Shown here one piece after another: positions 1 through 64,000 of a DNA stretch of 64,000 nt; the first letter of the stretch is position 1; each line of letters opens with the position of its first letter. The notes beneath the pieces are model-generated. The model was not told the DNA's origin and made no database searches. It saw nothing but the letters and a program-made list of their open reading frames with translations. The position numbers were made by a program, and so were the translations under genes. Source of the stretch: Anaerolineae bacterium (GTDB lineage: Bacteria > Chloroflexota > Anaerolineae > Anaerolineales > Anaerolineaceae); the NCBI GenBank assembly GCA_013314735.1, contig JABUFD010000001.1:310001-374000 (forward strand). Direction: 5' to 3'.

Positions 1-73
1 GATTGCCAAGGGCAGCGATTGTATCGTAACGCTGCTGGTCTGTATACAATAGCAAAATGTTCGGTTGTTTCAA
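1..73 (-). CDS. Sulfatase family protein, N-terminal fragment (cut by window start)
   Basis: The minus strand reads from a TTG start and opens with the residues KQPNILLLYTDQQRYDT, the usual beginning of arylsulfatase/alkaline-phosphatase-superfamily hydrolases, where the Asp-Gln pair after the first beta strand helps bind the active-site metal. A strong ribosome site (GGAGG, five bases before the TTG) fixes the start. Only about 24 codons are inside the window, so the catalytic Cys/Ser motif cannot be seen. It is divergent from the ABC transporter operon that begins about 350 bases away. Function as a glycan sulfatase is inferred from the family and from two more sulfatase-like genes nearby. 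Confidence 0.8.
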   Translation of the reverse strand, partial: MKQPNILLLYTDQQRYDTIAALGN

Positions 74-214
74 GGTATCCTCCTTCGTGAATCTGCTCAT
101 TGAAAAGGGCTGGTGAAATTTCCATACTTGCTGGAATGGAGAACCATGATTTCTATTCTATCCCTGATTCTACCGCCAAATCAAAACTCACAGTGTTTCC
201 TTGCATTTTTTTTG

Positions 215-240
215 TTTATTTTCATTTGTCTGAAAATAAA
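215..240. promoter_or_regulatory. Inverted repeat, possible operator
   Basis: Ten-base arms TTTATTTTCA and TGAAAATAAA are separated by six bases. The repeat is AT-rich and is not followed by a T run in the direction of a gene end, so an operator is more likely than a terminator. The regulator that would bind is unknown. Confidence 0.35.
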
Positions 241-363
241 TATTTTTTAATATCTACTTAGAATTCGATGATATTATTTTTTTATATACATTCACCAATT
301 CCCCATCAGTCCATTAACCGGGAATTCACGTTGATTCGTCAAATTCGATCCATCGTTTGCCAA

Positions 364-385
364 CGTTTCGGAGTTTATCGAAACG
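364..385. promoter_or_regulatory. Inverted repeat CGTTTCG-N8-CGAAACG upstream of ABC operon
   Basis: Perfect seven-base arms lie 36 bases before the ATG of the solute-binding protein gene. The arm sequence resembles LacI-family half-sites, but a hairpin in the leader RNA is also possible. No second copy was noticed in front of the paralogous operon. Confidence 0.35.
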
Positions 386-420
386 GTAATTTCACCAAAA
401 TTGTTGAAAGGAGTCAGGTT

Positions 421-2448
421 ATGAGGAAGATGTTTTATTTTCTATCTGTGTTAATGGTCCTGGCCATGCTGTTCTCAGCGTGTGCAAAACCGGCAGAGCC
501 ACAGACCACCACAGAAGAAGAAACAGCAGCAGAAGAAACCACCGCGGAAGAGGCTGTTGCTGAAGAGGAAACCGCTGAGGAAGAAGCTGTAGAGGAGGAA
601 ACAGCAGAAGAAGCACCTGAAGTGGTTGTTCCTGTTGCGTATCAGGAAGCTCCCATGCTGGCAGAAAAAGTTGCCGCGGGTGAGCTGCCCCCGGTGGAGG
701 AACGTCTGCCGGCAGTGCCGTATGTGGTGGGTCCGGGAACAGAAATTGTTGTTGAGAACCTGGATTACACCATCGGGCGCTACGGCGGAACCCTGCGCTC
801 TGCCCATGTGGGCACATTCCAACCCGACTTGTTCATGGCGTCGATTGAGGGATTGATCACGGCGCCCGGGCTGGGCATCGAAGGCGTCCATGGCAATGTG
901 GTCGAAAGCTTCACTGTCAATGATGATGCAACCGTGTACACATTCAAAATGCGCGAAGGCCTGAAATGGTCGGATGGTGTACCTGTCACCCGTGAGGATG
1001 TCGAATTTGCCTGGAATGACGTATGGATGAATACAGACCTGTATCCCGGCGGCCCAAAAGCTGATTTCCGTGCAGGCGGAACATCCAATGGCGCCCCCAT
1101 GACGTTGGAATTTATTGACGATTGGACCTTCACCCTCAGCTTTGAGAGCTCTTACGGTTCATTCGTGGGCGTTCTGGCGATCAAGGGCTGGGCAAGCTAC
1201 CAGGACTTGATCAAGCCAGCGCATTATTTGAAACCGTATCATAAAACCTATGCGGATGCTGATGAACTGGCAGCAGTCATGGATGAAAAAGGCTATATTG
1301 TTGAAGACTGGGCCAACTTCTTCCAGGCTATGGATGTTGGCAACTGGGATATGTATACAGAACCCGCAATTGGTTTCCCGCAGTTGTCGCCCTGGATTCT
1401 TGTGCAGTTGACAGAAGGCGCTGTTTTGCTGGATCGGAACCCGTATTATTTCAAGGTCGATGCCGAAGGTCAGCAGCTTCCGTATATTGATTCATTAATT
1501 TCCACCCGTGTTGATAACACCGATATGGTGAACACGCGTGGTATCGCCGGTGATGCAGACTTCCTGCGGCAGGATCCCAGCCTGGCAATGGTTCCCCTGT
1601 ATAAGGAGAATGAAGAAGCTGGCCATTACCGCGTCGTTCTGCTGCAGCACCATACCGGGATTGCATATAAGCTCAATTACACCAACCAGGACCCTGGTTG
1701 GAATGAAGTTGTCAACGATGTGCGGTTCCGCAAAGCGCTGAACCTTGCGACCGACCAGGACGAAATTTTGCAGTTTGTTTATAACACCTTTGGGCAGGAA
1801 TCGTTGATCACACCCTGGGAATATGACCTGGAAGCTGCCAACGCCCTGTTGGACGAAATGGGCATGACCGAGTATGATGCAGAGGGTTACCGGTTGAGCC
1901 CCAGTGGTTATCCTTTGAAAGTGCTGGTTGAAGCCTTCGATGGTAACCCGGACATGGTGCCGATTGCCGAATACCTGATCGAATACCTGAGCGACCTGAA
2001 ACTCAATTCCCAACTGGAAATCCTGTCGGGCGAATTGTTGACAGAACATTACAATGCCAACACAACCATGATCGTTCCAGAGCGGGTGAACGCCAACCTG
2101 TGGGCAAGCGGCGCCTGGACGGACTGGACGCCGACCAATCAGTGGGGTATTGAATGGATGCGCTGGTATAACACTACCGATGAATACGAAGGGATTGAAC
2201 CCCCGGCTGAGATCAAGCGCCTGTTCGAACTGGCGGAGCTCCGTGGCAGGTCTGTCTCCGGTAGCCCGGAAGACACCGCCTTGTATCAGGAAATTCTGGA
2301 AAGCTACAACACCAATTACTGGCAGATTATGCCGGTACAACGCTGGGATACACTGATCTTTAACCAGGATCTGCGCAATGTGGCTGAAGGAAGCGAAAAA
2401 TCGATTGGTTCGAATACTGCCGGTGAATTATGGTGGTTTGATCGGTAA
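421..2448 (+). CDS. Family-5 extracellular solute-binding lipoprotein (ABC operon 1)
   Basis: This is the ligand-capturing subunit of an Opp/Dpp-type ABC importer, anchored outside the membrane. The 675-residue protein starts MRKMFYFLSVLMVLAM and has a lipobox LFSAC, so Cys about 21 is the lipidation site. Residues about 25-70 are a low-complexity Glu/Thr/Ala linker. The rest is an SBP_bac_5 fold, with the family signature FKMREGLKWSDG followed by PVTREDVEFAW near residues 176-200. The ATG at 421 is preferred over upstream starts because GAAAGGAG sits just before it. Two permease and two ATPase genes follow. The family binds peptides, but relatives in Thermotoga-like and Chloroflexota bacteria bind oligosaccharides. 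The glycosidases and sulfatases nearby favour a sugar ligand, which is inference. It is paralogous to the protein at 34064. Confidence 0.93.
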   Translation: MRKMFYFLSVLMVLAMLFSACAKPAEPQTTTEEETAAEETTAEEAVAEEETAEEEAVEEETAEEAPEVVVPVAYQEAPMLAEKVAAGELPPVEERLPAVPYVVGPGTEIVVENLDYTIGRYGGTLRSAHVGTFQPDLFMASIEGLITAPGLGIEGVHGNVVESFTVNDDATVYTFKMREGLKWSDGVPVTREDVEFAWNDVWMNTDLYPGGPKADFRAGGTSNGAPMTLEFIDDWTFTLSFESSYGSFVGVLAIKGWASYQDLIKPAHYLKPYHKTYADADELAAVMDEKGYIVEDWANFFQAMDVGNWDMYTEPAIGFPQLSPWILVQLTEGAVLLDRNPYYFKVDAEGQQLPYIDSLISTRVDNTDMVNTRGIAGDADFLRQDPSLAMVPLYKENEEAGHYRVVLLQHHTGIAYKLNYTNQDPGWNEVVNDVRFRKALNLATDQDEILQFVYNTFGQESLITPWEYDLEAANALLDEMGMTEYDAEGYRLSPSGYPLKVLVEAFDGNPDMVPIAEYLIEYLSDLKLNSQLEILSGELLTEHYNANTTMIVPERVNANLWASGAWTDWTPTNQWGIEWMRWYNTTDEYEGIEPPAEIKRLFELAELRGRSVSGSPEDTALYQEILESYNTNYWQIMPVQRWDTLIFNQDLRNVAEGSEKSIGSNTAGELWWFDR

Positions 2449-2472
2449 TTGGTAAACGTCTGATTTTCTGAA

Positions 2473-2505
2473 ATGCAAGGGTGGGGTGTAACCTCACCCT
2501 TGCAT
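2473..2505 (+). other. Intercistronic hairpin between binding-protein and permease genes
   Basis: An 11-base perfect stem (ATGCAAGGGTG with CACCCTTGCAT, 11-base loop) lies between the stop of the solute-binding protein gene and the first permease start. There is no T run after it, so it is not a standard intrinsic terminator. Hairpins at this place in ABC operons, as in malE-malF, protect the upstream message and raise binding protein over permease. A hairpin of different sequence is in the same place in the second operon. Confidence 0.6.
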
Positions 2506-2533
2506 AACATATCAGGGAAGGAAGGTCTGAAGT

Positions 2534-3535
2534 ATGATCAAATATACTTTGCGTCGCCTGATGATGATCATTCCGATGCTCGTGTTGATCTCCATAATTT
2601 CTTTTATTTTAATTGAACTTCCCCCGGGTGACTATCTCACTGTACGCATCATGAATCTTGAACACCAGGGGATTATTGTGAGTGACGCCGAAATTTTATC
2701 ATTGCAGCGGCAGTATGGACTGGACAAACCCATGTATGCGCGCTACATCCGCTGGATCGAGAATTTTCTGGTCCGCGGAAATCTGGGGGTGTCGTTTCAA
2801 TATGACCGCCCGGTGATTGATCTGATCAAGGAAAGGTTACCAGCAACATTAATCCTGGTTTCAGTGTCACTGATCGTTTCCTGGTTGATAGCGATCCCAT
2901 TGGGAATTTATTCTGCAACGCATCAATATTCACCGGTTGATTATTTCTTTACCTTCATTGCATTTATCGGTCTGGGTACGCCCGGATTTTTATTGGCCAT
3001 GATCCTGGCCTGGTTGAGTATCTCGTTTTTTAATTTTTCCCCGATCGGTTTGATGTCGGTCGAATTTATCGGGAAACCGTGGGATTTCGCCAAGTTGGCG
3101 GATGTCATGAAACATGCCTGGTTTCCCATTGCGATTATGGCCATTGGTGGAACCGGCAGCCTGATGCGCACCATGCGCAACAACCTGCTGGATGAATTGG
3201 GCAAACAATACGTGGTAACGGCTGTTGCCAAAGGTGTCCATCCCACCAAACTAATCCTCAAATATCCCGTTCGGTTGGCAATCAGTCCAGTAATTGTTGG
3301 CACAGCGGGTATTCTGCCGCAATTATTTGCTGGAGGTGGTTTGATCGCCATCGTGCTTGGATTGGAAACCATCGGCCCGTTATTGCTGGGCGCCGTATTG
3401 ACACAGGACATGTACGTGGCTGGAAGTATTCTCACCATTCTCGGCTTTCTAACGATCCTGGGAAATTTCCTCTCAGATCTATTATTGGCCGCTGTTGATC
3501 CGCGTGTACGGTTGGGTTCGGGAGTTGCGCGATGA
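2534..3535 (+). CDS. ABC transporter permease, DppB/OppB type (operon 1)
   Basis: First inner-membrane channel subunit of the family-5 importer. The 333 residues begin with a membrane segment (MMIIPMLVLISIISFILI). A short periplasmic region then leads into about five further segments. The typical DppB sequence GLDKPMYARYIRW is present near residues 61-75. The EAA cytoplasmic loop that contacts the ATPase lies around residues 225-245 (YVVTAVAKGV). The ribosome site GGAAGGAAGG is just upstream. The stop overlaps the start of the next permease gene by four bases (ATGA), which indicates translational coupling. The paralogue at 36228 has the same length and closely similar protein sequence. Confidence 0.93.
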   Translation: MIKYTLRRLMMIIPMLVLISIISFILIELPPGDYLTVRIMNLEHQGIIVSDAEILSLQRQYGLDKPMYARYIRWIENFLVRGNLGVSFQYDRPVIDLIKERLPATLILVSVSLIVSWLIAIPLGIYSATHQYSPVDYFFTFIAFIGLGTPGFLLAMILAWLSISFFNFSPIGLMSVEFIGKPWDFAKLADVMKHAWFPIAIMAIGGTGSLMRTMRNNLLDELGKQYVVTAVAKGVHPTKLILKYPVRLAISPVIVGTAGILPQLFAGGGLIAIVLGLETIGPLLLGAVLTQDMYVAGSILTILGFLTILGNFLSDLLLAAVDPRVRLGSGVAR

Positions 3536-4707
3536 TGAAGGACCACGAAATGACAGATAAAGATACTGCCAATACCACCGATGATGTGTTGGATGGGATC
3601 AGTACATTATCCAAGGCAGATGAAAAGATCTATTACGCTTCGCAATGGCAATTGATCGTCTGGAAGTTCGGGCGGCATAAGCTGGCTTTGATCTCTCTCA
3701 TTCTTCTGACGATGATGTATATCATCGCATTCACACCAGGTTTCTTTGCTCCGTACTTGAAAGAGGAACGATTTAAGGGCTACCAGATGGCGAAACCATC
3801 ACGGGTGCACATATTCGATGATGGGAAATTGCAGCCTTTCATTTATGACGTAGAACTGAAAATGGATCAGGAAACCTTCCGTATGTATTATGAGGAAAAT
3901 CCGGAAGGCGATAAGTACCCAATTCGTTTCTTTGTTCGCGGAAGCGAAAAATATCCCCTGTTCATTTTCTTTCAGAGTGACATGCATTTATTTGGTGTCG
4001 ATGAGGGCGGACCCCCGATCATGCTGTTTGGCTCTGACGGTTTGGGGCGTGATTTGTTCTCCCGGATTGTTTATGGCGCTACGATTTCGATGACCATCGG
4101 CTTGGTCGGGGTGACGATCAGCTTCCTGTTAGGCGTAATTCTGGGCGGCCTGGCGGGTTATGTGGGCGGCCTGTTTGACGCGGTGGTGCTGGTGATCATC
4201 GACCTGTTGCAGACGATTCCACAGACACCGCTATGGATGACATTATCTGCCGCCGTTCCGCGCGATATTCCGGTAGCCCAGCGCTACTTTATGATGACGC
4301 TGGTATTATCATTGCTAAGCTGGACGGGCCTGGCGCGCGTGGTGCGTGGCCGCCTGCTGGCGATGCGGGAAGAAGACTTCGCCCTGGCCGCCAAAGGCGC
4401 CGGCGCCAGTACGTTTCGGATTGTTACCAAGCACCTGATCCCGGGATTTACCAGCCATCTGATCGTTTCTGTCACCCTTGCCATACCGTCGATGATCCTG
4501 GGTGAGGTAGCGCTGGGCTTCCTCGGGCTGGGGATGCAGAAACCCGCGGTCAGCTGGGGTGTGTTACTGCAGGACGCGCAGAATATCGTGGCGGTGGCGC
4601 ATCAACCCTGGTTGATCATCCCCGCAGCCGCTGTGATTCTGGTAATATTGTTATTCAACTTTGTCGGCGATGGATTGCGAGATTCTGCTGACCCCTATGT
4701 TCGCTAA
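3532..4707 (+). CDS. ABC transporter permease, DppC/OppC type with extended loop (operon 1)
   Basis: Second channel subunit. At 391 residues it is nearly 100 longer than a standard DppC. The extra length is an extracytoplasmic region between the first membrane segment (about residues 50-72) and the sequence HLFGVDEGG. The permease core follows, with GSDGLGRDLFSRI, then GGLAGYVGGLFD, and the EAA loop REEDFALAAKGAGAS around residues 280-295. Several starts are possible near the 5' end; the first ATG is coupled to the previous stop. Parts of the gene (roughly 4147-4220, 4320-4410, 4490-4560) are almost base-for-base the same as the paralogue at 37226, while other parts have diverged, which suggests gene conversion. 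Confidence 0.92.
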   Translation: MMKDHEMTDKDTANTTDDVLDGISTLSKADEKIYYASQWQLIVWKFGRHKLALISLILLTMMYIIAFTPGFFAPYLKEERFKGYQMAKPSRVHIFDDGKLQPFIYDVELKMDQETFRMYYEENPEGDKYPIRFFVRGSEKYPLFIFFQSDMHLFGVDEGGPPIMLFGSDGLGRDLFSRIVYGATISMTIGLVGVTISFLLGVILGGLAGYVGGLFDAVVLVIIDLLQTIPQTPLWMTLSAAVPRDIPVAQRYFMMTLVLSLLSWTGLARVVRGRLLAMREEDFALAAKGAGASTFRIVTKHLIPGFTSHLIVSVTLAIPSMILGEVALGFLGLGMQKPAVSWGVLLQDAQNIVAVAHQPWLIIPAAAVILVILLFNFVGDGLRDSADPYVR

Positions 4708-4717
4708 TCACTACAGG

Positions 4718-6760
4718 AAAGAAGACATGGCAGAGAACAAGAACCAACTATTGGTGGAAGTGGACGATTTGAAGACGTACTTCCATTTACATGAAGGGAC
4801 CGTGAAAGCGGTGGACGGGGTGAGCTTCAACCTGTACAAAGGGAAGACGCTGGGGGTGATCGGGGAAAGCGGATGCGGGAAATCAGTCACGTCGCAGTCG
4901 ATCATGCGGCTGGTGCAAACCCCGCCGGGGAAGATCGAAGGCGGGCATATCTGGCTGTATCATTACAATGAAGACGGGAGCGTGAAAGACAAAGTCGACA
5001 TCGCGGCGTTGAAACCGGAAAGCAAAGAACTGCGCGCGATCCGGTGGCGGGACGTGGCGATGATCTTTCAGGAACCGATGACCTCGATGAGCCCGGTGCA
5101 CACGGTGTATGACCAGATCAACGAAGCGATGATGCTGCACCTGCCGGGGATCACGAAAGAAGAAACACGAGCGCGGACGATCGAACTGCTGCGGCGGGTG
5201 GGGATTCCACAGCACGAGAAGATGGCAGACGCGTACTCGTACCAGTTGAGCGGAGGGATGCGGCAGCGCGCGATGATCGCGATGGCGCTGTCATGCAACC
5301 CCGGGCTGCTGATCGCGGACGAACCGACGACGGCGCTGGACGTGACCGTGGAAAGCCAGATACTGGAGTTGATCCGGGAACTGCAGGCGGAGTACAACAT
5401 GGGGATCATGTACATCAGCCACGACCTGGCGGTGGTGGCGGAGATGTCGGATGACATCATGGTGATGTACCTAGGGCAGGCGGTGGAGAAAGCGGACACG
5501 AACGAGATCTTCGACAACCCGCTGCACCCCTACACGCAGGCGCTGTGGCGGTCAATCCCGACCATAGACGGGTCGCTGGAGCGGCTGGATTCGATCAAGG
5601 GGACCATCCCGAGCCCATACTACAAACATAGCGGGTGCCGATTCTACGGGCGGTGCGAAAAGCGGATCGAAGGGAAATGCGACGAGAGCTTCCCGGAACT
5701 GCTGGAAGTGAAACCGGGGCACCAGGTACGCTGCTTCTTGTATGAATGAGACAGCGGAGAGAAAGAGAACAGGAGAGCAAGTGAAGATGAATTCACAAGA
5801 CATCATCCTCGATGTAAAAGGACTGAAGAAATACTTTCCGTTGAAGAGCGGGGGACTGTTCGGGAAAGTGCAGGGGTACATCAAAGCCGTGGATGACGTG
5901 ACGTTCTACGTGAAGCGCGGCGAAACGATCGGCGTGGTGGGGGAGAGCGGATGCGGGAAGACGACGTTGGGGCGGTGCATCAGCCTGCTGTACGAACCGA
6001 CGGCGGGAGACGTGAAAGTATACCTGGACGAAGGGGTACTGGACGTGGGGAACATGAACAAGGAAGAGACGAAGAAGTTCCGGCGGAACGTACAGATGAT
6101 CTTCCAGGACCCGTACGCGTCATTGAATCCGCGGATGACGGTGTTGAACATCGTGGGGGAATCGCTGCTGGTGAATGATGTGGCGAAGGGGGACGAGATG
6201 GAACAGATGGTGGGGCAGATCGTGCAGAAGGTGGGGCTGAAGGTGGAACACCTGCGGCGCTACCCGCACAGCTTCTCCGGGGGGCAGCGGCAGCGGATCG
6301 GGATTGCGCGGGCGCTGGTGATCAACCCGCAGCTGGTGGTGGCGGATGAGCCGGTATCGGCGCTGGACGTATCGATCCAGGCGCAGATCCTGAACCAGCT
6401 GAAAGACCTGCAGAAAGACTTTGGGCTGTCGTACATGTTCGTGTCGCACAACATGAGTGTGATCCGGTACATGAGTGACCGGATCATGGTGATGTATGCG
6501 GGGAAACTGGTGGAGATGGCACCGCGGGAAGTATTGCTGAACCATCCGCGGCACCCGTATACGGAGTTGCTGCTGTCGGCGGTGCCGCGGGTATCGCGGC
6601 GGGGGAGCTTCCGGCTGGTGACACCGGGGGAACCGCCGGACCTGTTGAACCTGCCACAGGGGTGCGTGTTCAACCCGCGCTGCAAGTACGCGAAGGAAGT
6701 GTGCAAAGAGGTGGCACCGAGCCTGGTACAGGTGGGGCCGGATCATTTTGTGCGCTGCCA
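4718..6760 (+). repeat. 2,043-bp direct repeat, copy 1 (two ABC ATPase genes)
   Basis: This segment is repeated 33,707 bases downstream, with no difference found where I compared the two. Translations of several frames on both strands agree, so almost every base must match. It begins nine bases before the first ATPase ATG (AAAGAAGAC) and ends 34 bases before the second ATPase stop, where the two copies separate abruptly (GCTGCCA then C versus T). The bases are unusual for the window: glycine codons are mostly GGG and arginine codons often CGG, whereas flanking genes prefer GGC/GGT. Recent duplication or ongoing gene conversion explains the identity. Confidence 0.9.
4727..5749 (+). CDS. ABC transporter ATP-binding protein, DppD/OppD type (operon 1)
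   Basis: One of two cytoplasmic ATPases that power the importer. The 340 residues show Walker A GESGCGKS near residues 47-54 and a Q-loop at FQEPMTSM. The signature motif is LSGGMRQRAMIAMAL and Walker B is LLIADEPTTALDVT. The switch His is in ISHDLAVVAE. The Opp/Dpp C-terminal extension has the cysteine-rich tail (CRFYGRCEKR to VRCFLYE) that binds an Fe-S cluster in characterised relatives. The ATG is chosen because AGGAAAGAAGAC lies just before it; a longer frame from 4661 overlaps the permease. Its product is identical to that of the gene at 38434. Gly codons are mostly GGG, unlike the neighbouring permeases. Confidence 0.95.
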   Translation: MAENKNQLLVEVDDLKTYFHLHEGTVKAVDGVSFNLYKGKTLGVIGESGCGKSVTSQSIMRLVQTPPGKIEGGHIWLYHYNEDGSVKDKVDIAALKPESKELRAIRWRDVAMIFQEPMTSMSPVHTVYDQINEAMMLHLPGITKEETRARTIELLRRVGIPQHEKMADAYSYQLSGGMRQRAMIAMALSCNPGLLIADEPTTALDVTVESQILELIRELQAEYNMGIMYISHDLAVVAEMSDDIMVMYLGQAVEKADTNEIFDNPLHPYTQALWRSIPTIDGSLERLDSIKGTIPSPYYKHSGCRFYGRCEKRIEGKCDESFPELLEVKPGHQVRCFLYE

Positions 6761-6794
6761 CATGGCAGACGAACTTACATTGACAGGGATCTAG
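5787..6794 (+). CDS. ABC transporter ATP-binding protein, DppF/OppF type (operon 1)
   Basis: Second ATPase of the importer, 335 residues. Motifs in order: Walker A GESGCGKTT (about 52-60), Q-loop MIFQDPYASLNPRM typical of OppF, signature FSGGQRQRIGIARAL, Walker B LVVADEPVSALDVS, switch region VSHNMSVIRYM, and the C-terminal Cys motif CVFNPRCKYAKEVC. The start used follows AGGAGAGCAAGTGAAG; an earlier in-frame ATG at 5742 overlaps the previous stop and has weaker support. The protein equals its paralogue at 39494 except in the last ten residues (ending ADELTLTGI here), because the repeated DNA ends there. An intrinsic terminator closes the operon. Confidence 0.94.
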   Translation: MNSQDIILDVKGLKKYFPLKSGGLFGKVQGYIKAVDDVTFYVKRGETIGVVGESGCGKTTLGRCISLLYEPTAGDVKVYLDEGVLDVGNMNKEETKKFRRNVQMIFQDPYASLNPRMTVLNIVGESLLVNDVAKGDEMEQMVGQIVQKVGLKVEHLRRYPHSFSGGQRQRIGIARALVINPQLVVADEPVSALDVSIQAQILNQLKDLQKDFGLSYMFVSHNMSVIRYMSDRIMVMYAGKLVEMAPREVLLNHPRHPYTELLLSAVPRVSRRGSFRLVTPGEPPDLLNLPQGCVFNPRCKYAKEVCKEVAPSLVQVGPDHFVRCHMADELTLTGI

Positions 6795-6820
6795 GTTCTA
6801 TTCAGGATTGTCTACTACCT

Positions 6821-6853
6821 AAAAAGCCTGAGGCGTTCACCCAGGCTTTTTTC
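6821..6853 (+). terminator. Rho-independent terminator after ABC operon 1
   Basis: Stem AAAAAGCCTG with CAGGCTTTTTT and an 11-base loop, ending in a T run 27 bases after the last ATPase stop. The A-rich left arm would also let it act on the converging sulfatase transcript. Confidence 0.85.
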
Positions 6854-6885
6854 TTTAGAAACACAATTTTCCATCAATCGTATCG

Positions 6886-8223
6886 CTAATAATTGAACCC
6901 GCCGTGGAAATGTTCTTCACGCAGAAACCATTCTTCCGTTTGTCCTGCATCTGCAATATGCGCTTCTGCTGGTTGGAATGAATCTCCCACAATATCGAGC
7001 CAGCGTTCCAATTCCTGTTCCATTGCTGTGCATAACGCAGCATGGGCAGGATTGAGCACGAGGTTGTTGAGCTGGTATGGGTCTTCCAGGTTATCAAACA
7101 GGACAGCGCTGCCATGAAGCCAACGGGCATAGGTGTAGCGTGAGGTGCGCACCCCGCGCCAGGGCTGCATCCCGCGTGCCTGGTCGAAAGCACCGTAATT
7201 GTTGATGAAAACGGATGTAGGCAGGTCTGCTGTCTGACCCAAAATGGCCCGGCTGAGGTCAATACCTTCCATCGATGGGGGGGCCTTGATCTGCAGCAAC
7301 CCCAGTATCGTCGGCGCAAAATCGACCACGCTGATCAGCAGGTCAGACTGTTGCTGCGCTTCCAGTGCGCCTGGCAGGCGCATGATTAATGGGATGTGGA
7401 TGCTTTCCTCGTACGGCAACTGTTTGTTGCGCAGCATGTGCGACCAGAGCATATCACCGTGATCTGATGTGAATACCACCAGTGTGTTTTCCGCCAGGCC
7501 ACATTCATCCAAGGCATCCATGATCCGTCCGACCTGTGCATCGAGTGCGGTGATATGGGCGTAGTATCCCGAAATGGCGGCCGGGTTCGGGCTGAGGACA
7601 TTGGGGCGGAATTCGATTTCGTCAAGCGGATATTGATCCAGATAGCAATCTGGAATACGGTCGTAGGGATCATGCGGTGTGCCGAACGAGAGCCACAGGT
7701 TGAAGGGATGGGGATGTTCACGGCGCAGGAATTCGATGGCGAGATCGGTCTGTACTTCCGGCTCATAACCCGCCACGCGGATCAATTCGGGCGAATCATT
7801 CAGGTAATACTTCGGGTCGAGGTAGTCATGGTGGCAGTTGTAGGCAGCCCAGTAATCGGTGAATCCCTGTCGGCGTTGGGGTGGGGTGAACATATGACGG
7901 CTGATACCGTCCAGGTGCCATTTGCCGATGTACGCACTGCTGTAACCCGCCTGGTTGAGTGTAAAGGCAATGCCATTCGGGTCATGCGGCAGGCGAATAT
8001 CATTGATGAAACAGCGCGCGTTGAGGGCGTGTTTCCCGGTGATCATTGAGGCGCGGCTTGGGGTGCAGACCGGGCTGTTGGCAATGGCGTTGGTGAACAG
8101 CACACCCTGGCTTGCCAGGCGGTCGAGGTTGGGTGTGTGAACATTTTCATCGTGCATGCACCCCATGGCAGAGGCGCGCATCTGGTCAGCAAATATAAAT
8201 AACAAATTGGGTTGGTTCGGCAT
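6886..8223 (-). CDS. Sulfatase (formylglycine type)
   Basis: Hydrolyses sulfate esters, probably on sugar residues. It has about 445 residues and a sulfatase fold throughout. The N-terminus PNLLFIFADQMRASAMGC carries metal ligands. The nucleophile motif CTPSRASMITGK is near residues 53-64, where Cys becomes formylglycine. The ligand pair is in TSDHGDMLWSH, and the Lys/His region is around RNKQLPYEESIHIPLIMR. The Cys form needs a maturase (FGE or anaerobic radical-SAM type), which is not in this window. The internal ATG is preferred because GGAG lies nine bases before it; the ATG five codons earlier has no ribosome site. No signal peptide is visible, so it should act in the cytoplasm on imported oligosaccharides. 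It follows a terminator within the minus-strand sugar operon. Confidence 0.93.
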   Translation of the reverse strand: MPNQPNLLFIFADQMRASAMGCMHDENVHTPNLDRLASQGVLFTNAIANSPVCTPSRASMITGKHALNARCFINDIRLPHDPNGIAFTLNQAGYSSAYIGKWHLDGISRHMFTPPQRRQGFTDYWAAYNCHHDYLDPKYYLNDSPELIRVAGYEPEVQTDLAIEFLRREHPHPFNLWLSFGTPHDPYDRIPDCYLDQYPLDEIEFRPNVLSPNPAAISGYYAHITALDAQVGRIMDALDECGLAENTLVVFTSDHGDMLWSHMLRNKQLPYEESIHIPLIMRLPGALEAQQQSDLLISVVDFAPTILGLLQIKAPPSMEGIDLSRAILGQTADLPTSVFINNYGAFDQARGMQPWRGVRTSRYTYARWLHGSAVLFDNLEDPYQLNNLVLNPAHAALCTAMEQELERWLDIVGDSFQPAEAHIADAGQTEEWFLREEHFHGGFNY

Positions 8224-8243
8224 GGTTCTGGTCTCCATTGGTT

Positions 8244-8276
8244 AAAAAGCACCCGCAAGCCTTGCGGGTGCTTTTT
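8244..8276 (-). terminator. Rho-independent terminator between isomerase and sulfatase
   Basis: Near-perfect stem AAAAAGCACCCGCAAG with CTTGCGGGTGCTTTTT, T run on the minus strand. It sits between the isomerase/epimerase stop and the sulfatase start, so the sulfatase is expressed by read-through or from its own promoter. Confidence 0.85.
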
Positions 8277-8298
8277 CAAACAGAACGGGGGAAAAAAT

Positions 8299-9099
8299 TT
8301 AGCGCGCGCCGCAAGCCTGGAGCGATGCCTGCAAATGGCCGCGGGTTTCCGCAGCGATGATGGCACATTGCAGCAATTCCAATTCCTTGGCGCCGATCAC
8401 TTCCAGATCCACCGGACCGGTGTATCCGGCTTCGTGCAGAACACGGACATAACCCACCAGGTCAATATCACCGCGGCCATTGGCCTGCATCGGGGGTAAG
8501 CCGGGGTTCATCTGGCGGCCTTTGCAGTCGCGGATGTGCACGTGCTTTACTTTGGATACAACGGCAGAAATGGCCTCGACCGGGTTTTCATTACCACGCC
8601 AAATGTGGGAAGGGTCCATATCAACACCGAATGCCGGGGACGAAATGGCTTCCATCAATCGGAGTGTGGTTGGGGTGTTATAAATGCTGGCGCGCACGTG
8701 TGCTTTCACACACACAGTAACCCCATACTTCTCACCCAATTTACAGCATTCTCCAATCGCATCGACGGATTTTGCGAATTCTTCCTCGTCATCTGATACA
8801 CCACCGGGTCCAGTATTGATGATCGGGATGCCAATCTCCACCGCGGCGTGCATGGCTTCTTCCATCACGGCCATATCGCGTGAGTTGGGTTGTTCCATCG
8901 CAAGCAATTCGAGATTATACTCTTTGGACAGGCGTTTGATCTCATCGGCAGTATCACGCCATCGGTCAATCACCAGGTGTTCGCTCATCCCGTTGATGGC
9001 GGAAATTTCGATGCCATCGTATCCGGCCATGGCGGTAACCCGGAAGGCGGTTTCTAGATCATAGCCGCCGAATAGTACAGAATTTAAGCCAATTTTCAT
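8299..9099 (-). CDS. Sugar phosphate isomerase/epimerase (xylose isomerase-like TIM barrel)
   Basis: A 266-residue AP-endonuclease-2/xylose-isomerase-type TIM barrel. It has the N-terminal strand MKIGLNSVLFGGYDLE, the phrase GYDGIEISAI, the metal-binding region INTGPGGVSDDEEEFA, the acidic/His pair FGVDMDPSHIWRGNENP, and a late HVHIRDCKGR. These are the usual divalent-metal ligands of keto-sugar epimerases and inosose/hydroxypyruvate isomerases. The exact substrate cannot be read from sequence. Its ATG overlaps the stop of the upstream Gfo/Idh dehydrogenase gene (ATGA), so the proteins are coupled and probably act in turn: oxidation of a sugar carbon followed by isomerisation or epimerisation. 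Confidence 0.88.
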   Translation of the reverse strand: MKIGLNSVLFGGYDLETAFRVTAMAGYDGIEISAINGMSEHLVIDRWRDTADEIKRLSKEYNLELLAMEQPNSRDMAVMEEAMHAAVEIGIPIINTGPGGVSDDEEEFAKSVDAIGECCKLGEKYGVTVCVKAHVRASIYNTPTTLRLMEAISSPAFGVDMDPSHIWRGNENPVEAISAVVSKVKHVHIRDCKGRQMNPGLPPMQANGRGDIDLVGYVRVLHEAGYTGPVDLEVIGAKELELLQCAIIAAETRGHLQASLQACGAR

Positions 9100-10130
9100 T
9101 GTTTGTCCTTTTCTTTCAAATTTAACTCATTCAGATAGACGATGCGTTTTTCCTTGACGGAGGTAATCGCGGCAGCCAGCACTTTCTGCGCTTTTAAGCC
9201 TTCTTCGCCAGAGCCATCAATATCCTCTGGCGCCACGCCAGCCCGTACCTGATCCACAAAGGTGTGGATACGGCAGCGGAAGGTATCTTCAAAATCACCA
9301 TAGCCGCCGAAAACAGGGTTGGTGTAAACCTGCTTGACCATCTCACCAGCCGGATACAGGGTGGCTTCACGCCACATGTCGTCGATCACGAACCGTCCGC
9401 CGGTGCCAGCGACTTCACAGCGTTCCATGGGGTGCCCGCGTTCGATTTCGTAGCTGCCGGTCAGAGAACCCACCACGCCGTTTTTGAACTGCATATTGAA
9501 CTGGGCTGTGGTCCAGATGGTGCGCAGCGGGGAATGGGTTGCGAAACATTGCACGGCTTCCACATCACCGCAGAAATGCTGCATGATATTTACTGTGTGT
9601 GGGTGAAGGGCCTTGATCTGGAACCAGGGGGAACTTTCCCGCGGGTTCATGATCCACATCGACATGTTGATGAACAACAGGTGGCCCAGCCTGCCTTCGT
9701 CGAGCCATTGTTTCGCCAGGCGGGCTGCCGGGGTAAAGCGATGATTCAGGTCAATCCCAAAGCAACGCTTTTTTTCACGCGCTTTGGCCACCATTTCCTC
9801 TGCCTGCCAGATCTCATTCGAGATTGGTTTTTCACAAAGCACATGGCAGCCGCTTTCCAGCGCCTGCATGGTGGGTTGGTAATGATCGGAACCATATTCA
9901 ACACCGCCTGTCGCCACAGAAACCAGATCAGGACCAAGGGTGTCTAGCATTTTTTGTGCGTCATAAAACGCTGGAGCGCCGTAAGCCGCCGAAGCGGCGT
10001 CTGCGCGATCGTGGTCGATATCGCAGACGCCAACCAATTCGACATCTGGATGCTGTAGGTATAGACGAGTGTGCCGGTTACCGATTGGCCCCAGGCCGAT
10101 CACGGCAACGCGGGTTTTTTGATCACTCAT
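9096..10130 (-). CDS. Gfo/Idh/MocA family oxidoreductase (first of a pair)
   Basis: NAD(P)-dependent sugar or cyclitol dehydrogenase of 344 residues. The Rossmann start RVAVIGLGPIGNRHTRLY gives the GxGxxG dinucleotide loop. The family motif HVLCEKPISNEIWQAEEM (Lys of EKP) is near residues 93-110. The active-site strip continues through DLNHRFTPAARLAK. The C-terminal half is the mixed beta-sheet substrate domain. The ribosome site AAAGGA precedes the ATG. Paralogous to the gene immediately upstream, with which it shares order and motifs, suggesting two successive or alternative oxidations of related substrates. It lies between that paralogue and the isomerase. Confidence 0.9.
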   Translation of the reverse strand: MSDQKTRVAVIGLGPIGNRHTRLYLQHPDVELVGVCDIDHDRADAASAAYGAPAFYDAQKMLDTLGPDLVSVATGGVEYGSDHYQPTMQALESGCHVLCEKPISNEIWQAEEMVAKAREKKRCFGIDLNHRFTPAARLAKQWLDEGRLGHLLFINMSMWIMNPRESSPWFQIKALHPHTVNIMQHFCGDVEAVQCFATHSPLRTIWTTAQFNMQFKNGVVGSLTGSYEIERGHPMERCEVAGTGGRFVIDDMWREATLYPAGEMVKQVYTNPVFGGYGDFEDTFRCRIHTFVDQVRAGVAPEDIDGSGEEGLKAQKVLAAAITSVKEKRIVYLNELNLKEKDKQ

Positions 10131-10156
10131 GCTGTTTGCATCCTTTCAAAGAGTAC

Positions 10157-11155
10157 TTATTTTACGGTAACGATCTTGCCGGTTTCCCAGGATTCAATCG
10201 CTGCCTCAATCACACGCTGCACCTTCAGACCGTCGTAACCGCTGCCATCAATTTCCTCCGGCGCTGCGCCAGCCAGGTTCTGTTCCACCCAGCGGCCGAT
10301 ACGGGCATCGAAGGTTTCATTGAAGTGCATCATACCGCCGACAAAATCGAAGGTTTCGGTTTCCATTGAGAAACGGGGATAGTATGTCAGGTGCTGGCAG
10401 GCTTCCTGCAAGACGAAGCGTCCTTTGGACCCCACCACTTCGAGTTGTTCCAGGCCATAACTGCCGCCGGCATCATAGCTGCCAACCAGGTGGCCGATAA
10501 TCCCATTCTTGAACATCACGTTGACCTGGGCATTGGACCAGATTTTGCGGCCTTCGCCTTTTTTGAGGAAGGTCTGCACTTTTTCAATCTCACCACCGAA
10601 GTACTGCATCACATCAAATGAGTGTGGGTGCAGGGCGCGCATATGGAACCAGGGGGAACTTTCATTGGGATTATTGATCCACATGCGCATCATGATCATG
10701 TTCAATTCACCGAGGCGGCCTTCTTGCACCCAGCCTTTGGCTTTCAATGCCGCAGGGGTAAAGCGGTGGTTGAGGTCAATCGCGTAGCGCAGGCCCTTTT
10801 TCCTGGCGGTTGCTACCATTTCTTCAGCTTCTTCGGTGTTGTTCGAGATCGGTTTTTCGCCCAGGGTAGGGATACCGGCTTCGAGCAGTTCCATCGTGGC
10901 CTGGTAATGGTCGCCGCCGTTTTCTACACCGGCTGTGGTCATGCTGGCTGCGTCAATTTCGATACCGCTGTTGACCATCTCCTGGATGGAATAAAAGGCC
11001 TTTGCGCCATAAGCCGCTGCGGCTTTATCAGCTTTTTCCTTGATGATGTCACACACGGCGACGATTTCACAATCATCCCGCTTCGTATACACCTGGGCGT
11101 GGCGGTTGCCGATGTTGCCCATTCCGACAATTGCGACTCGTAATTTCTTTGTCAT
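10157..11155 (-). CDS. Gfo/Idh/MocA family oxidoreductase (second of a pair)
   Basis: A 332-residue relative of the following gene. Rossmann motif RVAIVGMGNIGNRHAQVY, catalytic strip IPTLGEKPISNNTEEAEEM and DLNHRFTPAALKAKGW are all present. The substrate domain contains WFHMRALHPHSFDVMQYFGG, very close to the corresponding WFQIKALHPHTVNIMQHFCG of its partner. Such pairs usually handle the oxidation and later reduction of one sugar at different steps, or two stereoisomers; which applies here is unknown. GGAGTAAGCAA before the ATG is a good ribosome site, and the sulfatase-like gene ends 18 bases upstream. Confidence 0.9.
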   Translation of the reverse strand: MTKKLRVAIVGMGNIGNRHAQVYTKRDDCEIVAVCDIIKEKADKAAAAYGAKAFYSIQEMVNSGIEIDAASMTTAGVENGGDHYQATMELLEAGIPTLGEKPISNNTEEAEEMVATARKKGLRYAIDLNHRFTPAALKAKGWVQEGRLGELNMIMMRMWINNPNESSPWFHMRALHPHSFDVMQYFGGEIEKVQTFLKKGEGRKIWSNAQVNVMFKNGIIGHLVGSYDAGGSYGLEQLEVVGSKGRFVLQEACQHLTYYPRFSMETETFDFVGGMMHFNETFDARIGRWVEQNLAGAAPEEIDGSGYDGLKVQRVIEAAIESWETGKIVTVK

Positions 11156-11173
11156 TTGCTTACTCCTTATTCC

Positions 11174-12562
11174 TTATGATTTGCGTGATTGTGCCTGCAA
11201 ACGGGTTGCAGTGCCGACATCTCCAATATGGAGTGTATCGTATGCCTGTTGTGAGGTCTTGAATGAACCAACTCCCTTATGACCATGCCAGTCACCCTGG
11301 TGGTGGATCGGGTTCGGAAGGCCAGTTTCTTTTTCGCGTTTGGCAATCCAGGCATCCATGCGGGCACGCAGTGCTTCCACAACGTCTGGCCGTTCCTCTG
11401 CCAGGTTGACCAATTCGTCCGGGTCCTGGATCAGGTTGTACAATTCCACTTCCGGCTTGAAATGGAAGTCTGGTTCGAGAGCGACAATTAATTTCCATTC
11501 CGGGGTGCGCCAACCGTGTTTGCGCATCCAGGTGCATTCGGTGATGTAAAATTCCGGGGCGTGCGACGCCACTTCACCATACATCATCGGTACCAGGCTC
11601 TTGCCGTCAAATTTAATATCGCTGTTGATCTCTGCCAGTTCCAGAACGGTGGGAACGAGGTCGGGATGTGTGCTGTAGCCGTCAATGACTGCGCCGGCAG
11701 GCACCTTGCTGGGGTAGCGAATGATCAGCGGTACATGCAATGTGACATCATACAGGCCATGATGATCGAAATAGCAGTCATGATCGTAGAGGGTTTCACC
11801 ATGGTCTGCGTTCAGGATCACAATCGTATCGTCCAGGACACCACGGTCTTCCAGCACTTTCAGCAGTTTGGCGATCGAGGCATCCATGTAGGCAATCGCA
11901 CCGTCATATTGGGCGATCACATAATCCTTGTCGGTGATTCCTGGCGGCATCCAGGTGGCGAAATAATCGCAGAACGGCTTGAATGCCATTACCGGATCCA
12001 TGCTGCGGTTATCCGGGTCGCAGGGATCGCCATGGTAGAACATGCCGTCATAGGGGGCTGGCGGAAGATAGGGCGAGTGCGGATCCATATGGCGCAGGAA
12101 GAGGAAGAACGGTTCATCATTATCGATCAAGCGGTCCAATTCCGGGATGGTGACATCATTAAGGTTTCCCGATTTAAGAGAAGGACGTTGTTCCCAGTTG
12201 CCCCAGGCAGTGTAATCGATGTAATTCTTAAAGCCGCGTGCTGCCGGATTCCCGGTGAAACCCACGCATGTGGTTTCATAACCATTGGCGCCGAGGATTT
12301 CTGCCAGGGTGCTGACTTCGGGGCGCAACGGACCCTGGTGGCGCAGGGCGATCATCTGGGTTGAGATCACATCCATTCCCGTCAACATACAGCCATAACC
12401 GCTGGTTGTCGGCACATTGGGGCAATAGTTCTTCAGGAACAGGGTTCCCTCTTCCGAGAACAGGTCAATGTGCGGGGTGGTCAGGCGGTCGTATCCGTAA
12501 CAGCTCATGTGGTCGGCCAACAACGAATCGACGCCGATCAGCAAAATATTAGGTTTCTTCAT
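11174..12562 (-). CDS. Sulfatase-like hydrolase with Thr at the nucleophile position
   Basis: A 462-residue alkaline-phosphatase-superfamily hydrolase. It opens with PNILLIGVDSLLADHMSCYGYDRL and has the late metal pair in LNADHGETLYDHDCYFDHHG. Where formylglycine sulfatases have C/S-x-P-S-R, this one reads NVPTTSGYGCMLTG, so a Thr occupies the nucleophile site and the Arg is missing. Known superfamily members with Thr at this site act as phosphodi- or monoesterases, phosphonate ester hydrolases or phosphotransferases without formylglycine maturation, so true sulfatase activity is doubtful. The start overlaps the stop of the DeoR-type regulator gene by four bases, tying it to the sugar operon. 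Confidence 0.85.
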   Translation of the reverse strand: MKKPNILLIGVDSLLADHMSCYGYDRLTTPHIDLFSEEGTLFLKNYCPNVPTTSGYGCMLTGMDVISTQMIALRHQGPLRPEVSTLAEILGANGYETTCVGFTGNPAARGFKNYIDYTAWGNWEQRPSLKSGNLNDVTIPELDRLIDNDEPFFLFLRHMDPHSPYLPPAPYDGMFYHGDPCDPDNRSMDPVMAFKPFCDYFATWMPPGITDKDYVIAQYDGAIAYMDASIAKLLKVLEDRGVLDDTIVILNADHGETLYDHDCYFDHHGLYDVTLHVPLIIRYPSKVPAGAVIDGYSTHPDLVPTVLELAEINSDIKFDGKSLVPMMYGEVASHAPEFYITECTWMRKHGWRTPEWKLIVALEPDFHFKPEVELYNLIQDPDELVNLAEERPDVVEALRARMDAWIAKREKETGLPNPIHHQGDWHGHKGVGSFKTSQQAYDTLHIGDVGTATRLQAQSRKS

Positions 12563-14283
12563 GGTAACTCCAATTTCCTTTCAGGTTGAATAGATTGATT
12601 GATATCTTGCGATTCGAACGGATAAAATTGCTCGATATTTTCGCGGTTAATGAAGATGTGGTTCAAATGGATCGCAGGGGGTACACTTTCTCCTTTCAGG
12701 ATTTTTTCTGCCAATTGGTGTAATTCGTGGCCATACTTTTCAGGCCACCATGCCGTGGAACCAATGACTCTTGATCGCATAGAGCGAATTTCAGTGCGAA
12801 TGTTTTCGTCGCACCCCTGTCCGACGATTGCCACATGGTCTTCCCGGTCGAGTTCGCGAGCCGCCTGAATTGCGCCGAATGCGGCATCATCATTGTGGGA
12901 TAATATGGCAACGTGGTTCAGATGTGGGTGTGATGCCAACCAAGCCTTGACATTTTTCAGTGCAATATCAGGCTGGTTGCACCCATCCAGATGGTGAACG
13001 GATTCTTCAGGGATGGAAAGATGCTTTCGTAAACCTTCCAATTGCCCATACAAACGAGCGGCGACTACCTCGCCTGTTCTCTTGTCTTCCAATAACAGTA
13101 CGGCATCAACCTGGTTGTGCCAGTTGTTGTTGGTCCATTGCCCCAGGGCTTCCCCGGCCAGGCGGCCGGCATTGTAATTGTCACCGCCGAAAAAAGTCGC
13201 GCCAACCATGGGGACATCCACCGCGATGACAGGAATGCCAGCAGCACGAAGCTTGTTCATGATCACCCCGCCCAGGTGTTCAAATAGTTGAAACTCGATC
13301 ACCAGGTCAACGTTGGCGGCAATCATGTCATCCACATTCGCCATGGCCTGGTTGATGTCCATGCGGTTGTCAAGCACCACCAGATGGGTTCCTGCAGCGG
13401 CTGCTGCTTGTTCGAGAGAAAGCCGCACCTGGCGACAAAAGGGCAGTGAATCGCTGAGATTGGCAAATCCGATCTTCCATTCATGCACCGGGTGGCAAGC
13501 CGGAAATTCGTTATAGACACCATCCCGGCAGGTGATCAACATGGTTCCTTGCCGGGTAATTTCGTCAATCAGGCGGTTCTCCACGTGGGCATCTGTTAGC
13601 AGGATATCCACACCGCGGATGCCAGGAATGGAAACCACTGCATTGGTATTGAACCGATCCTGTTCCACCACCGCAATGACCCTGGTTGCCTGGCTGATGT
13701 AACCGGCCTTGGCCTGGGCGGTTTCGTATTCATTCTGGGTCATGCCATTGAGGCTGGTGTAACCGTCCGGACTTATCACTGCGGTTTGGATATGCATGGT
13801 ACTCAACATGTCACATCCCAGGTTGCCGAGAACACGCCGTCCATTGGTTGAAACGCGGCCGCCGACCAGGAATACCTGATGCTGTTCATTATGCGCCAGC
13901 GCAGAGGCGATGTGAATGCCATTGGTGAACACTTTCAGGTGCTGGCGCTGGTCCAGCAGGGGTACAAGATAACTGGCGGTGCCGCAATCATCCAGGAAGA
14001 TGGGTTCGCCATCACGGATTTGTTCCAAAACCCATTCCGCCATGAATTGATGGGCTGGACGGGTGGAATCACTGATACTTGCATATTGGCGTTTGGCCAA
14101 ATATTCGGTGCGGATGTTCACTCCGCCGTGGGTGCGTTCCACCACGCCTTCCCGTTCCAATTTGCGGAGGTCATTGCGGATGGTTGCGCCGGTAACACGC
14201 AGCCTCTCGGCCAATGTATTCACCCGAAGCGTACCTGCTTCAGTCAGCATGGTGATCAATTGTTGCTGGCGTTGGTTATACAT
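12559..14283 (-). CDS. DeoR-type repressor fused to a periplasmic-binding-protein-like sugar sensor
   Basis: This protein joins two normally separate units. Residues 1-60 are a DeoR winged helix (QRQQQLITMLTEAGTLRV, then TGATIRNDLRKLEREGVV). Residues about 75-250 are a DeoR C-terminal sugar-phosphate domain (FLDDCGTASYLVPLL, VFLVGGRVS). Residues about 275-560 resemble the type-1 periplasmic binding fold of ribose-type proteins (KIGFANLSDSLPFCRQVRL, VDLVIEFQ, AILSHNDDAAFGAIQAA). There is no signal peptide, so both sensor domains face the cytoplasm. It is first in the operon and overlaps the next gene by four bases. I chose the ATG at the usual DeoR beginning (MYNQRQQQ); upstream in-frame ATG and TTG codons at 14292 and 14331 remain possible because none has a clear ribosome site. 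Confidence 0.88.
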   Translation of the reverse strand: MYNQRQQQLITMLTEAGTLRVNTLAERLRVTGATIRNDLRKLEREGVVERTHGGVNIRTEYLAKRQYASISDSTRPAHQFMAEWVLEQIRDGEPIFLDDCGTASYLVPLLDQRQHLKVFTNGIHIASALAHNEQHQVFLVGGRVSTNGRRVLGNLGCDMLSTMHIQTAVISPDGYTSLNGMTQNEYETAQAKAGYISQATRVIAVVEQDRFNTNAVVSIPGIRGVDILLTDAHVENRLIDEITRQGTMLITCRDGVYNEFPACHPVHEWKIGFANLSDSLPFCRQVRLSLEQAAAAAGTHLVVLDNRMDINQAMANVDDMIAANVDLVIEFQLFEHLGGVIMNKLRAAGIPVIAVDVPMVGATFFGGDNYNAGRLAGEALGQWTNNNWHNQVDAVLLLEDKRTGEVVAARLYGQLEGLRKHLSIPEESVHHLDGCNQPDIALKNVKAWLASHPHLNHVAILSHNDDAAFGAIQAARELDREDHVAIVGQGCDENIRTEIRSMRSRVIGSTAWWPEKYGHELHQLAEKILKGESVPPAIHLNHIFINRENIEQFYPFESQDINQSIQPERKLELP

Positions 14284-14533
14284 TCGATACATCGCTTTTT
14301 GTGAATACCAGGTGATTGCCTGCAATTCCAAGGGGGAACACAGTTAAAATTTTAACATAACGGTGTTGGTGCCTCAAGCAGCCCTGTTAAGTTGCACTCA
14401 AATGAAAAAATGTAAAAAAAATTTCGTTTTGTTCCATAACAAAGGTCTTGCTGACATTGCATGCCATCCGTATAGGGAGAGCGGTGGGTGTATAATTCGG
14501 AGGTATCCGGAGAGCCATTGAGGAAAACAACAC
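14284..14533. promoter_or_regulatory. Divergent promoter region, DeoR-fusion operon and sulfotransferase-like gene
   Basis: About 250 bases between two divergent starts, with an A/T-rich core (14400-14430). A TATAAT at 14491-14496, preceded by GGGTG, could be the -10 of the plus-strand gene, but no matching -35 is seen. A short inverted repeat TTTGTT-CCAT-AACAAA (14428-14443) is a possible operator for the DeoR-type protein. Confidence 0.4.
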
Positions 14534-15556
14534 ATGTCAACCAGGCACATTCATCTTCACATTGGAACCCATAAAACAGCGAGTACCACCATTCAGGCGG
14601 GTTGTGTCCGTAACAAGGCTGTATTGGAAGCGGCCGGTTATCTGTACCCGGTAACGGGGATGTATATTTATGGACAACATAACATCGCCTGGGAAATGGC
14701 TCAGGGTCATCCCCAGCCCTGGAATCATGTTTCTAGCTGGGTGGCTTATCGTGAGAATGGTGGCAATCACTTGGATCTGATCAAGGAAATCGATCTCTCC
14801 GGGATTCAGAATATTATTCTCAGTTCAGAAGATTTCGACGGCTTGCACACTTCACGTATCCGACGACTCAGAGAGCAGTTGTCCGGGTTTGACGTGGATG
14901 TCGTTGTGTATTTGCGTGAACAATTATCCCTGTGGCAATCAGCGTGGGCGCAATTTATCAAATCAGGATATGTGACTGCCAGTTTTCAGGATTGGGCAAC
15001 AATGATGCTGGACGCGCCATCCCACGTGCAGCGGTATTTTGGTCGTTATGACCTGTTTCTGCAGCCCTGGGCTGAAGTGTTTGGGCAGGCACATGTCCAT
15101 GTCCGCCGGTATGGTGTTGATGCCTACGGTGGGACGATCTTTGCCGATTTCTTGAATACGTGCGGTATCACCGACCATTCTGGTTTTTTCACGCCAGGGA
15201 ATGAAAATATCAGCCCGGGTTACCCGGTGTTGGAACTCAGCCGAGTGATGGGCAGCCGCTTTGCCGATCCTAATGTGCGCAACCGGATTTGTTCACTGGT
15301 GCAGGAATATGCGCAAGCCAATGGGTGGGGTAAAGGCAGGTTCCAACTGGCGGATGCAGACCTTGCCCGCCGGGTTCGCCAATTTTTTCAGCCCTCCAAC
15401 ACCCAAACTTCTCATACTTACCTCGGGTTGGATGAACTGTTCCCATTGCCTGCTGATGACCATACCGGGGTGGCCTTTTCTTTGGATGTCCTCGATCCGA
15501 CTGTGTTGGCCGGGCTGGAGGATTATCTGGACAAAAACCTGCCGAAGGTTTCTTAA
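14534..15556 (+). CDS. Sulfotransferase-like P-loop protein
   Basis: 340 residues beginning HIHLHIGTHKTASTTIQ, the phosphosulfate (PAPS) loop of sulfotransferase-fold proteins, in which the Lys and Thr contact the 5'-phosphosulfate. A later IILSSEDFDGL and VVVYLREQLSLWQSAW match the second strand and 3'-phosphate-binding helix (Arg in YLREQ). No membrane segment is evident. The family transfers sulfate to carbohydrates, but members with other or unknown roles are common. It stands alone between the sugar operon and the hydrogenase genes, with GAGG in front of the ATG and a terminator behind. A role in sulfating cell-surface glycan is inference. Confidence 0.78.
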   Translation: MSTRHIHLHIGTHKTASTTIQAGCVRNKAVLEAAGYLYPVTGMYIYGQHNIAWEMAQGHPQPWNHVSSWVAYRENGGNHLDLIKEIDLSGIQNIILSSEDFDGLHTSRIRRLREQLSGFDVDVVVYLREQLSLWQSAWAQFIKSGYVTASFQDWATMMLDAPSHVQRYFGRYDLFLQPWAEVFGQAHVHVRRYGVDAYGGTIFADFLNTCGITDHSGFFTPGNENISPGYPVLELSRVMGSRFADPNVRNRICSLVQEYAQANGWGKGRFQLADADLARRVRQFFQPSNTQTSHTYLGLDELFPLPADDHTGVAFSLDVLDPTVLAGLEDYLDKNLPKVS

Positions 15557-15564
15557 TCAAAGCG

Positions 15565-15597
15565 AAAAGAAGTGCCTGCTGTAGGAGCACTTCTTTT
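15565..15597 (+). terminator. Rho-independent terminator after sulfotransferase-like gene
   Basis: Perfect 11-base stem AAAAGAAGTGC with GCACTTCTTTT. It is symmetrical enough to stop the converging hydrogenase transcript as well. Confidence 0.85.
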
Positions 15598-15642
15598 CTA
15601 TGTTGGAGTCGCGGTACATGACCTGTGACCGCATGACAGGTC

Positions 15643-15667
15643 AAAAAGGGGATTCCTGCCCTCTTTG
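15643..15667 (-). terminator. Likely terminator after hoxH
   Basis: On the minus strand AAAGAGGG pairs with CCCCTTTTT across a short loop, ten bases beyond the hoxH stop, and ends in a T run. A further inverted repeat TGACCTGT/ACAGGTCA (15619-15643) follows directly. Confidence 0.6.
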
Positions 15668-15676
15668 AGCTGCAGA

Positions 15677-17098
15677 TTAACGAGAAATCATATCCAGGCG
15701 CTCGCCATCTGGTGCCAGTAATTCAACCTGGATGGGCATGGTACCCAGTGCATGGGTGGAGCAGGCCAAGCACGGATCAAAAGCCCGCACAACGGCTTCC
15801 ACGCGGTTGAGCATGCCTTCGGTCAACCGCGTACCGTCCACATAAGCTTTGGCGGCCTCGAGGACACCTCGGTTCATGGCAAGGTTATTGTTGCCGGAAG
15901 CGATGATCATATTGATGTGCTCTACCGCCCCATCCCGGTTGACCTTGTAATCATGGAAAAGCGTTCCCCGCGGGGCTTCGGTACAGCCAACACCGTGCAA
16001 TTGGTTGACACCAGCTGATGCGCGTACGTGGGTATCCAGGATCGATATGTCCGAGAGGAGCTCCTCAATTTTTTCGATGCAGTGAAGAATTTCAATCAGG
16101 CGCGCATAATGGTAATAAAAACTGCTGTTGACTGCGCCGGGTTCGAGGGATCGGAAGTCTTCAAAGTAGCGTTCCGCCATTGGGGTACCGGCTTTCCGGG
16201 CAATATTCAACCGTGCCAGCGGACCCACCCGATACATCCCTTCGGGATAGCCCAATGGCCGGTAATAGGGAAACTTGAGAAATGTCCAGGGTTCCACGGC
16301 TTCAGCAATGATCTCAGCATACCGGTCAGGATCGAGACGATCTACCAGGATGTTACCGGCGGCATCCACCACACGGAGATGCCCATCATAATATTCCAAT
16401 TCTCCCTCCCTGCCAATTAACCCCAGGAACAGGCTGTTAAATTGACCCATGTTTTGTGCATATTCCGAAAACTGGGGAAGCTGCCCGCGAAACCAATCGA
16501 GGTACTTGGTCGCAATTCTTTTTACCTCGGGAATTTCTGACAGTATCGCCTCCCGCAGGGAGGGTTCCAGGGGTGCATTCACCCCGCCTGGGATGACCCA
16601 ATTGCTGTGAATCCGTTTGGTGCCCAGGCGTTCAATCACTTGCTGCCCGAATTTGCGCAGTCGAACACCTTCCCTGGCCATTTCGGGATTGGCTGCATGG
16701 ATGCCAAACAGGCTGCGCTGGGCGGGGTCACTGTCCATTCCCAGCAGAAAATCAGGGGCAGAGAGATAGAAAAAGTTCAGGGCATGCGATTGCAGGATTT
16801 GGCCGTAATTCATCAGCTTGCGCAAATTGACCGCAGTTTTTGGAACCCGAACAGCCATAATTCCATCCCCTGCTTTTGAGGAGGCTAACAAGTGACTGAC
16901 CGGGCAGATGCCGCAGGTTCGTGCCGTAATTCCGGGTAATTCGGTGTAAGGGCGTCCCTGCATAAACTTTTCAAAACCGCGCACCTGGGTGACGTGCATG
17001 TGAGCCTGATCCACTTTGCCATCATCGTTCAATGTCAGGGTGATTTTGGCATGTCCCTCAATCCGGGTTACATTCTCGATTGTGATTGTTTTTTCCAT
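15677..17098 (-). CDS. hoxH: NAD-linked [NiFe] hydrogenase large subunit
   Basis: Carries the Ni-Fe centre where H2 is made or split. The 473 residues have the N-terminal ligand motif RTCGICPVSH (about residues 61-70) and the C-terminal motif DPCLACSTH (about 441-449). The latter is followed by 24 more residues that a HoxW-type endopeptidase normally removes after the His. The maturation protease and hyp genes are not in the window. It is the last gene of hoxEFUYH, ten bases after hoxY, and its sequence is of group 3d (bidirectional, cytoplasmic) type. With a fermentative AdhE upstream it probably reoxidises NADH by making H2, though the enzyme can run either way. Confidence 0.95.
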   Translation of the reverse strand: MEKTITIENVTRIEGHAKITLTLNDDGKVDQAHMHVTQVRGFEKFMQGRPYTELPGITARTCGICPVSHLLASSKAGDGIMAVRVPKTAVNLRKLMNYGQILQSHALNFFYLSAPDFLLGMDSDPAQRSLFGIHAANPEMAREGVRLRKFGQQVIERLGTKRIHSNWVIPGGVNAPLEPSLREAILSEIPEVKRIATKYLDWFRGQLPQFSEYAQNMGQFNSLFLGLIGREGELEYYDGHLRVVDAAGNILVDRLDPDRYAEIIAEAVEPWTFLKFPYYRPLGYPEGMYRVGPLARLNIARKAGTPMAERYFEDFRSLEPGAVNSSFYYHYARLIEILHCIEKIEELLSDISILDTHVRASAGVNQLHGVGCTEAPRGTLFHDYKVNRDGAVEHINMIIASGNNNLAMNRGVLEAAKAYVDGTRLTEGMLNRVEAVVRAFDPCLACSTHALGTMPIQVELLAPDGERLDMISR

Positions 17099-17108
17099 GG
17101 GTCACCTC

Positions 17109-17642
17109 TTAAGCGCCGAAACGGGTATAGCAGCTGACATCTGATTCACCACCAGCCAACAAATCTGTCAGGAAATGGTAGATGGCATCGGCAGATGGCG
17201 GGCAGCCGGGCAGGTAGTGGTCAACTTTGACAGTATGATGCAGGGGTTTTGCGCGGTCGAGCAGCACCGGCAGGTTCTCCCGCGGTACCTGGGGATTGAC
17301 CACAGGCATATCAACATAGATGCTTCCCAGCATTTTCTCGGCCCCTTCAGGATTTCGCAGTGAGGGGATGTTGGCGGTGATGGCGCAATCGCCGAAAGCG
17401 ATTACCAGTTTGCTGCGCTGGCGGATGGTTTTGATTTTCTTCAAATCCTCATCCGTGCTGATGGCACCTTCCACCAGGGTGACATCCACACCTGTTGGGA
17501 AATGCTTTACATCCACCAGCGGCGAGTAGACCAGTTCCACCTGTTCACTCAGTGCCAACAGGCGTTCGTCCATATCCAGAAAACTCATGTGGCAGCCGGA
17601 ACAGCCGTCGAGCCAGATGGTAGCCAGTTTAATTTTTTGCAT
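17109..17642 (-). CDS. hoxY: NAD-linked [NiFe] hydrogenase small subunit
   Basis: Short small subunit (177 residues) that carries only the proximal [4Fe-4S] cluster, as expected for group 3 enzymes. Cluster cysteines are in LDGCSGCHMSFLD (about 14-26), FGDCAITANIPSLRN and LPGCPPSADAIYHF. There is no twin-arginine signal, so the enzyme is cytoplasmic. The ATG at 17642 is chosen because GGGAGG lies six bases upstream; a TTG two codons earlier is less likely. The 5' end overlaps hoxU by 14 bases. Confidence 0.93.
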   Translation of the reverse strand: MQKIKLATIWLDGCSGCHMSFLDMDERLLALSEQVELVYSPLVDVKHFPTGVDVTLVEGAISTDEDLKKIKTIRQRSKLVIAFGDCAITANIPSLRNPEGAEKMLGSIYVDMPVVNPQVPRENLPVLLDRAKPLHHTVKVDHYLPGCPPSADAIYHFLTDLLAGGESDVSCYTRFGA

Positions 17643-18345
17643 GTACAACCTCCCGTGTATTCACCAATCCAGGAACCAATTCATGGTTTTTTACCATTTC
17701 ACCTGCGCCGAGGCCCTTGATGAACAGCGCCCCGGTTGGGCATACTTCCACGCATTTCCCACAGTTGGTGCAGGAGGATGCTTCACCCCAGGACTGGTCA
17801 AAATCAGTGATGATCAGGGTGGCAATCCCGCGGTTGCGCATGTCGCGGGTATGAGCGCCTTCAATCTCATCGCAAACGCGCACACAGCGACCGCACAGAA
17901 TGCAGCGGTTGTGATCAATTCCAAACCGTTCGTGCGAAAGGTCGACGATCAACTGTGGATTGCGGTAATCAAAATTGACATGGTCAATTTTGTGGGCCTG
18001 GGCCTGGCTTTGCAACTCACAATGTCCATTGCTGACGCACACCGCGCAGGTGTGGTTACGTTCAGCAAACAATAACTCAAGGATCGTCCTGCGATACCGC
18101 TTGAGTTTTTCGGTATCGGTGCGAATCACCATGCCATCAGCGGCACGGGTGACACAGGACGGCAGCAGTTTATTGGTTCCATCGAGCTCCACCAGGCACA
18201 TGCGGCAGGCACCGGTAGGGGTGACGCCTTCCTGATGGCACAGGGTGGGAATATCAATGCCATTGGCACGAGCCGTTTCAAGGATGGTTTCACCCTCTGC
18301 AGCTTTTATCGCCTGGCCATTAATGGTCAATTGGATTTCACTCAT
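17629..18345 (-). CDS. hoxU: Hydrogenase diaphorase iron-sulfur subunit
   Basis: Electron wire between the flavin subunit and the hydrogenase, related to the N-terminus of complex I NuoG. In its 238 residues the clusters occur in the standard order. First is a [2Fe-2S] set in TLCHQEGVTPTGACRMC. A His-ligated [4Fe-4S] set follows in HTCAVCVSNGHCELQ. Last come two ferredoxin motifs, CILCGRCVRVCDE and CTNCGKCVEVCP. The start follows GGAG by seven bases and overlaps the end of hoxF by eight. A longer frame from 18405 would only extend into hoxF. Confidence 0.93.
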   Translation of the reverse strand: MSEIQLTINGQAIKAAEGETILETARANGIDIPTLCHQEGVTPTGACRMCLVELDGTNKLLPSCVTRAADGMVIRTDTEKLKRYRRTILELLFAERNHTCAVCVSNGHCELQSQAQAHKIDHVNFDYRNPQLIVDLSHERFGIDHNRCILCGRCVRVCDEIEGAHTRDMRNRGIATLIITDFDQSWGEASSCTNCGKCVEVCPTGALFIKGLGAGEMVKNHELVPGLVNTREVVHAKN

Positions 18346-19975
18346 GGTTGATCTCCATCCTTTCCACAGCATCCGGGTTACGGCGGATGGCTTCGATGTA
18401 TTCATTGCGGAAATATTTCAATGTGCTGATGACCGGATTCGGGGCGTTCTGTCCCAGTCCGCACAAGCTGGTGTTGCAAACAACTTCACACAACTCTTCC
18501 AATTTCTCAAGGTCGTTTTCCGTAGCCTTTCCTTCGACAAAAAGGGACAGCAGATTGTGGATTTGGGCTGTACCCGCCCGGCAGGGAATGCATTTTCCGC
18601 AGCTTTCGTCCATGGAAAATTCCATGAAGTAGCGCGCCAGTTCAATCATAGAGGAACTGTCATCAATCACAATCATTCCGCCGGAACCCATGATCGCACC
18701 CAGTTCATTCAAGGCTTCATAGCTGACCTGGGTATCGAGGTATTCGGCCGGAATACATCCACCGGATGGTCCGCCGGTTTGCACCGCTTTCAACTTTCTG
18801 CCGCCGGGCACACCTCCGCCGATCTCTTCGATGATCTCACGCAGGGTGATCCCCATGGGTACTTCAATCAAGCCGGTATGTGTAATCTTCCCGGATAGAG
18901 CGAACACCTTGGTTCCTTTACTTTTGCCGACACCGGTAGACGCAAACCAATCACCGCCTTTTTCGATGATCCTGGGCACATTGGCCAGGGTTTCGACATT
19001 GTTAATCAGGGTTGGCTGTGACCAAAGTCCTTTTTCCGCGGGGAATGGGGGGCGAGGCATGGGGTTGCCGCGATTGCCCATGACGGATTGCATCAGGGCA
19101 GTCTCCTCGCCACAAACAAATGCCCCGGCACCCAGGCGGAGATCGATTTCGAAATTGAAACCGGTTCCGCTGATGCCCGTTCCCAACAGGTTGTGCTTGG
19201 TGGCTTCCCGAATGGCTTTTCGCAAGCGTTTGATCGCCAATGGGTATTCAGCGCGGACATATATAAAGCCTTTTTCAGCACCAACTACGTAGGCCGCAAT
19301 TGCCATGCCTTCGATCACCGAATGGGGATCGCTTTCGATAATGGAACGATCCATGAAGGCTCCCGGGTCGCCTTCATCGGCGTTGCAGATCACGTATTTT
19401 GGTGAGTTGCTTTTTTCGTACACAAATTGCCATTTCATGCCGGTTGAGAAACCCGCCCCACCGCGTCCCCGCAACCCACTGCGCTTGATCTCCTCCAGCG
19501 CGGCCAAACGGTCACCCTGGGTGAGCACTTTCAGCAGCGCTTTGTAGCCGCCGTGGGCGATGTAATCTTCGATGCTTTCCGGGTTAACAATCCCTGAATT
19601 GACCAGGGCGGTTTTTTGTTGCCGGGTAAAAAAGGGCAGATGGGTATCAAGCCGCAGGCGTTCTAGCACCTCGTTGCGCACCAGGTGGTCAATGATTTCC
19701 TCTGCATCTTCCGGGGTCACCTGTCGGTACAGGATGTCATCCGGCAGGATATTCACAACAGGGCCCTCGGCGCAGAGACCCATACAGCCAACCATTTTGG
19801 CCAGGATGACATCCTGTAGTCCTTTTGATTTAATGACTTCATTCAAACGATCCAACAATTCCATGCTGTTGGCTGATGTGCAGCCGGTTCCAGCGCATAT
19901 ATGGATCAGGTGATGATAGTTTGCCAGTTCATCGCTGTATTGTTCGGAAACCAATGTTAATGTGTCAAGATTCAT
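18338..19975 (-). CDS. hoxF: Hydrogenase diaphorase flavoprotein subunit
   Basis: Binds FMN and NAD(H) and exchanges electrons with the pyridine nucleotide pool. The 545-residue protein has three parts. A thioredoxin-like [2Fe-2S] domain at the N-terminus has CAGTGC and CMGLC. The Nuo51-type FMN/NADH core has RGRGGAGFSTGMKW, CNADEGDPGAFMD and GAGAFVCGEETAL. A C-terminal [4Fe-4S] site is CGKCIPCRAG with a later C in NTSLCGLG. This matches HoxF of NAD-reducing hydrogenases and NuoF-type subunits. Starts overlapping the end of hoxE by 11 bases after GGAGTGGGTGAACG. Confidence 0.93.
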   Translation of the reverse strand: MNLDTLTLVSEQYSDELANYHHLIHICAGTGCTSANSMELLDRLNEVIKSKGLQDVILAKMVGCMGLCAEGPVVNILPDDILYRQVTPEDAEEIIDHLVRNEVLERLRLDTHLPFFTRQQKTALVNSGIVNPESIEDYIAHGGYKALLKVLTQGDRLAALEEIKRSGLRGRGGAGFSTGMKWQFVYEKSNSPKYVICNADEGDPGAFMDRSIIESDPHSVIEGMAIAAYVVGAEKGFIYVRAEYPLAIKRLRKAIREATKHNLLGTGISGTGFNFEIDLRLGAGAFVCGEETALMQSVMGNRGNPMPRPPFPAEKGLWSQPTLINNVETLANVPRIIEKGGDWFASTGVGKSKGTKVFALSGKITHTGLIEVPMGITLREIIEEIGGGVPGGRKLKAVQTGGPSGGCIPAEYLDTQVSYEALNELGAIMGSGGMIVIDDSSSMIELARYFMEFSMDESCGKCIPCRAGTAQIHNLLSLFVEGKATENDLEKLEELCEVVCNTSLCGLGQNAPNPVISTLKYFRNEYIEAIRRNPDAVERMEINHE

Positions 19976-20471
19976 CGTTCACCCACTCCCTGATTTTTTG
20001 CTTCATTTCATCAACGCTTAATTTGCCGACAATTTTTCCATCAAAGATCAATACCGGCGCAAGACCGCATGCGCCTACGCAACGGGCTCCAATGAACGAT
20101 AATTTTCCATCCGGGGTGGTATCACCTGGATTTAAACCATATTCTTCGCGCAGGAACTCCACGATCTGGTCATTGCCTTTGACATGGCAGGCGGTTCCCG
20201 TGCAAACGGAAAGGGTGTGTTCGCCGGCAGGTTTCATCTGAAACAGATTGTAGAAAGTGGCCACACCGTATACTTTGCTGGCGGGCAGATTGAGCCTGGC
20301 GGACACGAATTGCATGGCTGATTCATCAACAAAGCCAAATGCTTCCTGCACAGCATGCAGGGTTTCGATCAGTGCATCGGCCTGGTAGTTGCTGCGTTTC
20401 ATGGCTGTTTCCACGATCCGCCACCGCTTATCATCGCTGGGGAAAGCGGGTGTCAGGGTTTGTTTTATCAT
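19965..20471 (-). CDS. hoxE: Hydrogenase diaphorase NuoE-like subunit
   Basis: A 168-residue thioredoxin-fold [2Fe-2S] protein. The helical N-terminal region (residues 1-80) includes GVATFYNLFQMKPAGEH, and the cluster cysteines are in CTGTACHVKG and CVGACGLAPVLIF. It is the first gene of the hox set, with AGGAGAATGCA before the ATG. AdhE ends only 80 bases upstream with a strong hairpin but no terminator between, so hoxEFUYH can be transcribed from the adhE promoter. Confidence 0.93.
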   Translation of the reverse strand: MIKQTLTPAFPSDDKRWRIVETAMKRSNYQADALIETLHAVQEAFGFVDESAMQFVSARLNLPASKVYGVATFYNLFQMKPAGEHTLSVCTGTACHVKGNDQIVEFLREEYGLNPGDTTPDGKLSFIGARCVGACGLAPVLIFDGKIVGKLSVDEMKQKIREWVNDES

Positions 20472-20501
20472 TGCATTCTCCTGGATTGAACATTCGCAGG
20501 G

Positions 20502-20531
20502 GTACAGGCAGGAAGGGGGTCCTGCCTGTAC
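20502..20531 (-). other. Intercistronic hairpin between adhE and hoxE
   Basis: Perfect 12-base stem GTACAGGCAGGA/TCCTGCCTGTAC with a six-base loop. On the minus strand the stem is followed by CCCCTGCG, not by T residues, so it should not terminate strongly. It may set the ratio of adhE to hox message by protecting the adhE 3' end or by partial pausing. Confidence 0.6.
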
Positions 20532-20551
20532 GAACCTTGTGTTGCGGGGCC

Positions 20552-23194
20552 TTATTTACCGTAATAAGCTTTCAAATAGAGATCACGGATTTCACTGATC
20601 AATGGGTAGCGCGGATTGGCACCGGTGCATTGGTCGTCAAACGCACGTTCCGCCAGGCCATCTACCACAGCCAGGAAATCAACTTCGCTGACACCGTACT
20701 CACGGATGCTGGAAGGGATCTCCAGCTGACGTTTCAATTCGTTGATCGCTTCCACCAGACGGCTCATTTTTTCACAGGTTGTGCTACCGCCCAACCCGAG
20801 ATAGTCTCCAATACGGGCATACCGGCTTTTGGCAGATGGGTATTCATACTGCGGGAAGGCTGTCTGCTTGGTGGGTACATCTTCGCTGTTGTATTCGATC
20901 ACGGTATTGATCAGGAGGGCATTGGCAACGCCGTGCGGGATATTGAATTCAGCCCCGAGCTTGTGTGCCATCGAGTGGCAAATGCCAAGGAACGCATTAG
21001 CAAAGGCCATGCCGGCCATGCTGGCAGCATTGTGGACCTTCTCACGGGCGCGCACATCTTTACTTCCTTCGCGGTAGGCAATGGGCAGATATTTGAAAAG
21101 GATGCGCAGGCTTTCAAGGGCGATGCCATTCGTATAGTCAGTTGCGAGAACGGAAACCATTGCTTCGATAGCGTGGGTGACGGCATCAATGCCGGATGCT
21201 GCGGTCAGGCTTTTGGGCATATTCATCACCAACTCGGTATCAATGATCGCCATATCAGGCGTGAGGGTGTAATCGGCAATTGGATACTTGATGCCAGTGC
21301 GGTCGTCGGTGACTACCGAGAAGGGGGTGACTTCGGAACCGGTGCCAGAGGTGGTGGGGATGGCGACGAAGATCGCCTTGTTACCGCCTTCCGGGAAATT
21401 GTAGATCCGTTTTCGGATGTCAAGGAAGCGCATTGCCATGCCATCAAACTTCATTTCCGGGTTTCCGTACAGCAGCCACATGATCTTGGCAGCATCCATT
21501 GGCGAACCACCACCCAGGCCGATCAAGACATCAGGCTGGAAACGCAGCATCATTTCAAGACCTTCTTCAATCGTGCTGAGGGTTGGGTCCGGGGTTACAT
21601 TGTGAAAGCATTCCACATCCAATCCCATCGGTTCCAGGATGTCACGCACCCGGTCATAGAAACCCATGTCAAACAGAATTTGATCGGTCACAACAAAAGC
21701 GCGTTTCTTGTTGTTTAACTCCTGCAATGCAATTGGCAGGCAGCCATACTTGTGATAAATTCTGGGCGGTACGCGGAACCAGAGCATATTCTCGCGGCGT
21801 TCGGCGATAGTCTTAATGTTCAACAGATGCTTGACGCCCACATTTTCAGAAACCGAGTTACCGCCCCAACTACCGCAGCCCAGGGTGAGGGAGGGTTCCA
21901 GCATGAAATTGTAAATATCACCGATTGCACCCTGCGAAGCCGGCATGTTCACCAGCACCCGCCCGGTTTCGATCAACTCTCCAAAACGCTGAATGCGTTC
22001 GTGGTTCAGTTTGTTGGTAAAGAGCAATGAAGTATGACCATACCCGCCTTTCTGCACAATGTATCGTGCAGCTTCCAAACCTTCTTCGAAGTTTTTCACG
22101 CGGATCAACCCAAGCAGGGGCGAGAGCTTCTCGTGGGTAAAGGGGTCGGCATAATCCAGTTTGGGGCATTCAGCGATCAGGATCTTGGTTGCCGGCGGTA
22201 CCTGCAAGCCAGCCATTTCTGCGATGGCCGCAGCGGATTGCCCCACGATGGCGGGGTTGACGGTACCACGTTTGGCATCGATGATGAATTCATCCACCAA
22301 TTTCTTTTCCTTGCCGTTGAGGATATAGGCTCCATTTTCCAGGAACAGTTTTCTGACCTCAACATACACCTCGTTGTGAACGATGGCCACCTGTTCAGAG
22401 GCGCACACGACACCATTGTCGAAGGTTTTGGAGAGGATGATCGAATGGATCGCCATACGCAAATCGGCGGTTTCATCAATGAACGCCGGAGTGTTGCCGG
22501 GGCCAACGCCGATCGCCGGCTTACCAGAACTGTAGGCAGCTTTCACCATGCCGGGGCCACCTGTGGCAAGGATCATGGAGATTTTGTCATGCGTGAACAA
22601 CTGGTTGCTCAACTCAAGTGAAGGCTCATCAATCCAGCCAATGATGTCATCGGGAGCCCCGGCAGCAACAGCGGCTTCGAGGATGATGCGCGCGGCCGCG
22701 ATCGTGCATTTTCGGGCGCGGGGATGGGGGGCAAAGATGATTGCGTTGCGCGTTTTCAATGCCAGCAGTGCCTTAAAGATGGTGGTTGAAGTGGGATTGG
22801 TGGTGGGAATGATCCCAGCCAGAACCCCGATCGGTTCAGCAATTTTGACAATACCGAACGAATCATCCCTCGAGATGACACCACAGGTTTTCTCATCACG
22901 GTATTTGTTGTAGATGAATTCTGCCGCAAAGTGATTCTTAATCACTTTGTCTTCCAGGATACCCATCCCGGTTTCCACCACAGCCATACGGGCAAGTGCG
23001 ATACGGGCGTTGTTGGCGGCGAGGGAAGCCTGGCGGAAGATGAGATCGACCTGCTGCTGGGTATAGCTGGCAAACCTGGCCTGGGCGGTGCTGACGCGGT
23101 CAATCAGGCGTTCCAGCGACTGGGGACTTTCGGTGACTGGATATGCAGGGACCGCAGAGGTAACGGTGAGGGTGGAATCTGTTAGCTGGGTCAT
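20552..23194 (-). CDS. adhE: Bifunctional acetaldehyde-CoA/alcohol dehydrogenase
   Basis: Converts acetyl-CoA to acetaldehyde and then ethanol, using two NADH. The 880 residues contain an aldehyde dehydrogenase half (1 to about 450) with the catalytic Cys in FDNGVVCASEQVAIV. The iron-type alcohol dehydrogenase half (about 470-880) has GGGSPMDAAKIMW, GIDAVTHAIEAMVS and the iron-binding CHSMAHKLGAEFNIPHG. Family members form long spirosomes in the cytoplasm. AAGGAGACATTAC gives the ribosome site. A near-perfect Rex box lies 27 bases before the start, which points to repression when NADH is low. It lies upstream of, and probably in one transcript with, the hydrogenase genes. Confidence 0.96.
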   Translation of the reverse strand: MTQLTDSTLTVTSAVPAYPVTESPQSLERLIDRVSTAQARFASYTQQQVDLIFRQASLAANNARIALARMAVVETGMGILEDKVIKNHFAAEFIYNKYRDEKTCGVISRDDSFGIVKIAEPIGVLAGIIPTTNPTSTTIFKALLALKTRNAIIFAPHPRARKCTIAAARIILEAAVAAGAPDDIIGWIDEPSLELSNQLFTHDKISMILATGGPGMVKAAYSSGKPAIGVGPGNTPAFIDETADLRMAIHSIILSKTFDNGVVCASEQVAIVHNEVYVEVRKLFLENGAYILNGKEKKLVDEFIIDAKRGTVNPAIVGQSAAAIAEMAGLQVPPATKILIAECPKLDYADPFTHEKLSPLLGLIRVKNFEEGLEAARYIVQKGGYGHTSLLFTNKLNHERIQRFGELIETGRVLVNMPASQGAIGDIYNFMLEPSLTLGCGSWGGNSVSENVGVKHLLNIKTIAERRENMLWFRVPPRIYHKYGCLPIALQELNNKKRAFVVTDQILFDMGFYDRVRDILEPMGLDVECFHNVTPDPTLSTIEEGLEMMLRFQPDVLIGLGGGSPMDAAKIMWLLYGNPEMKFDGMAMRFLDIRKRIYNFPEGGNKAIFVAIPTTSGTGSEVTPFSVVTDDRTGIKYPIADYTLTPDMAIIDTELVMNMPKSLTAASGIDAVTHAIEAMVSVLATDYTNGIALESLRILFKYLPIAYREGSKDVRAREKVHNAASMAGMAFANAFLGICHSMAHKLGAEFNIPHGVANALLINTVIEYNSEDVPTKQTAFPQYEYPSAKSRYARIGDYLGLGGSTTCEKMSRLVEAINELKRQLEIPSSIREYGVSEVDFLAVVDGLAERAFDDQCTGANPRYPLISEIRDLYLKAYYGK

Positions 23195-23220
23195 GTAATG
23201 TCTCCTTGGAATAATCTATA

Positions 23221-23238
23221 ATGTGATTTATTTCACAA
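23221..23238. promoter_or_regulatory. Rex box upstream of adhE
   Basis: ATGTGATTTATTTCACAA matches the Rex consensus TTGTGA-N6-TCACAA at 11 of the 12 defined positions. It shares its whole core (TGTGATTTATTTCACAA) with the box before osmC. It lies between the adhE start and the end of the small [2Fe-2S] protein gene, where the adhE promoter is expected. Confidence 0.85.
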
Positions 23239-23255
23239 TATGAAAGTAAAAAAAT

Positions 23256-23522
23256 TTAGCGGTTCTTCATCAGCGCTGGCCAGATTTCCTGGTCAAATTT
23301 TTCAGCCGCGTTATCGGGGGAGATATACTCAAAGCGGCGGCTGCCATATGCCATCACCACGGCACGGTCGCAAGTATCCAGGCAAAAGTGACCGGTCAAT
23401 TCGATTTCGATTTCGGACCCTCGTTCTGCAAGCTTTGCCTGGATGACTTTGAGGATCTGTGCTGCGCCGTGGTGGTAACAGGCGCTTCCCATGCATAAAT
23501 ACAATCGGTCAGGTTCGGACAT
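23256..23522 (-). CDS. Small thioredoxin-like [2Fe-2S] ferredoxin
   Basis: An 88-residue protein that keeps only the cluster half of NuoE/HoxE. The cysteines are in CMGSACYHHG (CX4C) and HFCLDTCDRAV (CX3C). Small proteins of this type accompany electron-bifurcating hydrogenases and PAS/SpoIIE-type regulators in fermentative bacteria. Here it lies between osmC and adhE. GGAGG five bases before the ATG fixes the start; an upstream frame reaching 23603 would run through a palindrome and the previous gene's stop. It may donate electrons to, or sense redox for, the Rex-controlled system; that is inference. Confidence 0.85.
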   Translation of the reverse strand: MSEPDRLYLCMGSACYHHGAAQILKVIQAKLAERGSEIEIELTGHFCLDTCDRAVVMAYGSRRFEYISPDNAAEKFDQEIWPALMKNR

Positions 23523-23543
23523 TGTACCTCCTGGTTCAGAGGT

Positions 23544-23573
23544 GGTGTGGTGGAGGATATCCTCCACCACACC
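23544..23573. other. 30-bp perfect palindrome between osmC and the [2Fe-2S] gene
   Basis: Two 15-base arms (left arm GGTGTGGTGGAGGAT) form an uninterrupted palindrome centred at 23558/23559, 13 bases after the osmC stop and 21 bases before the next ATG. In RNA it would be a very stable hairpin next to the ribosome site of the [2Fe-2S] protein. There is no T run. Roles in message processing or translation are possible. Confidence 0.75.
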
Positions 23574-23586
23574 GAAGGAAGAAGGA

Positions 23587-24033
23587 TCAACCTTCTTTGA
23601 CAATCTGGTTTTTCACCACTGTTCCCGCGATGATGGTATCACCCACCGGGCAGCGACCTTCAATGAAACGGGCAAATGCCTCGACCTTTTCTGGGGCTGC
23701 ATCGGTTTTAATGTGCATTTTGGTACGAATCTCTGAGAAGCCGTTGCGCACGCCTGGAACACCCTTGAGAAAACCATCGGTATCCAGATCGCCTTCCAGT
23801 TCAATCCAGAATTCACTGAACGCAATATCATTTGCCAGGGCGAATGCAGCCGCGACAATGACCTGGCAGGAACCCAGCGCGCACAACAGGCCTTCCACCG
23901 GGTTCATCCCGGTATCAGTTCCGCCAAGTGATTTGGGCTCATCCATGATCAGTTTGAAGCCGCGGGATTCACTTTCCACAGCCAACCCCAGGGGCAATTT
24001 TTTGGATGTTGCGGAAAACGTTACTTGTGCCAT
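23587..24033 (-). CDS. OsmC family peroxiredoxin-like protein
   Basis: 148 residues of the OsmC/Ohr fold. These proteins reduce organic or fatty-acid hydroperoxides with two cysteines. Both are present: one in LCALGSCQVIVAAAF (about residue 97 of the chain) and one in GRCPVGDTI near the C-terminus. The N-terminus carries VTFSATSKKLPLGLAVES. GAGGACATC precedes the ATG. Two Rex-type boxes lie within 110 bases upstream, so it joins adhE in the predicted redox regulon. Confidence 0.9.
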   Translation of the reverse strand: MAQVTFSATSKKLPLGLAVESESRGFKLIMDEPKSLGGTDTGMNPVEGLLCALGSCQVIVAAAFALANDIAFSEFWIELEGDLDTDGFLKGVPGVRNGFSEIRTKMHIKTDAAPEKVEAFARFIEGRCPVGDTIIAGTVVKNQIVKEG

Positions 24034-24056
24034 GATGTCCTCTTTTCTGAAACTAA

Positions 24057-24074
24057 TTGTGATTTATTTCACAA
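24057..24074. promoter_or_regulatory. Rex box (perfect) upstream of osmC
   Basis: TTGTGATTTATTTCACAA is an exact match to TTGTGA-N6-TCACAA, 24 bases before the osmC start. Confidence 0.9.
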
Positions 24075-24121
24075 TCAATATACGCCCCAACGCTACCCTT
24101 GTCAAGGGGTTTTGGGACATA

Positions 24122-24139
24122 TTGTGAAATAATTAACAA
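24122..24139. promoter_or_regulatory. Second Rex-like box upstream of osmC
   Basis: TTGTGAAATAATTAACAA differs from the Rex consensus at one defined base. It is centred 65 bases upstream of the perfect box, a spacing that could allow cooperative binding or place one box at another promoter. Confidence 0.65.
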
Positions 24140-24193
24140 ATTATTAGGTTCGCATCCGGACAAACCCAGGTTGCTCCCTTTGGACAACCCTCA

Positions 24194-27100
24194 TCAGGCG
24201 AATTGTAAGCGGAACGTTTTGATCTCGTAGGGTCGAATCCGGAATGTGACCTGCCTGCCCTGCACCGGCAGGGCAGCGCTAACCGATTCTTCTACCAGGT
24301 TGCATTCAATCACAGATTTCAGCTCAAAATTGAGCAGCAATGTATAAACATCCTGCTGCCCGTAGGTTTCATAGAGGCGCAGAATTAATCCATCGCCATC
24401 TTCTGCACCTTTCAGTGCCTCGATGATCACATTCTCCCGATCGATCGACAGGAAACTGAATTTTCTCGGAAGGTTGCCGGGGTGGCTGGTTTCTCGCGCT
24501 GACAGCACCGGGTTCACCAGGTTCCTGGCGTGATGAATCACACATCCCTCACGGAAATCGCCTGTGTGCCCAACCAGGCTGTAATGGAAATTGTGTTCGC
24601 CCTGGTCTGCCTCAGTATCCGGGAACGCAGGGGCGCGCAGCAGCGATATGCCAACCAGCTTATCTTCAACCGAGAACCCATTTTTGTGTTCGCTGATGAG
24701 GGCGATGCCATAATTTCCTTCCGACACGTCTACCAGTGAGAGGGCGGGTACCTCAAATTGGGCTTTCTGGTAGCTGTTGTTGGGGCGTGTGTCGCGTTCG
24801 ATGGCGCCAAAGGGAATGTCGTAAACCGCTTTGGCGGTGTTGATATCAAATACAAATTCAGCTCTCAGCAGCCGGTGTTTTTCGTGCCACTGCACGCGTG
24901 TTTCGAAATCCAGTCGGTTGGTGGCTTTCCACAGGATAACATCCTGTTCCACCGTGCTCCGGCCAAACTCATAACGGAAAGTAGTCCACTCTTTAAGGGC
25001 ATCTTGCTGTGGATGGCCGACCAGTTCACCTTTCAGTTCTGTGCTGGTTTCCTTATAATCAATATCAATATCCCAGGCAGCATTACTTTTTGGATAATCA
25101 AAGTAAAGCTTCAGGCAATTGCCAGGCATTCCCTGCGCCAGCAACTCCCGTTGCTGGCTTTTGTCAAACAGGCGTGTGATTTGACCTGTTGCATTGAAAT
25201 TTACGCGGTATTTTGCATTTTCCAGGCAAATTTCTGGCTGGTCGAGTTCTGTCCAAGCCGGGTTGGCATTGTTGTCAATAAACCGGAATACCTCATAACC
25301 CATCGATGGCAGGTCATGTGCCTGAAACACCAGGTGCCCGTTTTGAAAGATACACGGGTGTGCTTCCTCCTTGGAATCGAGAACCACTCCGCAACAAGGA
25401 TTTTCCCAGGGAACCCTGACGACCGCCGGAAGGGAAACCTGGTTGAGATTCCAGACAATGATTGGCTGCCCGGAACCGCTGGTGTCGATATGCTTGTGGA
25501 GATGCGCAAGATGATCGTCTCGAATGGCTTTTCCTTGTGCCAATATCCTGTCGTAGTCCTGGTAGGAATCGAGATAGACCTCGTGGATGGCGGAGCCGGG
25601 GAGGATATCGTGGAACTGGTTGATCAGGATCAGTTCGATATTTTCCTGGTATTCGTCATACCTGCAGGGTGTTCCCCAGATCTGGTTGAAACCAGTCAGG
25701 AATTCTACTGCCCTGTACAGCGCTTCACTCTGTCGGTTCAGTTGCTTGCTCCGGGCTTGTGAGGTGTAGCATCCCCGGTGGCCTTCCTGGTAAATTTCTC
25801 CCCACCATGTAGGCAGGTGAGGCTGATATGTTTCCAGCCGGGAGAAATATTCAGCAAAACCAGAGATGGTGACCCGCGCGGATTTATCCCACCGCATGCT
25901 GCGGATTAACCCCTGCAAATGGTTGTCATCTGCACCGCCACCCCCGTCACCCCAGCCAAAGAAGACCGGGATGTCTTTCAGCACATCAGGCTGTAAATTC
26001 GACTGCATTGCATATTGAATCGATTGTGGATTGCACTGGTAATTGAAACCGGGCATGGTCGCCGCCAAAACCCGGCTGCCATCAATGCCCTGCCAGTTGA
26101 AGGCGCTGTATGGAAACACATTGGTGTCGTTGTACCATCTCATTTTGGTCACCATAACTGCCTTAATGCCGCTTTTTTTCAGGATCTGGGGGAGATTACC
26201 GGAATAGCCAAAGGCATCGATCAGCGATTCGACGCTGGGTGTGATACCGAATGTTTCCTGGCAGTATTTCCTGCCGGCCAGGATGTGGCGTACCAACCAC
26301 TCGCCGTTGACAAGATTGGTATCTGGCTCGACGAACAACAAACCACCGATTTCGATTTTCCTTTCCTCTATTTTCGCTTTAACATGGGAAAACACAGCCG
26401 GCGCGGCGGTTTCAAGCAGTTTGAACAGGTTCACCTGCGGCATCATAAATCGGTACTCATCAACCTGTTCCATATTCCGCAATACGCTGGTGAAGGTGCG
26501 TACCACTTTCCGGTAGCTTTCATTCTTGCGCCAGAACCATGCCAGGTCCAGGTGCGATTGGCCGATCATCCAAACCGTGAATTCATCCTGCTTTCTTCCC
26601 ATTTGAGTAAGTTCTTCATCCAGGAACTGCCGCCCTTGTGCCGCATACGCCAGGAAACTCTTTCGATCCGCAATATCAAACGCCGAAAATACATGGGTCA
26701 GCAGGCGTGAACCCACCGCTGCAAATTCAGGGTGGGTTTGCCAGTACTCCAGAACATATTGGATATCGAACAGGAATTCCTGCGCCAGGAGGTCAACCGC
26801 GCATAACTCAGCCCGGGTGAATACCCCTGTCGTTGCCGCATCAAACCGCGATTCGCCAATTTCATTATGGCTTCGCCGGACGAATGACTCTACTGTAACA
26901 TGGTAGGTTTCACCGCCTGTGGTTTGCGGGGCAAGCAAGACCCGGTAGTGGTTGGGGTCATTGCCCTGGTAAGGTTGGTCATCAATGAAAACCTGCCCCT
27001 CACCGCCAGTAACAATTTCCAGGTAGAGTGGGTATCCGCCGTAGGATTCGGGGACCTCAATGGTTCTGGAAAAGAAGCCTGTCTGACCTGTTTTTCCCCA

Positions 27101-27265
27101 ATGGCATCCAGGGCTGACTGTACCTGCATCGTGCATATGGCTGTAGACCCCCGGGCTGACATACTCGCAGGTTCTTAAGCGCCAGTCTTGCAGTTCCTGC
27201 CTGGCATGGTATTTGTATGGCTGGAGTTCCAGCCAAATTTTTTGGAATTTCTGAATATGGGGCAT
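24194..27265 (-). CDS. Alpha-mannosidase, glycoside hydrolase family 38
   Basis: Removes alpha-linked mannose from oligosaccharides with retention. The 1,023 residues start with a beta-rich N-terminal domain (about 1-220). The GH38 catalytic domain follows, with the zinc-binding HLDLAWFW (about 238-245) and the nucleophile Asp in SLIDAFGYSG (about 350). The three-helix bundle and large beta-sandwich C-terminal domains come last. No signal peptide is seen, so it works on imported glycans. AGGTGAACC precedes the ATG. It is divergent from rex and sits inside the energy block, with no obvious partner gene, which suggests insertion of a catabolic gene between osmC and rex. Confidence 0.94.
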   Translation of the reverse strand: MPHIQKFQKIWLELQPYKYHARQELQDWRLRTCEYVSPGVYSHMHDAGTVSPGCHWGKTGQTGFFSRTIEVPESYGGYPLYLEIVTGGEGQVFIDDQPYQGNDPNHYRVLLAPQTTGGETYHVTVESFVRRSHNEIGESRFDAATTGVFTRAELCAVDLLAQEFLFDIQYVLEYWQTHPEFAAVGSRLLTHVFSAFDIADRKSFLAYAAQGRQFLDEELTQMGRKQDEFTVWMIGQSHLDLAWFWRKNESYRKVVRTFTSVLRNMEQVDEYRFMMPQVNLFKLLETAAPAVFSHVKAKIEERKIEIGGLLFVEPDTNLVNGEWLVRHILAGRKYCQETFGITPSVESLIDAFGYSGNLPQILKKSGIKAVMVTKMRWYNDTNVFPYSAFNWQGIDGSRVLAATMPGFNYQCNPQSIQYAMQSNLQPDVLKDIPVFFGWGDGGGGADDNHLQGLIRSMRWDKSARVTISGFAEYFSRLETYQPHLPTWWGEIYQEGHRGCYTSQARSKQLNRQSEALYRAVEFLTGFNQIWGTPCRYDEYQENIELILINQFHDILPGSAIHEVYLDSYQDYDRILAQGKAIRDDHLAHLHKHIDTSGSGQPIIVWNLNQVSLPAVVRVPWENPCCGVVLDSKEEAHPCIFQNGHLVFQAHDLPSMGYEVFRFIDNNANPAWTELDQPEICLENAKYRVNFNATGQITRLFDKSQQRELLAQGMPGNCLKLYFDYPKSNAAWDIDIDYKETSTELKGELVGHPQQDALKEWTTFRYEFGRSTVEQDVILWKATNRLDFETRVQWHEKHRLLRAEFVFDINTAKAVYDIPFGAIERDTRPNNSYQKAQFEVPALSLVDVSEGNYGIALISEHKNGFSVEDKLVGISLLRAPAFPDTEADQGEHNFHYSLVGHTGDFREGCVIHHARNLVNPVLSARETSHPGNLPRKFSFLSIDRENVIIEALKGAEDGDGLILRLYETYGQQDVYTLLLNFELKSVIECNLVEESVSAALPVQGRQVTFRIRPYEIKTFRLQFA

Positions 27266-27339
27266 GGTTCACCTGGCATCTTATTACGGGATACCATCAT
27301 TGTACCCGATCTGATAATCGTAAAGTGTCTCCCAACCAT

Positions 27340-27368
27340 TTGACGGCGTGGGCACGTTTCGCTATAAT
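27340..27368 (+). promoter_or_regulatory. Sigma-70 promoter of rex
   Basis: TTGACG and TATAAT are separated by 17 bases, close to the ideal housekeeping promoter. A Rex box starts four bases after the -10, over the expected transcription start. Confidence 0.85.
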
Positions 27369-27372
27369 CATA

Positions 27373-27390
27373 TTGTGAAGTTTGTCACGA
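27373..27390. promoter_or_regulatory. Rex box at the rex promoter (autoregulation)
   Basis: TTGTGAAGTTTGTCACGA matches the consensus at 11 of 12 defined positions. Being between the -10 and the rex ATG, bound Rex would block RNA polymerase, giving negative autoregulation of rex and the PAS and SpoIIE genes after it. Confidence 0.85.
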
Positions 27391-27406
27391 ATCGAAGGAA
27401 GCTGTC

Positions 27407-28036
27407 ATGAAATCCGGTATTCCGATCCCGACATTGAACCGTTTACCGTTATACTACCGCGAATTCCGCCGTGCGGTCGACAACGGTATTGAAACCATGA
27501 ATTCCAAAGAATTGGGTGCCCGGCTTTTTATGCCGGACACGCAAATTCGAAAGGATCTTTCATACCTGGATGAACAGGGCCGACAGCGGGTGGGGTACGA
27601 TACCCGTACCATGGCGTCTTACCTCGAAGATTTCCTCGGCCTGATGGATGAGAAGCAGGCTGTGCTGGTGGGTGTCGGAAATCTGGCACGCGCATTGATC
27701 TCATATCCGGAATTCCGTCGATATGGACTCCAGTTCCGGGCGTTGTTTGATAACGATCCGGACAAAATTGGAAGTGAACTCGCCGGGGTCAAAATTGTCC
27801 CGGTTGAACGCATTGAAAATCTGGTTCAGCGCCTGAGTGTCCGGATCGGAATTATTACCACTCCCGCAGAGGCGGCACAAATGGTGGCTGACCAGTTGAT
27901 TGCCGGCGGAGTGATAGCCATCTGGAATTTCGCTCCGATCACCCTGAAGGTGCCTGCGCATGTGTATGTTGTGAATGAAAACCTTGCGATCGATTTTGCC
28001 AAATTGTCGCACCATGTCCAGAAAGCCAAAGTATAA
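27407..28036 (+). CDS. rex: Redox-sensing transcriptional repressor Rex
   Basis: Homodimeric repressor that binds DNA when NADH is low and lets go when NADH rises. The 209 residues have a winged helix (MNSKELGARLFMPDTQIRKD, then RVGYDTRTMASYL) and a Rossmann domain starting AVLVGVGNLARAL (about 85-97). The acidic strand end FDNDPDKIG is expected to hold the adenine ribose and favour NAD over NADP. A domain-swapped C-terminal helix closes the protein. The dinucleotide loop reads GVGNLA where most Rex proteins have GxGxxG. GAAGGAAGCTGTC gives the ribosome site. Predicted targets in the window are its own promoter, adhE(-hox) and osmC. Confidence 0.95.
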   Translation: MKSGIPIPTLNRLPLYYREFRRAVDNGIETMNSKELGARLFMPDTQIRKDLSYLDEQGRQRVGYDTRTMASYLEDFLGLMDEKQAVLVGVGNLARALISYPEFRRYGLQFRALFDNDPDKIGSELAGVKIVPVERIENLVQRLSVRIGIITTPAEAAQMVADQLIAGGVIAIWNFAPITLKVPAHVYVVNENLAIDFAKLSHHVQKAKV

Positions 28037-28059
28037 CCTGGCAAGCCGAAAGGAAAACG

Positions 28060-28560
28060 ATGACAGACGCAGCAAAGAGCCTCTGGCAATTATTGTGGGA
28101 GTATGATCCCAACGGGCTGGTAGTATTTAATGCCGCAATGGAAATCCTGGTGATTAACCCTGCATTTCTCCAGATTTTTTCTCTTGAGCAGGATAGTATC
28201 ATCGGGAAGAATCTGAAGGAGTTATTTGACAATACCAATGATTTTCAACAGTTGATTCGTGGCAGCGAAGAGCGGATGGTTAAGGAAGCGTACCATCCGG
28301 AATATGGATGTTATGTGCAGAAAGTGTTGTTCCCGGTGCGCGATGAAAATGTGTATGCCTGTATTGTGGTCGATCAGACGGAGAGCTGGAAAAAAGAGCA
28401 GGAGTACCGCCAGATACAATCAGAAGCTGTGATGCGTTTGAATGAGCTGACCACCAAGCAGATGAGAGCCGCCCAAAAAATCGCCAGCCTGCTGGGCGAA
28501 ACAACTGCCGAAACCAAGGTGAATGTACTCAAGCTGCAGCACCTGTTGGAAGGGGATTGA
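28060..28560 (+). CDS. PAS domain protein
   Basis: 166 residues. A PAS domain occupies roughly residues 12-110 (GLVVFNAAMEILVINPAFL, then SIIGKNLKELFDN). A helical tail (about 115-160) contains LNELTTKQMRAAQKIASLLGETTAETK, probably a coiled coil or signalling helix. Cofactor type cannot be read; the cysteines are in YGCYVQKV and VYACIVV. It lies 23 bases after rex and four bases before a SpoIIE-type phosphatase gene, an order also known from hydrogenase gene clusters of anaerobes, so it probably controls that phosphatase. Confidence 0.85.
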   Translation: MTDAAKSLWQLLWEYDPNGLVVFNAAMEILVINPAFLQIFSLEQDSIIGKNLKELFDNTNDFQQLIRGSEERMVKEAYHPEYGCYVQKVLFPVRDENVYACIVVDQTESWKKEQEYRQIQSEAVMRLNELTTKQMRAAQKIASLLGETTAETKVNVLKLQHLLEGD

Positions 28561-28564
28561 GCCG

Positions 28565-29725
28565 GTGGAGAACTTCATCGACATCGCTATCTCCCAGTTG
28601 AACAAGCACGGGGAGGAATTGTGCGGCGACCAGGTGCAGGTACACCGTAGTACTGATCGTACCCTGGTGGTTTTGTCAGACGGTCTGGGCAGCGGGGTGA
28701 AGGCCAATATTCTTGCCACACTGACGGCTGAGATTGCCATTTCGATGCTGCGCGAAGGTGCTGCCCTGGATGATGCCGTGCGCACCATCGTTGGCACGCT
28801 GCCGATCTGCCGGGAGCGAAAAATCGCATATGCCACCCTGACCGCACTCGATATTGACCATGAGACCATGCGTTTCAGGCTGTTGAATTATGAAAATCCG
28901 CCACCCTTTTACCTCAAACGCGGAGCCCTCCATGTTCTGGAGCAGCAGGAAGCATGGATTGATGGGAAAAAATTCTCTCTGTGTGAAGGTGTACTGGCTC
29001 TGGATGATTTCCTGCTGCTAATCTCTGACGGGGTGTGGTATGCGGGAATGGGCGTTACCTACAATTTTGGTTGGGGCTGGGACAACATCGCGCAATTTAT
29101 GGCAAAGAAACTGGACGGAACCATCAATCATGCCGAAACGGTGGTTAATGCGGCAGCATCGCATACCCGGCGGCTTTACCAGGATCGGCCTGGTGATGAC
29201 GCCAGCCTGGTGGGGATATTCAATCGCCGCCGGCGGAAGGCGATGGTGTTCACCGGGCCACCGCTGGAACCGGGGCAGGATGCGCAGGTCATTCAAAAAC
29301 TGATGGCATTCAACGGGCGGCGGATTGTGTGCGGTGGTACCAGCAGCAATATTGTTGCGCGTGAATTGGGCGCCAATGTGTCCACAAAAATGGACACCCT
29401 GCGGGAAAACATTCCGCCGGTGGGTGATTTGCCCGGTATTGACCTGGTGACCGAGGGCATCCTGACGATCAATAAGGCGATCGAAATTATTAAAGAAGTT
29501 GATGGTGATTATTCCCAGCTGCCGAATGACCGGAACGCGGCTATGCTGCTGGCGTTGGAATTGCTCGTGGCAGATGATGTTACGTTTTTGGTCGGGCAAA
29601 AAATCAATGCGTATTACCAGAATCCGCTGTTACCGATGAGTGTTTCCATTCGGAAAACACTGGTTGACCAGGTTGTCGAATTGCTGCGAGGGTTTGGCAA
29701 AGAGGTCAGGGTCGAGTTCTTTTAA
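28565..29725 (+). CDS. SpoIIE-type (PP2C-like) serine/threonine phosphatase
   Basis: 386 residues. The first about 220 form a PPM/SpoIIE phosphatase with metal-binding aspartates in VVLSDGLGSGVKAN, LLLISDGVWYAG and GDDASLVGIF. The final about 160 residues (from MVFTGPPLEPGQDAQVIQ) form an extra domain with RIVCGGTSSNIVARELG; similar extensions occur in the phosphatases encoded with [FeFe]-hydrogenase genes. The GTG start follows AAGGGG; an ATG at 28523 would overlap the PAS gene. Its likely partner is an anti-sigma-factor antagonist or similar phosphoprotein, which is not encoded nearby. Transcribed with rex and the PAS gene; a terminator follows. Confidence 0.88.
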   Translation: MENFIDIAISQLNKHGEELCGDQVQVHRSTDRTLVVLSDGLGSGVKANILATLTAEIAISMLREGAALDDAVRTIVGTLPICRERKIAYATLTALDIDHETMRFRLLNYENPPPFYLKRGALHVLEQQEAWIDGKKFSLCEGVLALDDFLLLISDGVWYAGMGVTYNFGWGWDNIAQFMAKKLDGTINHAETVVNAAASHTRRLYQDRPGDDASLVGIFNRRRRKAMVFTGPPLEPGQDAQVIQKLMAFNGRRIVCGGTSSNIVARELGANVSTKMDTLRENIPPVGDLPGIDLVTEGILTINKAIEIIKEVDGDYSQLPNDRNAAMLLALELLVADDVTFLVGQKINAYYQNPLLPMSVSIRKTLVDQVVELLRGFGKEVRVEFF

Positions 29726-29766
29726 GGAAGTCCAAGGATCTGGTTCCCAATCCCAATTGGCAGGGC

Positions 29767-29794
29767 AGGTGCTTCATTTCAAGCACCTTTTTTT
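29767..29794 (+). terminator. Rho-independent terminator after the rex operon
   Basis: Stem AGGTGCTT/AAGCACCT with a six-base loop and a seven-T tail. Confidence 0.9.
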
Positions 29795-29876
29795 GTTCTA
29801 AGCCAAATCAGGTATACTTGATGATTGCTGGACCGCTTCATCACACGACATTTTCACCAGCCGAAGGTATTGCGCC

Positions 29877-31268
29877 ATGAGTTTTCATCACCCATTTTTT
29901 CTCTTGATCTTTTTTCCGATATTTCTGATCATCACCGCTCTTCCGTGGAAAAAAGCCCGGGATATCCTGATCCTGATTCTGAGCATCAGTTTTGTCTACT
30001 GGTTGGAGCCGCAGGCATTTCCGCTGGTGTTGCTGATGCTGGTTGTTACCTATTTCATCGGCCGCGGAATTTCACGCGCGATTGAGGTGGAGGGCAAGCC
30101 CAAAGCCTGGATGTGGTCAGGGGTGGGGCTGCACCTGGCTGTGCTGATTGCGTTGAAACTCTCGGTGGTGCTGGATGTATTCCCTTCCATGCCAGCCGGT
30201 TACTCTTTTTTCTCCTTCATCGCCATGGCGTATCTGCTTGATATTCATAAGCGGCAGATTCCGGCTGAGAAAAACTTTTTCCATTTCACCCATTTTTTGC
30301 TGTTTTTCCCAAAATTGCTGGCAGGACCGATTGTACGCTGGAAACAGGTCGCAGCGGATGATGAATCCCCGCTGGTTTCCCTGTCAGAGAAGCAGGCGGG
30401 GCTTCGCCGTTTTATCGTGGGCCTTGCCAAGAAAGTATTGATCGCCAACCAGTTGGGCACCATCCTGGATGGAGGCATCTTCAACCAGCCAACACCGCAG
30501 ATCACCACGGCCACTGCCTGGGTGCTGCTGTTTTTTTATGCCATTCAACTGTATTATGATTTCGCGGGTTACACCGACATGGCGATCGGCCTGGCGAAAA
30601 TGGTGGGGATATCACTGCCGGAGAACTTTGACCAGCCCTACACCTCCCGTTCCATTACCGAGTTCTGGCGGCGCTGGCATATGACCCTGTCTGCCTGGTT
30701 CCGTGATTATGTGTTCATCCCATTGGAATGGCGCCGGCGCAAGCTGAAGTGGTTGAAACAATTCATGAACGCGCTGATCGTTTTCCTGTTGACCGGCCTG
30801 TGGCATGGGTTTACTGTGAACTTTGTGATCTGGGGTTTGCTGCACGGTGCCGCAACCGCGGTTGAAAATACCAAAACTCTCGGGAAACAAATGAAATCAT
30901 GGAAGCCAATCTGGCAGCGGGTGTATACCTTGCTGGTGATCCTGATCGGCTGGGTGTTTTTCCGCAGCCCGAGCTTCGATTATGCCCTTCACTGGTTGAA
31001 AGCGTTGTTCGGGTTTGGCACCCGGGTTAATATGGTCGGGTATTCCGTCTTGCCGCATATCGGCAGCACCACCTGGCTGGCATTTCTGCTGGGGGTGTTG
31101 TTGTGTTTCCCGGTGGGGGAGTGGGTGCGGTGGCTGCTGGCGAAGGAAAGCAAATATGAAGGCGGAGCTGAAATCGGCCTGCATTTTGCCTACCTGTCTG
31201 TATTTTTGGTTTCATTGACCGTATTGTTCACCTCATCCTATTTACCGACGATTTATGGAAATTTCTGA
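29877..31268 (+). CDS. MBOAT family O-acyltransferase (AlgI-like)
   Basis: Multi-pass membrane protein (463 residues, about ten hydrophobic segments) that passes an acyl group, usually acetyl, across the membrane for polysaccharide or wall acetylation. MBOAT signatures are visible: LLFFPKLLAGPIVRW, FWRRWHMTLSAWFRDYVF and the catalytic His in LLTGLWHGFTVNFVIWG (about residue 309). The stop overlaps the start of an AlgX/AlgJ-like gene. The acyl donor is unknown and no polymer synthase gene is adjacent, so the acetylated polymer cannot be named. Confidence 0.92.
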   Translation: MSFHHPFFLLIFFPIFLIITALPWKKARDILILILSISFVYWLEPQAFPLVLLMLVVTYFIGRGISRAIEVEGKPKAWMWSGVGLHLAVLIALKLSVVLDVFPSMPAGYSFFSFIAMAYLLDIHKRQIPAEKNFFHFTHFLLFFPKLLAGPIVRWKQVAADDESPLVSLSEKQAGLRRFIVGLAKKVLIANQLGTILDGGIFNQPTPQITTATAWVLLFFYAIQLYYDFAGYTDMAIGLAKMVGISLPENFDQPYTSRSITEFWRRWHMTLSAWFRDYVFIPLEWRRRKLKWLKQFMNALIVFLLTGLWHGFTVNFVIWGLLHGAATAVENTKTLGKQMKSWKPIWQRVYTLLVILIGWVFFRSPSFDYALHWLKALFGFGTRVNMVGYSVLPHIGSTTWLAFLLGVLLCFPVGEWVRWLLAKESKYEGGAEIGLHFAYLSVFLVSLTVLFTSSYLPTIYGNF

Positions 31269-32379
31269 CATGATGGACAAAAAGCACACCTTCCACTACA
31301 TCGCATTCTCCACAGCCATCATTCTCCTCACACTTGGCTTGTTTCTGATCAACATACCATCGCTGCAGAACCAGGTACGCAATGAAGGTCGCAGCGGAAT
31401 CGATATTCTCCTGCGGCTGCCGGGAAGCTTCCGGGCGGCGGTTGAATCCAACGCAGGTTTGCGGGATTTCTTCATCCGCACCAAGCATGAATTCCAATAC
31501 CGCGTGCTGCGCGAAAAGCGCTACCCGATTGTTTTGGGTGGAAAGGACGGCTGGTTGTACTACACCGGCGAACGCAATATGGATGACTACCAGAACGCAT
31601 TCCCCATTTCGGATGATGAGCTGATGCAGATTTATTCCAACCTCGAAAGCATTAACCGCCGTCTCTCGATCCACGACAAGCTGTTCCTGGTGGTGATTGC
31701 TCCCAATCGCGAAACCATCTACCCCGATTACCTGCCTTCGGGCACGGCCCAGGTTGGCGACAATGATCGGCTGGATGCATTGATGGCCTACATGGAGAAA
31801 ATGGGCGGGAAGACAAAGATATTGGACCTGCGTGACGAACTCCTGGCTGCCAGGCAAGACAATCCCCTGTTATATTTCAAAACGGACACTCATTGGAACC
31901 AGCTTGGTGCTTTCGTTGCCTACCAGGAGATTTGCAAAGCGATCCAGTCCAGTGAGGGATTCGAAGATTTTACCTGTCGCCGGGCCGAGGATTACACCAT
32001 CGAATATATTCCGTATTCCGGGGACATGGTGAAACTGATGCCAACGCACCAGGTGATAACAGAATTGATCCCAAACTTCCTGCCCAATTTCAACTCTCCG
32101 GTGATTCAGGACCCGCCGCCGCCCTATGGGAGGGATCGCATCGAGTGGGTTTATACCCGCATCCCCGAGGGGCAATCACCCAATCCATATACCCTGGTAT
32201 CCTTCCGCGATTCGTTCTCGATGGACCTGGTGCCTTTTTTACGGGAAGATTTTGAGGAAGCCACCTTTGAGTGGAATTTCCATTATAACCAGGACCTGAT
32301 CAACGAAAAAGATCCGGATATTGTGATCATCGAGGTGGTGGAACGCTATCTCCATGCCCTGGCGTGGTTCACCAATTAA
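31255..32379 (+). CDS. AlgX/AlgJ-like SGNH O-acetyltransferase
   Basis: 374 residues. One N-terminal membrane anchor (about 13-32) is followed by an extracytoplasmic SGNH-like domain. The acetyltransferase signature has VLGGKDGWLYYTGE (about 95-108), the Asp-His pair in FKTDTHWNQLGAF (about 206-218) and the Ser of SFRDSFSMDL (about 318). Together these form the Ser-Asp-His triad known from AlgX/AlgJ. It should take acetyl from the MBOAT partner and place it on a polysaccharide. The two genes overlap by 14 bases; a second possible ATG lies five codons in. Confidence 0.9.
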   Translation: MEISDMMDKKHTFHYIAFSTAIILLTLGLFLINIPSLQNQVRNEGRSGIDILLRLPGSFRAAVESNAGLRDFFIRTKHEFQYRVLREKRYPIVLGGKDGWLYYTGERNMDDYQNAFPISDDELMQIYSNLESINRRLSIHDKLFLVVIAPNRETIYPDYLPSGTAQVGDNDRLDALMAYMEKMGGKTKILDLRDELLAARQDNPLLYFKTDTHWNQLGAFVAYQEICKAIQSSEGFEDFTCRRAEDYTIEYIPYSGDMVKLMPTHQVITELIPNFLPNFNSPVIQDPPPPYGRDRIEWVYTRIPEGQSPNPYTLVSFRDSFSMDLVPFLREDFEEATFEWNFHYNQDLINEKDPDIVIIEVVERYLHALAWFTN

Positions 32380-32410
32380 TGTGAAACAGATCATACTCTA
32401 TGACCCAAAA

Positions 32411-32437
32411 CGCCCCCGATGGAAGCCATCGGGGGCG
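32411..32437. terminator. Bidirectional terminator between algX-like and URO-D genes
   Basis: Perfect 12-base GC-rich stem CGCCCCCGATGG/CCATCGGGGGCG with a three-base loop, flanked by AAAA on one side and ATATTTTC on the other. It serves the two converging transcripts. Confidence 0.85.
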
Positions 32438-32462
32438 GATATTTTCTGTTACTTGAAATGGC

Positions 32463-33578
32463 CTAGCCAAAAATCTGGTGCATGCGTTCGCAGTAGTACT
32501 GCACATTTTCCCATTTGGCATCTGGAGGCAGACGGTGGTCGGGACAGGGGATGTAGCCGCCCAGTTCAACCAGGGGTTTCAGACGCTCAATTTCCTCATC
32601 AATGCGCGCATGATCATAAGCGAAGACGACCTTATTCATACCGCCCACGCCGCGCAGTTCTTTGCCATATTGTTCGCGCCAGGGCGCCACGCTAGCATGC
32701 CATGTGCCCACTTCGATCGGGAACATGGTATTCACGCCGTTCTCCAGCCAGATCGGCACCAACTTATCGATGCAGCCGTCACTATCGAGGGAGATGATGT
32801 TTATGCCAGCGGCATTGACCAACTCAGTGATGCGTTTATAATGCGGGCCCACCACACGCCGGAAGAAGCGCGGACTGACCAGTGGACCGTTTTTAAAACT
32901 GATATCCTCCCAGAAATGAGCGAAATCCCAGTCGGTATTATGCGCCAGGATGGTTTCCACGTTCTTATAAGAGAGGTCCGCCACTGTCTGGATGATCTCC
33001 TCCAATAAGTCCGGGTCATCTGCCATCATATAGCTTAATCCGACGACCCCCAACCAGTTGCGGATTTCACCGAGCAGGCTGCCGCACCATAATCCCAGAG
33101 GGGTTTGGCGATTCCGCATGGCTTCGGTGGGATGCAGGGCGGTGGAGGGAATGCGGTCCGGTGCCCATTGCAATTTTGGCAGGTAAAGTTCTTCCCACGA
33201 AGCGCGGTCTTTGAGGAGGTGGGCAATTTCGGCCGGGATGGAACCGGCTTCATCTTTTTCGAGGACGGTGGCGCCGTTGTGGTCCTGTACGTGGCGGGAA
33301 CCATCGGGATTGACCTGGATGACCTTGCGTTCAAAGTGCGGTTTCAGGTTGGCATTCCCGCCGTGAACGGAATACCAGTTGAAATCGAAGCCAATGATTT
33401 TGTCCAATTCCTTATCCGCATCGTTACCGTCCCCCCAGCTTTTGGCAAGTTCCATGCTGATATGGCCTTCCTGGGCCCATTTTTCGAGCAGTTCGTTCCA
33501 ATAACCAAAATGCACGATTGGCAGCCGGTCATATTCCTGGTAGTTCAGGATCGCGAGTGATCGGGTGCGGTTATTCAC
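32463..33578 (-). CDS. URO-D fold protein, uroporphyrinogen decarboxylase/corrinoid methyltransferase family (copy 1)
   Basis: 371 residues with a URO-D TIM barrel. The family includes true uroporphyrinogen decarboxylase and also the MtaA/MtbA/CmuA methyltransferases that move methyl groups from corrinoid proteins. It has DRLPIVHFGYWNELLEKW at the N-terminus, GINIISLDSDGCIDKLVPIW and a His-containing C-terminus (YIPCPDHRLPPDAKW). It lacks the N-terminal Arg-rich motifs of the haem enzyme, and no other haem genes are present, so a methyltransferase or unknown catabolic role is more likely. The GTG start is set by AGGAGG seven bases upstream. It is divergent from ABC operon 2. A second, distant paralogue lies at 49975 beside a RACo-like gene. 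Confidence 0.85.
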   Translation of the reverse strand: MNNRTRSLAILNYQEYDRLPIVHFGYWNELLEKWAQEGHISMELAKSWGDGNDADKELDKIIGFDFNWYSVHGGNANLKPHFERKVIQVNPDGSRHVQDHNGATVLEKDEAGSIPAEIAHLLKDRASWEELYLPKLQWAPDRIPSTALHPTEAMRNRQTPLGLWCGSLLGEIRNWLGVVGLSYMMADDPDLLEEIIQTVADLSYKNVETILAHNTDWDFAHFWEDISFKNGPLVSPRFFRRVVGPHYKRITELVNAAGINIISLDSDGCIDKLVPIWLENGVNTMFPIEVGTWHASVAPWREQYGKELRGVGGMNKVVFAYDHARIDEEIERLKPLVELGGYIPCPDHRLPPDAKWENVQYYCERMHQIFG

Positions 33579-33788
33579 AATACTTCCTCCTGGTTTCCAA
33601 TGCAATTAATCCATTTCACGATCGATATGATGCAGAATTATTTCTGTCAAAACATAAAAATATGCTTAACAAGTGAAATTCTGCGTCATTCACATTGTAT
33701 TGTAATGAATGAAAATATTTCAACTCCAAAATCGGCATGAATGGCGGCACGAAATGAAAATTTTTTTCATTGCAGAAGGTAAAACCAT

Positions 33789-33854
33789 GCAATATTTGTG
33801 TTTTCTCACAAACAACCGCAGATTTGTGCATAATAATAGCAGATTTGTACATGA
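33789..33854. repeat. Three direct repeats, possible operator array
   Basis: GCAATATTTGTG (33789), GCAGATTTGTGCAT (33818) and GCAGATTTGTACAT (33839) lie in the same direction. The last two are 21 bases apart, two helical turns, so a protein could bind both on one face. A related GCAGATTGTTGTAT is on the minus strand upstream of the ArsR-type regulator gene (49825-49838). Confidence 0.5.
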
Positions 33855-33900
33855 CTCTTCACAGGAGGCATGATATAAAAAAGTAGTTCCCAGAGAATGA

Positions 33901-33972
33901 GTGGTGTTGTGTGTTAATGATCAGGGGTTCACTCGTTCAGAGTGGCGATTCTGGACGAGTGAACAACACCAC
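33901..33972 (+). other. Long bulged hairpin in the leader of ABC operon 2
   Basis: On the 3' side 23 bases pair without a break. The loop-proximal 13 (33950-33962) pair with 33929-33941, with one G-T pair. The outer ten (ACAACACCAC, 33963-33972) pair with GTGGTGTTGT at 33901-33910. Eighteen bases (33911-33928) bulge out on the 5' side, and the loop has eight bases. The structure ends 91 bases before the GTG start and is not followed by a T run. It could be an RNA regulatory element or a protein-binding site; no known riboswitch class was recognised. Confidence 0.6.
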
Positions 33973-34063
33973 GGGAACAGGAGTGTTGTGGGCAAACGTT
34001 CTTGTAGAAAATTGGATACAGGAGCGAAGAAATTCACCAAACTTGCTTGAAAGGAGTCAGTAA

Positions 34064-36064
34064 GTGAAAAAGTTTTATTATGTTTTGTCCGTATTGATGG
34101 TCATCGCGATGCTTTTTGCCGCCTGCCAAAAGCCCGCTGAGACCGAAACCGCAGAAGAGGTGACCGCTGAGGAAACCACTGCGGAAGAAACCACAGCCGA
34201 AGAAGCTGAGGAAGCTCCCGAAGTAGAGGCCCCGAGCGCCTACCAGGAAGCCCCGATGCTGGCTGAAAAGGTTGCCGCTGGCGAATTGCCCCCCGTGGAA
34301 GAACGCCTGCCCGTGAACCCCTTCATTGTGGGTCCTGGCGTCCTGATCGTTGAAGGCGATATGCCCAACTGGCAGTCTGGTATTTATGGTGGCGAGCTGC
34401 AGATGGCCCACCGCGGCGATTTCCCGCCTGATGTCTTCATTGGTTCCAACGAAGGCTACCTGGCTGGCGCCGGTATTGGTATTGAAGGCGTGCAAGGGAA
34501 TGTGTTCGAGAGCTTCGACGTGAGCGAAGACGCCCGCACCTTCACCTTCAAAATGCGCGAAGGCCTCAAATGGTCTGACGGCGAACCTGTCACCCGCGAA
34601 GACGTTGAATTTGCGTGGAACGATGTGCTCAACAACAAAGAGCTGTTCCCCTCTGGCGTTCCGGGCAACTGGGTTTCTCCTGTGACCAAGAATGCCGCCA
34701 CCCTCGAATTCGTGGATGACTGGACCTTCACCATGACCTTCGACGATCCCTACGGCTCCCTCGTGGTTGTGATGGCGATCAAAGGCTGGGTTGGTTACAC
34801 CGACCTGGTCAAGCCCGCCCACTTCCTAAAGGAATTCCACAAGGATTACGCCGATGAAGCCGAACTGGTTGAGAAAATCGAAGCGGCTGGCTACACCGGC
34901 ATCGAGAGCTGGATCAACCTCTTCAACCAGAAGGACATCACCAACTGGGAAGCCCACCTCGAAGATGCAATCCCCTTCCCGCGCCTGTACCCGTGGATTT
35001 TGGTCGAAATGACTGAAGGCGCCCTGGTGTACGAACGCAACCCCTACTACTACAAAGTGGATGTGGAAGGCAAGCAGCTGCCCTATATTGACCGGATCGT
35101 GACCGCCCGTGTGGATGACGTTGAAATGGTCAACATGCGCGCCATCGCCGGCCAGGTGGACTTCACCCGTGAAAGCCCCGACATTCAGCAGATTTCTGTT
35201 TACAAAGAGCAGGAAGAAGCCGGCAATTTCACCGCCTACATTTTTGACAACCATGTGAACCCCGCCCTGATTGGTTTCAACTTCGAAGCCAAAGACGAGG
35301 CCTTCAAAGAGGTTGCCAATGACCTGCGCTTCCGCCAGGCTCTGAACCATGCCATCGACCGCGAAGAGATCAACCAGACCGTTTACTTCGGCCTTGCGTA
35401 TCCCTCCATCGCCACCCCGTCGGATGAATCCGTGTATGATGTCGAAAAAGCCAACGCCCTGCTCGATGAAATGGGCATGACCGAACGCGACGCCAACGGC
35501 TTCCGCAAGACCCCGTCCGGCAAGGAACTGCTGGTCTACATCGAACAGGCTGAATACCTGGCCGAGCACACCACCATCTGCGAACTGCTGGTCGAATACT
35601 GGGCAGAAATCGGCATCAATGCCAAGATGGAAATCATTTCCTCTGACCTGCTGAACGAACGCTCAGCGAACTCAGAAACCATGGTTACCATCGGTTGGGC
35701 GCACGTACCGCTGTGGTCTACCAATGGTTGGAATGACTGGGAACCCAGCACTGCAGAGTGGAGCCGCTGGGCCAACACGCAGGACGAATTCGAAGGAATC
35801 GAACCCCCCGCCGAAGCCAAGGAACTGTGGGAGCTGTTTGAACAGCGTGCCACCATGCCTACCGGTTCTCCTGAAGAGCAGGCTCTGTTCCAGAAGATGC
35901 TTGAGAACTACAACCAGTACCTGTGGCGCATTTCCCTCTTCACCGGGATTAACCCGCTGATCATTTCCAAAGATCTGTGCAACATTCCGGAAAAGGGTAT
36001 CGCGATCGCTACCGACTACTCGATGGAACAGTTCTTCTTCTGCGAAGGTTCCGGCCGCAATTAA
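34064..36064 (+). CDS. Family-5 extracellular solute-binding lipoprotein (ABC operon 2)
   Basis: Binding protein of the second Opp/Dpp-type importer, 666 residues. Signal MKKFYYVLSVLMVIAM, lipobox LFAAC (Cys about 21), then a Glu/Thr/Ala linker (about 25-50). SBP_bac_5 signatures include FKMREGLKWSDGEPVTRED. It starts with GTG, preceded by GAAAGGAGTCAG, the same leader as operon 1. The two binding proteins are clearly homologous along their length yet well diverged, so they probably bind different but related ligands. Codon choice (CGC, GGC, AAC rich) is more biased than in copy 1, which suggests high expression. Confidence 0.93.
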   Translation: MKKFYYVLSVLMVIAMLFAACQKPAETETAEEVTAEETTAEETTAEEAEEAPEVEAPSAYQEAPMLAEKVAAGELPPVEERLPVNPFIVGPGVLIVEGDMPNWQSGIYGGELQMAHRGDFPPDVFIGSNEGYLAGAGIGIEGVQGNVFESFDVSEDARTFTFKMREGLKWSDGEPVTREDVEFAWNDVLNNKELFPSGVPGNWVSPVTKNAATLEFVDDWTFTMTFDDPYGSLVVVMAIKGWVGYTDLVKPAHFLKEFHKDYADEAELVEKIEAAGYTGIESWINLFNQKDITNWEAHLEDAIPFPRLYPWILVEMTEGALVYERNPYYYKVDVEGKQLPYIDRIVTARVDDVEMVNMRAIAGQVDFTRESPDIQQISVYKEQEEAGNFTAYIFDNHVNPALIGFNFEAKDEAFKEVANDLRFRQALNHAIDREEINQTVYFGLAYPSIATPSDESVYDVEKANALLDEMGMTERDANGFRKTPSGKELLVYIEQAEYLAEHTTICELLVEYWAEIGINAKMEIISSDLLNERSANSETMVTIGWAHVPLWSTNGWNDWEPSTAEWSRWANTQDEFEGIEPPAEAKELWELFEQRATMPTGSPEEQALFQKMLENYNQYLWRISLFTGINPLIISKDLCNIPEKGIAIATDYSMEQFFFCEGSGRN

Positions 36065-36101
36065 TCTGCAACTCTGAGCAATCAGATACAAACCAATGAA
36101 A

Positions 36102-36132
36102 ACGGTGGGGATGGGGTATCCCTCCCCACCGT
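36102..36132 (+). other. Intercistronic hairpin between binding-protein and permease genes (operon 2)
   Basis: Perfect ten-base stem ACGGTGGGGA/TCCCCACCGT with an 11-base loop and no T run, in the same place as the hairpin at 2473 but with a different sequence. Conservation of position and not of sequence suggests selection for an RNA structure that protects the binding-protein message. Confidence 0.6.
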
Positions 36133-36227
36133 AACATTGATAGCCAAATACACAAATAGGGAACAGGGAGTTTGGAGCAGTCATTCCGATTGCTTTTCAC
36201 AAGAGATGAAATCCGGAGGCATACCCC

Positions 36228-37229
36228 ATGCTTAAATATGTATTACGCCGTTTATTAATGATGATTCCCATGCTTCTCCTGGTTTCGATGGTGGCCTTCA
36301 TCCTCATCGAATTACCCCCTGGAGACTTCATGACAACCAAGATTACCAACTGGCAGTTGTCCGGTTTGCAGGTCAGCCAGCAGGAAATCGATGCGATGAT
36401 CCGCCGTTTTGGTCTGGATCAGCCAATTCACATCCGCTATCTCACCTGGCTGCGACGCCTGGTGATTGACCAGGACCTGGGCATTTCGTTCGAATACCAG
36501 CGCCCGGTGGCGCAACTGATCAAAGAACGCCTGCCAGCAACCATGGCCCTGGCTTTTACTGCCTTGATTGCTTCGTGGTGCCTGGCGATCCCGATTGGAA
36601 TCTATTCTGCCACCCACCAGTATTCAGGTTTTGACTACGTATTCACCTTCATCGGCTTTGTCGGAATGGGCACGCCTGGCTTCCTGCTGGCGATGCTGCT
36701 GGCCTGGGTCAGTATCCGATACTTCAATTTTTCCCCGATTGGTTTGATGTCGATGAGTTTTATCGGGAAACCCTGGGATTGGGCGAAGATCGTGGATGTG
36801 CTCAAGCATGTCTGGTTCCCGATCCTGATCATGTCGATCGGCGGTGCTGGCGGTTTGATGCGCACCATGCGCAACAACCTGCTGGATGAAATGGGTAAGC
36901 AGTATGTGGTGACCGCCCGTGCCAAAGGTGTGAAACCCACCAAACTGCTGCTGAAATACCCGGTACGCCTGGCGATCAATCCTGTGATCGTTGGCACGGC
37001 TGGCATTTTGCCGCATCTGTTCACAGGCGAAGGCCTGATCGCGATTGTTTTGGGCCTCGATACAATTGGCCCATTGCTTCTGATGTCGGTCCAACAGCAG
37101 GACATGTATGTGGCTGGCAGTATTTTGACCATTCTGGGCGCTTTGATCATGCTCGGTAACTTCCTCTCGGATATTGTCCTTGCGGCAGTCGATCCGCGGG
37201 TGCGCCTGGGTGAAGGAGTGGTACGATGA
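36228..37229 (+). CDS. ABC transporter permease, DppB/OppB type (operon 2)
   Basis: 333 residues, same length as its paralogue at 2534. N-terminal membrane segment MMIPMLLLVSMVAFILIELP, the DppB phrase FGLDQPIHIRYLTW, and the EAA loop at QYVVTARAKGVKPTKLL. About six membrane segments. Ribosome site CCGGAGG upstream. The stop and the next start share ATGA. Protein similarity with copy 1 is high near the C-terminal core and lower around residues 35-60, outside the membrane. Confidence 0.93.
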   Translation: MLKYVLRRLLMMIPMLLLVSMVAFILIELPPGDFMTTKITNWQLSGLQVSQQEIDAMIRRFGLDQPIHIRYLTWLRRLVIDQDLGISFEYQRPVAQLIKERLPATMALAFTALIASWCLAIPIGIYSATHQYSGFDYVFTFIGFVGMGTPGFLLAMLLAWVSIRYFNFSPIGLMSMSFIGKPWDWAKIVDVLKHVWFPILIMSIGGAGGLMRTMRNNLLDEMGKQYVVTARAKGVKPTKLLLKYPVRLAINPVIVGTAGILPHLFTGEGLIAIVLGLDTIGPLLLMSVQQQDMYVAGSILTILGALIMLGNFLSDIVLAAVDPRVRLGEGVVR

Positions 37230-38413
37230 CAATCGATAAAGAAAAAAACATCCCTATTGAGGAAGAGGAAGTTCCGGTTGAGATATTGGAACAAATTTCC
37301 GCCCGGGATGAAAAAATTTATTATGCTTCCCAGGGCCAGTTAATTGCCTGGCGGTTTCAGCGCCACAAATTGGCGATGATCTCCCTTGTGATTCTGGTGA
37401 TCATGTACATCATGGCGATGGTGCCTGGCTTTTTTGCTCCCTATGGGAAAGACCAGCGTTTCAAAGGATATTCCTATGCCCCCATCTCCAAGATCCACCT
37501 GTTTGATGAGGAAGAAGGCTTTGTGGGGCCGTTTGTGTATGCCCTGACCCAGGAGATTGATCCGCAAACCTTTAAAAAGACCTTTGTTCCCAACGAAGAT
37601 GGTACCATTTACCGCATCAGCATGTTTGTGCGCGGGACTGAGTATAAAATTGTTGGGAATTGGACAAGTGATCTGCACCTGTTTGGTGTCAAGGGCCAGA
37701 ATGAGGGTGAGAATGTTGCCCCGATGTTCCTGTTCGGTACAGACCAGGTTGGACGCGATGTGTTCTCGCGTACCATTTACGGCAGCCAGATTTCCCTCAC
37801 CATCGGTTTGATTGGTGTGTTCATGAGCTTTATCTTCGGCATCACCCTCGGCGGTCTGGCGGGTTATGTGGGCGGCCTGTTTGACGCGGTGGTGCTGGTG
37901 ATCATCGACCTCTTGCAGACGATTCCGCAGCTGCCCTTATGGATGACATTATCTGCCGCCGTTCCGCGTGAAATTCCGGTGGTGCAGCGTTACTTCATGA
38001 TGACGGTCGTGCTTTCCTTCCTGGGCTGGACGGGCCTGGCGCGCGTGGTGCGTGGCCGCCTGCTGGCGATGCGGGAAGAAGATTTCGCCCTGGCCGCCAA
38101 AGGCGCCGGTGCCAGCAACTGGCGTATCGTGATGCGACACCTGATCCCCGGTTTCTCCAGCCATTTGATCGTGACAATCACCATCAATATCCCTGCGATG
38201 ATCCTGGGTGAGGTAGCGCTGGGCTTCCTGAGCCTGGGGATGCAGAAACCCGCGGTCAGCTGGGGGATTCTGCTGCAGGACGCGCAGAACATCGTTGCCA
38301 TTGCACATCAGCCATGGCTGATGATTCCTGCCCTGGTTGTGATCGTCACCGTCTTACTGTTCAACTTTGTCGGTGATGGCTTACGTGACGCCGCTGACCC
38401 GTTCGTCATGTAA
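37226..38413 (+). CDS. ABC transporter permease, DppC/OppC type with extended loop (operon 2)
   Basis: 395 residues with the same long extracytoplasmic insertion as copy 1 (about residues 75-165), ending in SDLHLFGVKGQN. The core motifs DQVGRDVFSRTIYG, GGLAGYVGGLFDAVVLVIID and REEDFALAAKGAGAS are present. DNA tracts around 37854-37930, 38025-38115 and 38205-38265 are almost the same as in copy 1, while the first third of the gene differs strongly. The N-terminus is acidic (NIPIEEEEVPVEI). Confidence 0.92.
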   Translation: MTIDKEKNIPIEEEEVPVEILEQISARDEKIYYASQGQLIAWRFQRHKLAMISLVILVIMYIMAMVPGFFAPYGKDQRFKGYSYAPISKIHLFDEEEGFVGPFVYALTQEIDPQTFKKTFVPNEDGTIYRISMFVRGTEYKIVGNWTSDLHLFGVKGQNEGENVAPMFLFGTDQVGRDVFSRTIYGSQISLTIGLIGVFMSFIFGITLGGLAGYVGGLFDAVVLVIIDLLQTIPQLPLWMTLSAAVPREIPVVQRYFMMTVVLSFLGWTGLARVVRGRLLAMREEDFALAAKGAGASNWRIVMRHLIPGFSSHLIVTITINIPAMILGEVALGFLSLGMQKPAVSWGILLQDAQNIVAIAHQPWLMIPALVVIVTVLLFNFVGDGLRDAADPFVM

Positions 38414-38424
38414 TGAGAAAGGAT

Positions 38425-40467
38425 AAAGAAGACATGGCAGAGAACAAGAACCAACTATTGGTGGAAGTGGACGATTTGAAGACGTACTTCCATTTACATG
38501 AAGGGACCGTGAAAGCGGTGGACGGGGTGAGCTTCAACCTGTACAAAGGGAAGACGCTGGGGGTGATCGGGGAAAGCGGATGCGGGAAATCAGTCACGTC
38601 GCAGTCGATCATGCGGCTGGTGCAAACCCCGCCGGGGAAGATCGAAGGCGGGCATATCTGGCTGTATCATTACAATGAAGACGGGAGCGTGAAAGACAAA
38701 GTCGACATCGCGGCGTTGAAACCGGAAAGCAAAGAACTGCGCGCGATCCGGTGGCGGGACGTGGCGATGATCTTTCAGGAACCGATGACCTCGATGAGCC
38801 CGGTGCACACGGTGTATGACCAGATCAACGAAGCGATGATGCTGCACCTGCCGGGGATCACGAAAGAAGAAACACGAGCGCGGACGATCGAACTGCTGCG
38901 GCGGGTGGGGATTCCACAGCACGAGAAGATGGCAGACGCGTACTCGTACCAGTTGAGCGGAGGGATGCGGCAGCGCGCGATGATCGCGATGGCGCTGTCA
39001 TGCAACCCCGGGCTGCTGATCGCGGACGAACCGACGACGGCGCTGGACGTGACCGTGGAAAGCCAGATACTGGAGTTGATCCGGGAACTGCAGGCGGAGT
39101 ACAACATGGGGATCATGTACATCAGCCACGACCTGGCGGTGGTGGCGGAGATGTCGGATGACATCATGGTGATGTACCTAGGGCAGGCGGTGGAGAAAGC
39201 GGACACGAACGAGATCTTCGACAACCCGCTGCACCCCTACACGCAGGCGCTGTGGCGGTCAATCCCGACCATAGACGGGTCGCTGGAGCGGCTGGATTCG
39301 ATCAAGGGGACCATCCCGAGCCCATACTACAAACATAGCGGGTGCCGATTCTACGGGCGGTGCGAAAAGCGGATCGAAGGGAAATGCGACGAGAGCTTCC
39401 CGGAACTGCTGGAAGTGAAACCGGGGCACCAGGTACGCTGCTTCTTGTATGAATGAGACAGCGGAGAGAAAGAGAACAGGAGAGCAAGTGAAGATGAATT
39501 CACAAGACATCATCCTCGATGTAAAAGGACTGAAGAAATACTTTCCGTTGAAGAGCGGGGGACTGTTCGGGAAAGTGCAGGGGTACATCAAAGCCGTGGA
39601 TGACGTGACGTTCTACGTGAAGCGCGGCGAAACGATCGGCGTGGTGGGGGAGAGCGGATGCGGGAAGACGACGTTGGGGCGGTGCATCAGCCTGCTGTAC
39701 GAACCGACGGCGGGAGACGTGAAAGTATACCTGGACGAAGGGGTACTGGACGTGGGGAACATGAACAAGGAAGAGACGAAGAAGTTCCGGCGGAACGTAC
39801 AGATGATCTTCCAGGACCCGTACGCGTCATTGAATCCGCGGATGACGGTGTTGAACATCGTGGGGGAATCGCTGCTGGTGAATGATGTGGCGAAGGGGGA
39901 CGAGATGGAACAGATGGTGGGGCAGATCGTGCAGAAGGTGGGGCTGAAGGTGGAACACCTGCGGCGCTACCCGCACAGCTTCTCCGGGGGGCAGCGGCAG
40001 CGGATCGGGATTGCGCGGGCGCTGGTGATCAACCCGCAGCTGGTGGTGGCGGATGAGCCGGTATCGGCGCTGGACGTATCGATCCAGGCGCAGATCCTGA
40101 ACCAGCTGAAAGACCTGCAGAAAGACTTTGGGCTGTCGTACATGTTCGTGTCGCACAACATGAGTGTGATCCGGTACATGAGTGACCGGATCATGGTGAT
40201 GTATGCGGGGAAACTGGTGGAGATGGCACCGCGGGAAGTATTGCTGAACCATCCGCGGCACCCGTATACGGAGTTGCTGCTGTCGGCGGTGCCGCGGGTA
40301 TCGCGGCGGGGGAGCTTCCGGCTGGTGACACCGGGGGAACCGCCGGACCTGTTGAACCTGCCACAGGGGTGCGTGTTCAACCCGCGCTGCAAGTACGCGA
40401 AGGAAGTGTGCAAAGAGGTGGCACCGAGCCTGGTACAGGTGGGGCCGGATCATTTTGTGCGCTGCCA
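38425..40467 (+). repeat. 2,043-bp direct repeat, copy 2 (two ABC ATPase genes)
   Basis: Second copy of the segment at 4718-6760, offset by 33,707 bases. Sequence outside both ends is different, so both copies are embedded in their own operons and are not the result of a simple read-assembly error within one locus. Confidence 0.9.
38434..39456 (+). CDS. ABC transporter ATP-binding protein, DppD/OppD type (operon 2)
   Basis: 340 residues, identical to the product of the gene at 4727, with Walker A GESGCGKS, signature LSGGMRQRAMIAMAL, Walker B LLIADEPTTALDVT and the C-terminal Cys-rich tail. The ATG follows AAAGGATAAAGAAGAC; a start at 38413 would add seven residues and overlap the permease stop. 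Because the ATPases are the same, the subunits of both importers must be interchangeable, and ligand choice rests on binding proteins and permeases. Confidence 0.95.
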   Translation: MAENKNQLLVEVDDLKTYFHLHEGTVKAVDGVSFNLYKGKTLGVIGESGCGKSVTSQSIMRLVQTPPGKIEGGHIWLYHYNEDGSVKDKVDIAALKPESKELRAIRWRDVAMIFQEPMTSMSPVHTVYDQINEAMMLHLPGITKEETRARTIELLRRVGIPQHEKMADAYSYQLSGGMRQRAMIAMALSCNPGLLIADEPTTALDVTVESQILELIRELQAEYNMGIMYISHDLAVVAEMSDDIMVMYLGQAVEKADTNEIFDNPLHPYTQALWRSIPTIDGSLERLDSIKGTIPSPYYKHSGCRFYGRCEKRIEGKCDESFPELLEVKPGHQVRCFLYE

Positions 40468-40501
40468 TACGTTGGATGAATTTGAACTGAAGGGGATTTA
40501 A
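39494..40501 (+). CDS. ABC transporter ATP-binding protein, DppF/OppF type (operon 2)
   Basis: 335 residues, the same as the protein at 5787 up to VRCH; the last ten residues differ (ending TLDEFELKGI). Walker A GESGCGKTT, Q-loop MIFQDPYASLNPRM, signature FSGGQRQRIGIARAL, Walker B LVVADEPVSALDVS. The stop codon lies inside the loop region of the terminator that ends the operon. Confidence 0.94.
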   Translation: MNSQDIILDVKGLKKYFPLKSGGLFGKVQGYIKAVDDVTFYVKRGETIGVVGESGCGKTTLGRCISLLYEPTAGDVKVYLDEGVLDVGNMNKEETKKFRRNVQMIFQDPYASLNPRMTVLNIVGESLLVNDVAKGDEMEQMVGQIVQKVGLKVEHLRRYPHSFSGGQRQRIGIARALVINPQLVVADEPVSALDVSIQAQILNQLKDLQKDFGLSYMFVSHNMSVIRYMSDRIMVMYAGKLVEMAPREVLLNHPRHPYTELLLSAVPRVSRRGSFRLVTPGEPPDLLNLPQGCVFNPRCKYAKEVCKEVAPSLVQVGPDHFVRCHTLDEFELKGI

Positions 40502-40517
40502 TCCCCTTCAGTTTCCA
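40485..40517 (+). terminator. Rho-independent terminator overlapping the operon 2 stop codon
   Basis: Perfect 13-base stem AACTGAAGGGGAT/ATCCCCTTCAGTT with a three-base loop, followed by TTTC. The loop contains part of the TAA stop codon of the last ATPase gene. Confidence 0.85.
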
Positions 40518-40597
40518 CCCATCGCTGCATTCCGTTGGATTGGAATGAATCTTTATCGGTATCGTTAGGTTTGTTCGGCGAATTTGGTTCACTTTCG

Positions 40598-40622
40598 CAG
40601 TCACACTTTTCAGATGTGATTG
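40598..40622. promoter_or_regulatory. Inverted repeat upstream of the rhamnosidase gene
   Basis: CAGTCACA and TGTGATTG, seven of eight bases matching, nine bases apart, 35 bases before the GH78 start. The half-sites face the opposite way from a CRP site. Possible operator for a local sugar regulator. Confidence 0.35.
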
Positions 40623-40657
40623 AAGTGTTAATGCGCCTGGTGAACAAAGGACTGTGA

Positions 40658-43414
40658 ATGAAACTGCAGGCAATTGATTTGCGATGTGATGATCGGCGAA
40701 ACCCACTCGGTGTGGAGCGAAATACTCCACACCTGAGTTGGGTATGCCAATCCTCGAAGCGCGGTGAACAACAGATTGCTTATCAGATTCTGGTCGCTTC
40801 AGATCCGGAGAACCTGACAGAAGAAAAAGCTGACTTTTGGAATAGTGGGAGGGTTGATTCCAACCAGACCTACGGCATTCCATATAATGGGAAACCGTTA
40901 TCGTCCATGTCGTTGGTGTATTGGACAGTACGTGTGTGGGGTCGGGATGGACGTGAAAGCAACTGGGCACAGCCTGCGCAATGGGGAATGGGAATTCTAT
41001 CGGTGCGGGAATGGTCTGCTGACTGGATTGGTGCGGTGGATGAATCCGAGGCATTACTCCCGCCCGGACGGAAGTATCATCTTCACCGAATTGGTGATAC
41101 ACCGGATGATCCATGGGTAAAAGTAAATCCGCTGGCAAAAGCCAGTATCGAGGTGCGGAAGGAAATATTCATTTCTGATGGCCTGGAACGGGCGGCGGTG
41201 TACATCTGCGGCCTGGGCGCATTTGAGTTGTATATGAATGGCAGCCGTATCGGGACCGATGTGTTATCTCCCGCATGGACCGATTACGATCATCGCTGCC
41301 AGTACCTGACATTTGATGTCACCAGGCAGGTACTGGCGGGCAGGAATGTGGTTGGTGTCGTTCTGGGTAACAGCATGTACAATGTGGTGGGGGGGCGTTA
41401 CAGCAAGTTCGTCGGTTCGTATGGACCGCCGAAGATGATCCTCCAGATGGCCCTCACCTATGACGATGGCCGATTGGAAATGTTTGTCAGCGATTCATCC
41501 TGGCATTGGCGGAAAAGCCCTACCACGTTCAATTGCATATTTGGCGGAGAGGATTACGATGCCCGGTTGGAGGATAGTGCATGGCTGGATACCGGCGGTG
41601 ATCTCTCACAGTGGCAGCCAGTAAAAGTGGTGCAGCCGCCTGCTGGCAAGTTAACTTCGGAACGGATTGAGCCCCGAACCGTGCTGCGAGAAGTGAAGCC
41701 TGTCATGGTGACCGAACCGGCCCCGGGTGTACTCGTGTATGATCTGGGTGAGAATATTGCTGGCCGGATGCGGATTGGGATATCGGGTGAACGCGGCACG
41801 TCCATTCGGATGCTGCCTGGTGAGATGGTTAATAACCGGGGTTTCGTCAATCAGCGCAATATGACCAGTGGCAGGGACGATTGGACGATCGAGTTCAATT
41901 ACGTCGTTGGCGGAAAGAATGGACGGGAGACCTGGGCTCCTCGCTTTTCGTATACTGGTTTCCGGTACATTCAGGTGGAATATCAACCTGCGCTGCCGGG
42001 TGGCAGCCTGCCAATACTGCACGAGTTGGTCGGGGAAGTGGTTGGTCTAAATATTGACCAGGCAGGTATGTTCAATTGTTCTTGCGACAACATTCGCAGT
42101 ATCTATCGCCTCGTCTTTAATGCCATGGTCAGCAATCTGCAAAGCGTTGCAACAGATTGTCCGCACCGTGAAAAATTGGGTTGGCTTGAACAGCTGTACC
42201 TGATGGGGCCTTCGCTGCTGTACCAATTTGATCTTCGGAATTTTTTGCGGAAAGCATTGGTCGATATGCGCGATGCGCAGCAAGAACAGGGGTTGGTACC
42301 GGATATTGCGCCAGAGTATGTGATCTTCGAAGATGGTTTTCGTGATTCACCGGAATGGGGATCAGCGGTGATCCAATCTGCGTGGCAGTATTATCAGCAC
42401 TACCCCAATCTGGCATTGTTGAGAAAACATTACCGCGCCATGCGGCGCTACCTGGATTACCTGACGAGTAAAAGCAAGGATGGAATCATCAGTCATGGAC
42501 TGGGTGACTGGTATGACTTTGGCCCTGGGGCATTTGGCAGTTCACAGCTGACTTCGAGCGGAATCACAGCAACCCTGGTCTATTACGAAAATGTGAAAAT
42601 CCTGGCGAAGGTAGCGAGATTGCTCGAACGTGACCAGGAAGCGGATGAGTTGGAACAACTGGCGATGACCGTTCGGGAACAATTTAACCGGACTTTTCTC
42701 TCGAAAGAAAGAAACCATTATGACCGCAACAGCCAGACAGCCAACGCAATGTCGTTGACAACTGGTGTGATACCTGTAGAATATCGCAATGCGGTGTCCG
42801 AGCAGTTATTGCTGGATCTCCAGAAGCGCAAATACCAGGTTACAGCCGGTGATGTAGGGCATGTTTATGTCCTGCGTGCGCTGACAGAAATGAATCGCCA
42901 TGATGTTGCTTTACAGGCTATCCGGCGGGTTGAGGGGTTCGGTTATCTCCATCAACTACAGATGGGGGCGACCACCCTGACGGAAGCATGGGATGCTTCA
43001 GAATTGTCATCCCATAATCATATGATGCTGGGACACGCGATGGAGTGGTTCTATGCTGTATTGGGTGGGTTGCGGTTCGATGAACGCTTTCCTGATACCC
43101 ACCAATTTATTGTCAGCCCGGAACCGGTATTGGATATTGAGTGGGCCTCTGTGCAGCATAACAGTGTATTCGGAATGATTCAAATTCAGTGGGCTTTACA
43201 GGATGGGGTGTTCTCACTCGAATTAACGGTACCCATCAACACGTCTGCCCTGGTGTACCTGCCGGTGGAATCTCCCCGGTTTGTGAAAGAGAGCGGTATT
43301 TCGGTATATGAAATTCCAGGATCGCGATTTGTAACAACAGAAAATGGCAAATGTATTTTTGAGGTTCAATCCGGCCAGTATGAATTCAGCATGGATTGGC
43401 ACGATAAGGAATAG
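40658..43414 (+). CDS. Alpha-L-rhamnosidase, glycoside hydrolase family 78
   Basis: Removes terminal alpha-L-rhamnose with inversion. The 918 residues begin with the beta-sandwich typical of the family (CDDRRNPLGVERNTPHLSW, then AYQILVASDPENL). A carbohydrate-binding-like domain (about 160-350, FELYMNGSRIGTDVLSPAW) comes next. The (alpha/alpha)6 catalytic barrel follows, with TDCPHREKLGWLEQLYL (about 503-519), HGLGDWYDFG and TTLTEAWDASELSSHNH (about 770-786), which supply the acidic catalytic residues. No signal peptide, so it is cytoplasmic and acts after import. A small membrane protein gene follows 11 bases downstream. The ABC operon just upstream is a natural source of its substrate. Confidence 0.93.
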   Translation: MKLQAIDLRCDDRRNPLGVERNTPHLSWVCQSSKRGEQQIAYQILVASDPENLTEEKADFWNSGRVDSNQTYGIPYNGKPLSSMSLVYWTVRVWGRDGRESNWAQPAQWGMGILSVREWSADWIGAVDESEALLPPGRKYHLHRIGDTPDDPWVKVNPLAKASIEVRKEIFISDGLERAAVYICGLGAFELYMNGSRIGTDVLSPAWTDYDHRCQYLTFDVTRQVLAGRNVVGVVLGNSMYNVVGGRYSKFVGSYGPPKMILQMALTYDDGRLEMFVSDSSWHWRKSPTTFNCIFGGEDYDARLEDSAWLDTGGDLSQWQPVKVVQPPAGKLTSERIEPRTVLREVKPVMVTEPAPGVLVYDLGENIAGRMRIGISGERGTSIRMLPGEMVNNRGFVNQRNMTSGRDDWTIEFNYVVGGKNGRETWAPRFSYTGFRYIQVEYQPALPGGSLPILHELVGEVVGLNIDQAGMFNCSCDNIRSIYRLVFNAMVSNLQSVATDCPHREKLGWLEQLYLMGPSLLYQFDLRNFLRKALVDMRDAQQEQGLVPDIAPEYVIFEDGFRDSPEWGSAVIQSAWQYYQHYPNLALLRKHYRAMRRYLDYLTSKSKDGIISHGLGDWYDFGPGAFGSSQLTSSGITATLVYYENVKILAKVARLLERDQEADELEQLAMTVREQFNRTFLSKERNHYDRNSQTANAMSLTTGVIPVEYRNAVSEQLLLDLQKRKYQVTAGDVGHVYVLRALTEMNRHDVALQAIRRVEGFGYLHQLQMGATTLTEAWDASELSSHNHMMLGHAMEWFYAVLGGLRFDERFPDTHQFIVSPEPVLDIEWASVQHNSVFGMIQIQWALQDGVFSLELTVPINTSALVYLPVESPRFVKESGISVYEIPGSRFVTTENGKCIFEVQSGQYEFSMDWHDKE

Positions 43415-43425
43415 GAGAGGAATTG

Positions 43426-43863
43426 ATGGATCTAAAAAAGAGAAAAGACCAGGTTGACCGCGAAACACTTTTACGGTGGGGCATTGCTTCATTTTTCTGG
43501 CTGGCAAGTTGTGGATTTGTGATCATTATCGGACAGCGGTTTTGGACAATGTTGTCCTATTATGTCGAATTTTTCTCTGACAATAAATACAACATCGCAT
43601 TTACTGAAAGGGCTTTTTCCTACCTGTTAGCCCTGGTGGTGGGTGCTTTTTTTGTGTTCCTGTTTTTCAAATTCCTGGAGCCGATGCGTCAAGATGAGAA
43701 GATTTTCTTGATTGAAGATCATCCCTATTTTGCGCTGGCGTTCTATCAACGGATTGAATTACTCCGGATATTGAAACTGTTCCTGATTGTTTCCAGCATC
43801 AGCCTTGGGGCATGGCTGGTAACATGGGTATCCATCCTGGTCATCACCAGTATGGCGGGTTAA
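43426..43863 (+). CDS. Small membrane protein of unknown function
   Basis: 145 residues with three clear hydrophobic segments: about 20-42 (IASFFWLASCGFVIIIGQRF), about 64-84 (AFSYLLALVVGAFFVFLFF) and about 115-140. A charged N-terminus (MDLKKRKDQVDRETLLRW) and a loop with FLEPMRQDEKIFLIEDH lie between them. No known family recognised. AGGAGAGG before the ATG is a strong ribosome site; a TTG one codon earlier is less likely. It is translationally close to the rhamnosidase gene. Its stop is two bases from the stop of the converging kinase gene, leaving no room for a separate terminator. Confidence 0.75.
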   Translation: MDLKKRKDQVDRETLLRWGIASFFWLASCGFVIIIGQRFWTMLSYYVEFFSDNKYNIAFTERAFSYLLALVVGAFFVFLFFKFLEPMRQDEKIFLIEDHPYFALAFYQRIELLRILKLFLIVSSISLGAWLVTWVSILVITSMAG

Positions 43864-43865
43864 AC

Positions 43866-46800
43866 TCACCGTACATTGCCGCGGTATTCCTTGGGGGTCA
43901 ATCCTGTTTCTTTGCGGAATACCCTTGAAAAATATGCCTGGCTCGAGAAACCAGCATCCATCGCAATCTGGGTGATGCTGGTGTTCGGCTTTTCGTACAG
44001 CATTTTCTTTGCCTGTTCGATCCGGTAGCGGTTGATGTATTTATTCGGTGGCATGCCCAGTTCTTCACTGAAACAATGGGTCAGGTAATCTTCATTCACC
44101 CCCAGTAACTGGGCCAATTCATAACGGGAAAAAGTGTTCTGGTAGTTCTCGTGGATAAATACAATTGCCTGGCGTACTAGGTGACGGCGTTCAGATTGTC
44201 CCGATACTTCCTTCTTCAATATCGCCTCGAGCCGGTCCAACAGCGTGGTCGGGTCGATGACACCTTTTTGTAGTACAGACAGGACACCTTTTTCGAACAG
44301 TTTAATGTCTTCCTGGGTCAGCGCCTGGCCGGTGAGGATGATCACCGGTATATTCATCAATGCTGGTGAACGCTGTAATTCGCGTAGAACGCCAAACCCG
44401 TCGAGTTCCGGCATGATCAGGTCCAGCAGGATTAAATCCGGGACAGCATGCTTAAGAACATCCAGTGCCTCCACGCCATTATGGGCCAGGAGGATTTCAC
44501 AGCCGGAGCAACGTGATTTGATCAGTTCCGATTCGGTGGCAAGCAGGTGAGGGTCATCATCCACGAGGAGAATCTGATGGCGCATCTCTTCTTCAGGAGC
44601 AGGAGTGATATAACGGGAGAGGATATTGGTGATGTCTTGACGATCAAAAGGCTTTTGCAATGTGCTGATGGGCGCCATGGTGTGCAACGCCTGGTGTTCA
44701 GCACTCAGGAAGATGATGGGGACCTGGCTGAGGGTTGGTTCACTCTTGATGGCCTGCAGCATAGCTGCCGATTCATCATCTGCTTCCTGCAAATCGAGCA
44801 GGATCAGGTTGGGAGGTTGTTCATCGATGTGGGAAAGTTCGGCGGCTACCGGTTCCAGAACCAGCACACGGTACTGGTTCTGCCCCAACAGGCGCACAAC
44901 ATTATTGATAATGGTTTGGTTGCGGCTGATCAACCAAACCATATCAGGGATGAGGGGCCGAACGCCGGTTGATTGTTCAGTTCGCGGATCGAGTGGCAGG
45001 AGGATCTCGAAGGTGGAGCCGTTATGCTCAACCCCGCTGGAAAATACCCGGATGCTTCCCTGGTGCAACTCGACAATATGGCGCGAAATTGCCAACCCCA
45101 ATCCCATTCCGCCAAATCCGCGGCTGGAAGTGCGAGCCGATTGCTGGAACTCATTGAAGATCAATCCCTGTTCCTCAAGCGGGATGCCGATGCCGGTATC
45201 TCGTATCAGGATGCTGACGAAATCGCCATCTTTGTGGGCCGCGATGTGAATGGTTCCTGCTTCCGTGAATTTCACCGCATTGCTGACCAGGTTCAACATC
45301 ACCTGGTTCATCCTGCCAGGATCAATCATCACTGTTGGCAATGTTTCATCAATGGAGGTGGTAACTGACAGGTTTTTCTCCCCCGCCAGTTGCTCCGTAA
45401 TATCAGCGATTTCTCCAATGAACCTGTTCATGTTCACCGATTGCTTTGCCAGTTTGATTCTTCCCATTTGCGTGCTGGTCAGGTCCAGCACATCTCCGAT
45501 CAGCGCGTTCAGGTACCTCGCGGACTGTGTAATGCGCTCCAGGTAGGTTTTTTGCCGTGCTGTTTGTTCTTGCTGCGTGCTATCTGCCCCATTTTGTTCC
45601 TGCAGAATTTCGGCAGCCAGCTGGGTATTATTGATAATCAGGTTGATCGGGTTACGAAGCTCATGGGAAACCAGGGATAAAAAGCGGCTTTTCAGGCGAT
45701 TCGCCTCTTCCGCGCTGGCTCTGCGTTCTTCAGAGAGGCGCCAGGCATGGCGGATTTCATCACGCAATTTGATACCCTTCAATGCGCTGCCGATTTGGGT
45801 GGAAAAGATGGAGTAGATCATCCCTTCTGATTCGGTGGTGGTATTGTCTGTTTCAAATACGAGATAACCTACCTGGTCTTCCTCAACATGCAGTGCCTCA
45901 ATGATGAATATTTGTGAATCGATCATATCCTGAATCGATTGCGGGAGTAGTTGCCGGCTGGAAAAGGTGATCCCTCCGGCAGGTAGTGGTACCTGCCGGC
46001 CATTACGGTACGCGAACAGTAAGGTCGCATTACCCAGCGGATTTTCAGGACTGTCATACGTCATCAGGTAAAATCCGGGGATTTCCATCCGGGGAAGCAC
46101 CTGTGACAGGTTGGAAATGAATTGTTCAAATGACTGCCCCAGCATATTGGCGCGCTCAATTTCCCGCAGTACCTGGGTACGGGCAAGATAGAGCTGGTTG
46201 CGCTCTTCCAATACCTGTACTGCTTTTTGCGCAGTAATCACGCGTGCTTTTTCAAGCAAGTTCTCAAAGCGGAACAGGTTATCCTGTTCAATGTATGGCA
46301 ATAATTCATTCCGCATTGCTGTGAGAATATGGTTGAAATCCATATTCTCTTCACCCAACCCGTTAAACTCGTTAATAATTTCCTCAAAGGCATCCAGGAA
46401 GGTTTCATCGGTCTGTTCTTCGGATAATGTATGCAGGAAGGTATTCAGCAACTGGTTGATCCAAACCCGCAGTCGGGTTCGATGGTGGATATCGGAAGCA
46501 TTCAGCATGTTGCGAATGATTCGGCCGCGTTGTGCCCATACCGCTGAAAAAGGTAGTGCCCGGGGTGCGGCGTCATTCAAGCGGGATATCATCTGGTTTG
46601 CACAACCACAGGATTGACGGATACTGAGACCCAGTGGAATGTAGGTAAGCGATGGCACCGGGCGTCCCTGAATCTGGTCATGCAGAATGGAGGTGGACTG
46701 GTACCCCATGCGGTAAAAAGGCAGGCTGACGGAGGTGATTGCCGGCCGGGTCAGCCGGACTTGCTTCCCATCGTTATAACCATTGATGCCAACATCTTCG

Positions 46801-47486
46801 GGGACGCGGATGCCTGCATTTCGAAATTTCTCCAGCAAGCGCAAGGCTGACCCATCCACCGTTGTAATCAGGAACTCAAAGCCCAGCGGTTGATCTGGAA
46901 AGCGCCGTATACGTTCATCTAACTGGGTTTCCGTGAGTTTCAATGCTGGATCATAGATGTGGTATTCCGACATGATCTGTTCATACGCAGAAGTTCGGTA
47001 GGTGGCATGCCACATGGATTCATCCAGCAAGGCGATTTTCCGGTAATTGTGGACAGAAACCAGGTGATCAATCAGTTTTCGCATGCCAAAATAATTGTCG
47101 ATCATCACGGCAGGATATTTCCCAACTTTTGTTTCCACGGTGACTACGGGAGTGTTCTCATATGATGACAGGAATTCGAGGAATTCCTCCGCTGTGGCGT
47201 TCACGCTGACAAAAGACTGCCAGGCCAGGATGCCATCAATGTGGCGATGATCAATCAGATCATAGAGAACCGCCTGTGGGTCCCGCGTGAATTCACTGCC
47301 GGAAACATACAGGAGGTTAATATTCCGCTCCAGGCCTGCATTCATCACTCCCTGCCAGAACCACCATTTTTCGACAGCAAAATTTCCTCCCGGTGACTGG
47401 GAGAAATAGGCAATGGTAGGTTTCGGCTGTGCGGTATGTGAAAAATAGGACCGGACTCCAGGGGTTGGAGTGGAATACGATGTCAC
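43866..47486 (-). CDS. Soluble hybrid histidine kinase/response regulator with LacI-type sensor and AraC output
   Basis: One 1,206-residue chain carries a whole sensory pathway. Residues about 22-290 form a LacI/ribose-binding-type ligand domain without its DNA-binding head (TIAYFSQSPGGNFAVEKWWF, VPEDVGINGYNDG). A helical linker and a GAF-like domain (about 440-580) come next. HisKA follows, with phospho-accepting His about 608 (FLSLVSHELRNPINLI). The ATPase domain (about 720-835) has NLVSNAVKFTEAG, DTGIGIP and GGMGLGLAIS. A first receiver (about 848-960) keeps Asp about 898 but lacks the N-terminal acidic pair. A complete second receiver (about 970-1090) has ILLVDDDP, LILLDLIMP and LQKG. AraC DNA-binding helices (about 1105-1206) end the chain. 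No signal peptide or membrane span is visible. The GTG start follows AAGGAG. Confidence 0.92.
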   Translation of the reverse strand: MTSYSTPTPGVRSYFSHTAQPKPTIAYFSQSPGGNFAVEKWWFWQGVMNAGLERNINLLYVSGSEFTRDPQAVLYDLIDHRHIDGILAWQSFVSVNATAEEFLEFLSSYENTPVVTVETKVGKYPAVMIDNYFGMRKLIDHLVSVHNYRKIALLDESMWHATYRTSAYEQIMSEYHIYDPALKLTETQLDERIRRFPDQPLGFEFLITTVDGSALRLLEKFRNAGIRVPEDVGINGYNDGKQVRLTRPAITSVSLPFYRMGYQSTSILHDQIQGRPVPSLTYIPLGLSIRQSCGCANQMISRLNDAAPRALPFSAVWAQRGRIIRNMLNASDIHHRTRLRVWINQLLNTFLHTLSEEQTDETFLDAFEEIINEFNGLGEENMDFNHILTAMRNELLPYIEQDNLFRFENLLEKARVITAQKAVQVLEERNQLYLARTQVLREIERANMLGQSFEQFISNLSQVLPRMEIPGFYLMTYDSPENPLGNATLLFAYRNGRQVPLPAGGITFSSRQLLPQSIQDMIDSQIFIIEALHVEEDQVGYLVFETDNTTTESEGMIYSIFSTQIGSALKGIKLRDEIRHAWRLSEERRASAEEANRLKSRFLSLVSHELRNPINLIINNTQLAAEILQEQNGADSTQQEQTARQKTYLERITQSARYLNALIGDVLDLTSTQMGRIKLAKQSVNMNRFIGEIADITEQLAGEKNLSVTTSIDETLPTVMIDPGRMNQVMLNLVSNAVKFTEAGTIHIAAHKDGDFVSILIRDTGIGIPLEEQGLIFNEFQQSARTSSRGFGGMGLGLAISRHIVELHQGSIRVFSSGVEHNGSTFEILLPLDPRTEQSTGVRPLIPDMVWLISRNQTIINNVVRLLGQNQYRVLVLEPVAAELSHIDEQPPNLILLDLQEADDESAAMLQAIKSEPTLSQVPIIFLSAEHQALHTMAPISTLQKPFDRQDITNILSRYITPAPEEEMRHQILLVDDDPHLLATESELIKSRCSGCEILLAHNGVEALDVLKHAVPDLILLDLIMPELDGFGVLRELQRSPALMNIPVIILTGQALTQEDIKLFEKGVLSVLQKGVIDPTTLLDRLEAILKKEVSGQSERRHLVRQAIVFIHENYQNTFSRYELAQLLGVNEDYLTHCFSEELGMPPNKYINRYRIEQAKKMLYEKPNTSITQIAMDAGFSSQAYFSRVFRKETGLTPKEYRGNVR

Positions 47487-47598
47487 GATTTCTCCTTAAA
47501 GGCAGGAAACAGCTGTAGGTTCAGATTATAACATGCCCCAGTCGGCAGAAAAGCGCTGCTGTGGATTAGTGATTTCAAATGAAAGGAATACCAACCAC

Positions 47599-48660
47599 TC
47601 ACAAATGCTTCACGAGAAACGAATATGCCTTGTCACCGCTGATCTGGTGGCGCCCGGTGAAATAATCCACTTCGAGGTGTTTTTGCTTTCCCCAAACCGA
47701 GTACACATTCTCTCTTCCCTTGTTCACCGCTTCCTCAACACCATTACGCGGGAAGATGTCATCATGATCCCCGGATTCCACCAGGATCGGGCGCGGGGCG
47801 ATTAGGCCAACCAAGTCATAAATTTCACCAAAGTCTGCCAGCCCGGGGACATAGTTGCATTCACAGTGGTGCATCCCATAGATCGACTGCCGGAAATTGC
47901 AGTAGTAGCCGGAAATGACAGCGGCGCGCACCTTCGGATCGAGGGCTGTGTAAAAGAAGGTGAGCATGCCGCCGCCAGAGATACCCATGACTCCCAATTT
48001 TTGGAGGTCGATGTCACTCCGACTACCCAAATATTTTGTCAGGCTGAAGGCATCATGGATTCGCAATCCCAGGGCTGTTCCACCGAAATAGGAGGCGAAG
48101 CGTGCCGTGTAGGCACAGGTTTGCCAGCTGGAAAAGCCGTTTATCTGCGACAAGTCGGTCTGGCGTTCGCCGAAGCAGGATATTTCAGGCGCGGCTACCA
48201 GAAAGCCGGCACGGCAGAGAGTGACAGCGAAATCCTTATGGTAACCGTCCGGATTATCTCGTTCGCCACCATTTTCCCATAATCCCACGATATCTTTAAC
48301 ACCGTATCCGTGTCCATGGAAAGCCAGTACCGGGGTGTAGGGCGGCTGCGCCTGTTTTGGAACCAGCACGTAAAAAGACATCAGCGCATGTTCCCAGGTA
48401 TGCATCAACCATTTTTGGCGGATGTAATCGCCTTTGTCGATTTCTTCCACCAGCCTTGCATCGTTTGGTGCGGGTGGAAGGTCGTTGAAACCGATCTTCT
48501 CACGAAGCCGTACCCTCACTTCATCCTGCCACAGAAGCGCCTCTTCCATCGTTTGGGCCTGGAAGCGGTAGGGAGCGTTTTCGGGTTGGTACAGGGCGGC
48601 CAGCCCATGGGTGGGCTGAAGTTCCGGGAAGTCGTTCGCATTGAGTACAGTACTGGCCAT
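47599..48660 (-). CDS. Alpha/beta hydrolase, dienelactone hydrolase/acetyl-xylan-esterase-like
   Basis: 353 residues with an alpha/beta hydrolase fold. Signs are the oxyanion strand TPVLAFHGHGYGVKDIVG (about 116-133), the nucleophile elbow VMGISGGGMLTFF (Ser about 226), the acid in PILVESGDHDDIFPRNG, and a C-terminal His near EVDYFTGRHQISG. Related cytoplasmic proteins remove acetyl or other acyl groups from sugars, but the exact substrate is unknown. AAAAAGGATACCTC precedes the ATG. It lies between the hybrid kinase and the ArsR-type regulator; a terminator separates it from the latter. Confidence 0.85.
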   Translation of the reverse strand: MASTVLNANDFPELQPTHGLAALYQPENAPYRFQAQTMEEALLWQDEVRVRLREKIGFNDLPPAPNDARLVEEIDKGDYIRQKWLMHTWEHALMSFYVLVPKQAQPPYTPVLAFHGHGYGVKDIVGLWENGGERDNPDGYHKDFAVTLCRAGFLVAAPEISCFGERQTDLSQINGFSSWQTCAYTARFASYFGGTALGLRIHDAFSLTKYLGSRSDIDLQKLGVMGISGGGMLTFFYTALDPKVRAAVISGYYCNFRQSIYGMHHCECNYVPGLADFGEIYDLVGLIAPRPILVESGDHDDIFPRNGVEEAVNKGRENVYSVWGKQKHLEVDYFTGRHQISGDKAYSFLVKHL

Positions 48661-48691
48661 GAGGTATCCTTTTTCGCTTTCGTGTATGAAA

Positions 48692-48721
48692 AAGCCATCG
48701 ACACTTTTACTTCGATGGCTT
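48692..48721 (-). terminator. Rho-independent terminator after the ArsR-type regulator gene
   Basis: Ten-base stem AAGCCATCGA/TCGATGGCTT, with TTTTT following on the minus strand. It separates the regulator from the hydrolase, whose own promoter must lie within or beside it. Confidence 0.8.
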
Positions 48722-48769
48722 GATTATACTGGCGAAACGCCGATGTTATTCCAACTGAAAATTGGCAGT

Positions 48770-49735
48770 TTACTCTTTGTCGAGATCAAACCTTGCCTTA
48801 ATGATGATATCCTGCGGATAGTTGCCAAATTTCCGCCCAAAGATGGAAATCCCACCGATATTATGGGCATCCTCCCTGGTACCAATCCGAACCCGGATTG
48901 CATCTTTCGGAGACAGTTTCAGGTGGTTGATGGTAACGGCAGACGAGCGCATTCCATCAATATAACTGCCATCGCGGGTAACCTTCCATAACTTGTGTTG
49001 GCCATATTGGGTATTCTGGGTTCCCCACCATTCCGGGGTGAGTAAGCCACGTTCTCCACCGTAGGAAGCCGGGCTGGTCCATGTACCAATTTCATTCCCA
49101 TTGATCCAGACGGTGATGTCTGAAGCCCATTCGTTATTGTGGAGCGGGGCAGCAGAGCATGTCTCAAAACTGACTTCCAGGGTGTTTAGAAATACGTTGG
49201 GCGGAAGCCGGTTGGGGAACAGGTATTCAACAAATCCCTGGTGGAACCAGATCATTTGGGCGTAGATGCGGTCAGGTTCAAAGAAAGAGGCGGGATCATC
49301 CAGCTGCCCGATGATGCCGATTTCGCCAAGGATGCCGCAGGTGGGGCTGGCCTGGATGGTGGAATAGCTGCCAATGGGCATCGAGATTTCAATATTATCT
49401 TCTTTGGCTTTTAAATCCATCGGTAATTGGATGATGAATTGGTCAAAATTGCGGCTGCACATGCGGCGCAAGCCGCGGCTGGCAGGCTGCAATTCCGATT
49501 TAATCAAATTGGACTTCTCCAGTAAGTTGATATGCTGGGTTGCGGTTGAGATGGGCAGATCCAGGGCTTCTGCGATCTCCAGCACGCTGCGTGTTTCGGC
49601 GCCTATATAATTCAAGATCGCGATCCGTTTCTCATTCCCGAGCGCCTTCGCCACTGATTCGATGTCCAGCACCTTATCATCGTAGGCTGTCAGGTTGAGA
49701 ACACGTCCAGAATAAGGTTCAGGTCGTCCAGGCAT
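48770..49735 (-). CDS. ArsR-type winged-helix regulator with a C-terminal beta-rich domain
   Basis: 321 residues. About 25-105 form an ArsR-like winged helix (SVAKALGNEKRIAILNYIG, SVLEIAEALDLPISTATQ, HINLLEKSNLIKSE). The rest, about 130-320, is beta-rich and resembles lectin- or jelly-roll-like modules (EVSFETCSAAPLHNNEWASD, VWINGNEIGTWTSPASYGG, LSPKDAIRVRIGTREDAHN). No metal-binding cysteine pair of classical ArsR proteins is seen in the helix region. A sugar-sensing role for the C-terminal domain is a guess based on the fold impression and the glycan context. Start fixed by AGGAGATTAGCAT. The region upstream has inverted GCAGA elements. Confidence 0.82.
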   Translation of the reverse strand: MPGRPEPYSGRVLNLTAYDDKVLDIESVAKALGNEKRIAILNYIGAETRSVLEIAEALDLPISTATQHINLLEKSNLIKSELQPASRGLRRMCSRNFDQFIIQLPMDLKAKEDNIEISMPIGSYSTIQASPTCGILGEIGIIGQLDDPASFFEPDRIYAQMIWFHQGFVEYLFPNRLPPNVFLNTLEVSFETCSAAPLHNNEWASDITVWINGNEIGTWTSPASYGGERGLLTPEWWGTQNTQYGQHKLWKVTRDGSYIDGMRSSAVTINHLKLSPKDAIRVRIGTREDAHNIGGISIFGRKFGNYPQDIIIKARFDLDKE

Positions 49736-49974
49736 ATGCTAATCTCCTATGTTTTGTCCTTTGAGAAAGTCACAAAAATATATCTGATTTCCGCTGCGGT
49801 TTGCAGAAATGATCTACATATTTATACAACAATCTGCAAAAATTGCAATAGTGAATTCACAAATATTGTTTGATAACACGCTGGAACAGTCGGAATCGAG
49901 CGTATTTGTACGTCCCAAAAGTGGGCTGTATTCTGGTTGGAACACCGCTGAAAAGGTGCCAGCTTACCCCTGAA
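49736..49974. promoter_or_regulatory. AT-rich regulatory region upstream of the ArsR-type gene
   Basis: About 240 bases between the regulator's start and the end of the URO-D gene. It contains GCAGAAATGATCTACAT (49803-49819), the reverse-strand GCAGATTGTTGTAT (49825-49838) and a perfect ten-base palindrome GTGAATTCAC (49851-49860). These suit an autoregulated promoter; no exact -35/-10 pair was fixed. No terminator was seen after the URO-D gene. Confidence 0.45.
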
Positions 49975-51150
49975 TCAATAAAATTTCAGGCGGTGGTAGG
50001 TATCCAGCATCCAGTGGTATGAATCAAGGTGAATTGTGGGTGGCAGGGAATGATCTTCGCAGAAAATGAAACGTGCATTACGCTTTTTCATTCCCTCGAT
50101 CAATGTTGTTGTTTCACTCACAATCACATCACGATCATTGGTTTCCAACACCCGTACATCCAATCCGCCGATGAATGCCAGGGAATCACCGTATTGCCCG
50201 GCAAAATCAAACGGGTCATTATGGTCTGCCTTGCGTTCGATCGGGTTCAGGGCATCAAATCCGGCATCGACAATCAGCGGCATCGCCTGGGCGACACTAC
50301 CACAGGAGTGCAGCACAACCGGTAAGCCGAAGGAATGGAAGAATGCAACCATTTCGGCATAGTAAGGAAAGATCAAATTTTTGAAAACACGCGGAGAAGC
50401 AAATATGCCGTTCTTATACCCGAGGTCTTCGTATAACCATATACCATGTGGCAACCCCACTTCATCAAACATGTAGCGGAAAGCTCTTTTGTAAAAATCA
50501 GTTGTCACCCGGTTGTAGTCATGCACCCAATCCGGATCGAGCAGGAGGCTTTCATACAGGCACACATCTCCCATCGATTGACGCATATTTTCCCAGATGA
50601 ACTGGTGACCCATATGAACCCAACGGTTCGCTTCCATTCCCTCGTGGTAGCTTTTTCGCATATCTGACAGCTTAAACCGTTGGGGATTCCAATTGACAAG
50701 GTATGGACGGTAATCCCTCTCCCAAACCTCCCGACTGGTCATCTTGAAGGAAATATGTTCGGGGGTACCCATTTTGTGTTTCCAATATTTTAAATGTGCG
50801 CCCGAACCATTTTCATGGATCGCCCATTCCTCATTTTCTTCGATGGTTATCTTGTGGTCAATGAGTGGTTCCTGGTTAAACCAGGGACTGACACCGACCA
50901 GGTCATAATCGAACACTTCCCAGGCTGGCACTGGTTCAGGATAATCACCTTCGTTGACCACAGTGACCCAGTTTCCATCCTCAGGATCCCAGCGTGTTTC
51001 ACCAACCCTGTGGTAAATCATGCGAGTTGGATATCCCTGGCGCACCCAGTTCACATAGGTCTCGCGCCAGGGAGAACCCATCAAGCCTACATAGTTGGCA
51101 GTGCCTTTGGTAATCAATGCGTGGATTGCTTGGGATGGCATCATAGTCAT
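49975..51150 (-). CDS. URO-D fold protein, uroporphyrinogen decarboxylase/corrinoid methyltransferase family (copy 2)
   Basis: 391 residues. URO-D barrel features include GFDALNPIERKADHNDPFDF, PVVLHSCGSVAQAMPLIVDAG (a zinc-type HxC also found in MtaA/MtbA methyltransferases) and FIGGLDVRVLETND. The HSCG motif supports a metal-dependent methyltransferase-like activity, as opposed to haem synthesis. The ATG at 51150 is used because CAGGAG lies nine bases upstream. It follows a RACo-like gene by 121 bases on the same strand. RACo proteins reactivate corrinoid proteins for such methyltransferases, so the two may work together, although no corrinoid protein gene is visible here. Confidence 0.85.
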   Translation of the reverse strand: MTMMPSQAIHALITKGTANYVGLMGSPWRETYVNWVRQGYPTRMIYHRVGETRWDPEDGNWVTVVNEGDYPEPVPAWEVFDYDLVGVSPWFNQEPLIDHKITIEENEEWAIHENGSGAHLKYWKHKMGTPEHISFKMTSREVWERDYRPYLVNWNPQRFKLSDMRKSYHEGMEANRWVHMGHQFIWENMRQSMGDVCLYESLLLDPDWVHDYNRVTTDFYKRAFRYMFDEVGLPHGIWLYEDLGYKNGIFASPRVFKNLIFPYYAEMVAFFHSFGLPVVLHSCGSVAQAMPLIVDAGFDALNPIERKADHNDPFDFAGQYGDSLAFIGGLDVRVLETNDRDVIVSETTTLIEGMKKRNARFIFCEDHSLPPTIHLDSYHWMLDTYHRLKFY

Positions 51151-51271
51151 TGGGTGAAACTCCTGAACTCTTATCATTGGGGAAACATTGGACTTCGCAA
51201 GTCGAATGATGAATGCCCAACCACCGGCTGGATCAGCACAGTCAGGTGACCATGATCCGTTGGGGTTTGCC

Positions 51272-53095
51272 TTAAAATTGTAATGCGTCTACATAAATCC
51301 TGGTGAATTCGGGGTGAGCTGTTAGCTCAATATACTCATCACCGCGAATCAGTTCATCCACATGGGCGCGCTTTTCCCGCGAAAGTAGCAGGTGCTTGGC
51401 GCCGATCCCGGCCGCATTACCCACTTGCTGGTAACGATCTTTGGGCAAAACCGGGAACATGCCAATCGACACAGCATTTTCGAGGTCCAGGTATGTGCCG
51501 AACGCACCTGCGATGATGAACTGGTCGATTTCATCAGAAGATATCCCAGCCTCCAATAACAGCACCTCAACACCGGCGCGGATTGCGCCTTTGGCAAGCT
51601 GTATCTCATTGATGTCTTTGCGTGAGACCACAATTTCACCACCGGTGCCGCTTTTTTCGGCGGGAACCAGGATGTATTTGCGTGAACGTCTACCTTCAGA
51701 TTCAACCCCCGGGGCGTCTGGGCGAAGCTGGCCGTTGGGATCAATCATGTGGTGCTTGTTTAACTCCGCCACAGCGTCCAGGATACCGGAACCGCAGATA
51801 CCGATCGGAGCAGCCTTTTCGATGGTCTGGTAAAAGGCTGTTCCTTCGTCAATGCGTACCTTTTCAATCGCACCCGGCATGGCGCGCATACCGTTGGTGA
51901 TATGAGCGCCTTCAAATGCCGGCCCTGAAGCACATGAACAGCTTAACAATCGGCCATCATGCGCCAAGCTGATCTCAGTATTGGTGCCAATATCCAGGGA
52001 AACGATCGTTTCACCCCGCATTCTGGATTTGATCACTGTATTGGTGGCCAACAACATCGACACATGGTCGGCGCCGACAAAACCGGCAATGTTGGGCGGC
52101 ATATACAGGTAAGCTGCAGGAGATATTGCCAGCCCGATCTCCACCGCTCGTCTTTCGACAGCATCTGAGACACTGGCGATATAGGGGGCAGTACCAAGTT
52201 GTGAAACCGGGATGCCGAGAAACAGGTGGTGGATGGCTGTGTTCCCCACGAAGACAGAATCAACAATCTGTTCAGGCTGCGCATTGGCATATCGGCAGAG
52301 TTCATGAATCATCTCATTTAACCGATCGACCAGTCGTTGTTGCAGAAGTTTCGCCCCATCGGGGTGCTGGTTGGCGTAAGCGATGCGGCTGACAACATCT
52401 TCGCCGTAAGGTACCTGCGGGTTGCCAAAGCCAGCCTTGGATACGGTTAGCCCGTTTTTCAGGTCAACCAGGTAGCCAGCCATCTTGGTCGTGCCGATAT
52501 CGACAGCCAACCCGAAAATGGGCAAATCCTGCGGCAGCACTGCGATCACTTCGGTGCAATTGCGCACCACTACCTGTGCTTGCCAATGCAAGGCGCGCAA
52601 AGTATTTGATAATGTCTGCAGCAGCGGAAAGCTGATGGTAGCATGGCGAATGCCATGGACTTCCAATGCGTCCTGCACCCGCAGCATATCCGAACGCAAA
52701 TCGTGCACCGTGGGTGGTTGCAGGTTTATTTTGAAGGAATGAATCATTGGGTCGAGATCGAAAGGTTCTTCGGTGCCTTCGGTTTGAAGGCGCTGGGCGG
52801 TGGTAAGGGCTTCGGGTGGGATATTCAGTTTCACATTTGAAGTCGCCCGTGTCTGGCATGCCAGCCGGATACCCGATGACTTGTCAGCTTCAGAAAGGAT
52901 ATCCTGCTCCACCTCGCTCATCGGGGAAAGGTTTCCCTGCATGAGTTGCACGCGGCACTTGCCACACCATCCATCACCGCCACAAAGTGCGGCAATTTCC
53001 ACACCGGCTCGCTGCGCCGCATCCAGAATGGTCATCTCCTCATTGGTAATGATCCGTAATCCCACAGGTTCGAGGTCTATCGTGTATTCTTTCAT
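51272..53095 (-). CDS. RACo-like ferredoxin/ASKHA protein (corrinoid protein reactivase family)
   Basis: 607 residues. An N-terminal plant-type [2Fe-2S] ferredoxin domain has CGGDGWCGKC (about 38-47) and a fourth Cys in RLACQTRA (about 79). A linker region and an ATPase of the ASKHA class follow. Its nucleotide motifs are GLAVDIGTTKMAGYLVD (about 207-223), VSLDIGTNTEISL (about 370-382), ASGPAFEGAHI, and IAGAFGTYLDLENAVSIG (about 540-557). RACo proteins use ATP to drive uphill reduction of inactive Co(II) corrinoid to Co(I) in methyltransferase systems. AAAAGGAGATC gives the ribosome site. The downstream URO-D gene is the likely partner. Confidence 0.9.
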   Translation of the reverse strand: MKEYTIDLEPVGLRIITNEEMTILDAAQRAGVEIAALCGGDGWCGKCRVQLMQGNLSPMSEVEQDILSEADKSSGIRLACQTRATSNVKLNIPPEALTTAQRLQTEGTEEPFDLDPMIHSFKINLQPPTVHDLRSDMLRVQDALEVHGIRHATISFPLLQTLSNTLRALHWQAQVVVRNCTEVIAVLPQDLPIFGLAVDIGTTKMAGYLVDLKNGLTVSKAGFGNPQVPYGEDVVSRIAYANQHPDGAKLLQQRLVDRLNEMIHELCRYANAQPEQIVDSVFVGNTAIHHLFLGIPVSQLGTAPYIASVSDAVERRAVEIGLAISPAAYLYMPPNIAGFVGADHVSMLLATNTVIKSRMRGETIVSLDIGTNTEISLAHDGRLLSCSCASGPAFEGAHITNGMRAMPGAIEKVRIDEGTAFYQTIEKAAPIGICGSGILDAVAELNKHHMIDPNGQLRPDAPGVESEGRRSRKYILVPAEKSGTGGEIVVSRKDINEIQLAKGAIRAGVEVLLLEAGISSDEIDQFIIAGAFGTYLDLENAVSIGMFPVLPKDRYQQVGNAAGIGAKHLLLSREKRAHVDELIRGDEYIELTAHPEFTRIYVDALQF

Positions 53096-53442
53096 GATCT
53101 CCTTTTACGGCCGCGGTGCAGCTGGCTGGTTGGTTTTTCAAATGCTTGACGATTCCAACAGCCATAAAAAACCAACCTTATTGTAGTATTCACAGGTGGA
53201 AAAGGCAAACACTGTAAACCCGGAATGAAAATTTTAAAAAGGGCATGAAACTTGCACGACACCATCCAGCTTGAAAATCCGTTAGGCAATCCCTGTCTTG
53301 ATTTATTGATCGATTTATTACGCTTATTTGGCAGGTGTTGCCTTTTGGTTTAAACGCAAAGCCGTGATTGGTTTCAGGTATAATTGAGGCGCGTTCCTCA
53401 ATGGCTGATGCTGACCCACCCAACGGCAGGTATCCTATTTGA
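53096..53442. promoter_or_regulatory. Divergent intergenic region, RACo-like and SGNH-like genes
   Basis: About 350 bases with no gene seen. TATAAT at 53379-53384 is a possible -10 for the plus-strand lipoprotein gene, but its -35 is not clear. No strong repeats were noticed. Confidence 0.4.
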
Positions 53443-55660
<2,218 letters not shown>

Positions 55661-55670
55661 GAGCATTCAC

Positions 55671-56489
55671 ATGACCATCTTGCAGGCGATCATTCTCGGT
55701 ATTGTTCAGGGCATCTCCGAATTCTTGCCCATTTCCAGCTCCGCCCACCTGGTGCTGGTACCAGAGTTGCTGGGATGGCAAATTCCAGCAGACCAGATCT
55801 TTCCTTTCGATGTTTTGGTGCAATTGGGAACGCTGGTGGCGGTGATCCTATATTTCTGGAAAGACTTGCTGCGGATGGTAAAAGCTTTCATTGGTGGAGT
55901 GCTTTCTGGCAAGCCATTTGCTGAACCGGACAGCCGCCTAGCATGGTTGATTATCGTTGCCACGATCCCGGCTGGTATCATTGGAATCACGATCAAAGAT
56001 ACCGTTGAGGCTGCGTTTGCCAGTGCGACAATCAGCGCGATATTTTTGCTGGTAACAGCCGTGATCCTGTGGCTGACAGAGCATTTCTCCCGTCCGCAGC
56101 GCAGCCTGGCACAGATCACCTGGTGGGATGCCGTCTGGATTGGACTTGCCCAGGCCCTGGCCATTTTTCCGGGGATATCACGCTCAGGCAGCACCATCTC
56201 AACCGGGTTGTTACGGGGAATTCGCCGGGAAGAGGCCGGAAGGTTTAGCTTTTTGATGTCCATACCGATCATGCTGGCAGCCGGGCTACTGGGTGGGAAA
56301 GACCTGCTGGAAGTCAATAACCTTGCGGCTTTTCTACCGGTGATGGCAATCGGTTTCATCACAGCTGGCGTGGTTGGATACGCTTCAATCCGGTGGCTGA
56401 TGAAACTGATGCAAACCCATTCCTTTAAGCCCTTTGCTTATTATTGTGCGGGATTTGCACTCGTAGCGCTGGTTTTACTTCAGTTTTAA
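55671..56489 (+). CDS. uppP: Undecaprenyl-diphosphatase
   Basis: Membrane phosphatase that recycles the undecaprenyl carrier for peptidoglycan and other polymers. The 272 residues have about eight membrane segments, the motif GISEFLPISSSAHLVL (about 16-31) and the catalytic region FPGISRSGSTISTGLLRG (about 163-180). The ATG after AGGAGCATTCAC is clearly the start; an open frame reaching further upstream overlaps tgt and is not used. Confidence 0.96.
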   Translation: MTILQAIILGIVQGISEFLPISSSAHLVLVPELLGWQIPADQIFPFDVLVQLGTLVAVILYFWKDLLRMVKAFIGGVLSGKPFAEPDSRLAWLIIVATIPAGIIGITIKDTVEAAFASATISAIFLLVTAVILWLTEHFSRPQRSLAQITWWDAVWIGLAQALAIFPGISRSGSTISTGLLRGIRREEAGRFSFLMSIPIMLAAGLLGGKDLLEVNNLAAFLPVMAIGFITAGVVGYASIRWLMKLMQTHSFKPFAYYCAGFALVALVLLQF

Positions 56490-56508
56490 CAATTTCTGGT
56501 AATGGCGA

Positions 56509-56718
56509 ATGACGATCACGTTTCATATTCGTGAGATTGTGACCGAGTTGGATCTCGGCCTTGATCATCTTCCTCTCAAGAGAGCCCTTGAAGAATTGGG
56601 TCTCTCCAGCCAGGCATACCTGGCTGTGCGTAGTGGAGAACTGTTGACTGAAGGAGATATCCTGCACACAGGTGATGTGGTGCAATTAATTCCGGTCATC
56701 TCAGGCGGCAGCCAATGA
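56509..56718 (+). CDS. Ubiquitin-like sulfur carrier protein (MoaD/ThiS family, TtuB-like)
   Basis: 69 residues of the beta-grasp fold: ITFHIREIVTELDL at the start, a helix LKRALEELGL, and LHTGDVVQLIPVISGG near the end. In TtuB, ThiS and MoaD the chain normally ends with Gly-Gly, which is adenylated and thiocarboxylated; here two residues (Ser-Gln) follow the Gly-Gly. Its stop overlaps the start of a TtuA-like gene, so it is very probably the sulfur donor for tRNA thiolation. Confidence 0.85.
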   Translation: MTITFHIREIVTELDLGLDHLPLKRALEELGLSSQAYLAVRSGELLTEGDILHTGDVVQLIPVISGGSQ

Positions 56719-57668
56719 GTTACATTCGCTGCCAGGTTTGCGGCCAGCGAGCCAGTATCCGCATGCGCCAGCACCGGTTAAATTACTGCAAGGATCATTT
56801 CCTGGAATGGATGCTGAAGCATACCGATAGTACCATTCAAAAATACAGAATGTTTGGCAGGAACACCAGGGTTCTGGTTGCTATTTCTGGCGGTAAAGAT
56901 TCGCTGGCATTGTGGGACATTCTCTGGCGGCTGGGTTACCATGCGGATGGGTTTTATATCGATCTGGGCATTGATGAGGGCCTCGATTATTCATCACAAT
57001 CGAGGCAGTTCGCTGAACAATTCGCCACATCGAGAAACCTGGCTTTGACTGTAATCGACTTTAAAAAAGAATACGGTGAAAGCATCCCAACGCTGGCTGC
57101 GCGCACCCAGCGCGGGAAGGGAAAACCGTGCAGCATCTGTGGAATGGTAAAACGGCACTTAATGAATCAGGCCGCGGAGCAGGGCGGTTATTCCGTGGTT
57201 GCCACCGGTCATAACCTGGATGATGAGGCTGCGGTGTTATTCTCCAATATGTTGGGATGGAATCAGACTCAGCTGGCGAGGCAGGCACCTGCGTTATCAG
57301 GCAGGGATGGCATGGCGGGAAAGGTAAAACCGTTGTTCCGATGCTACGAGCGGGAAACCGCAGCCTATGCTTTTTTGCAACGCATTGCGTATATCGAGAC
57401 GGAATGTCCTTTTTCAGCAGGGAGCACATCCATTTCGTATAAACACCTGCTTAATCAGATGGAAGACCGATCTCCTGGAACGAAAATGCGTTTTGTGATG
57501 AATTACCTCAAAGCGAAAGAGGATGGTTTTTTCCATATTGAGAACACGAACGGACAGGATGAAGGACTTCATCCCTGCCCTGTTTGCGGCCAGGCGACCA
57601 GCAATCCAGATATGTGTGTGTTCTGCCGAACGATTGGTGGTACTCCACCTGACAAAGCGTATCGTTAA
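56715..57668 (+). CDS. TtuA-like tRNA 2-thiolation enzyme
   Basis: 317 residues of the TtuA/TtcA/CTU1 family. A zinc-finger start CQVCGQRASI/NYCKDHF is followed by the PP-loop ATP site VAISGGKDSLALWD (about 53-66). The Fe-S/catalytic cysteines are in KPCSICGMVKRHL (about 137-149) and ETECPFS (about 234). A C-terminal zinc finger has CPVCGQATSNPDMCVFC. In Thermus, TtuA with TtuB makes 2-thioribothymidine 54, which stiffens tRNA at high temperature. The same job here would fit a thermophilic or moderately thermophilic ancestor; other thiolation targets cannot be excluded. Confidence 0.88.
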   Translation: MSYIRCQVCGQRASIRMRQHRLNYCKDHFLEWMLKHTDSTIQKYRMFGRNTRVLVAISGGKDSLALWDILWRLGYHADGFYIDLGIDEGLDYSSQSRQFAEQFATSRNLALTVIDFKKEYGESIPTLAARTQRGKGKPCSICGMVKRHLMNQAAEQGGYSVVATGHNLDDEAAVLFSNMLGWNQTQLARQAPALSGRDGMAGKVKPLFRCYERETAAYAFLQRIAYIETECPFSAGSTSISYKHLLNQMEDRSPGTKMRFVMNYLKAKEDGFFHIENTNGQDEGLHPCPVCGQATSNPDMCVFCRTIGGTPPDKAYR

Positions 57669-57699
57669 CCGGTTTCATTTCCTGGTTTTTTCTTTCAAA

Positions 57700-57728
57700 T
57701 TGCCAAAGCATTAACCTTGCTTTATAAT
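57700..57728 (+). promoter_or_regulatory. Sigma-70 promoter of the stand-alone sugar ABC ATPase gene
   Basis: TTGCCA and TATAAT with a 17-base spacer, 37 bases before the ATG. The match is strong and no operator-like repeat overlaps it, suggesting steady expression. Confidence 0.8.
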
Positions 57729-57765
57729 GAACTCACTATATTCACGCCGAAAGGAGTTTTCATTA

Positions 57766-58878
57766 ATGGCAAGTGTTACTTACAAACATGTATGGAAGCG
57801 CTTTGGTGAAGTCATCGCGCTCCGTGATCTCAACATTGAGATCGAAGACAAGGAATTCCTTGTTCTTGTTGGCCCATCTGGTTGCGGTAAAACAACTGCG
57901 CTGCGCTGCCTGGCAGGATTGGAAGAAGTTTCTGAAGGTGAAGTGTTGATCGGCGACATGGTTGTCAATGATGTTGCCCCGAAAGACCGCGATATAGCCA
58001 TGGTGTTCCAGAGCTACGCGTTGTATCCCCACATGTCGGTATTCGACAATATGGCTTTCGGCTTAAAATTGCGCAAGCTGCCCAAAGCGGATATTAAACA
58101 GAGGGTGGAAGAAGCCGCCAGGATCCTGGGCATTGAGAAGTTATTGGAACGCAAGCCGCGTGAACTCTCCGGCGGCCAGCGCCAACGTGTTGCAGTTGGC
58201 CGCGCCATCGTGCGTGAACCCAAGGTGTTCCTGTTTGATGAACCCCTTTCCAACCTGGATGCGAAACTGCGTGTACAAATGCGCACCGAGATTTCGCGCC
58301 TGCATCACCGCCTGGCTACTACGTTTATTTATGTGACCCATGACCAGGTGGAAGCGATGACGATGGCGACCCGCATCGCGGTGTTGAATTACGGCGTACT
58401 TCAGCAGCTGGATACACCGCAGGAATTATATGACCGTCCTGCGAATAAGTTTGTCGCCGGTTTTATTGGCTCCCCCGCAATGAATTTCTTCAACGCCAAA
58501 CTGGAACGGTACAACGGCAGCCTGGCTGTGGTGACCGACCATTTCACTCTGCCTGTGCCTGAGGACCGGTTGGCTACCTATGCCCAATACGAAGGCAAGG
58601 ATGTTATTTTCGGAATCCGTCCAGAAGATATTTATAATCCCCAATTCACGCCTCCCGGAATTACCGTTGCCCCGGTCAAGATCAAGGTGGATGTCACCGA
58701 AATGATGGGGAACGAAATCTTTGTCTATTGGGTGTATGGTAAGGATGAGTATGTGGCGCGGGTAGACCCTCGCACCCGCTACCAGATCGGGGAAGAGGTT
58801 GAGGTGGTGTTTAATATGAACAACATGCAGCTATTTGACCTGAGTGTGGACGCGGAAAATCCACCGGCAATTCGCTAA
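57766..58878 (+). CDS. Stand-alone carbohydrate ABC transporter ATPase (MalK/UgpC type)
   Basis: 370 residues of the CUT1 family. Walker A GPSGCGKTT (about 37-45), Q-loop MVFQSYALYPHMSV, signature LSGGQRQRVAVGRAI, Walker B VFLFDEPLSNLD and switch His THDQVEAMT are all intact. The C-terminal TOBE/regulatory domain (about 235-370) has FVAGFIGSPAMNFF and IFGIRPEDIY. AAGGAG precedes the ATG. No binding-protein or permease genes of the CUT1 type are adjacent, and promoter and terminator flank the gene. It is probably a shared ATPase that serves several sugar transporters, as MsiK or MsmK do. Confidence 0.94.
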   Translation: MASVTYKHVWKRFGEVIALRDLNIEIEDKEFLVLVGPSGCGKTTALRCLAGLEEVSEGEVLIGDMVVNDVAPKDRDIAMVFQSYALYPHMSVFDNMAFGLKLRKLPKADIKQRVEEAARILGIEKLLERKPRELSGGQRQRVAVGRAIVREPKVFLFDEPLSNLDAKLRVQMRTEISRLHHRLATTFIYVTHDQVEAMTMATRIAVLNYGVLQQLDTPQELYDRPANKFVAGFIGSPAMNFFNAKLERYNGSLAVVTDHFTLPVPEDRLATYAQYEGKDVIFGIRPEDIYNPQFTPPGITVAPVKIKVDVTEMMGNEIFVYWVYGKDEYVARVDPRTRYQIGEEVEVVFNMNNMQLFDLSVDAENPPAIR

Positions 58879-58896
58879 ATTCGTACGCTTTTCAAT

Positions 58897-58930
58897 AAAC
58901 GAGGCTGTCACTTTTGGGACAGCCTCGTTT
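58897..58930. terminator. Terminator after the sugar ABC ATPase gene (bidirectional)
   Basis: Perfect 13-base stem AAACGAGGCTGTC/GACAGCCTCGTTT with an eight-base loop. Both arms end in A or T runs, so it can serve the converging minus-strand gene as well. Confidence 0.9.
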
Positions 58931-58970
58931 GATTTGTGTGTGGAATACGCTTTTCACAGGTTTGTGTAGG

Positions 58971-59399
58971 TCAATGGCATTTCACCGTATCAATGTCACC
59001 GACTGGCAGCCAGTCATCCATGTTGCCATAGGCTGAACGGTCAATGGAAAACGGTTCGCAGGATGCGGCTTCTGTTACTTCAATCAACACAAGGTAACGT
59101 TTGCCGCTCCAGCGTTGGGCTTGCGCCGGGGTTAACTGCAGCGCCACTTGATTTTGTTGCACAAGGGTGTTGGATTCCTCCGGGCTCAATTTCTCAGAGT
59201 GGTAGGCCTGTTTCACCAGGGCTGATGCCCGTACCAGGCCTTCGCCGTTGTTCTGGATCAGGAACAGGCGATCGCCGGTGTTCACACGTCCATGGGGTAG
59301 TTTCCTGCCTGCCGCCCCGCGGATGATCATGGTTTTTTCCCCACTGAGTAGTTTTTCCAACTCATTGGCTTTTGCGTCAACATAAACAACATGGTCCAT
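58971..59399 (-). CDS. PUA/ASCH-like protein of unknown function
   Basis: 142 residues. The beginning HVVYVDAKANELEKLLSGEKTMIIRG, together with the beta-strand phrases GDRLFLIQNNGEGLVRASALV and KRYLVLIEVTEAASCEPF, looks like the ASCH/PUA barrel that binds RNA or modified nucleotides. This is a weak fold-level impression and not a family match. AAAGGAACGAACCAG precedes the ATG. It stands between the terminator and the GH2 gene with an 87-base gap on the upstream side. Confidence 0.6.
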   Translation of the reverse strand: MDHVVYVDAKANELEKLLSGEKTMIIRGAAGRKLPHGRVNTGDRLFLIQNNGEGLVRASALVKQAYHSEKLSPEESNTLVQQNQVALQLTPAQAQRWSGKRYLVLIEVTEAASCEPFSIDRSAYGNMDDWLPVGDIDTVKCH

Positions 59400-59486
59400 C
59401 TGGTTCGTTCCTTTCTACATTACTGTTTGTCTGGCTTCCATTTATCAATGAAAAAATTTTACCCATTCTTCAACCATGCCAGCACA

Positions 59487-61166
59487 TTATCGTGCCAGTT
59501 TTGAAAACTTTTCTTTCACCAGTGGATAACTGTTTTTGGGGCGACGGTATTCATCGAGACAGCCTTTGTTGTTATAACCCCGCGGCCTGCCCAACAGGCG
59601 GCTGGTGGTTTCGATGGAGCGGAAATCGGCAAATACCCACAGGGCCAATCCGCACACGCGGTTACGCTGTTCAAACAAGTGGTCAATCACAATCTCATAC
59701 AACTTGCGCTGGTATTGTTCACTCCAGCGGTCTTCGTTGCGATCGCGCCAGCCAGGGACAGCACCAGCCCCGATCTCGGAAATGATGAGGGGTTTGTCAG
59801 CCCACAGGCTGTCCACGTGCGCAGCAAGACGGTCGAGGACGGCGGGAATTTCTTCCAATTGCCCTTCGTACCAGCCGGGGTAACGGTTGATCGAGATCAC
59901 ATCCACCAGGTCAAAATTCAGGTCTTCAAATGGGTAACAGGTGGCATAGGTGACCGGCCGGCTGTCATCGAGGGAACGGATTTCAGAAATTAATGCCTGG
60001 TAGGCAGCACGGCAGGCGGGATCATCGCTGCGGCTTTCATTGAGAATGCCCCACAGAATGACAGAAGGATGGTTGATCGCGGAGTGCACCATTTCATGGA
60101 GATTGGTCACCTGGCATTCCATAAAAAAGGGATCATTAAGGTGTTCGGCGGTATGCTGCCAGCCAATCGACTCATTCCATACCAGGAAACCCATTTCATC
60201 GCATAGGTCGAGAAAACGCGGGTCTTGCGGGTAATGACTGCCGCGGATAAAGTTGCAATGCATGTCCTTCAGGTATTGCAGGTCTGTCAGGAGGATGGCG
60301 TCCGGCAACGCGTGACCGAAGTCGGGATGGATCTCATGGCGGTTGAACCCCAGCAAACGCAGCGGTTTTCCATTCAACAGCAATTCCTGCCCGTTGGTAG
60401 TGATGGTGCGGATGCCAAACCGTTCGGCCTGGTCATCCTCACCAAAAATCACACGCAGGGTATTCAAATGGGGGTGATCCGGTGACCAGAGGTGGGCACC
60501 TTCCAATTCAATGTTCAAAGAAAAACCCGCTCCATCATTGACGGTGATAGGCTGATCCATGACAGCTTCATCGTTGATCAAGAGGACGCAGTCGGCAGTG
60601 ATTTCTCCGGTCGATTGCAGCAACACCTCCACGCCAATCTCCGGCGGTTCAAGCCCGGTGGTTTTTATCTGGACCCTCTCAATCCAGGCTTTACCAAGCG
60701 AATGCAGGACAACGGAGCGGGAGATACCGCCGTAGTGGTACCAGTCCATGTAGTCGAGGTGCAACGGGCAGCGCTGATAATTCAAGCGGTTATCCACCAG
60801 CACAGTGAGGTCCACCCAGCCATCTTCTTCAAGCTCGAAGTCGGCTGTAAACGGCCCGAAACCACCAATATGATCCTGGAGTTGTTCGCCGTTGATGAAA
60901 ATGCGGCACCAGTGATTGACGCTGTCAAAGGCAAGCCGCTGCCTTCCGGCGGATGCGATGTAGACTGCCCGATGGTAGGCTGCCAGGCCGCGTTTTCCGG
61001 CGTAAGCTGGCGTGGCATCGAAGCAACCTGGCACCGCCATCCGCTCGGTGTAATCAATGTCATTCACATCGAGCGTATCAGCATCCACATCACCGAGGAA
61101 GTGAAAATCCCACAGCCCGTCAAGGGATTGTGTTTTTCGCAGTTCATGTTCAGGGAAAATTCGCAT
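59487..61166 (-). CDS. Glycoside hydrolase family 2, beta-glucuronidase-like
   Basis: 559 residues, slightly shorter than typical beta-glucuronidase (about 600). Beta-sandwich domains occupy about 1-255. The TIM barrel has LGFNRHEIHPDFGHALPD, FIRGSHYPQDPRFLDLCDEMG, the acid/base Glu in LWGILNESRSDD (about 376) and the nucleophile Glu in IISEIGAGAVPGW (about 466). The C-terminus FSKLAR follows NNKGCLDEYRRPKNS, close to the N-x-K and Y motifs that bind the uronate carboxylate, supporting glucuronidase over galactosidase. No signal peptide. Third gene of a GDSL hydrolase/dehydrogenase/GH2 operon. Confidence 0.88.
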   Translation of the reverse strand: MRIFPEHELRKTQSLDGLWDFHFLGDVDADTLDVNDIDYTERMAVPGCFDATPAYAGKRGLAAYHRAVYIASAGRQRLAFDSVNHWCRIFINGEQLQDHIGGFGPFTADFELEEDGWVDLTVLVDNRLNYQRCPLHLDYMDWYHYGGISRSVVLHSLGKAWIERVQIKTTGLEPPEIGVEVLLQSTGEITADCVLLINDEAVMDQPITVNDGAGFSLNIELEGAHLWSPDHPHLNTLRVIFGEDDQAERFGIRTITTNGQELLLNGKPLRLLGFNRHEIHPDFGHALPDAILLTDLQYLKDMHCNFIRGSHYPQDPRFLDLCDEMGFLVWNESIGWQHTAEHLNDPFFMECQVTNLHEMVHSAINHPSVILWGILNESRSDDPACRAAYQALISEIRSLDDSRPVTYATCYPFEDLNFDLVDVISINRYPGWYEGQLEEIPAVLDRLAAHVDSLWADKPLIISEIGAGAVPGWRDRNEDRWSEQYQRKLYEIVIDHLFEQRNRVCGLALWVFADFRSIETTSRLLGRPRGYNNKGCLDEYRRPKNSYPLVKEKFSKLAR

Positions 61167-61184
61167 TGGTTCTCCGTTCCTGGT

Positions 61185-62177
61185 TTATGCCAGTTTGCTG
61201 GCGCTATCTTCTGTAATTTCATACTGCATGGGATCACCATTCTGCCATCGCAGGAATTCATCCACCATCAGTTGGCCCATTTTCTGGATTTCACCGTTCA
61301 TAGCGCCGGCGATGTGTGGACTGAGAATTACATTGGGCAGGTCAAACAGGGGTGAATCGGCTGCCGGTGGTTCCGGGTAGGTTACATCCAGCAGGGCGGT
61401 TAGATCAGGTCGTTCCATCAAGACAGCAATCAACTCATTTTCCCGCACCACGGCACCCCGGGCGGTGTTGATGAACACCGCATGCGGTTTCATTTTGCGC
61501 ATATGGCTGCCGGTGATCATTCCCTCTGTTTCTGGCAGCCAGGGTGTATGCAGGGATACCACATCTGCCGTTGCAAACAAGGTGTCGAGTGGAACCAGTG
61601 TCGTTCCGAATCTGTCTGCATGGTCCTGGTGCCAGAACGGGTCATACGCGATCACGTTAATGTCAAACGGCTGCAGCAGGCGCGCCACCTGCACGCCGAT
61701 GGCTCCAAGGGAAATGATGCCCACGGTGCTGTGATACATGCCGGCAACCGGAAAGCGCTGCCAGGTCTGGCGATGTTCGCGGTATTGGCGGGTGAATGAC
61801 CAGTAACCTTTAAGGCTGAGCAGGATTTGCGCCAGGGTAAAGTTGGCGACAAACTCGCCATTGACATGATACGCGCTGCTGACACGAATCCCCCGTTGCC
61901 ACATCGCCGGTGTGGTGAAATAGCGAATGGAACCCGCACCGTAGAAAACGGCTTTCAACTTTGGCGCATGGGCCAGGATGTGTTCATCCAGTTTGACCAT
62001 GCCCCAGGAGGAAAAGATCACATCGACTTCATTCAGTAGGGAAGGGTTGTCTTCGATTTCCTGTGCCGTTTGTGGCGGTGCGATAAAACTGACACGGTGG
62101 GAAAGGATTTCACGCAATTCCTGCGGATACACATTATCCACCTGGTTTGCATGCAGGATAAAGATACCTTTGACCAT
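61185..62177 (-). CDS. D-isomer-specific 2-hydroxyacid dehydrogenase family protein
   Basis: NAD-dependent dehydrogenase of 330 residues. Rossmann motif GIISLGAIGVQVARLLQPFD (about 141-160), catalytic Arg in INTARGAVVRENEL (about 238-251), Glu in VTYPEPPAADSP and His in VILSPHIAGAMNGE (about 291-304). It lacks the serine-binding extension of SerA. In the operon with a beta-glucuronidase it may reduce or oxidise a sugar acid; the real substrate is not known. GGGAGATCAATA gives the ribosome site; a frame that begins 32 codons earlier overlaps the GDSL hydrolase and is not used. Confidence 0.88.
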   Translation of the reverse strand: MVKGIFILHANQVDNVYPQELREILSHRVSFIAPPQTAQEIEDNPSLLNEVDVIFSSWGMVKLDEHILAHAPKLKAVFYGAGSIRYFTTPAMWQRGIRVSSAYHVNGEFVANFTLAQILLSLKGYWSFTRQYREHRQTWQRFPVAGMYHSTVGIISLGAIGVQVARLLQPFDINVIAYDPFWHQDHADRFGTTLVPLDTLFATADVVSLHTPWLPETEGMITGSHMRKMKPHAVFINTARGAVVRENELIAVLMERPDLTALLDVTYPEPPAADSPLFDLPNVILSPHIAGAMNGEIQKMGQLMVDEFLRWQNGDPMQYEITEDSASKLA

Positions 62178-62812
62178 TATTGATCTCCCATTAATTGTTT
62201 GAAAATCGTAAGCCAATGATGGGCGATCAGGGCGTGCCCGGCCGGGGTGGGATGGACACCGTCCGCCGCCCAATACGCTGGATTGCCATTCTGCTGGGCG
62301 GCGACAGTGAACAATTGGTCCAACCGAACCAAGTGGGTATTAAATTCAGCAGCAAGACGGCGAGTGACTTCGATCTTTGGCTCAAGGTCTTCCCGCCAGG
62401 TTATGCGGTCGGGTGGGGTGGGCAGCACAAATGGTTCGATCAGAATGACATCAGTACCTGGCTGGATGGCTGTCAGCAGGTATCGGTAATCGGCTTCAAA
62501 ATCGACAGCAGGGGTGGGGTCATTACTGTCATAACGCCGCCAGGTGTCATTGATACCGATATAAATGGTGAGGATATCCGGTGACAGATCCAGGCAATCG
62601 GCTTGCCAGCGGCTGCGCAGATCTCTCACCCGGTTTCCGCTGATACCTCGATTGAGAACCGTCAGGTGATGGGACGGGTATTTAAAGCGCAGGCACGCGT
62701 TGAGCAGGCTGACATAACCACTGCCTTTGTCTTCCTCATGATCACGGGCACGTCCGGCGTCTGTGATGCTGTCGCCAATAAAGAGTAAGGTTGCGTGGGG
62801 GGTAAGGTTCAT
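62177..62812 (-). CDS. SGNH/GDSL hydrolase family esterase
   Basis: 211 residues with all GDSL blocks: block I LLFIGDSITDAGR (Ser about 15), block II around LNRGISGNRVRDL (Gly), block III TIYIGINDTWRR (Asn), and block V WAADGVHPTPAGHALIAHHW (Asp-x-x-His, about 183-202). No signal peptide, so it is cytoplasmic. Family members commonly remove acetyl groups from sugars, which would open the substrate to the GH2 enzyme encoded two genes on. The stop and the next start overlap (TAATG). Confidence 0.92.
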   Translation of the reverse strand: MNLTPHATLLFIGDSITDAGRARDHEEDKGSGYVSLLNACLRFKYPSHHLTVLNRGISGNRVRDLRSRWQADCLDLSPDILTIYIGINDTWRRYDSNDPTPAVDFEADYRYLLTAIQPGTDVILIEPFVLPTPPDRITWREDLEPKIEVTRRLAAEFNTHLVRLDQLFTVAAQQNGNPAYWAADGVHPTPAGHALIAHHWLTIFKQLMGDQ

Positions 62813-62867
62813 GAAGCTCTCTCTTTCTGGTGAACGTCGTTTCAGGCGTCAGGCCTGGTATGGGATA

Positions 62868-64000
62868 TCAGATGGTACAAATTCCGGCGCTGCCCTGCAT
62901 AATCTGCCAGCATCCACCGTTGGCGGCAATCAGGTCCAGGGATTCTTTTGGTCCCCAACTACCCCTGGGATAGAGAATGGGGCCGGGTTTTTCAGGGTCT
63001 TCCGCGTAACGGATGACCGGGTCAATGATCTTCCAGCTTTGCTCAATCTCGTCCGCCCGGGCAAAGAGCGATGCGTCGTTATTCAAAGCATCCAGCAGCA
63101 GGCGTTCATAGGCATCGGGGAGTGGTTCGTCACCGTATGTGTCGCTATAGTAGAAATTCATGTTAACCGCCTGGGTGCCCTGGTAGGAATCCGGCAATTT
63201 GGTGGCGAAACTGAGATGTATGCCTTCATTGGGTTGGATGATGATGGATAGCACGTTGGCAGGGAGTTCGCAGTTCTGGTCAAAGCCAAACATGTTAAAG
63301 GGCGGGCAGCGGAAAAAAATGGAAATTTCCGAAGTTTTTTGCGGCAAGGCTTTTCCTGAACGTAAATAAAACGGGACGCCTTGCCAACGCCAGTTATTGA
63401 TGAAGAGGCGCATGGCGGCATAGGTCGGCGTGCGGGAATCCGGGGCAACCCGGTCTTCGTCCCGGTACCCTTCATATTGTCCCAGCACCACATCGGTAAT
63501 CGCGATCGGGCGAATGGCATGCAGCACCTTGACCTTCTCGTTGCGCAGTGCGGTGGCATTGAACGAAGTGGGTGCTTCCATTGCTGTCAGGGTCAGCAAT
63601 TGCAGGATGTGATTCTGGAACATATCGCGCAGGACACCGCTGTGGTCATAATAGCCTGCGCGATGGCCGACATCCACACTTTCTGCCGCGGTGATTTGCA
63701 CATGGTCGATATAATTCCGATTCCACAATGGTTCAAAAATGGCGTTGGCAAAGCGGAAGAACAAAAGGTTCTGCGCGGTTTCTTTGCCCAGGTAATGATC
63801 GATTCGGAAAATTTGCTCCTCCCGGAAGACCTTGTGTATAAATTCATTCAACGTGCATGCTGATTTCAGGTCATTGCCAAAGGGTTTTTCGATGATGACT
63901 TTGGAGCCTTTGTCATGCTGTTCCGACAACCCGCAGCCGCCCAGGTTGGCGACAATGGTTTCAAAGAAATCCGGTGCCGTAGCCAGGTAATAAAAATGGT
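62868..64000 (-). CDS. zwf: Glucose-6-phosphate 1-dehydrogenase (5' end beyond window)
   Basis: First enzyme of the oxidative pentose phosphate path. 377 codons are visible and the frame continues past the window edge ([21 protein letters not shown]), so the start and the NADP-binding N-terminus are missing. Family motifs are present: [14 protein letters not shown], the active-site [19 protein letters not shown], and the substrate-binding [17 protein letters not shown]. The C-terminus ends [17 protein letters not shown], typical of the family. The GDSL gene starts 55 bases downstream, so it may be the last gene of a separate unit or run on. Confidence 0.95.

Follow-up and report, generated by a model that had tools for sequence, protein, structure and literature searches.

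The gene at 43866-47486 on the minus strand of the window (the whole stretch of 64,000 nucleotides of Anaerolineae DNA analysed here) probably encodes a cytoplasmic single-chain two-component regulator that would do, in soluble form, what the Bacteroides hybrid two-component systems (HTCS) do. The frame runs open from a GTG start at 47486 down to 43866, giving 1206 codons for a 1206-residue soluble LacI-sensor hybrid histidine kinase/AraC regulator, with a Shine-Dalgarno sequence (AAGGAG) close 5' of the GTG and just 3 further in-frame codons upstream before a stop. Pfam, with every match well over its curated cut-off, gives the domain order Peripla_BP_3 (residues 140-293), HisKA (599-672), HATPase_c (722-833), two receivers (two Response_reg stretches, the best at 972-1086) and an AraC-type helix-turn-helix (HTH_18, residues 1124-1202, minus strand, 43881-44117), so this domain search recovers the two receivers and the AraC output that a first-pass annotation had read from the letters. 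That annotation also held the chain to be soluble and had set a signal peptide or membrane span beforehand as the refuting test: membrane-like hydropathy was not found anywhere in the chain, where the top 19-residue Kyte-Doolittle mean is 1.39 (the highest values in 31 relatives are 1.2-1.9), and no signal peptide-like stretch was found at the N-terminus.

This protein combines features of two well-known kinds of regulator. Like the Bacteroides HTCS (e.g. BT1754 and BT4663), it carries a kinase, a receiver and an AraC helix-turn-helix on one chain, and its family, judged by gene neighbourhood, lies in glycan-utilisation loci whose genes it may control. In HTCS, however, the sensor is extracytoplasmic and the chain membrane-bound, whereas the window regulator is soluble throughout, has a LacI-type sensor and contains an inserted pseudo-receiver. 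Since the membrane span and the extracytoplasmic sensor are absent, the regulator lies outside HTCS in the strict sense. The other point of comparison is E. coli XylR, in which a cytoplasmic LacI/GalR-type ligand domain drives an AraC DNA-binding domain; XylR has no kinase and no receivers, whereas the window regulator has a complete kinase and two receivers. It can thus be described as a XylR with a kinase inserted, or as an HTCS with a cytoplasmic LacI sensor.

The sensor half was modelled over residues 20-590 from 63 aligned sensors, with a mean pLDDT of 92.7 and a pTM of 0.90. The LacI-type ligand-binding domain (residues 20-292, minus strand, 46611-47429) is delimited by Pfam and the predicted structure, and in the model residues 20-295 superpose on Lac repressor with Z 23.4 (3.1 Å over 256 residues) and on CcpA with Z 23.2 (2.7 Å over 256 residues), while Foldseek matches the same residues to LacI-family proteins with E as low as 2.8e-16. 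The predicted model thus confirms the type-1 periplasmic-binding/LacI fold that had been proposed for residues 20-290. R164, D211 and N238 stand at positions that, judged by the LacI-family sequence motif, resemble sugar contacts. The ligand-domain fold is shared with the LacI/GalR transcription factors, whose N-terminal helix-turn-helix is absent from the regulator: only about 20 residues precede the ligand domain, too few to hold one, in agreement with the earlier statement that the DNA-binding head is missing.

The ligand domain ends in an R-x-S-C-G-C motif (residues 290-295, minus strand, 46602-46619) in which the R, S, C, G and C are invariant in the alignment of all 32 full-length proteins. 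The motif recurs in nearly all relatives that join the same sensor to a kinase only, to GGDEF or to HD-GYP, and it also ends two plain Chloroflexota LacI regulators (L033 and L034). We therefore dropped it as a mark exclusive to fused sensors, and its presence in these plain regulators suggests from sequence that the fused sensor derives from an RxSCGC-bearing Chloroflexota LacI subgroup. Between sensor and kinase lie a helical linker domain (residues 296-450, minus strand, 46137-46601, from the secondary structure of the model) and an alpha/beta domain (residues 451-545, minus strand, 45852-46136). The latter had been called GAF-like, a description that survives in outline only: the model shows an alpha/beta shape, but a GAF identity for residues 451-571 was not borne out, hhalign against bona fide GAF domains of relatives giving a probability of 4.8%.

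The kinase is complete, as first proposed, both in its Pfam domains and in its catalytic residues. HisKA (minus strand, 45471-45692) carries the acceptor His608 at 45663-45665, and HATPase_c (minus strand, 44988-45323) has intact N, G1 and G2 boxes. Receiver 2 (residues 972-1086, minus strand, 44229-44573) has all five catalytic residues (D976, D977, D1022, T1052 and K1074). Receiver 1 (residues 849-962, minus strand, 44601-44942) retains D898 and K945 but has S854-R855-N856 in place of the acidic pair, a loss which the first-pass annotation had seen and from which it had suspected a structural role. The pair is missing family-wide in the 32 full-length proteins, with Asp898 and Lys945 each kept in 29/32, and receiver 1 is probably a pseudo-receiver that is not phosphorylated.

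These observations bear on the route of the phosphate, which the first-pass annotation had described as a phosphorelay. In a true multistep relay it would pass from the histidine to receiver 1, then to an HPt domain encoded elsewhere, and finally to receiver 2; the presence of two receivers after the kinase, the first with D898 and K945 retained, fits such a path. No HPt domain was found in the chain by Pfam, however, the Mg-binding acidic pair is gone from receiver 1 throughout the family, and ShkA, a chain of kinase, pseudo-receiver and receiver, passes phosphate directly to its last receiver (PMC7010744). We therefore regard the multistep relay as very unlikely and consider that phosphate probably goes straight from His608 to Asp1022. 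ShkA (Caulobacter) is also the best solved-structure match to the whole-chain model, which is of moderate quality (pLDDT 79), and along with the GacS/BarA and RcsC group it shares with the regulator the order of kinase core, pseudo-receiver and phosphorylatable receiver, although none of these has a LacI sensor or an AraC output. The pseudo-receiver of ShkA binds c-di-GMP, which lifts autoinhibition (PMC7010744; PMC12632262). The DDR linker motif of ShkA is absent from the linker between receivers 1 and 2 of the regulator, which reads PAPEEEMRHQ and is not conserved among relatives.

The phosphorylation residues could also be dispensable. If the regulator worked as a phosphorylation-independent one-component protein like E. 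coli XylR, the kinase core would serve as a scaffold and the sugar signal would be passed on mechanically. The combination of a LacI ligand domain with an AraC output is the XylR pair, and two actinobacterial relatives with the full architecture (L114, 1698-5066, and L118, 9920-13195) have lost the acceptor histidine and the receiver-2 aspartate and have altered ATP-site residues, so phosphotransfer is not essential everywhere. Against this, the acceptor histidine is kept in 30/32 proteins, the window protein among them, and the ATP-binding motifs and receiver-2 residues are nearly always kept across the 32, a conservation that is hard to account for without catalysis. We consider the one-component reading improbable for the window regulator.

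The regulator is not one unique gene but a member of a widespread family for which we found no description: the open-access literature yielded none of soluble LacI-sensor kinases (subscription papers lay outside the search). The complete architecture occurs in 31 distinct relatives, from Chloroflexota, two Spirochaetota, one Streptomyces and one Actinophytocola, and a scan of species genomes gave at least 456 relatives. Class-wide, a sensor match (E up to 1e-40) is present in 96/396 genomes, a count that includes plain LacI regulators and other outputs. The same sensor is joined elsewhere to a kinase only, to a kinase and receiver (Lentzea), to GGDEF or to HD-GYP; in many of the Lentzea loci L085-L125 the HMM scan shows a LacI-sensor kinase that carries a single receiver and lacks the AraC domain. 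The window genome has no second member of the family, its remaining sensor matches being ordinary LacI-sized regulators, and a plasmid search returned only partial matches (kinase, receiver, helix-turn-helix), none of them reaching 80% coverage of the chain. A maximum-likelihood tree of the complete proteins has two groups, clade I, which includes the window protein on the tree's longest branch (1.71), and clade II. A wider reading, which we rate as rather doubtful, takes these proteins as a widespread and so far undescribed class of cytoplasmic glycan regulators. In it a common LacI-type module, made up of the LacI fold, the RxSCGC motif and the helical and alpha/beta linker, would have been swapped onto kinase-AraC, kinase-only, GGDEF and HD-GYP outputs, and the conserved pseudo-receiver (perhaps together with the CGC pair) would sense a further cue from the cytoplasm, for instance redox state or a cyclic dinucleotide, integrating sugar supply with cell state.

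What the sensor may bind is suggested by the genes around it. On the plus strand of the window lie an Opp-type ABC importer operon (ABC operon 2; SBP_bac_5, two permeases and two ATPases; 34064-40501), the presumed target, and a GH78 alpha-L-rhamnosidase (40658-43414), presumably co-regulated; an alpha/beta hydrolase (Abhydrolase_7, 47599-48660) lies directly 5' of the regulator on the same, minus strand, and homologues of it adjoin three relatives. Across the relatives' loci GH88 occurs in 14, GH28 in 11 and CUT1 importer parts in 13-16. Clade II lies almost throughout next to CUT1 importers, GH88 unsaturated-glucuronyl-type hydrolases and GH28 polygalacturonases/rhamnogalacturonases, neighbourhoods that are, by their gene content, pectin loci. 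Clade I, including the window, often adjoins Opp-type ABC operons, and two of its members (L168 and L170) have a xylose-isomerase-like gene and an FGGY kinase nearby, the former also a GH3-like enzyme (the FGGY and GH3 assignments by sequence reading). Sugar-carrying Opp-type importers have been reported (PMC8346543), and the LacI regulator RhmR of C. aurantiacus governs a rhamnose-oligosaccharide operon (PMC3870299). The recurrent glycan-importer neighbourhood supports the earlier proposal of a glycan breakdown product as ligand. Our best guess is plant-cell-wall oligosaccharides, and for the window a rhamnose-containing or other oligosaccharide of this kind appears most likely, rhamnose being named because of the neighbouring GH78 alone.

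Upstream of ABC operon 2 we find a predicted operator, GCAGATTTGTGCAT-N7-GCAGATTTGTACAT, a 21-bp direct repeat recognised by its sequence pattern (plus strand, 33818-33852). Its downstream half-site abuts a predicted promoter, ATGACT-N17-TATAAA (plus strand, 33851-33879), which was read by eye and is not listed by a sigma-70 consensus scan. Genome-wide, the repeat at 21-bp spacing occurs in two copies only, against 0 for the reversed-pattern control, and both precede SBP_bac_5 genes. The second copy (C10:80473-80507) lies 5' of an importer gene that is a paralogue, its protein being 71% identical; here too ATGACT follows in the same arrangement, N17 separating it from TACAAC; the flanking upstream DNA of the two copies is mostly not conserved, and shared ancestry of the paralogous gene could explain the second copy. 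Of the two paralogous ABC operons in the window, ABC operon 2 alone is preceded by the repeat, which was not found ahead of the one at 268-6794. Elsewhere in the genome, a near-perfect inverted (palindromic) copy of the half-site, TGTACAAATCTGCA-N7-TGCAGATTTGTACA, lies at G000:C8:11378-11414 (L180), about 300 bp beyond the stop of another AraC-type gene.

The spacing recurs in relatives. When 30 spacings were compared over the window and 10 clade-I loci, 21 stood out with a mean best match of 10.36 (vs 7.7-9.2); the sequence of these repeats varies, the best being those of the window and L164 (13/14 each), and no convincing repeat was found in L088, L073 and L167. In clade II the repeat TTGGAY-N15-TTGGAY, with half-sites 21 bp apart, lies between regulator and importer, exactly in 7/14 loci examined and with one mismatch in 3 more, a total of 10/14 at a shuffle rate of 0.6% for up to one mismatch; this pattern was applied following a looser scan of all intergenic stretches, in which spacing 21 came top in clade I and not in clade II. 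A MAFFT alignment of the clade-II upstream regions is readable for close relatives only. The window half-site differs from the TTGGAY core, and no TTGGAY-type repeat with up to one mismatch occurs in the window. Direct repeats about 21 bp apart are another likeness to the Bacteroides HTCS, whose predicted operators have half-sites 21 bp apart on average (PMC3878776), those of the window family being predicted sites only.

We infer from its pattern that the 33818-33852 repeat would be the operator of the regulator, an assignment kept provisional by the five other AraC-type helix-turn-helix proteins that the genome encodes. If one of these reads the repeat, then the regulator would have other targets, and its proximity to the GH78 and ABC genes would be incidental; the start of the ABC operon is indeed about 13 kb from that of the regulator, the two being convergent. 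The relatives, however, stand repeatedly next to ABC importers and hydrolases and have 21-bp repeats between regulator and importer, and we consider other targets rather unlikely.

With ABC operon 2 as the target, the regulator could work as follows. An imported glycan breakdown product would bind the LacI-type pocket, and the linker, with its helical and alpha/beta parts, would convey the closure of the pocket to the kinase. Once phosphorylated, His608 would hand the phosphate straight to receiver 2 at Asp1022, and receiver 1 would serve, by analogy with ShkA, as an inhibitory or ligand-binding pseudo-receiver. The AraC domains would bind as a dimer to the two half-sites 21 bp apart beside the -35 box, and the bound dimer would switch on the ABC importer and probably also the hydrolase genes next to it. 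The family indicates that LacI-type sensors of the periplasmic-binding fold drive kinases, cyclases and phosphodiesterases from the cell interior in several phyla. For this class of regulators, from Chloroflexota that are mostly uncultured, the analysis also predicts an operator and target genes, and the natural relatives without phosphorylation residues make the role of phosphorylation testable.

Several further features of these loci are worth recording. The two paralogous Opp-type ABC operons of the window (268-6794 and 34064-40501) lie about 34 kb apart, with ATPases 99-100% identical in protein and 94.8% identical over 2.7 kb of DNA, whereas their binding proteins share only 50%, a difference that points to gene conversion or to a recent duplication of part of the operon. 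A protein family of 840-892 residues is encoded near the regulator in both L048 (7751-10273) and L164 (1313-3991); the L164 member has no Pfam match, and the family is perhaps an undescribed glycoside hydrolase. URO-D-superfamily proteins occur near sugar importers in the window (32463-33605, 49975-51177 and 51272-53095) and in L173 (6114-7118), along with a RACo-type corrinoid activator; they are possible corrinoid-linked methyltransferases and, together with the activator, may strip methyl groups off sugars or other substrates.
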